From IMG/VR virus record IMGVR_UViG_3300025466_000139, positions 1-28,127 of that record: 28,127 bases of DNA; one strand, given 5' to 3'. Below, in pieces: positions 1 to 28,127 of this stretch. The notes beneath the pieces are model-generated. The model saw only the letters and a list, made by a program, of their open reading frames with translations, was not told the origin of the DNA and did not search any database. This DNA comes from a virus. Positions within the stretch are counted from its first letter, which is position 1. Each line of letters starts with the position of its first letter. A program made the position numbers and the translations under genes.

Positions 1-613
1 CTCCGGGACTGACGCTGCTGGCATTTGTACCGCCTGCTGCACCGGCTCCAAAGGGGCCGGCAGCGCCGCCACCGCCGCCGCCAGCATAGTCAGAAGCACT
101 ACCGCCACCTGTGCCGCCGGCATATTTTGTTGTTCCCACTCCGGTTGTTGAGCCGCCCGCTCCGCCAGAAGCAGCGCTGCTGTTACCAGCACCTCCTGAA
201 CCCCCGGCGGCGGAGACAGACGCTCCGGAAAGAGTTGTGCCGTTAAATGCCGTAAATCCACCGCTAAAGCCGAAACCACCGCTACCGCCTGTACCTCCGG
301 CACCTATAATAATATTGATGCTATTGCCACCTGTGAGCGCCAGATTACTAATTTTAGAATACGCACCGCCACCACCACCACCGCCAGAGTAAGTGTTGCC
401 AGAAGCGCCGCCGCCGCCGCCACCGATAACTTCAATGGTATTGTTGGCACTATTCCAAGCGCTTGGAACTGTAAAAGATGTACCAGTGGTTAGATAAGCC
501 TGACATGCACCTCCAGATATAGAGACAAAAGGTGTTGTGCAGGCAAAAGCTGATGACGACATCAGGCCAAAAGCAAAACCAAATAAAATAAGGCGTGCGG
601 TGTTTTTAATCAT
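1..613 (-). CDS. Glycine-rich secreted protein, 3' end outside window
   Basis: The reading frame opens with ATG at 613 and stays open to the window edge (204 codons seen). The start overlaps the stop of the upstream fibre-like gene in an ATGA junction (613-610), which points to translational coupling. Residues 1-23 form a Sec signal peptide: a basic MIKNTAR start, a hydrophobic stretch [14 protein letters not shown] and an AFA|C-like cleavage site. A short region with [15 protein letters not shown] and [18 protein letters not shown] follows. The rest is strongly glycine-rich, with GGGGGG runs and GGTGGSGGF-type segments. Glycine-rich domains of this kind are known from phage tail fibres, where they form polyglycine sandwich or tip structures. 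The cysteine right after the AFA motif is not in a good lipobox, so I read this as a type I signal peptide. Its role is probably surface or receptor related, but the signal peptide is unusual for a fibre. The reading frame is firm and the function is tentative. Confidence 0.75.
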
Positions 614-3600
614 TGCATTTGTTTCCAAAGACCGGTTGTAAGGCCATTGACGCGGAACACATCAAGCATGAATACACTTGGTTCGTTCAAAACAACAGTT
701 GTACCAGTGCTGGATGTGTTGATAGCTGTTCCGCCCGGAGTTGCTGAAATTTGAAAACTGCTTGTGGAAAGACCGGTGGCGAGCACATAATAAATTTGGT
801 TGGCTGTCATACCGGTCGGCATTGTTGCTGCGGTGAAATACACTTGTTGACCAGCAACAAAACTATTTGTGTACGTCACCACCGCAGGGCTGGCCGAAGA
901 TACGGTTACAGCCGCCGCACTAATTGTTTTGGTTGTTGCAAATGTATCGCCAGATCCGCTTGGTGATGTCGAAAAGCCGGATAGTGTGACAGCACCCGCA
1001 CTGGAACCGTTAATGATTTCAACTAAACAAGTGCCATCTAATACAGGCGCTGCAAGAGTGAATGCACCGCCATTTATCAGATATTGGCTTGGGTTTTTGC
1101 CGCAATCGACAGTTGATGTGCCGCTGCTCACAGTTCCAAGAGAATAGGACGTTAAGTTTGCCCCACCGGACAGCAACTGATCAGGGGTTCCGAGAACAGC
1201 TACTGTGTCTGTTACGGCTGGGAGCGTGATTGTGGTCGTGCCGGCAGTTGCTGATGCGTTTAGTGTGGTCGTTCCAGATGTCGAGCCTTTAAGCACGAGA
1301 TCAGTTGAGTTGAACGATTGAGCAGCCGTCCATGTATTTGCATTGGCCAAGTTCAAACTTGCGCCGGTGGAGCCGGTTGAAAGGGTTGTACCGTTTACAG
1401 GGACGTTACCAAATGCAGGAGCCGCACTTGTGGTGGCCACGAGCACTTGGCCTGTCGTACCGGCAGCGGTTGCGACTGGAGCCGCACCAGCACCACCACC
1501 ATACATAATTCCATATTGCGTAAGCAAGGCTGAGGATGTCATTGCGGAAGTGCTGGAGAAGTACGGAATACCGCCGGACGTTCCTGCGGTCAGGCCAGTA
1601 CCACCATTACCCACCGCCAAAGTACCTGTGACACCTGTGGTCAATGGCAATCCGGTGGCGCTGGTCAAAACCGCTGCCGAAGGCGTACCGAGATTTGGAG
1701 TGACAAAAACTGGGCTGGTGGTCAATGCGAGCGCACCAGAACCGTTTACCGCCGTACCGAGTGCAGTTGCAACACCAGTGCCTAAACCGCTAACACCTGT
1801 GCTGATTGGCAATCCGGTTGCGCTGGTGAGTGTGCCGGATGACGGGGTTCCAAGCGCACCGCCGTTTACCACGAATGAACCCGCAGATCCCGTATTCACA
1901 GCTAAAGCGGTCGCAACACCGGTGCCGGGCGTTGTAGTAGCCAAAGTTGAAAATGCAGTGCCGCTGGTTTTCGTAACTGTCAAAGCACCGGTGCCGGTGT
2001 TTAAAGTTGCATCACCGCCAATTGTCACACCGCTGACGGTCGTACCTGTTGACGCATAAACAGCCGCTTGACCGGCTGTGCCGCTGGATACTGTACCGCC
2101 GCCACCGCCTGTCGTACAAGCGCCACCAGCATCGACAAAATTTCCACTGGCGTCAATGCTGACGCAATGGCCGTTTGTCAGCGTACCGCTTGCGGTTCCA
2201 AATACGGTCGTGCTGCCGGAACGTGTACCTTGTGCAATCGCACCTGACCCGTTACCGATCAACGGCGCATTGGCTGTAAACGTTGTTGCACCAGTACCGC
2301 CATTACCTACAGGCAAAGTGCCTGTAACGCCTGTACTTAACGGAAGTCCAGTCGCACTTGTTAAAACCGCCGCTGAAGGTGTACCAAGATTCGGAGTGAC
2401 AAAAACTGGGCTGGTCGTAAGTGCAATTGCACCGGAACCATTCACCGCAGTTCCAAGTGCAGTCTGTACGCCAGTGCCAAACGATGTAATACCAGTACCG
2501 CCATTTGATATGCTGAGTGGCGTACCTAATGTTACTGAACCTGCTTTAGTAACGCTAAATTTGCTGACACCGCCAACTTGCAAATCGGCCAATAAAGAAC
2601 CGCTTGCGGATGCTGTGTCAGTTATATTTTCTTTGATTCCGGTGAAAGTTGTACCTACGGCATTCCAAGTTTGTGTCGCATTCAAAACTGGATTTGAAGC
2701 CGTAATTGATCCTGTTGCCACATTTAATTCAGAGGCTGGAGGCAGTGGTGCAATCAGTTCAATAACACCCTGAGATGGATTAGCATAAGTGCTGTATCCG
2801 AGAACGACTTGCTGACTGGGAGCCACAGGTGGTGTTGCTGTAATTGCACCGGCTGTTGTGTCTGACAGATAAACATACGCACCATCCGTAATACCGGAAG
2901 TGTTTACACCTGTTAATTTACCTGCGACAACTACAAATCCGTATGTACCGCTAGTAATAGCCGTATGAGTTAAACCTATTGCATTAGCGGTTGTAGGAGA
3001 ATTGGCCTGAGCCAAACCTATGGTTGGGTAATGAGAATGCTGACCGGTAACGTAAACTGCTGAATTGGCGGGAATCGTTGAAGCTGTGGCGTTATAAACA
3101 CGCACTTGAAGTTCAGAACCAATATGCACATCATTTTGCTGAGTGGATATGCCATTCAAAAAGTCAAATTGATCCTCGGTTTGATCATACCAGATCAAAC
3201 CATTTGCCCATGTTGGTTGCGACGCCAAAGGGGTAAACAATTCATAATTTGAAATTGTAGGGTTTGAAAATGCTGGCGCAGTTGTCAATGAAATTGCACC
3301 AGAACCATTTACAGCATTTCCGAGCGCGGTAACAACACCAGTGCCGGGCGTGGTCGTGGCCAATGCTGTAAATGCAGTGCCGCCAGTTTTCGTCACTGTT
3401 AGAGCGCCAGTCGAAGCGTTGAGAGTGCCATCGCCATTAACGGTAAATCCGCCTAAAGCACCTGCATTGTTAAATTGAACTTGGCCTGTTGATCCACCCA
3501 CAGCCAAATTTGAAACTGTATTACACCCAAAACCGCTGGCCGAAGTCCACGTCAGAGCGCTAGTCGCACCCGAACAGGAAGGTACAGCCAATGCTGTAGG

Positions 3601-4341
3601 TGATGTTGAACTTGCAGTCGCATTTCCGACTACAGTATTTGCCGCTTCTGCTTGCAAACTCGGTAAACCGACAAGGCCGGTTGCGGTGAATGAACTGGTC
3701 GCCGTAAGTGAAGGCGCGCTAACTGCTCCATTTGAAGCAATAGTCATGGCATCCGTTGTGCCATTGTTGATGATAAAATGAATGGCATTTACGGTGGTTG
3801 TGCCAAGAATTAAATCTCCTGTCGTGGCTGTCAAAAATACACCGCTAGGCAATCCAAGACTGCCCGTTCCACTATAGCCGGAGCTGTTGATGCCGAAATC
3901 GCCAAAGTGTGCGGTTGTGGAACCTTGATCGTTGCTGACGATATAATCAGCACTTGCGGCAGTGCCGGAACTGGTGTTAGACACGACCTGCTGGACATAA
4001 CCATTCAGATTTGTGCTGAACGATGAGAATATGCCGGTGTCGGAATATGGCAAAGTGCCGTATGAAATTGCACCTGCATTTGTTGCAGATGCAATAGGAG
4101 CTGAAAATATTTGCGCGGCAGACCATGTATTGCTATCAAGCAAGGTACCATAGCTATAAATACCAGCATTCAAAATCGTATTGAGTTTCGCGCCGGTGAT
4201 CGCGCCCGCACCATTCGACGTGATAACGGTATTGACCTGACTGGAAAGGGCAGCTTTTGTCGATTGGGCTTCAGCTTGTGTGCAAACCAACAACAATGCG
4301 AGGGTGAGTGCAAGGTTTTTAAACATCTTCATATCTCTCAT
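610..4341 (-). CDS. Repetitive tail-fibre-like protein with Sec signal peptide
   Basis: A protein of 1243 aa, counted from the ATG at 4341, which overlaps the stop of the upstream gene (ATGA, 4341-4338). In-frame ATGs at 4332 and 4326 are also possible, and a GAGAG at 4339-4335 fits the 4326 start best. All three give a signal peptide with core [17 protein letters not shown] ending in AEA|Q. The body is low-complexity Ser/Thr/Gly/Ala with repeats such as [21 protein letters not shown], a pattern common in long phage fibres and other beta-rich adhesins. Two 57-residue segments are almost the same (173-bp repeats, listed separately). A non-repetitive module around 2740-3245 ([20 protein letters not shown] to GVIELIAPL) also looks like one that recurs in phage fibres. 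The C-terminus [15 protein letters not shown] resembles a fibre tip module. It follows the lysis genes rather than the main fibre, so it may be an accessory fibre or an exported product. Confidence 0.8.
1595..1767 (-). repeat. 173-bp coding repeat, copy 2 (C-terminal copy)
   Basis: Second copy of a direct repeat inside the fibre-like gene. It encodes [20 protein letters not shown] and onward through [21 protein letters not shown]. It aligns without gaps to 2291-2463. By hand count about 35 of 173 bases differ, but only about three residues do (I/L, S/T, P/A). Most differences are therefore silent. Confidence 0.8.
2291..2463 (-). repeat. 173-bp coding repeat, copy 1 (N-terminal copy)
   Basis: First copy of the repeat at 1595-1767, with the same length and frame. 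It encodes [20 protein letters not shown] and onward. The longest identical stretch is the 23-base core that encodes TSPVFVTP. A looser, partial third relative ([18 protein letters not shown]) lies near 3260-3330. Confidence 0.8.
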
Positions 4342-4637
4342 TGCCAAGGAAGTTTAACTTTAAAGCCTGTTAAGGCAAAAGTTGCAAATCCGATAAAGAA
4401 AAACCACAGTAATCCGTGGCCGATTTTCATGGCCGCGCCATCATAAGCCAAGCGAAATTTACGCATGAGTTCCATATCTTTTCGGATTTGAGAGCGTTTT
4501 TCAGAATCGGTAGCATCTATACCAACTAATTCAAATTCTTTTCGGAGCGCATCAGGAAGTGCATCGCGGAGTGCTTCCTTGATGAGATTTTTCAAGTCGC
4601 TTCTGTCAATTGTCACCGTGTCTGAGAAAGGCTCCAT
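4338..4637 (-). CDS. Small membrane protein, one C-terminal TM segment
   Basis: A protein of 99 aa with an ATG at 4637 preceded by a good Shine-Dalgarno sequence (AGGTGG, spacing about 5). Residues 10-34 form a charged amphipathic helix ([20 protein letters not shown]). Residues 40-70 are charged, and residues 72-92 ([20 protein letters not shown]) are one clear transmembrane segment, followed by a short basic tail (KVKLPWQ). It sits directly after the spanin-like pair and overlaps the start of the fibre-like gene by 4 bases, so it belongs to the lysis and surface block. I do not recognise a specific family. A second holin, an antiholin or a pinholin-like regulator are possible, but nothing in the sequence decides this. 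Confidence 0.75.
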
Positions 4638-4652
4638 GATGCCACCTGAAAA

Positions 4653-4889
4653 TTATTTGGAAGGAAGTGTCTGCCCCCAGCCGCAAAGGGCTTTACCGAC
4701 AGCATCGTGCTCATGCACTTGAGCCACAGTAGCAGAAGTATCGCGCGCTGACCAGTAGATAGGCTGCGCGGCGGCGCAAAATGTAACCTTAGTCGGCTCG
4801 CCGGAACTCGTCGTTTGGCAAGCTGTTAGGGTTATGGGCAGCATCAGCACGCACAACTTGGCGAGCAGCATCGGCAATTTTAAGGTCAT
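4653..4889 (-). CDS. Outer-membrane spanin-like lipoprotein (Rz1 type)
   Basis: A protein of 78 aa. I choose the ATG at 4889 over a longer frame because an AGGA sits 9-10 bases upstream and the product then begins with a clean lipoprotein signal: MTLKLPMLLAKLCVLMLPITLTAC, with the lipobox LTAC. The mature part carries TFCAAAQPIYWSARDTSATV and HEHDAVGKALCGW. This pattern (AQPI-WS-RDT, HNAVGKALC) occurs in Rz1-like lipoproteins of proteobacterial phages. The first 101 bases overlap the 3' end of the preceding 74-aa gene in another frame, as in classic Rz/Rz1 pairs. The expected role is the outer-membrane subunit that links to an inner-membrane partner and disrupts the outer membrane at lysis. 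Assignment is from motif and context. Confidence 0.7.
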   Translation of the reverse strand: MTLKLPMLLAKLCVLMLPITLTACQTTSSGEPTKVTFCAAAQPIYWSARDTSATVAQVHEHDAVGKALCGWGQTLPSK

Positions 4890-5013
4890 TGGCTTGTTCC
4901 TGCAATGAGGTCGCCACCACCGAAGCCGCGCCCGCATCGAGCATCTGTTTGTTATTCAGATACCCAAAATAATTGGCGATGCCTTGGAATACGGCTTTGA
5001 TGGTGGAAAGCAT
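4789..5013 (-). CDS. Putative inner spanin partner (Rz-like)
   Basis: A protein of 74 aa with an ATG at 5013 and SD AAGGTG about 6 bases upstream. Residues 1-20 (MLSTIKAVFQGIANYFGYLN) are amphipathic to hydrophobic and could anchor to the inner membrane, although this is weaker than a usual Rz transmembrane helix. The rest is predicted helical (EQANDLKIADAARQVVRADA) and ends with PNSLPNDEFRRAD, a tail often seen in small phage proteins located just before an Rz1-like lipoprotein. The 3' end contains the start of the lipoprotein gene in another frame. The overlap is the main reason to call this the inner partner. It could also be an unrelated small lysis accessory protein. Confidence 0.6.
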   Translation of the reverse strand: MLSTIKAVFQGIANYFGYLNNKQMLDAGAASVVATSLQEQANDLKIADAARQVVRADAAHNPNSLPNDEFRRAD

Positions 5014-5027
5014 GATTGCACCTTAAA

Positions 5028-5420
5028 TTAAGAAGCGGGAGTGGTCGCAGAAACTGCAACGACTTGCGAAGGAATACCGGCAGGAACTGTACCAACACTG
5101 GCCTTGATTGCCGACACCAGCGGGCAAAGCTGATCCGCAACCTGCACATTGGTGGCCAACGCATTTTCCACGTTTGTCGCAGCTTTGCTGTTTGGTGCGG
5201 TGATCTTCAAAATGTTGGTGGCGACCGACGAAGCGGTTTTTGTCGCAGGTGAACACTCGGCTGTCACCAGAATATCCGCAACCATGATGAGGTCTTTGCC
5301 GATCACAGGCGCATATTTGTTGACCGAATTATCAAATGCGGTCAGTTTGGCGGTCAATGATGCACAACCGGCTAACCCGCCAAAAATAACAAACGTGGAG
5401 AGAATTGCAAATTTCTTCAT
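5028..5420 (-). CDS. Phage-encoded lipoprotein, unknown function
   Basis: A protein of 130 aa from the ATG at 5420, preceded by GAGG at about 6 bases. The frame extends further upstream into the holin gene, but those codons have no support. Residues 1-18 are a lipoprotein signal (MKKFAILSTFVIFGGLAG) and the lipobox is LAGC with Cys19. The mature protein is predicted mostly helical, with two cysteines (AECSP and DQLCP) that could form a disulfide in the periplasm, and it ends in an Ala/Val/Ser/Thr-rich tail. It lies between holin and spanins, 8 bases after the holin gene, so it is probably co-expressed at lysis. Superinfection exclusion by a periplasmic lipoprotein or a second lysis factor are both possible. 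I do not recognise the family. Confidence 0.7.
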   Translation of the reverse strand: MKKFAILSTFVIFGGLAGCASLTAKLTAFDNSVNKYAPVIGKDLIMVADILVTAECSPATKTASSVATNILKITAPNSKAATNVENALATNVQVADQLCPLVSAIKASVGTVPAGIPSQVVAVSATTPAS

Positions 5421-5427
5421 AACAACC

Positions 5428-5661
5428 TCATGCTTTTGGAGTGGGATCAATAGTTGCAGGTACAGCCGATTTATCAGCTTTATAACCCTGAGATGCACCT
5501 GCAATCAGAGCCAGCAAACCGGACAAGATTGTTGAAGCTGTTGCGGCAGTGTGGGGATCTGCGAAAAATGCGCCCAAAACAGGCAGGTGCATTTCATTGG
5601 CCGCGAGGCCGGCAAAAGACAAAACGCCAAGGATGACGCCTGTAGGGATCGTTCCGTTCAT
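5428..5661 (-). CDS. Putative holin
   Basis: A protein of 77 aa with an ATG at 5661 and a strong SD (AGGAG, spacing about 7). There are two hydrophobic segments: residues 6-24 (PTGVILGVLSFAGLAANEM) and residues 38-59 (TAATASTILSGLLALIAGAS). A short loop (HLPVLGAFFADP) joins them, and the tail is charged (YKADKSAVP). Size, two membrane segments and position right after the endolysin fit a class II type holin, which would permeabilise the inner membrane and time lysis. The family cannot be named from sequence alone. Confidence 0.7.
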   Translation of the reverse strand: MNGTIPTGVILGVLSFAGLAANEMHLPVLGAFFADPHTAATASTILSGLLALIAGASQGYKADKSAVPATIDPTPKA

Positions 5662-5670
5662 GATAAACTC

Positions 5671-6480
5671 CTAAGTTTGAGAGATTGCAGATTTTAACAT
5701 CGTTTTTGCGCGCACATGAGATGTATGAGCATTCCATGCAGTTTTAACAATTGTATGAACAGCCACGGTTGCCAGCAAAGCAGCACCTACAGGATGCACA
5801 TGCAGCACAGGATTGGATACAGATGCCGTCAAAATAGTGACTGAACCGCCACTGAATGCGGCAGCGGCAAGAGAGGATTTATGTGAATCCTGAGCAAGTT
5901 GGCCAGCTTTATTAAGCAAATGAACAGAAGAATCCGCAGTTGTATCGGCCAAAGTAATCGGGTTTGCTTTAATTGCCGCCTGTGCCATTTTAATCGCTTC
6001 GACTTCAACTCCAGCAACGCGCGCCGCCCAGCCGCGACTGAAGATTTTCCAAGTTGTCAGACTCTCCAAAAAGGATAGGCGCATGTCGGAATATTTATGA
6101 ATAGTGGTGATCGGATCGCCAGAAAATAAAAACCCTCCGCGTGTCCATCTTTTCAAAGCCGCACCAACACCAGCATTATAGGCATCATCTGAAACGCAAT
6201 GATCAACACCTTCGTGCATGGCGTCAGCCTTAACCTCATCCCAATACCCAGATTTGAAAATGGCCGCTGCCATATCTTCTGTGACATCGGCCATCGCAAC
6301 ATTCGGGTACATCTTAATCAAAACGGGAGCCGAAACGCCAAACTTTGAACCGTAAAGATAACCTTTTCCAACCGCGCCGCCTGTCCAGTTTCCCGGATCA
6401 TGTTTGTTGACGGATAGGCTATTTCGGCCTTCCCAACGCATCGTGTTTAAAAAAGAATTTTTTAGGTTCTGAATGGCCAT
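5671..6480 (-). CDS. Endolysin, GH108 muramidase with PG_binding_3 domain
   Basis: A protein of 269 aa from the ATG at 6480, one base after the upstream stop (TGATATG junction), with GGAG about 10 bases upstream. The longer open frame would overlap the upstream gene and has no support. Residues 10-50 match the GH108 N-terminus: NTMRWEGRNSLS with E17 as candidate catalytic Glu, then HDPGNWTGG and SKFGVSA. Residues 95-150 match the PG_binding_3 type region (SDDAYNAGVGAALKRWTR, then RLSFLESLTTWKIFSRGW). Predicted activity is cleavage of the MurNAc-GlcNAc backbone. Residues about 203-247 are hydrophobic in two blocks (SLAAAAFSGGSVTILTASV and VGAALLATVAVHTIVKTAW) and end in a basic tail, so the enzyme may be membrane-tethered. 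There is no N-terminal signal. Confidence 0.85.
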   Translation of the reverse strand: MAIQNLKNSFLNTMRWEGRNSLSVNKHDPGNWTGGAVGKGYLYGSKFGVSAPVLIKMYPNVAMADVTEDMAAAIFKSGYWDEVKADAMHEGVDHCVSDDAYNAGVGAALKRWTRGGFLFSGDPITTIHKYSDMRLSFLESLTTWKIFSRGWAARVAGVEVEAIKMAQAAIKANPITLADTTADSSVHLLNKAGQLAQDSHKSSLAAAAFSGGSVTILTASVSNPVLHVHPVGAALLATVAVHTIVKTAWNAHTSHVRAKTMLKSAISQT

Positions 6481-6481
6481 A

Positions 6482-6949
6482 TCAGTAGGTCTCCACAGTT
6501 GCAGGGCTGGATGCAACGCCGGAAATACAATTGAGCGCTTCCGAAGGTACGGGATAATCTGACCATTTACGGCTGGTATTTGGCAAAATTGTAAAACTAC
6601 CGGCAGTATTGAGTGCTGCGGTGCCGCCAAAGCTACAAGCTATAGTTGCTGTGGAACTTTCATTTTCGATAAGCAGAAAACGCCGTGTGGCTGCGGCCAC
6701 AACGGTTGCAGAAGTATTGGTGATTGTCGCAGCGCTTACAGTACCTGTTACGGCTGACGGCACGCCAGCATTGCCTGTTGGCAATGGAACGGTCGCAGAG
6801 AAAGGAAGCCAACAGGGGCCGACTGTTCCACCAGCGCAACCGGTGTTTGTAATATATCCGGGCATGATCTGCTGCGAAGTTTGAGCTTTAACTTCTGTAA
6901 CAGCGGCCAGTGCGAGGAGTACAAGTGAGATACGAGTGAAATTCCGCAT
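6482..6949 (-). CDS. Small secreted phage protein with fibre-associated C-terminal module
   Basis: A protein of 155 aa from the ATG at 6949, with AGGAC about 5 bases upstream. The longer open frame runs back into the fibre gene and lacks a ribosome site. Residues 1-22 form a Sec signal peptide (MRNFTRISLVLLALAAVTEVKA|Q). The C-terminal half (ATRRFLLIENESST, IACSFGGTAAL, GSFTILPNTSRKW) follows the pattern of a small beta-sandwich module often seen next to phage fibre genes (RRxLLIxN, SFGGTA, LxPG, W). It is the first gene after the putative promoter and is one base from the endolysin gene. Its function is unknown. The signal peptide suggests a periplasmic or outer location. Confidence 0.75.
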   Translation of the reverse strand: MRNFTRISLVLLALAAVTEVKAQTSQQIMPGYITNTGCAGGTVGPCWLPFSATVPLPTGNAGVPSAVTGTVSAATITNTSATVVAAATRRFLLIENESSTATIACSFGGTAALNTAGSFTILPNTSRKWSDYPVPSEALNCISGVASSPATVETY

Positions 6950-6976
6950 TTTGTCCTGCCTTCTAATTCTTTGAAG

Positions 6977-7005
6977 TGTATAACAGATTGTTGATGTGTT
7001 GTCAC
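6977..7005 (-). promoter_or_regulatory. Possible sigma70-type promoter before the lysis block
   Basis: Read on the minus strand, GTGACA (7005-7000) matches 5 of 6 bases of the -35 consensus and TATACA (6982-6977) matches 4 of 6 of the -10 consensus. They are separated by exactly 17 bases. It lies in one of the few real gaps (6950-7005), directly after the tail fibre stop codon and about 28 bases before the ATG at 6949. It would drive the secreted protein, lysis genes and second fibre set. A match of this strength can arise by chance. Confidence 0.3.
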
Positions 7006-8673
7006 TTAGGATGCGTTTACCGAATCCGTCCAGCCCATAGCCGACATATAAGCGTAAATGCCATTTGAGGCGTAATACACATTTGAACTTTCCAAAACCC
7101 AATCAACAGATTGAGACATATAATAAGAACCATACCATGTGAAAGGTGGTAAATTGGTGGTTGAACTGACAGGTCCAAAATTATTACTTGGCGCGGCCAG
7201 TGTACTTGCACCACTACCGGCACCAGTATCGCAAATTTGCAAGTTGATGCGTGCCGCCGTTGGAGGTGCAAACGCTGCAATTGGGATGGCGGTCAAACCA
7301 TTTGCTGCGCTAATATTACCGCTTGCACCTGTAATCATTCTTGGATACGCGATTGTTGTTGTACTGGCCGCAATAACATATTGTGCGCGATTTCCCTGTT
7401 GCAAAGTTTGCATGAGAAGTTTGGACGGATTAGCATAAACCGCACCGACACGCATATAGTAAGTGTATCCTGACGGCAGCGTTGGAGCTGCGGCAGACAA
7501 ACTTAAAACGGCTGAAGTTGTGCTGCCATTATCAATCAACCACACATGATACCATGTGCTTGCGGCCACCACACCAGCATCTAATCCACCCGCGCCGACA
7601 AACGCAGTGCTGGCGGTGGTTGAGACATTGGCGCGAATTATGTTTGTGTATGAAGCATTTGGTATTTGTACATAGTTCGCTGTGATTGCGACAATCGTAT
7701 TCGAACCAGAACTATTTTTAATCACCAGACCGGAAGCGCTGGGCATTCCTGTGGATGGTGTTGTTACAGGTGGTACGGGCGACGCGCCGGAAGCTGGGAG
7801 ATAGCTGATTATCTTCCAAATTCCTGATCCTTGATAGGCCGCGATGCCAACGTCGCCCACAAGCCCAATGAGATTTACACTTCCCGGACAGAGCAAACTG
7901 GCCGAATTTGTAAAAGTGGTTGTGGCGCTAACCGTGAATTGATAATCTGGGTACGAAGTTGAAGCTGAGGATCCGAATGAAGTGATTGTTCCGCTTCCGG
8001 TCAGCAAAATATTATGCGTAACCACTGAGCCAAAATCTACAGTGGCTGCAACAGCTTTAGAAGTTTGAATACCATAGCCGCCGCTGCTGACATTTATGCC
8101 TAAAAGTGCCACAGCCGCCGCTGTTGTTGCGGCGTTGACAACGGGCTGCATGGCTGAAGATACAATCGCGCCGCTAGTGACTGGCAAACCAGCAATCATA
8201 TTACCGCTGCTATCAAATGCTGCGTATTGATTGGCTCTAGCTGTTGCCGAAGGTAATGGTAAGGGTGGATTGCTATCCGTAAGCGGCGCCGTAAAACCAT
8301 AACCGATTGAATTTTCAACTTGTTGAATGGCCATTGTTACATAATCAAGAGCCGATTCAATCACAGACGGCAAAAAATATCCTTGATTATTGAAACTGTA
8401 ATTTTGAACGTATGGCACATTTCGAGCGATAGTCAGCGAAGTTCCGATGGCGATAGCCGCGCCTGAAATTGTATAGGTGACTGTTCCGCCAGTTGGAGAA
8501 CCGATACCGGTGATCGTATATTGGCTTTCTGGCAGTGTGGTGCTTAGGCCATTTCCGTCGGTGTAAATTACCAGTTCGTCGCCCAAAACCGGAATAAGAA
8601 ATGGATAGGCGAATGACGTTTGCGCGCCAGTGCCGGGCAAAACTACCTTGCTGATGGTGGTTGATATTGTCAT
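7006..8673 (-). CDS. Tail fibre protein with podovirus N-terminal adaptor domain
   Basis: A protein of 555 aa with an ATG at 8673 and an AGAAG-type SD. Residues 1-135 have the layout of the T7 gp17-like fibre N-terminal domain that docks on the tail: TTISKVVLPGTGAQTSFAYPF, YTDGNGLSTTLPESQYTITG, GGTVTYTISG, LTIARNVPYVQNYSF and VIESALDYVTMAIQQVENSI. Residues 150-290 continue as a beta-rich stalk (QYAAFDSSGNMIAGLP, GSGTITSFGSS, GIWKIISYLP). The region from about residue 300 is a distinct module that includes YYMRVGAVYANPS and RAQYVIAAS. The C-terminus (NLPPFTWYGSYYMSQSVDWV) is aromatic and probably binds the receptor. There is no signal peptide, unlike the second fibre-like gene downstream. It follows the ejection protein genes, the usual T7-like position. 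Confidence 0.85.
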   Translation of the reverse strand: MTISTTISKVVLPGTGAQTSFAYPFLIPVLGDELVIYTDGNGLSTTLPESQYTITGIGSPTGGTVTYTISGAAIAIGTSLTIARNVPYVQNYSFNNQGYFLPSVIESALDYVTMAIQQVENSIGYGFTAPLTDSNPPLPLPSATARANQYAAFDSSGNMIAGLPVTSGAIVSSAMQPVVNAATTAAAVALLGINVSSGGYGIQTSKAVAATVDFGSVVTHNILLTGSGTITSFGSSASTSYPDYQFTVSATTTFTNSASLLCPGSVNLIGLVGDVGIAAYQGSGIWKIISYLPASGASPVPPVTTPSTGMPSASGLVIKNSSGSNTIVAITANYVQIPNASYTNIIRANVSTTASTAFVGAGGLDAGVVAASTWYHVWLIDNGSTTSAVLSLSAAAPTLPSGYTYYMRVGAVYANPSKLLMQTLQQGNRAQYVIAASTTTIAYPRMITGASGNISAANGLTAIPIAAFAPPTAARINLQICDTGAGSGASTLAAPSNNFGPVSSTTNLPPFTWYGSYYMSQSVDWVLESSNVYYASNGIYAYMSAMGWTDSVNAS

Positions 8674-8727
8674 TTCGCTTCTCGTTGTGTTTTAGGTTGA
8701 AATGCTTATAGCACAAAATGGCTGATA

Positions 8728-11700
8728 TTAGCGAGGTGTAGCGCCGGGAAAACCATTCTTTTTCTGTTGTGTAGCTTTTATCACGATGTCCTGATATTCC
8801 ATTTTTATCATACCTCGTGCCGTATCTCTGGTTCGCTTGATGACTTCATTGATGGAATCATGCCGCTGCTCATCATTCATTTGTTTGAAAGCAGTTGATG
8901 CGACAAGAGTATCAAGATTTTTCTTGGTCATTCGGCCGGCGATTTGAGCATATCTGTCAAATTGCTCATCGGTCAAAACGACATTTGCAATTTTTCGTTC
9001 GACCTGAGCCGGATGAATGTGCAAATCCATCATCGCTAAAATAACCGGATCTCGGTTAAGATGACTTTCGTATATAGATGAAAGTGGCCCACCGATAGAT
9101 GCTGGATGCTGAATTGGCTCACCCCAAATATCACGTTTTGGGAGTAGCGTATCCGATTCATACGGAATTTTTGATTTTACTGCATCTAATAATGAACGTG
9201 TTTCGCGCATATACGGATCAGTATTGCGATCTAATTGCGACAGCATAGCCGAATACGGCACAAAAGACGAAACAAAATTCTTAATATAGCTTGCACCAAA
9301 TCTATCAGGTTCATCAAGAGCCTTAATTAGATCAGCGGGGCCTTTCATAAAACTCTCGTCCAAAATATTTTTGGATATGCTTTGCACAACGCTTGCCGCA
9401 ATTTGAGCAGCGGTTTCGGTTGGCAATTTATGTGCGACTTCATAAAAATCAGCACCGAGGCTGGCCAGCAAACCTAGTGGTCCGAGACGATGAAGATCAT
9501 AAAACATATCACCAATTTTGACACTGTGCGGCTGGTATCCAGCCATCCGCCACAAATTTGCTTCGTCACGATTGACTGGACCAGAGCCTGTCATTTGGCC
9601 GGCAGCGGCCAGAGAACCGAAGAGAGTTGCAACTGTGGTTCCAATCAGCATACGGGCAGCGGCCATATCGGCGACGTAATTGTCTTTGCTGAAAAGTTCG
9701 GCGCGTACATCGCTACTCAGAAAACCTAAAGGAGTTCTTTCGGAAAGTGTACGAGCGAGAATATCGCCAGATATACGGGCGAAAGGCAAAACAAATTTAA
9801 TAAGGGGCGCACCTAAAATTTTCTGATTGGTCAGATTGGTCAGTGCATTTGTAATTTTACCACCTTTTGACAGCAAAGATGTTCGTTTTGCTTCGAACAT
9901 TGCTGTTTCCATCATTTCAGCGGTTGGATTTTGCGCTAGGTAGGCAGTTCGAGCGTGAAAATCACTATCGACATGGCCTTCCTCTGCGGCTTGACGATAA
10001 GCCAATTGACGAATTTCGGCTGAATAGTTGCCAGCGTATAGGACAGCGTGCAGCGCTCCAACTGCGCGGCTTGGCATACGGACAAGTTCGCCGGTGGGAA
10101 GATAATACCCAAACAAAGCCACATCCGGCGTGGCGCCGTTTTCACTGTATATCGGGGCAATTCCATTTGCACCTTTGATGGTGTTAGAATCAATAAGTGC
10201 CTGCCCTGCTTTAAAAGCATCTCGCGGCGCTTGCATCAAAGCATGAAGTGCCGATCCGACTGCAACCCAATCTGCATTTGGATCCAATCTTTCAGCGGGT
10301 GTTCCACCTGTATTATAAAGATCAAATGTTTTTTGTGTTTCATAACCTTCTTCACCCGGAAGCAAAGTCATTTTTCCGGTGCGTAAAGCGTCAACAGCGG
10401 CCTTCATGCCGGGTGCAAAACCTTGCTTGTAACCTTTTAAACGCGCACCAATTTCTCCAAAGGATACTGTATTACCAGTACGTCCGAGAACTGTTCGCAG
10501 CATTCCAATTGCCGCAGCTGTGGGAACCTGAGCGGCAGTACGTTCAGCCGCCATTATGCCGTTACCTGTCAGATACGTCATGTGAGTAGCAAGGCCAGAA
10601 ATAATATTGTTGATAAATATTTCTAAAGCCATATTTGTTCCGCTAAATTTTTTCGCGTCTCGGTAGAATTTGGCTTGTTTTTCAGGCGTATCCTGTAATG
10701 CGCCGCGATCAATCTCCTGCAATGCTTGATAAAGCGTTTGGCCAAAGTCTCTTTTTATGTAATTTGCCCGTTCAAGATCGCTTTTGAGTTCGGCAGATTT
10801 GCGAAATGCGCGAGTAGCGCGGCCAGATTCAGCGGTTATGCCAGAAAAATATTCTTGAATGCGAACGTTATCTTCTCTTGATTCCAAGAAAGCGATCACA
10901 TCTTCAGGGGCTCTGGTCTGTCGGGCTTTTTTCTCTAGCGTGGCAGTTTCGGCCAGTGATTGTTCCAAAAGTCGGCGGCCTAATACCACTTCAACGCTAT
11001 TGGCTGCGTGGCCAACTGTCCAATTATCAAGATTTACGCGAGCTTGCGGCAAGCCTAAAATATCAGCCATACGCTGAACTTCAACATCTGGTATCACACC
11101 TTGGCGTGCGGCTAGAAAATCATTGTTGCTTTCAGCATTGGCGTGCATCTGATCGTTAATTGCTTCTCGCAAATCCGCAATAGATCGGACGTTTGCGACT
11201 ATAATATTTCCGGCTTTATCGAGGCGTTTGGATTCGGATTTTGAAGATATGTCAGGTTTTGATCTTGGAGCGAGGGGATGGATTCCGCTTGCATTCCCAT
11301 TTCGGGCATCGTCGATTGCTGGCTTTGGTACGCCAACGCCTTCATTCCGAGTTTCGCTTCCGCTTGGTTTGACCTGCTCATCGACGCGGCCACCGCCGCC
11401 GCCTGCGGTGACAGGTTCGGGTCTTGCGCCACCCTCGCCCATGTTTTTTGCTCCTGCTGCGCCTGCGCCACCTTCTGCTGGAGGCTGGGTTGCGCTGCTT
11501 GCTTTTGTGAGTGCGGCTTCGAGTTCACTATTCAACTCTCCTATTTTTGCATGTGCAGCTTGAAGTTCGGCCAATATTTCTGGCGAAACACCTTCTAAAT
11601 TTCTGTTTTTTTCATCAGCAATACGTTCTGCGGCGACTTCAGCTTCTGAGGCTTTTACAGTCTGCGCGTCTTTAATATGCTCATCAGCCAATGTTACAGG

Positions 11701-14700
11701 CTCTGGCCGATCACCAGTAATGATGGTGCGCCGTGGTTCGCTGGTTAAAAATCGGTCAAAAATCGAACGGATATTCTCATTTATAGGCACGCCAAGTTCA
11801 TCAGCCGATTTATATATCTGCCGGAACCATTTATTAAGTGTTTGAAAAAGACGTGCAAGTGCGGGACTTGGCGCAGTTTCATCTCTTAAATAACGCTCAT
11901 AAGCGCGTGCTAATTTTTCATGCGCGACAGCCCACAATTGCTCTTCGCGACTACCTTTCGCGGCCTGTGAAAAATCTTCAACTCCGAGAAATTCCAAAAT
12001 TTTCTTTGCGTCATCTTTAACTTGTTCAGGCGCGTCAGGATGCCGAGAATCTCTCATGAGATTGTTTAAAAACCGATGAGCACCTTCATGAAATAATGAG
12101 GACGCATTTCTTGTTCTGAAAATTGTCATCAAATCTCGACCGTTCGCATTTGAATTTAATATAATGCTTGCGTTCGGGGGTGCTTTTTTCTTTTTTTGAA
12201 ACAGCGTTGCCTGATTTTCATCTGTCTCAGCCACTTCACTTATCGGCTGGCCATTTTCGTCTCGGTATATGCTTCCCTCTTTTTTGAAACGCTCATAATC
12301 GGTTTCAACGGCTTTGCGTACATTTTGAACGGCTTGGTCGCGGGTGATTTTTTTATCAGTGAGATCACGCGCATTTTCTTTTAGGACATCAGCAACCACT
12401 GAACCGGCCGAAAATTTTGTCCGATCAAAATATTCAGAAATTTGCGAAGTCGTTTCCGACTTGGCAATATTGCCAGCCACATCAATTTTACCGAGAATAT
12501 TTTCAGCGCCTGTTGCAGCTGTTTTTGTCTGCCGAGTGATTTGAGCTAATATAGAATTGACATCGCCAGAAATTTGCGACTCGGCTTTGATGTTCGGAAG
12601 ATCAATCTTCCCAAACATTTCAATTTGAGCCTGACCTTCCGCTTTTGCAACGTTGGCATTCTTTACACGATCAATGATGTATTTTGTTTCAGCCGCATTT
12701 TTAGGTTTTAATTCAGTGATGAGATGCAAAGCCTGAAGCTGGCGAACACCATCATTTTTTAGTTCACGGCCAACCAAAGCACCTTGATCTTCAGTAATTC
12801 CACCAATACCTTGTTTCACATAACCAAATGCTTCATCTGACAAAACAGCCAAATTGCGCGGTTTTTCTGCTGATTTACTGGTTGCACCTTCTAAATATTC
12901 AGGGTGCATCCGCATAATTGTCGCGCCATCAAGAGCGCTGCCGGAACCGCGAACAATGTTGATCATCGCGCCACGGACACGAGCATCTTCTACCGTAACA
13001 CCATCGACTTCACGAATTAAAACGCCCGGTATATCTATATGTTTTTCAATGCCATTTTTGATCAACCAACGCGCAAGACCGGTGCGTTGATGGCCATCGA
13101 CCACAATTAAATTGCCGTTTCGCTCTTGCCATACAAGAATACCTTGGCCCTGCTCCGGCACCCACGCTTTTGTATTTTTGAGTTCATCGGTTACGCCAAA
13201 TTCATCACCACCGGATTTGTATTGCATCCGATTTGCATCGGTTATCAAAGACTCGACATCGAAAAGCCGATTGACACCTTTTTTGGCTTCCTCCGGAGAT
13301 GAAAATTTAAGCGTCTCGTTAGGATCAAATTTTTTGATCGAATCTACGCCTTTGGTTTCGATCTGTGTTTTAAGGTCTTTTTGTTGTTCGGAAACGGCTT
13401 TTTGTTCCGTTTTAATTTCTTCGGTAGATGCGTGAGGCTCTGCGGTCAGCTCTTCAATTGTTTTACCGTTAATTTTTACAGGCTCGATGACTTTATTTGC
13501 AGGCACCGAATTTTTAGTTTCCACCAGCCAACTCGGTACGCTAGGTTTTGGCGCTCTGGCTCCTGTAACTTTATTCAGAATATCAAAATAATCTTTACGA
13601 TACAGATCAACCGCGTCACCGTAAAGACCTTTCATATTCTCAGCGCGTGCAACAAATTCATGTGCAAAAAATTCAGCATGAGCTTCTAACTCATTTTCAG
13701 GAATTTTAACATAAGCCAAGCGCTTCATCATGTCTTGTTTGATGTATTCAAATTGAATTGCGATCGGCTGAGAAACTTTGGCCGGTTTAGCGGCCACTAC
13801 AGGCGCAATCGGCGCAGTTGATACATTGGGAGCGACAGGCGTGGATTCAGCCGCTGCCTGCTCGCGCGCACGCTGTAAACGCGGTTCTAAGGCTTTAAGC
13901 TCTTCTGCCGCATTTTCAACGCCGGTTTTCCCGTTAATCTTAAATTGATCATTCGTTTCCAAAAGATATTTTCTTAACTCGGTCAGTTCTTTATGCCGTT
14001 TAAAGGCTTCAGGATCAAATTTTTCGGCAGGATCTTTAACTTCAGCATTTTGAACTTTTGTAGGTTCACTGATTTTAGTTGTGACGCCATTGCGCGTAAC
14101 CCAAGTGCCTTGCTCTTTTTCTGTTATCAAAGCGGGCGCACCCGCAGTTCCAACTTGTTCAGTGTTGGTTGCAGTGCCAAACATATCCAAAGCGGCTAGC
14201 GGCAATTTTGCCGCTTCACCTGTTGGTCGAGCAACTTGCGTTTCTGTTTCAGGAAACAATGTTGCGCCGTTTCGACGCACTTCCTCTTTTTGAGCCTCAG
14301 TTGGAACGATGCGGTTTGCAACAGGTTGCGGTTCGACAACTTCCGAATTGTACATGTCGGCGGCTTGACGACGTAGATAATTGATAGGTTCGCGCAAAGC
14401 CCAAAGCTGATCATCTATCTTGGCCATTTGCGACAGTGCGGCAGTCATTTCAGCCGTGTGCGGAACTTCACCCGATCTAAAAGTTCTTCGACGTGCCAGT
14501 GCATCATCAAGATCGGCTTGTGCAGCTTTAACTTGAACCATCAATCGACGTTGTTGCGGTCCTCTCGCATAAACGCCTGAAATGCCATTATGCCGGTCGA
14601 GTTGATCTTGAGCATTTTCAAGACGCTCTTGCGCCGCAGTTAAATACTCTTCCGAAGGATTGGCAAAACTTTCAAAATGTTGCTTAATGTCATTTCTTTG

Positions 14701-15645
14701 AGCAATCAATTCATCTTGTTTTGCAAATAAACCATCTTTGTCAATTTTGCGCGCCGCTGAATCCGCATTGATCGAATATTGATTATGGCCAACCGCCATT
14801 GTTTCAATGAGTGCTGGAAGTTGATCGGCTCGTTCGACATCGGGTGGTCGTTGTGCAGATCCGGTGATCGTTTCTTCTGCGCCATATATGCCGGATGCGC
14901 GCGCTTCAGCCACTGTCACAGGCGATCCTGAAATAGCACGCGCACCGAAATTATTTAATTTTTGTGCGATTGGCGTATGGCCATTGAATACGAGGCCAAA
15001 ACCTGTCGAAATTGCTACTTTTGTCCAATCAAAAGGCTGATTTTCTTGATACTCGCTTTGGGCTTCTAAACCACCCATCATCAACCCGCCAAAAGCACGA
15101 GAGCCGAGTTGGCTATTCATCAATCTTTCAAGCGTGCTGGCAGTAGCCGGGAGTGTTTTTGTGGCGAGCGTCGGCCAAGATGTTAATGCGTAGGGTGCAA
15201 AACCGCCGACGAATCCTGCTATCGGATGTTGTTGCTGGCCAGCGATTTGAGTTTTTTCATCAAACCCTGTGGCTTCTAAAAACCGATTGGGTAATTTATC
15301 CGCAACAAAATCTTGTGCTTTTCCGGCTAAGTATGAACCGCCAAAGAAACCGCCAAGACCGCCGGCAAAACCACCTAATGCCGCTCCAATCGGACCGGCA
15401 ACCGCGCCAACTCCCGCACCTAATTCCGCACCTGCGCCAGCCGCCGCAAAGCCACCGGCTGCGGGTATTGTACTGCGTGCAGCGCCTCTAAAAAATTCAC
15501 CTGTGGCGCTGGTTTGCGCGCCGATTGGCGTGCCGCCCAAAGTGTCATCTATAAATTTACCGAAATCATCAGTATTTGATTTTTGCGAAGGAACCGCATA
15601 AGCCGCAAAAGGATCTAAATTTGCTGTGGTGTTTTCGTCGGCCAT
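8728..15645 (-). CDS. Giant polyvalent ejection protein (ParB-like and HExxH domains)
   Basis: A protein of 2305 aa from the ATG at 15645, with AGGA 8 bases upstream. A TTG one codon earlier is possible. Residues about 50-110 are a Gly/Ala-rich hydrophobic segment (AGAELGAGVGAVAGPIGAAL) that could insert in membranes. Residues 290-700 are charged and coiled-coil rich. Residues about 790-905 resemble the DdrB/ParB-like domain of polyvalent proteins (LFDVESLITDAN, LIVVDGHQRTGLARWLI). Residues about 1175-1300 resemble the polyvalent metalloprotease: HEGAH at 1186-1190 fits HExxH, followed by VAHEKLARAYERYL and LNKWFRQIYKSADELG. Residues 1375-1460 are a Gly/Pro linker. The last 600 residues have hydrophobic helices (AARMLIGTTVATLFGSLAAA). 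Position next to a gp14-like protein and a transglycosylase, and its size, fit an internal virion protein injected with the DNA, possibly acting against host defences. Domain calls are from motifs. Confidence 0.8.
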   Translation of the reverse strand: MADENTTANLDPFAAYAVPSQKSNTDDFGKFIDDTLGGTPIGAQTSATGEFFRGAARSTIPAAGGFAAAGAGAELGAGVGAVAGPIGAALGGFAGGLGGFFGGSYLAGKAQDFVADKLPNRFLEATGFDEKTQIAGQQQHPIAGFVGGFAPYALTSWPTLATKTLPATASTLERLMNSQLGSRAFGGLMMGGLEAQSEYQENQPFDWTKVAISTGFGLVFNGHTPIAQKLNNFGARAISGSPVTVAEARASGIYGAEETITGSAQRPPDVERADQLPALIETMAVGHNQYSINADSAARKIDKDGLFAKQDELIAQRNDIKQHFESFANPSEEYLTAAQERLENAQDQLDRHNGISGVYARGPQQRRLMVQVKAAQADLDDALARRRTFRSGEVPHTAEMTAALSQMAKIDDQLWALREPINYLRRQAADMYNSEVVEPQPVANRIVPTEAQKEEVRRNGATLFPETETQVARPTGEAAKLPLAALDMFGTATNTEQVGTAGAPALITEKEQGTWVTRNGVTTKISEPTKVQNAEVKDPAEKFDPEAFKRHKELTELRKYLLETNDQFKINGKTGVENAAEELKALEPRLQRAREQAAAESTPVAPNVSTAPIAPVVAAKPAKVSQPIAIQFEYIKQDMMKRLAYVKIPENELEAHAEFFAHEFVARAENMKGLYGDAVDLYRKDYFDILNKVTGARAPKPSVPSWLVETKNSVPANKVIEPVKINGKTIEELTAEPHASTEEIKTEQKAVSEQQKDLKTQIETKGVDSIKKFDPNETLKFSSPEEAKKGVNRLFDVESLITDANRMQYKSGGDEFGVTDELKNTKAWVPEQGQGILVWQERNGNLIVVDGHQRTGLARWLIKNGIEKHIDIPGVLIREVDGVTVEDARVRGAMINIVRGSGSALDGATIMRMHPEYLEGATSKSAEKPRNLAVLSDEAFGYVKQGIGGITEDQGALVGRELKNDGVRQLQALHLITELKPKNAAETKYIIDRVKNANVAKAEGQAQIEMFGKIDLPNIKAESQISGDVNSILAQITRQTKTAATGAENILGKIDVAGNIAKSETTSQISEYFDRTKFSAGSVVADVLKENARDLTDKKITRDQAVQNVRKAVETDYERFKKEGSIYRDENGQPISEVAETDENQATLFQKKKKAPPNASIILNSNANGRDLMTIFRTRNASSLFHEGAHRFLNNLMRDSRHPDAPEQVKDDAKKILEFLGVEDFSQAAKGSREEQLWAVAHEKLARAYERYLRDETAPSPALARLFQTLNKWFRQIYKSADELGVPINENIRSIFDRFLTSEPRRTIITGDRPEPVTLADEHIKDAQTVKASEAEVAAERIADEKNRNLEGVSPEILAELQAAHAKIGELNSELEAALTKASSATQPPAEGGAGAAGAKNMGEGGARPEPVTAGGGGGRVDEQVKPSGSETRNEGVGVPKPAIDDARNGNASGIHPLAPRSKPDISSKSESKRLDKAGNIIVANVRSIADLREAINDQMHANAESNNDFLAARQGVIPDVEVQRMADILGLPQARVNLDNWTVGHAANSVEVVLGRRLLEQSLAETATLEKKARQTRAPEDVIAFLESREDNVRIQEYFSGITAESGRATRAFRKSAELKSDLERANYIKRDFGQTLYQALQEIDRGALQDTPEKQAKFYRDAKKFSGTNMALEIFINNIISGLATHMTYLTGNGIMAAERTAAQVPTAAAIGMLRTVLGRTGNTVSFGEIGARLKGYKQGFAPGMKAAVDALRTGKMTLLPGEEGYETQKTFDLYNTGGTPAERLDPNADWVAVGSALHALMQAPRDAFKAGQALIDSNTIKGANGIAPIYSENGATPDVALFGYYLPTGELVRMPSRAVGALHAVLYAGNYSAEIRQLAYRQAAEEGHVDSDFHARTAYLAQNPTAEMMETAMFEAKRTSLLSKGGKITNALTNLTNQKILGAPLIKFVLPFARISGDILARTLSERTPLGFLSSDVRAELFSKDNYVADMAAARMLIGTTVATLFGSLAAAGQMTGSGPVNRDEANLWRMAGYQPHSVKIGDMFYDLHRLGPLGLLASLGADFYEVAHKLPTETAAQIAASVVQSISKNILDESFMKGPADLIKALDEPDRFGASYIKNFVSSFVPYSAMLSQLDRNTDPYMRETRSLLDAVKSKIPYESDTLLPKRDIWGEPIQHPASIGGPLSSIYESHLNRDPVILAMMDLHIHPAQVERKIANVVLTDEQFDRYAQIAGRMTKKNLDTLVASTAFKQMNDEQRHDSINEVIKRTRDTARGMIKMEYQDIVIKATQQKKNGFPGATPR

Positions 15646-15659
15646 CAATCAAATCCTAT

Positions 15660-18600
15660 TTAATATATACGCCATGTTGAATTTGGCGGAGGGGCGCCAT
15701 TTTTCGGTGACATTACCGACCAATCAGGTAAAGGTCGAGTTATATCTTCAGGCGGGCCTAATTTCTTAATATAATCTTCGGCGTGCGATATGCCTTGTGT
15801 TGTAGCAAATTTCGCATTGAATGCTGAGATATTTTCAGGTTTTGGATCACGCAACAAAGCGGTAACAACGGTTGCCCATTCATCCGCGCCCACATATCTC
15901 TGCGTTCCGCTCTTTTCTGTAATTTTTGGCAGATTACGCATCATGGTATTCCATTCAATAGGATTGACGCCTGCCGGTGGTTTAGGAACATTTGTTTCTG
16001 CAAGTATGCGATACATAGGCGTATCAATTGCCAATGTGGATTCTTGTTTTTCACGCTCCATAAGCGCATCGTATTTTGCTTTTTCTTTTTCGGCAGGTTC
16101 GCGATAAATTTTAAAGAACGCATCTTGCTTTTTCGGATCTATGGCTAAAGGAAATTGAGTTGGATCATTACCATCCGCTACCCATTTTGTCATGGCAGTA
16201 TCAATATCACGAATAGCGTTTTCTTTGGCAATATTACCTTTAATATCAGTGTTGATTTTGCCTCCGGCATAATCCTGAGTTAGCACCAATTCATCTTTTG
16301 CTCTTTCAAACAAGCTGTTCAAAACTACAGCGCGGGAGGATGTGTAACCCTCTTGCTTATCCTTGAGCAGACTAAAACCAAGCTGAAAGCCAGCTTTATT
16401 TATCTCTTTGTTGGCGAATAGGGTTTCCAATTGGCCGACACTTTTTATACGGTCTGGGCGGTCAGCGGGCAATGTCAACCGTTTCATCATGTCATCGACG
16501 CCAGCACCATAAGTATCTTCATCATTCCCGGCCAGCTTATTGACAAGATTGTATAATGATAATTTTGAAGATGCGTTCAAATCGTCATTGTTTATTATTT
16601 TATCGACGAGAGCATTCAAACTTGCAGTGTCATGTTTTCTATCAAAAGTGAGGGCTTGCGTTGTGAAATCATTTTCAGCAATTCGAGATGCGTCTGCGGA
16701 TTTTCGCATGTTGGTTTCATATTGAATATTTCGTGCAGTGGCTTTCTTTGCCACTTGAGCACGCGCAATCGTTTTAACTTCTTCGCTCGCACCAGATTCT
16801 TCAATTCGCTGATACGCTTGCGCTTCAGAATCGGCGATCATTTGTTTTGTAACTTCAACCGGCCTAGGCGGAACATTAGCACCATTTTTAATCTCTGATG
16901 CAATCGCGTCCTCAGAAACGGGCATAACTTTAGGTTTAGCGGGTTCCTCTGCGGTGCTTACTGGAGCTACAACATCAGGTTTATTATAGTCGGTTAAAAG
17001 TGTTGGAGGTGAACCCATATCACTTTGCGAGAAACCTAAAGAGGGGGTCGTGATGTTTGTTTGCGGTGCAAAAGTATTCGTTCCGGTTATTGGAAAATCT
17101 CGAAATGCAAAACCCATTGCGGCGGTAGAAGGACGATCAGGTGCGCCAGATACACTTGCAGGCATGGTCATTGATCGACCGCCACCAATTGTAGCTTTGG
17201 CGTTATTAAATGTGACAATCCATTTATTTGCAAAATCTTGAGCTGATATATTTGAATCATCATTTTTGCCGATATTACCGCGAACAGCCTGCATGGCCAA
17301 AGCACGATTGCCTTTGTACGCATAGCGCGTAAGAGCATCAACAGCACTCATTTCAGGATGGCCGAGCAAAGCAGCCGCACCAACAGATCCTTGTTGATGC
17401 GCCAGATAGAGTTCAGCACCGGTGACATCCCGCCCAAGACGCCGATTTAAATCTTGCCGATTATCAATGGCTAGACGTTGAGCACCGATATAGGATTCGT
17501 TTGGATCTAATGGTGAGCCGTGAACGTATTTCTTTGCGGTGCCGGGCATAAATTGCATCACGCCTTGTGCAGCATGGCCGGGTTGCCCAGCACCAGTATT
17601 TGCACCAAAACGTGATTCAATATAAGCTGTAGTGGCTAAATCCTGTTCTGAAAATCCACCTTGTTTTTCCATCTCAACGGCTTGTTTCCAACCCCATGTT
17701 GATCGTACTGCATCCGGTATGGCCAAAGTAGGTAAAGCATTTGCTCCGACAGATGAAGCCGGTGGAATATCGGAAGCGTCAACCATACCACGAGTACGGG
17801 TTAAACTTGCCGCTGAACCGTGTAGATTGTCAGGTGTGTTTGGAGGGAATATTGTATCGCTTATTTTTTTATAGTCTTTTGGGTGTACGCCATCTGAAGA
17901 TAAATTTTCAGGGTCCAGTGGTCCCATAAAAGAAACGCCAGCTTTTTTGGCAATGTCTGATAATTGGCCATTCACATTCAAATTTTTAAAACTATCGTTA
18001 GGGCCAGTACCAACACCTGCAATATGAATACGCGAGGGTGCTATGCCCATGTCTGTAAACGCTTTAATCTGATCCGCAACAATCCCTATACTTTTTGGAT
18101 CATTTGACACGCCAGTTGATACTATGATGGCGCCAGTGCCGAAGTCAGCGGCTTTCATAGATTGAATTTTTGTTAATATGCGATTTGGTGTTAAGCCGAC
18201 AGTTGTATCGCCGGGCGCACCGGAAGCAGTGCGAATACCTTCGCCAATTGAATCGCCAATCACAAATGAATTTTTTGGATTACTATTGGCAGGAAGAGGA
18301 GGGGAAACACCCTCTGCAAGATTTCGGCCTTCGTAATCGTCGGCCTTTCTTTTGTAATCGTCGTACAAAGTTTCGTAATCAAGACCTAAAAATTGTGCGT
18401 TATCTTTGACCAATTGAAAAGATTTATCAGGACGTGTCGGCCCATACGCTTTAATTTTCACCTTAAGGAAGTATTTTTCACCATCGCGTATCGCCGCATC
18501 ATACTGCGGAGAACCTTCTACAGCTCCCGTATCGTGTAAAGCCTGTTTGACATGGGCATTTACTATATCGTGATGAGCGCTTTCTAAAACAGCATCGTCA

Positions 18601-19151
18601 AAAGGATGTGCCATAATTTGCTGAGTTGCAGCACTTGCCGTGTCAGAATTGACTTTAGAATACCATTCAGTTGCTTGCTTTGAGGAGTGTGTACCGATTT
18701 CACCCAAAGCATAATTGCTGGTGCGGCGCGAGCCGGTTTCAAATGTATAACGTGCAGCATCAGTTGGCATATTTGCACCAAGTGATTGACGTAGAGCTTC
18801 TAATTGCTGCTCGACCTGCGGGCGCGCACGCAATGCTGCTTCACCGTTCAAACCGAGGTAGCCAGTATCCGGCATGTCAGTGCCGTCTGGTCCTTTAATC
18901 ATTTTGTTTGGATCACCATGCAAAATGTGATTGGTTTGCTCTGTATATTTGTTTACCGCATCATCTGCCGATATTTCATTGTGAAGTGAGGCATATTTAT
19001 TAAGCCCTTCCCCAAGTTTCCCCAAACCTTCTGCAATTTGACCACCAAAAGCATTTGGATTGGCCGCAGGAACACTAATCGGACCGGCTGAAGATGGGCC
19101 AATTGGTTCGACTGTAGGCGTGGCATAAGGATCAGAAAGGAAATTTGCCAT
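15660..19151 (-). CDS. Ejection protein with SGNH hydrolase and lytic transglycosylase domains
   Basis: A protein of 1163 aa with an ATG at 19151 and a weak AGG upstream. Residues 1-290 are helical and charged. Residues about 294-437 carry the SGNH/GDSL blocks: GDSIGEG with Ser301, VSTGVSNDP with Gly347 and Asn350, and SSDGVHP with Asp420 and His423. Residues about 485-625 are an SLT transglycosylase domain: TTAYIESRFG with catalytic Glu512, AAQGVMQFMPGTA, LYLAHQQG and YAYKGNR. Residues 740-1163 are charged helices, including a 770-830 coiled-coil-like part. Known podovirus ejection proteins (T7 gp16) carry a transglycosylase that opens peptidoglycan during DNA entry, and this gene holds that position. 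The SGNH domain is an extra. It could remove O-acetyl groups that would block the transglycosylase, which is inference. It precedes the polyvalent gene by 14 bases. Confidence 0.85.
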   Translation of the reverse strand: MANFLSDPYATPTVEPIGPSSAGPISVPAANPNAFGGQIAEGLGKLGEGLNKYASLHNEISADDAVNKYTEQTNHILHGDPNKMIKGPDGTDMPDTGYLGLNGEAALRARPQVEQQLEALRQSLGANMPTDAARYTFETGSRRTSNYALGEIGTHSSKQATEWYSKVNSDTASAATQQIMAHPFDDAVLESAHHDIVNAHVKQALHDTGAVEGSPQYDAAIRDGEKYFLKVKIKAYGPTRPDKSFQLVKDNAQFLGLDYETLYDDYKRKADDYEGRNLAEGVSPPLPANSNPKNSFVIGDSIGEGIRTASGAPGDTTVGLTPNRILTKIQSMKAADFGTGAIIVSTGVSNDPKSIGIVADQIKAFTDMGIAPSRIHIAGVGTGPNDSFKNLNVNGQLSDIAKKAGVSFMGPLDPENLSSDGVHPKDYKKISDTIFPPNTPDNLHGSAASLTRTRGMVDASDIPPASSVGANALPTLAIPDAVRSTWGWKQAVEMEKQGGFSEQDLATTAYIESRFGANTGAGQPGHAAQGVMQFMPGTAKKYVHGSPLDPNESYIGAQRLAIDNRQDLNRRLGRDVTGAELYLAHQQGSVGAAALLGHPEMSAVDALTRYAYKGNRALAMQAVRGNIGKNDDSNISAQDFANKWIVTFNNAKATIGGGRSMTMPASVSGAPDRPSTAAMGFAFRDFPITGTNTFAPQTNITTPSLGFSQSDMGSPPTLLTDYNKPDVVAPVSTAEEPAKPKVMPVSEDAIASEIKNGANVPPRPVEVTKQMIADSEAQAYQRIEESGASEEVKTIARAQVAKKATARNIQYETNMRKSADASRIAENDFTTQALTFDRKHDTASLNALVDKIINNDDLNASSKLSLYNLVNKLAGNDEDTYGAGVDDMMKRLTLPADRPDRIKSVGQLETLFANKEINKAGFQLGFSLLKDKQEGYTSSRAVVLNSLFERAKDELVLTQDYAGGKINTDIKGNIAKENAIRDIDTAMTKWVADGNDPTQFPLAIDPKKQDAFFKIYREPAEKEKAKYDALMEREKQESTLAIDTPMYRILAETNVPKPPAGVNPIEWNTMMRNLPKITEKSGTQRYVGADEWATVVTALLRDPKPENISAFNAKFATTQGISHAEDYIKKLGPPEDITRPLPDWSVMSPKNGAPPPNSTWRIY

Positions 19152-19172
19152 TTTTAATAAGACCTATGACTG

Positions 19173-19781
19173 TTAAACTTGGCCACCGCCGGCGAACCCA
19201 AAATTAGCTTGTTGAGTTCCAAACAGATAGGAGCCAAGATTAGGTGTATTGACTTGCCCGGGTGCAAATAAACTACCAATACTGGATGCGCCGCTTGCTA
19301 AAGAGGAACCCATACTGCCAAAATTACCAATACCGCCAGCCAAACTTCCAGCAGCGCCAAGAATACCACCGAAAATATCGAAAGATGCTTGTGATTCAAG
19401 AGCACTGGCCTGATCCAAATAACTTTTTTGCTGCGTGATATATCCATAGGCTTGTTTTTCGGCATTTGATTGAGTTGTTTGAACATTTGTATTTGCATTT
19501 TGAGTTGCACCAGCCTCAACATCCTTTACAGACCCAGTATTGACATCAATACCTTTCGCCGCAATACCAGCTTTATATTGTGCAATTTCTTCGCGACTTT
19601 TCAGACCTACATTGGTTGCTTGAATAGTACCGGCTTGACTTGTCCATTGTGCATTTTGCTGCGCGACAATCGCATTATTTCGGGCAATTTGAGCTTGATA
19701 ATCCGCAGCATTGGACGAAGCAATACCGCCCATAATTGAGCTGCCTGCGGAAATCAATGTGCCAAGCATAGCAAAGCCCAT
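19173..19781 (-). CDS. Internal virion protein, T7 gp14-like
   Basis: A protein of 202 aa with an ATG at 19781, one base after the upstream stop (TAACATG). Residues 1-25 form a Gly/Ser-rich hydrophobic segment (LGTLISAGSSIMGGIASS). Residues 27-125 are helical (AADYQAQIARNNAIVAQQNA, KAGIAAKGIDVNTGSV, QSNAEKQAYGYITQQ). This is the usual signature of podovirus gp14-like ejection proteins, in which Q-rich helices flank a GVDVNSGS-like turn. Residues 133-170 are a second Gly/Ala/Ser-rich hydrophobic segment. In T7 the protein forms the outer-membrane pore of the ejection channel. Order with the gp13-like gene upstream and the transglycosylase gene downstream supports this role. Confidence 0.8.
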   Translation of the reverse strand: MGFAMLGTLISAGSSIMGGIASSNAADYQAQIARNNAIVAQQNAQWTSQAGTIQATNVGLKSREEIAQYKAGIAAKGIDVNTGSVKDVEAGATQNANTNVQTTQSNAEKQAYGYITQQKSYLDQASALESQASFDIFGGILGAAGSLAGGIGNFGSMGSSLASGASSIGSLFAPGQVNTPNLGSYLFGTQQANFGFAGGGQV

Positions 19782-19782
19782 G

Positions 19783-20244
19783 TTATAATCCTATGTGATA
19801 GCGCCGAAAAGGTGCATTATTTATACCAAAAGGTTCTGGCTCGTCGAGTTTAAAGCCGCAAGCAATTAAAAAACTGCAAGCGCCACCATACGACGCATCA
19901 ACATAACCAATTAACTGTGGACGCCATTCTAGCATCTTTTGAACTTGCTGTCGCCCAACTTTAATGAAAGCAATCGGCATTCTAGCAGCTGCAGGCGTAG
20001 TCAATAACCAAGGATAACCTGTATGGCCGATATAACTACTGCACAATCCAAACATAAGGGCTAGATCACCATCTACAAAAATTGCATCAGCATATAAACT
20101 GTTGCGAAGGCTTTTCCAAATTGCTCGTTTTGGTGTTAATCCGCACACTTCAATTTCACGCCGATCACCATCTCTTAAATTATTGGCCAGTATTACAGCG
20201 TGTTCACCTGTTGCTGGTACAATATGTATTCTTGGATCAAGCAT
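19783..20244 (-). CDS. GNAT-fold internal virion protein, T7 gp13-like
   Basis: A protein of 153 aa from the ATG at 20244, chosen because GAGAAC lies about 5 bases upstream and it overlaps the upstream stop by 8 bases. ATG at 20259 is an alternative without a clear SD. The protein contains ATGEHAVILANNLRDGDRRE, VDGDLALMFGL, PWLLTTPAAA, QLIGYVDASY and FLIACGFKLDEPEPFG. This pattern is typical of the gp13/DUF2833-type GNAT-fold proteins found before gp14-like genes in podoviruses. In T7 gp13 is needed for virion assembly but is not known as an enzyme. The C-terminal ACGFKLDEPEPFG matches the end of acetyltransferase folds. Confidence 0.75.
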   Translation of the reverse strand: MLDPRIHIVPATGEHAVILANNLRDGDRREIEVCGLTPKRAIWKSLRNSLYADAIFVDGDLALMFGLCSSYIGHTGYPWLLTTPAAARMPIAFIKVGRQQVQKMLEWRPQLIGYVDASYGGACSFLIACGFKLDEPEPFGINNAPFRRYHIGL

Positions 20245-20464
20245 GAAGTTCTCGTTCATCGACAATTGGGCTTAAACGGTGCAGCCACTGCCGACAAATA
20301 TCATTGGCCGTGACCTCCGGCCATACTACGATAAATCTTAATTCACCGTCAATTTCTCTTTCCACCGTCCAAGGTGAATAATGACAAGTTAATTGTGATT
20401 CACTCACACCGTTTTTTTCGGCTCGCACCACAACAGCATTTTGACATTCTGCACAACCGGCCAT
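20237..20464 (-). CDS. Small cysteine-containing protein, unknown function
   Basis: A protein of 75 aa from the ATG at 20464, with GTGGGG about 9 bases upstream. An earlier in-frame start would overlap the nozzle gene and has no better support. It starts MAGCAECQN, a CxxC pair, and also has Cys38 (LTCHYSPWTV) and Cys61 (NDICRQWL). Two CxxC-like pairs could bind a metal, but there is no second clean pair. The middle is beta-like (GELRFIVVWPEV) and the C-terminus is helical (RQWLHRLSPIVDERELHA). Located between tail nozzle and gp13-like genes. I do not recognise the family. Confidence 0.7.
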   Translation of the reverse strand: MAGCAECQNAVVVRAEKNGVSESQLTCHYSPWTVEREIDGELRFIVVWPEVTANDICRQWLHRLSPIVDERELHA

Positions 20465-20468
20465 GATA

Positions 20469-23400
20469 TTACCCCACTTGATCGTCTGAATCACCACTTT
20501 CCCATGTCGGTGCTAATAGAAGCACATTCATAGGAAGTGGATTTATTTGCTGCACAGCCAAGAAACCGGGACTAGCTTCCCCATCAAGCATATTCCAATC
20601 ATCATCAATCGGTAGATAACGATCACCAGTGAATAGCGGAATTGCATGGCTGTTGTTTAAGGGAACATCACGTTCTTTAATTTCTTGCAGATTATTCCAA
20701 ATTGTTTCGGCTTGATACGGTGTCGTCGAAGCTGTAGGTTGATTAGCACCTGCAAAGACTCCGCGACTTTTATCCATACGGACAGTCATACCGGAAATTC
20801 TTTTACGTTTTCCTTGAATAGTAGTGTGACCGCCAGCTATATCCAAATGCAGAGTTTGAACTTGTGCAACAAAAGGCAAACCAATTGTTATAGCTGTTGC
20901 GGGATTAGGCAATTCTACAGTGCCATTTGTTACGGTCAAACCAGACACGACATTTCCGTCAGCTAAAGCAGTCACTTGCAAACCTTCCAAGTGTTGAAGA
21001 TTTGTAATTGTTTGTAAAGGAGTTGTTATTGTCCAGTCACCATAAGGAGCGGGTGCTGGCGTGTTATAAGGATCATTTGAAATAGTTAGAGTGATATTTT
21101 GTGACATCGTGCAAATGACTTGAAAAGCATTGACGAATGTAATCACAGTTCCGATACCGCCGCTCATACGAATTACCGAGCCGACATCGGCGGAAGTAAA
21201 TACAGGTTGATCTGCGGTGAAAGTTATGGAACGATCAATCGTCAAACCAACCGCACCACCATGGCCGGTAGGGTCTTGCAATTTTACTTGTATCCGGCTG
21301 TAGCTAGAACCGCCGTTCACAACAACGGCACTTGTTATCGAACCGCCAAATGCGCCATCACCGCCGAAATCTGTGTTGAAATCGCTATTAAAATCCGAAG
21401 TGACTGAAGTTTGCAGTTTAACAATCGCACCGTGCCCAGATCCTGACGGATCAGTTATGATTAAACTAGGGTTTGAATATCCCGTGCCACCATTGATAAC
21501 GAATGCAGTCAGGACACTTCCCGAACCGGACGCGGAACTGGCCGATAAATTAGCATTTCGTATGCCTTGTATTGATGCAAGGCCGCAATCAACGCACCAC
21601 GGATCTTCAGTATTCACCCACAAACGATTATCCATACGCTCGACATAGTAAGCCCATTTTGAATATGCGCGGATATATCTTTTCACTATGAAATAAATGG
21701 CGTCGATTGGTGGCTCAACGATAGATACAACAGACTGAAATAAGCCATTCGTATCGTGTCTCGCCCATCCGTTAATTTCTTGCTCTTTGAGATATGTAAG
21801 TGACAACGCTTTGCCGTCATCACGCACCGCCCACAAAAGTTTGTAGGGTTCTTTTGCCCAAGCCCATTCTTTAATCTGATGATTTTCAAGAAGGTGACTC
21901 GATAAAAAGCTGATGTCTGTACCAGCATAAATCTGTGCAAAGAAATTATACTGCAAAGAAATGACCACAGAACCTAAAGGCTGTAGATGGAGAATGTCGT
22001 AATTGATTTTTACAGGCGGCACAGTCTGTGAAAAGCCATTTGATGCTTGTGGCGTTGCACTTTGACTTGCTGGCGTAATGGCGCTTCCGTTTCCGTTTGC
22101 ACCTGACAACTGCCAAGCGTCCAACCCTGTACCAACGACTAAGCCGCCCGGCATTGGTTGCAGCCATTGAATACCATTGACCTGTAAGCCCCAAGGATTG
22201 CCGGAGATCGCATCGCTTGCAATTGGTGGTGATGCTGCGTCCATGTTGGTGTACGCGCCTGTCTGGCTCATCTGATACCCATCTGGGTTATTTAATGAGT
22301 TGGCATACACGCGACGCGATTGAAAATATGAAACAACACTCGGATATGTGCCGGTCTGCGGGCCGATTGTCAGTGAAGCAACAGCACCTGCCCCTGAACC
22401 ACTATCAGTAATAACAAGTGAATCTCCAGCTGTATAATTTTCGCCGGAATTTTGCACAATACAATCAACTACCACACCGCCGACAATGACCGGAGTGATG
22501 ACCGCGCCAGATCCGGTATTGGTTATAACATTTGCACCAACGGTGGCCTGAGTATAACCTGAACCTTGGCTGGTGATAACCGCATTTAAAATCATCCCGC
22601 GAGCAAAAGGATTTACATGAACTGGAGGGGTGCGTGTAAAATCTTGCGTGATGTTTGAATCTACAAATTGGTTGCCAAAAGATGTACCGGCGTAACCAAA
22701 TACGCTTCCGATTGGAACATCGGTATTGTACGATGAAGGCGCTTTATAAATATTGTAGTATCCTGCGGTATTAACCGGAGGCCAGTTAATTGTGATTGAA
22801 CCGAGATACAATGCAATATCGACAGAGTTCAAAACATACGCAATAGGCGATGCAACACTTTCTTGGCCGGTGATAGAATCAACTGCGGTAACGCAATATG
22901 CGTATTTTGTCGGTAATTGCTGACCACTGGTGACTGGCGTTAAAGTCGAAGCAGTGGCGGTGCACGCTGTTGGCGGCAAAATTGATGAAGCATAATTTGT
23001 CTGCACAAATACCCAATTATTTGACGAATAACGTGTCAAATCATAAGGCGGATATTCGGTCAAAGTATTTTGATTTACGCAAGTTAAACTCATTACGTCT
23101 GCGGATTGCGTAAATTTTAAAAACGGTAAATCTACAGCTGAGTATGGTGTTGTTTGCGTATAAACTTTGGCCGCTGTTCCACCGCCAGTCCAGCCGGACA
23201 GGCTTAAACCGTTATAGGAATTTCCAAACATATCAGCAACGGAAACAAGGCAGGATGAACCAACAATGACTGGATTTGTCAGCACGACAAAATATAGATT
23301 GTTTAAGGCCAACAATCCGGTCATCCCGGATACATAAAACATATCTCCAGCTTTCCATGTGGAAGCGTTAAGAGGCAATGTCATTCCGAGAGGCCAAGTG

Positions 23401-23729
23401 CTCGCAATACCCAATATATTTAAAGGTGTTTCAGTGATATACGCGCCTTGTGAAATTACGCGCATATACTGATCGCCAAATTCAAGAGCATAAGACTGTT
23501 GAATTGAAAAGCGAAATGGAATTAAACGTGGCGGGAGAGCCGTACCGTTTTGCAAACACGGGCCGACAAATGCAGTTCCGGCGCGCGAGGCCGTACCGCC
23601 GCGATAATTTACAAAACTGTTCCGCATGACGGAACAACCGGAATGAAATTTCGCTTGATCAGTTCGACCCCAAAACGCGGGGTTTATTTCACCTGATGCG
23701 AATGATGGCCGAGCTGTGGTTTGCGACAT
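20469..23729 (-). CDS. Tail nozzle protein, T7 gp12-like, enlarged
   Basis: A protein of 1086 aa with an ATG at 23729 that shares one base with the upstream stop (TAATG). The N-terminus RPSFASGEINPAFWGRTDQA and RNSFVNYRGGTASRAGTAFVG is typical of podovirus nozzle (tail tubular B-like) proteins. YALEFGDQYMRVIS, TPYSAVDLPFLKFTQSADVM and PPYDLTRYSSNNW are further typical blocks. Residues about 255-345 look like an inserted fibronectin-like domain (YAYCVTAVDSITGQESVAS). Residues about 382-456 and 740-832 are two pairs of GGxGY repeats. Residues 570-720 hold the core (VISLQYNFFAQIYAGTDISF, YVERMDN). T7 gp12 has 794 residues, so this one is about 290 longer, mostly from insertions. It forms the distal tail tube and fibre attachment ring. 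Confidence 0.85.
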   Translation of the reverse strand: MSQTTARPSFASGEINPAFWGRTDQAKFHSGCSVMRNSFVNYRGGTASRAGTAFVGPCLQNGTALPPRLIPFRFSIQQSYALEFGDQYMRVISQGAYITETPLNILGIASTWPLGMTLPLNASTWKAGDMFYVSGMTGLLALNNLYFVVLTNPVIVGSSCLVSVADMFGNSYNGLSLSGWTGGGTAAKVYTQTTPYSAVDLPFLKFTQSADVMSLTCVNQNTLTEYPPYDLTRYSSNNWVFVQTNYASSILPPTACTATASTLTPVTSGQQLPTKYAYCVTAVDSITGQESVASPIAYVLNSVDIALYLGSITINWPPVNTAGYYNIYKAPSSYNTDVPIGSVFGYAGTSFGNQFVDSNITQDFTRTPPVHVNPFARGMILNAVITSQGSGYTQATVGANVITNTGSGAVITPVIVGGVVVDCIVQNSGENYTAGDSLVITDSGSGAGAVASLTIGPQTGTYPSVVSYFQSRRVYANSLNNPDGYQMSQTGAYTNMDAASPPIASDAISGNPWGLQVNGIQWLQPMPGGLVVGTGLDAWQLSGANGNGSAITPASQSATPQASNGFSQTVPPVKINYDILHLQPLGSVVISLQYNFFAQIYAGTDISFLSSHLLENHQIKEWAWAKEPYKLLWAVRDDGKALSLTYLKEQEINGWARHDTNGLFQSVVSIVEPPIDAIYFIVKRYIRAYSKWAYYVERMDNRLWVNTEDPWCVDCGLASIQGIRNANLSASSASGSGSVLTAFVINGGTGYSNPSLIITDPSGSGHGAIVKLQTSVTSDFNSDFNTDFGGDGAFGGSITSAVVVNGGSSYSRIQVKLQDPTGHGGAVGLTIDRSITFTADQPVFTSADVGSVIRMSGGIGTVITFVNAFQVICTMSQNITLTISNDPYNTPAPAPYGDWTITTPLQTITNLQHLEGLQVTALADGNVVSGLTVTNGTVELPNPATAITIGLPFVAQVQTLHLDIAGGHTTIQGKRKRISGMTVRMDKSRGVFAGANQPTASTTPYQAETIWNNLQEIKERDVPLNNSHAIPLFTGDRYLPIDDDWNMLDGEASPGFLAVQQINPLPMNVLLLAPTWESGDSDDQVG

Positions 23730-24526
23730 TAGAAAACACTGCCTCCCGGCATACTCAAGCTATCCCAGCCGATCAATGCAGATGCGGTATTCATGCCGAC
23801 TGGACGTGACATGCGAATTTGAATCCAATCTGGTGTGTTATCAACAACACTTGTACCTTCATTACCGTCAGACATTCGAGCTTGCCGAACAAGTTCAGTG
23901 GCCAATGCAACAGATTTTGCGGCCAATTGATTGTTGCCGGTGATTGGTTCGCATATCCATGAAGCTAAAAGCGCCACGGCAGCATCAAGAAAATTTGAAT
24001 CCCATAAATCGGGATCGTCAATGCGCGCGGTGTAAACAAGCTGCGCTTGAGGCACATTTGTCAAAATAACGCGAATTTGATTGCCGTTTGCATCGACATC
24101 ACTACTTGTTATGAAAGGCGCTTCGACACCGCTATAAGGTGTCATCATAGTGCCGCCTGATGTCGTGAAAGGCACGCTCGATGCGTTTACAGCCGTCACC
24201 GGCCAGATTGGAACAATATAGCGAGGCTTCAAGCAATAAGGTTGCGACGGCCAAGCATATTCGTATGCCCAAGGCATAGGCGGAACAGGGGTCACTCCGT
24301 TTAAGTTTTCGGGAGTGCCGCGCGCTGCTTTCAGTAAAGTAAGACCGGATTGATAACGAGCGCAGTTCCAATGAGCTGCACGAAAAAGCGCGTCAATACG
24401 ATTTTGATATTGACGCGACAATATATTAGCGGCTAGCGAACCATCACTAGGGTCGATGCTCGTAACAGTCGCGCGAGCGCGGATCAGATCAAGTGCCTGA
24501 TTACAAACATCAATTACTGAAGTCAC
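23729..24526 (-). CDS. Head-to-tail adaptor / tail tubular protein A, T7 gp11-like
   Basis: A protein of 265 aa. The start is GTG at 24526, supported by a strong AAGGGG about 8 bases upstream in the 10-base gap. No early ATG is available. Residues 1-60 are helical (VIDVCNQALDLIRARATVTS, RQYQNRIDALFRAAHWNCAR). The middle is beta-rich (PWAYEYAWPSQPYCLKPRYI). Then QLVYTARIDDPDLWDSNFLD, VALLASWICEPITGN and KSVALATELVRQARMSDG follow, the classic pattern of the gp11-like adaptor in BPP-1-type and T7-type podophages. It sits between portal and nozzle in the tail. The next gene overlaps by one base. Confidence 0.85.
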   Translation of the reverse strand: MTSVIDVCNQALDLIRARATVTSIDPSDGSLAANILSRQYQNRIDALFRAAHWNCARYQSGLTLLKAARGTPENLNGVTPVPPMPWAYEYAWPSQPYCLKPRYIVPIWPVTAVNASSVPFTTSGGTMMTPYSGVEAPFITSSDVDANGNQIRVILTNVPQAQLVYTARIDDPDLWDSNFLDAAVALLASWICEPITGNNQLAAKSVALATELVRQARMSDGNEGTSVVDNTPDWIQIRMSRPVGMNTASALIGWDSLSMPGGSVF

Positions 24527-24536
24527 AGCCCACCCC

Positions 24537-24905
24537 TTAATATTTATCGGAGTCCGTGGTATATCGGCTTTTCATACGATCTTCGTTGCTCATGGATGGC
24601 GGTTGTTCGTCCTCATCCTGTTCGACACCGAGATGTGTGATTTGAAGTTCAACACGGCGGCGAAGAGTTTTCTTGCCATCCTCTTCAACTTCATGCTGAC
24701 TATATGCCGTGACTTTGGCCATTGCGTCAAAGGAGACGATGCTGCCAACTTCACAACTTATATCACCGAGTTTATCAAGCTCATCATCGCACAAAGAAAT
24801 GCAAAGACCGTAAGGGTAGGTATTAACCACCGGTTCAGTGGTCATACGTTCCTTTTTCTCTTCGACTTCATCTGGCGTTTTGGCCATGTGAACGAAAGAT
24901 TTCAA
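24537..24905 (-). CDS. Small YPYGL-type capsid-associated protein
   Basis: A protein of 122 aa with a TTG start at 24905, supported by AAGGGAG about 7 bases upstream and by an overlapping TTGA junction with the preceding gene. The first ATG (24887) has no SD. Residues 1-22 are charged. Then comes NTYPYGLCISLCDDELDKLG, a motif that recurs in small head-region phage proteins, some of which are annotated as capsid staple proteins. GSIVSFDAMAKVTAYS and RRRVELQITHLGV complete a beta-like core. The acidic linker DEDEQPP precedes a C-terminal SNEDRMKSRYTTDSDKY, related to the tails of two neighbours. It is probably a capsid-associated protein. The staple role is a recollection of the family and is not proven here. 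Confidence 0.65.
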   Translation of the reverse strand: MKSFVHMAKTPDEVEEKKERMTTEPVVNTYPYGLCISLCDDELDKLGDISCEVGSIVSFDAMAKVTAYSQHEVEEDGKKTLRRRVELQITHLGVEQDEDEQPPSMSNEDRMKSRYTTDSDKY

Positions 24906-25252
24906 GGCTCTTCTCCCTTGGTTCCGATGTCTTTTTCGGAGTGCATGGCTTTGAGTTCTTCACCGTGACGTGCAATCATTTTCTGATGCTCATCAACATG
25001 GCGCGCATGAGTGTCAGTTATTTCACCGACATGACGTTCGCCCATTTCTTTATGCTCGCGGGAGTGACGATCAGCCACTTCACCCCAAGTTGCATCATGG
25101 CCAGCCGAAGGACCGGGATCTGGATGTGGGCCTTCACCATTCATTGCAGGTTTTCCGGCAGTTTCTTTGGCGCGATCTTCGGCAGCACCAATGACTTTTG
25201 AGGCCGTACCCTTGGTGTTGGAAGGATGTTTGTAACGATCTTCACCAGCCAT
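24902..25252 (-). CDS. Histidine-rich protein with four 11-residue repeats
   Basis: A protein of 116 aa with an ATG at 25252, AGGA about 8 bases upstream. Residues 1-60 are Gly/Pro/charged and likely disordered (GKPAMNGEGPHPDPGPSAGH). Residues 62-105 are four exact 11-residue repeats beginning RH, at 62, 73, 84 and 95: RHSREHKEMGE, RHVGEITDTHA, RHVDEHQKMIA and RHGEELKAMHS. An 11-residue period suits a right-handed (hendecad) coiled coil. The His-rich helix may respond to pH or bind metal. Similar RH-repeat proteins occur in head gene regions of some podoviruses, as far as I recall. Function is unknown. It precedes the YPYGL gene with a 4-base overlap. Confidence 0.7.
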   Translation of the reverse strand: MAGEDRYKHPSNTKGTASKVIGAAEDRAKETAGKPAMNGEGPHPDPGPSAGHDATWGEVADRHSREHKEMGERHVGEITDTHARHVDEHQKMIARHGEELKAMHSEKDIGTKGEEP

Positions 25253-25256
25253 AATA

Positions 25257-25439
25257 TCAATCCTTTTTACCGTATCGGTCTTTCATACGCTGTTCGTTCG
25301 ATTTTGGGAAGGTTTTTCCCTTATCAGCTTCAGCGAAATCTTTACCTACAGACTGTTTGATACCGACTTTTTTGGCGAAACTCTTATTGTGAGCGACCGC
25401 CTCCATAAGCCGATGTTGTTTTCCGCTGACTGAAGGCAT
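25257..25439 (-). CDS. Small basic head-region protein, RMxxRY tail
   Basis: A protein of 60 aa with an ATG at 25439 and a strong SD (GGAGG, spacing about 5), directly after the upstream stop (TGATATG). The sequence is SGKQHRLMEAVAHNKSFAKK, then VGIKQSVGKDFAEADKGK, then a tail ending SNEQRMKDRYGKKD. The QHRLMxAVAHN and VGKDFxxADKGK pattern is common in small phage proteins of capsid-gene neighbourhoods, but no function is known to me. Strongly basic, so it may bind DNA or the capsid interior. The tail is shared with two other genes here. Confidence 0.75.
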   Translation of the reverse strand: MPSVSGKQHRLMEAVAHNKSFAKKVGIKQSVGKDFAEADKGKTFPKSNEQRMKDRYGKKD

Positions 25440-25440
25440 A

Positions 25441-25662
25441 TCAACCTCCGTATCTGCCGGCCATACGAGCCTGATCGGTCATACCGGGACCGGCAGGAGC
25501 GCCAGCAGGCATAGGAGCACCAGCAGGGGCACCACCATCAGCGCCGCCAGCAGCATTCTGCGCCTGAGCCTGAGCAGCCATAGCTGCGGCGTCTTTGGCA
25601 GCCTTGGCGGCTGCCGCTTTCTTTTTGCCGTATCGCTCAACAGCTTTGTCGCGCTTGGCCAT
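25441..25662 (-). CDS. Small Ala-rich head-region protein, RMxxRY-like tail
   Basis: A protein of 73 aa with an ATG at 25662 and SD GGGAG about 6 bases upstream. Residues 1-30 are a basic helix (AKRDKAVERYGKKKAAAAKA), followed by Ala/Gln-rich and Gly/Pro-rich low-complexity (GAPMPAGAPAGPGM), then the tail MTDQARMAGRYGG. The N-terminal ERYGKKK echoes the DRYGKKD tail of the next gene. It is probably a flexible structural or DNA-associated protein, of unknown function. Confidence 0.65.
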   Translation of the reverse strand: MAKRDKAVERYGKKKAAAAKAAKDAAAMAAQAQAQNAAGGADGGAPAGAPMPAGAPAGPGMTDQARMAGRYGG

Positions 25663-25691
25663 TTCATTCTCCCGAATACGAGCCGTTTGAC

Positions 25692-26366
25692 TCAGTTCAT
25701 TGCGTTCACTTCGAAAAAGTTGAGCAGAATATCGGAAGTTGCGGTTGCTGCGTTGCCAGTGACAGCAATCAGGATCGCGCCGCTTTCTACAGCGGTGGTC
25801 GCCAAAGGCAAACCCATGCCGCCATGTGTGGTGCCGACAATGGTTGCGGTTTCCTGTGCATACTGAGTGTTGGAGCCAGCCGCACCATATTTGAAAATGT
25901 TAGTTGCAAGCTGCCAGCCAACATTGTTACCGGTAGATACACCGGTGGTTGCAACAGTCGTGCCACCAGCACCAACTGTACTACCAACAACAGCCGTTGC
26001 AGGGTTAAAAATAATCTTGGCTGTTTTGTTGTTATTGGTAGCCGCGAATGCGCCGACCGCAGTTAGGGATAGGCCGCGACCAGCAATGTCAAACGCGCTG
26101 GCGGGCAGAGCGTAAACGGCCAAAACCACATCACTACCTGTTGCGGCAGGGGATACGCCTGTGCCAGATACGAAACGGTATAGATTACCTTCTTCCAAGA
26201 AATAGCCGGTGCTTGAACCGAACTGAGTCTGCGTGCCTGAAGTCAGACCAGCCGCAGCGCCAGCCTGAACGAGACCCTGAACAGATGTGATTTCGGAGAC
26301 AGCCGCAGGCTGACCATTAGGCTGAAGGCCAACTACATAGAGAATTTCGGAGCCTGAGAGTGCCAT
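25692..26366 (-). CDS. Structural protein, unknown function
   Basis: A protein of 224 aa with an ATG at 26366 and AGGTG about 5 bases upstream. Residues 1-40 (ALSGSEILYVVGLQPNGQPAA) follow an N-terminal pattern that recurs in phage structural genes near the capsid. Residues 50-224 are beta-rich Ala/Thr/Gly/Val (LPASAFDIAGRGLSLTAVGA, NNNKTAKIIFNPATAVVG, GWQLATNIFKYGAAGSNTQY, SDILLNFFEVNAMN). This looks like a jelly-roll or decoration-type domain. There are no predicted membrane segments or catalytic motifs. It is likely a head decoration or fibre-related virion protein. The exact role is not clear. Confidence 0.65.
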   Translation of the reverse strand: MALSGSEILYVVGLQPNGQPAAVSEITSVQGLVQAGAAAGLTSGTQTQFGSSTGYFLEEGNLYRFVSGTGVSPAATGSDVVLAVYALPASAFDIAGRGLSLTAVGAFAATNNNKTAKIIFNPATAVVGSTVGAGGTTVATTGVSTGNNVGWQLATNIFKYGAAGSNTQYAQETATIVGTTHGGMGLPLATTAVESGAILIAVTGNAATATSDILLNFFEVNAMN

Positions 26367-26390
26367 TTTACACCTATCTTCTGATTAGAA

Positions 26391-27050
26391 TTAAATAAGA
26401 ACGCCTATACCGCTTTGACGGCCAAGAAGTTCGGATCGGCTCGTCGCAATTGCGGGTGCCGCTTTATTTGCGGCAGAAACCGGATCTGCGCGGAGTTTTG
26501 TTTTGGCTGGCGTCTTAAAAGACGACTGGCCGGAAATGCGAGTGTTTGACATGACGGGAACATTACCAATTCGCTGTGGCGATTTAAGGTTATCCAATTC
26601 CGGCATATCACGAGGCAGAATGCCTTGTTTCTGATATTGAAGTTCAAGAGCGCGTTGAAGAATTTTGCCCTGATATTCGGCCAATGATTGTGCGTCATCA
26701 CCTTCTTTAGGACGCATCTGCATTGCAGCTTCAATGATATTTTCGAATGCTGGTGTTTTTTGAGCCGAAGGCAAAGTACGAAGCCAAGCACGCATACAGC
26801 GTTCGGCAGCTGCGTTTTTTGGTTCCATAAATTCATTCGGCGGAATTAGACCGCCAGTAACATCTTCAAAACGTGCGCCTTCAGGATAATAAATATCGTC
26901 AGGCGACATAAATGCAGCAAGCAGTTCATAAATCGGATTTTCAGACTCCGATTCAATTTCAGCATGACCCTGAAGCGCGCGAAGTTGCTCGCTCAGATAT
27001 TTCACTTGAGCTTGAAGATCAGAAAAATCTTCTGTGACAGCGTTTGACAT
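26391..27050 (-). CDS. Head-region protein with N-terminal coiled coil, unknown
   Basis: A protein of 219 aa from the ATG at 27050, with AAGGG about 8 bases upstream. Twelve additional in-frame codons upstream would run into the stem-loop at 27073-27097 and have no SD. Residues 8-30 form a short coiled coil (DLQAQVKYLSEQLRALQG). The middle (ENPIYELLAAFMSPDDIYYP, AERCMRAWLRTLPSAQ, NIIEAAMQMRPKEGDD) is helical and acidic. The C-terminal third is basic and Ser/Ala-rich (TPAKTKLRADPVSAANKA). The split of acidic and basic halves could fit a scaffold-like or internal head protein, but scaffold genes usually precede the capsid gene. I do not recognise the family. Confidence 0.65.
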   Translation of the reverse strand: MSNAVTEDFSDLQAQVKYLSEQLRALQGHAEIESESENPIYELLAAFMSPDDIYYPEGARFEDVTGGLIPPNEFMEPKNAAAERCMRAWLRTLPSAQKTPAFENIIEAAMQMRPKEGDDAQSLAEYQGKILQRALELQYQKQGILPRDMPELDNLKSPQRIGNVPVMSNTRISGQSSFKTPAKTKLRADPVSAANKAAPAIATSRSELLGRQSGIGVLI

Positions 27051-27072
27051 AAATTTACCCTTGTGATGATAA

Positions 27073-27097
27073 GGCCGCTGTGACAATCACAGCGGCC
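27073..27097 (-). terminator. Perfect 11-bp stem-loop after the cement gene
   Basis: GGCCGCTGTGA and TCACAGCGGCC pair perfectly around a 3-base loop, in the 57-base gap between the cement gene stop (27108) and the next ATG (27050). On the minus strand the stem is followed by TTATCATC, a weak U-run. It could be a partial terminator, an RNA 3' end stabiliser or a processing site. Confidence 0.55.
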
Positions 27098-27107
27098 AGA
27101 GTTGATA

Positions 27108-27668
27108 TTAAGCGCCGACCGTAAAGTTGCCAGCGTAAGCAGGCCCGGTCTGGAAGTCTGGACGCTCGGAAACCATACCAGCAAACGAGATCGTACCAGC
27201 GGTGAAAGTACCCACTGGGATGTAAGCCAACTGCAAGAAACGATACAGTTTCTGACCAGCTGCGCGACGTGGAATGTCGGGCAGAGGGATGTAGGAGTTG
27301 GATGCGGTCAGGTTTGCCAGAGGAATAGCACCGGTTTCAGCAATGGTCTGGAAAGTCAGGCCAGAGAAGTTGCCCGAACCCTGCGTATCCACAGCGGCCT
27401 GAATAGCGATGTTCAGCGAAGTACCACCTGCAAAGGTTGTACCGATTGCTGCGTACATCATCAAGCGCTTTGGACCAATGCCGAGATCCTCGCCATAATA
27501 TGTCGCATTGCCGTCATTGATAGGCGATGTGGCATAAGTAGAACCGGTATTCATCAAACCTGTTGCCAGATCATAGATGCCGGTCGAAATGACGGTCGAG
27601 CTGGTGATGGCCTGAGCCGAACCAGTATTACCGCCAGTGAAGATAAGATTGATGTCTGTCTGAGCCAT
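27108..27668 (-). CDS. Bbp16-like capsid cement protein
   Basis: A protein of 186 aa with an ATG at 27668 and AGGA about 8 bases upstream. It follows the capsid gene, the same order as Bbp17-Bbp16 in phage BPP-1. Characteristic blocks are YDLATGLMNTG, YYGEDLGIGPKRLMMYAAIG, TTFAGGTSLNIAIQAAVDTQ, IPLANLTASNSYIPLPDIPR and LYRFLQLAYIPVGTFTAGTI. This layout of a GEDLGIG turn and a long-stranded jelly-roll matches the Bbp16 cement family, which clamps neighbouring capsomers. The short C-terminus AYAGNFTVGA is typical. The identity is by remembered pattern and gene order. Confidence 0.75.
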   Translation of the reverse strand: MAQTDINLIFTGGNTGSAQAITSSTVISTGIYDLATGLMNTGSTYATSPINDGNATYYGEDLGIGPKRLMMYAAIGTTFAGGTSLNIAIQAAVDTQGSGNFSGLTFQTIAETGAIPLANLTASNSYIPLPDIPRRAAGQKLYRFLQLAYIPVGTFTAGTISFAGMVSERPDFQTGPAYAGNFTVGA

Positions 27669-27693
27669 GTCAAATTTCCTTTTGTCCTAGAAG

Positions 27694-27728
27694 GGAAAGT
27701 GTCTCACCGTTAGGTGAGACGGCTTTCC
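27694..27728 (-). terminator. Stem-loop overlapping the capsid gene stop
   Basis: Minus-strand order is GGAAAG, CC, GTCTCACC, loop TAAC, GGTGAGAC, A, CTTTCC. An 8-bp perfect stem is extended by 6 bp after a small internal bulge. The loop contains the capsid stop codon TAA (27712-27710). The downstream tail CTTCT is only slightly U-rich. A partial terminator or mRNA-stabilising hairpin would help keep capsid protein made in excess over cement and later genes. Confidence 0.55.
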
Positions 27729-28127
27729 GTATTAAGGAGCGAGTCAACGATCCGGATTGGAACGCCACGGAAATCGACGATAGGCATACCTTCGTATTCG
27801 CGTGGGGTGAGCAGCACGTTTTTATCACGAATTGCCTGAATGTCCATGTACTGACGAACAGTACGATTGACATACCAAGCTGGACGCATGGCCGGTGCTG
27901 GCTGGTTAGGAGCATCAACTTTGGTGATGCCGGAGATACGACGACCAGCGGTCGGAAGGCGTACAACAGCCTTTGACATCAGGGCGAAAATATCAGGTGG
28001 GGTTGTGCCAGCAAGGCCAGCGGTCGTGGTATCGAGGTTGGCGATACGAACGAAATACTGCCAGTTCTTGATGTGCAGACCGCATTTCCACATGAATAGC
28101 GAGGTGTAAGCCTCAAATTCACGCTGG
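27710..28127 (-). CDS. Major capsid protein, C-terminal part, BPP-1 type
   Basis: The frame is open to the right edge, so the 5' part lies outside. The last 138 codons are seen and the stop is TAA in a hairpin loop. The visible sequence starts QREFEAYTSLFMWKCGLHIK, then NWQYFVRIANLDTTT, PDIFALMSKAVVRLPT, NQPAPAMRPAWYVNRTVRQY, TPREYEGMPIVDFRGVPIRI and DSLLNTESRLT. The block WQYFVRIANLD and the P-domain-like ending MPIVDFRGVPIRIVD are typical of HK97-fold capsid proteins of the BPP-1 Bbp17 type. An internal ATG at 28093 is within the conserved domain and is not the start. The capsid protein assembles the head and is followed by the cement gene. Confidence 0.8.
   Translation of the reverse strand, partial: QREFEAYTSLFMWKCGLHIKNWQYFVRIANLDTTTAGLAGTTPPDIFALMSKAVVRLPTAGRRISGITKVDAPNQPAPAMRPAWYVNRTVRQYMDIQAIRDKNVLLTPREYEGMPIVDFRGVPIRIVDSLLNTESRLT

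Follow-up and report, generated by a model that had tools for sequence, protein, structure and literature searches.

The window analysed here, i.e., the whole stretch of 28,127 nucleotides of the IMG/VR virus record IMGVR_UViG_3300025466_000139, encodes a 1163-aa protein in which an SGNH hydrolase-like domain precedes a lytic transglycosylase-like (SLT) domain, and the question arises what the former would contribute to a protein that probably travels with the virion. An earlier note on this DNA had proposed that the two domains act as an injected de-acetylase and cleavage pair. Through O-acetylation of their peptidoglycan, bacteria are protected from lysozymes as well as from lytic transglycosylases; if the proposal were true, a virion enzyme that lifts this block beside the very enzyme that is blocked would be an answer to how phages enter through O-acetylated walls.

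The protein and its place in a T7-like cassette

The structural genes of the window are arranged as a T7-like gp11-gp17 cassette on the minus strand, with the 1163-aa protein in the gp15 slot:

23729..24526, minus strand: gp11-slot tail protein (phrog_394, E=2.6e-32)
20469..23729, minus strand: gp12-slot tail protein (phrog_376, E=1.1e-145)
19783..20265, minus strand: gp13-slot internal virion protein of T7 type (phrog_308, E=6.6e-30)
19173..19781, minus strand: T7 gp14-like internal virion protein (phrog_418, E=9.6e-23)
15660..19151, minus strand: putative gp15-slot ejection protein, 1163 aa, between the gp14-like and gp16-slot genes
8728..15648, minus strand: gp16-slot giant internal virion protein, 2306 aa (phrog_6651 internal virion protein, E=5.1e-28)
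7006..8673, minus strand: tail fibre gene, at the end of the cassette after the gp16 slot

These slot names reflect gene order and PHROG matches, not sequence similarity of the 1163-aa protein to T7 gp15. Judged by its position in the cassette, the protein is probably an ejection protein and a putative component of the virion, in agreement with the earlier note. An assembly error as the origin of the fusion was ruled out: it recurs in two contigs besides the window, both near-identical to the latter and hence saying little about conservation.

Two predicted enzyme domains

Within the 1163-aa protein, the following features were assigned:

17826..18284, minus strand: SGNH-like hydrolase domain, aa 290-442 (profile built without the window, AF2, Foldseek)
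18237..18257, minus strand: block I GDSIGEG, aa 299-305, predicted nucleophile Ser301 (Ser in all aligned relatives)
18195..18200, minus strand: block II V318-G319, predicted oxyanion Gly ([VI]G in all aligned relatives)
18099..18119, minus strand: block III STGVSND, aa 345-351, predicted oxyanion Asn350 (G..N or G.N in all aligned relatives)
17880..17900, minus strand: block V SSDGVHP, aa 418-424, Asp420/His423 (DxxH in all aligned relatives)
17148..17684, minus strand: SLT lytic transglycosylase-like domain, aa 490-668, predicted catalytic Glu512 (codon at 17616-17618)

The earlier note had covered 17277-18272, which corresponds to aa 294-625, and its motifs (GDSIGEG from aa 299, STGVSND from 345, SSDGVHP from 418) and residues (S301, G347, N350, D420, H423 and E512) are found exactly in the translation. 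Its description of the SGNH blocks as complete is right as to the motifs and the set, which comprises Ser301, Gly319, Asn350, Asp420 and His423; however, it had left out Gly319, the residue of block II, and the Gly347 that it named belongs to block III.

Relatives of the SGNH domain were gathered by DNA patterns and tblastn. The aligned relatives are ~17-35% identical to the window, and each of them has retained the Ser, Gly, Asn, Asp and His; in an eight-sequence alignment the block residues make up most of the invariant columns. Since a profile of nine relatives that did not include the window recovered the window domain at E=1.7e-19 (2924 ORFs), the match is not a chance one. On the domain itself, Pfam (even at a loose cut-off) and NCBIfam gave no SGNH match, and PHROGs returned mainly an unnamed family of 4846 positions, phrog_19273 (E=2.2e-7). 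By sequence, the window domain is too divergent for the library models, and its motifs are correct nonetheless; Lipase_GDSL_2 is matched by the relatives L011 (E=9.9e-6) and L006 (E=7.9e-5), in both cases under the Pfam cut-off. The giant phage protein family phrog_19273 holds the same SGNH domain at profile positions ~557-713, the place matched by the window domain and by five relatives. Searches of the PDB by phmmer with the window domain and with the stand-alone relative P0006 gave chance matches or none, and narrow-pattern scans of genome contigs (n=2) yielded no relative. With the domain alone, tblastn against the phage collection found only weak matches, including Staphylococcus amidase matches; proteins like that of the Salmonella phage Spp16, also among them, are real by profile.

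An AlphaFold (AF2) model from a 10-sequence alignment of the window and IMG/VR loci reached pLDDT 86.6 and pTM 0.83, with strands and helices alternating in a three-layer alpha/beta/alpha fold; it superseded a single-sequence run on aa 281-475 (pLDDT 47, meaningless fold matches). In Foldseek, 37 PDB structures matched at E<=0.001, and SGNH/GDSL enzymes or scaffolds derived from them account for nearly all of these; the modelled domain thus has the SGNH fold that the earlier note had expected. Of the reference enzymes named there, OatA and PatB were matched, whereas Ape1 is absent among the matches listed for profiles A3 and A5 and for Foldseek. S. pneumoniae OatA was the best PDB match of profile A3 (E=8.5e-6 and 1.5e-5), and profile A5 gave 8gr2 followed by C. 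jejuni PatB (E=0.0011 and 0.0015). In the Foldseek search, PatB (8tlb) appeared at E=7.7e-5 and S. aureus OatA with TMq 0.59 / TMt 0.61 at 21% identity. Together, profile and modelled fold place these two O-acetyltransferases among the nearest characterised wall enzymes. By E-value, uncharacterised GDSL lipases/acylhydrolases come first in Foldseek, and since these, TesA and PAF acetylhydrolase are all close by fold, the structure leaves acetyl specificity undecided.

The SLT domain starts ~50 residues C-terminal of the SGNH domain. Its Pfam match (E=0.0019) lies under the cut-off, and phrog_22520 (E=9.6e-16) and phrog_4067 'transglycosylase' (E=1.6e-14) match it clearly; Glu512, within an ES motif, and a downstream G..Q are kept in Rhizobium Autographiviridae and other relatives, which bears out the earlier reading of an SLT domain around Glu512. 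In the Rhizobium phages (L037/L040/L041), the SLT domain is N-terminal in the last internal virion protein, which comes after a distinct 674-aa protein and in which an SGNH domain was not seen. No SGNH-type GDS motif occurs in the SLT-bearing ORFs of these phages or of L038, L039 and L044-L049 (the one GDS in that of L049 is unlike the SGNH domain), and the pairing with SGNH is therefore not general among SLT proteins.

Wall-cleaving partners of the SGNH domain

Relatives were picked by SGNH-domain queries or by the pattern DGxHPKDY, and the partner domain was no criterion. In each of the ten kinds of large virion protein with the SGNH domain, a wall-cleaving domain, or a match to such a family, occurs at least once:

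Window, 1163-aa putative ejection protein: SGNH and SLT
L013/L022: SGNH and GH24
L019, Helicobacter prophage tape measure: SGNH and GH24
L018, Synechococcus phage S-H38: SGNH and M15 peptidase
L023: SGNH and a C-terminal part of endolysin family, SLT-like by eye
L025: SGNH and DPBB lytic transglycosylase (E=0.0007, under the cut-off)
L026: SGNH and Phage_lysozyme2, a tail lysozyme (E=2.6e-24)
L027/L029: SGNH and SLT_3 (E ~6e-18)
L035: SGNH and an endolysin-family match, M15-like by eye
L011, T4-gp5-like hub: SGNH, hub-lysozyme and C-terminal endolysin-family matches

As wall enzymes are frequent in tape-measure and hub proteins generally, this ten-out-of-ten pairing is only suggestive. In the 1490-aa hub (L011, 1702-6174, minus strand), the SGNH domain lies between an OB domain and the hub-lysozyme match, and an M15-like motif (HGTGQAVDIHF) can be seen by eye towards the C-terminus.

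Judged from the sequences, stronger evidence for coupling than this count comes from a module swap within one tape-measure family. Between L025 and L026, identity is 94.7% over the N-terminal 586 residues, 96.4% in the SGNH domain and 92.2% over the C-terminal 102 residues, whereas their middle modules, a DPBB transglycosylase and a tail lysozyme, are unrelated and have short ends alone in common. The same position is taken by SLT_3 in L027/L029 and by the M15-like module in L035, the N-terminus of which is incomplete. Four unrelated muralytic modules thus occur in this family beside an SGNH domain that is 80-98% identical and represents the most conserved segment in every pair compared. As the SGNH domain is kept while the cutters are exchanged, it probably contributes to a step that all cutters share. 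The family can be regarded as a set of natural chimeras, in which the SGNH domain could be compared beside glycosidases, transglycosylases and peptidases.

Proposed function and alternative explanations

From our point of view, the SGNH domain is most likely an O-acetyl esterase acting on peptidoglycan, after which the neighbouring enzyme would be able to cut; on the sequence and model evidence, we favour this predicted activity over each of the alternatives, at about even odds. The protein would then represent a two-enzyme wall opener carried by the virion. Following attachment, it would be ejected into the periplasm with its gp14/gp16-like partners, as the T7-like cassette suggests. As a serine esterase of minimal OatA/PatB-like type, with the presumed triad Ser301-Asp420-His423 and the oxyanion residues Gly319/Asn350, the SGNH domain would strip O-acetyl groups from muramic acid, and the SLT domain downstream would then cut the MurNAc-GlcNAc bond as a lytic transglycosylase, for which a free C6 hydroxyl is needed. 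O-acetylation at C6 of MurNAc blocks lytic transglycosylases (PMC1199599), and a cellular precedent in trans is known from N. meningitidis, in which LtgA and Ape1 associate in a complex, each stimulating the other (PMC7083599). What speaks against de-O-acetylation as the common step are the M15 partners (L018, L035), which would not be expected to need it; peptidases and glucosaminidases are named as unaffected by O-acetylation (PMC6174289). The functional coupling that the earlier note had put forward is supported independently in that the domain recurs beside unrelated cutters in other phage virion proteins and stays while its partner is swapped.

In a broader version, these domains would form a phage-specific, OatA/PatB-related SGNH family for 'wall unlocking' that is joined to unrelated cutters in podovirus ejection proteins, tape-measure proteins and T4-like hubs and kept while the cutter is exchanged, and wall de-acylation at entry would be a general and so far unrecognised infection step. 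We regard this as tentative, its probability falling somewhat short of even.

Four other explanations can be imagined. The domain could be an acyl hydrolase of the lipase or lysophospholipase type that acts on a membrane, inner or outer, and loosens it at the ejection channel independently of the cutter. Ejection and tape-measure proteins traverse membranes as well as the wall, and SGNH/GDSL lipases, TesA/lysophospholipase L1 and PAF acetylhydrolase are close by fold. Nevertheless, we consider such a role unlikely, given that the recurrent partners are wall-cleaving and that those modules alone are swapped, that OatA and PatB lead the profile searches, and that the domain is minimal (~150 aa), with a size near that of the S. 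aureus OatA catalytic domain.

We assign the same low probability to an OatA-like acyltransferase that would move acetyl groups between wall sugars, for example limiting the cut of its neighbour or protecting the wall after entry. Its main attraction is that the best solved relatives by profile are O-acetyltransferases, and block II adds to this: the OatA motif is (V/I)(G/S)(R/V), with the Val before the Gly position favouring transfer over hydrolysis (PMC5697884), and [VI]G is found in all aligned relatives, VGR in several of them. The window reads V318-G319-L, its third residue lying outside the OatA motif, and it keeps the Gly that is replaced by Ser/Asn in SpOatA and PatB (PMC5697884, PMC12148441). 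Because the window domain both keeps this Gly and has Val318, the sequence does not settle the choice between esterase and transferase. However, an activated acetyl ester is hydrolysed in vitro by the isolated catalytic domain of OatA (PMC5697884). In a scan of the 1163-aa protein alone, no AT3 or MBOAT acyl-donor domain was found, which makes hydrolysis the simpler reading.

A shade less probable still is the deacetylation of surface glycans such as capsule, O-antigen or exopolysaccharide, as by SGNH tail fibres and tailspikes. Against this reading, the domain is found in ejection, tape-measure and hub proteins, which act after surface binding, beside wall enzymes, and not in the fibre gene of the window (7006-8673). 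Phage fibres and spikes do often carry SGNH deacetylases (PMC7693777; PMC4925675), and among the pattern matches there is a GDSL-like protein, L012, whose role is uncertain. Lastly, a catalytically dead domain with a wall-binding or structural role is very improbable, as the surroundings of block V are altered in some relatives (DKIHTDY in L018) but Ser, Gly, Asn, Asp and His persist in all aligned relatives despite the low identity.

Relation to known systems

An SGNH domain beside another domain in virion proteins is already known, and SGNH tail fibres and spikes are common (PMC7693777). The closest described case of the former are the tail-associated lysins (Tal) phi11 Gp44 and 80alpha gp59, which, like the window protein, are virion proteins of the penetration machinery combining SGNH/GDSL with a second domain (PMC4876445, PMC7048315); the latter is called an endopeptidase in phi11 Gp44 (PMC4876445, PMC7048315), a protein that is also listed in PMC5380687. 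They differ in being siphophage hubs for a Gram-positive host, with a larger SGNH domain and no transglycosylase, and the activity is likewise putative there. T7 gp16 resembles the window protein in that an SLT domain is part of an internal virion protein encoded within a gp11-gp17 cassette (PMC5380687). In T7, however, the transglycosylase is gp16, whereas in the window the SLT domain is central in the gp15-slot protein, with SGNH before it, and none was detected by Pfam or PHROGs in the 2306-aa gp16-slot protein (8728-15648).

The C-terminal domain of OatA and PatB share the minimal SGNH fold predicted for the window, and the (V/I)G of block II is common to OatA; in contrast to these enzymes, the window domain lacks an AT3/MBOAT partner, is part of a putatively ejected phage protein and, unlike SpOatA and PatB, keeps the Gly. 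The functional parallel is Neisseria Ape1 with LtgA, where an SGNH de-O-acetylase and a lytic transglycosylase come together (PMC7083599), as separate proteins in a complex rather than in one polypeptide, and with an Ape1 that is absent among the matches listed for the window domain. In the 1196-aa protein of Synechococcus phage S-H38 (QPB07895.1), a homologue of the SGNH domain (E=4.1e-48, window-free profile) accompanies a muralytic domain, but the protein is tape-measure-like, stems from a Kyanoviridae phage and has an M15 peptidase as partner. In the open-access literature searched, no description of an SGNH-transglycosylase ejection protein or of the partner exchange was found.

Stand-alone relatives and other features of the window

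The SGNH domain also occurs in small stand-alone proteins (L006, L020, L021, L007/L008). In L006 (1600-2004), a 134-aa SGNH protein has neighbours that look by eye like a glycosyltransferase and a sugar-nucleotide dehydrogenase. The Salmonella podophage Spp16 (Autographiviridae) and a relative (L007, 1031-1882; L008, 1641-2474) encode a protein of 277-283 aa that probably has a signal peptide and contains a distantly related form of the domain; in Spp16, the gene lies near the left genome end, away from any tail or ejection gene.

In the window itself, unnamed PHROGs families cover part of the gp16-slot protein (8728-15648, minus strand), in which a stretch resembling ParB (VVDGHQRTGLARW) and a HEGAH motif of zincin type can be recognised by eye, comparable to polyvalent injected proteins. 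The tail fibre (7006-8673, minus strand) shares its N-terminus with numerous phage tail fibres and weakly matches the second Mtd domain (PF21916, E=3.9e-5, slightly under the cut-off); a direct repeat suitable for a diversity-generating retroelement was not seen near this Mtd-like fibre. Finally, a 1245-aa protein without family matches (610-4347, minus strand) is encoded by a gene with internal direct repeats, some of which are spaced 696 nt apart.
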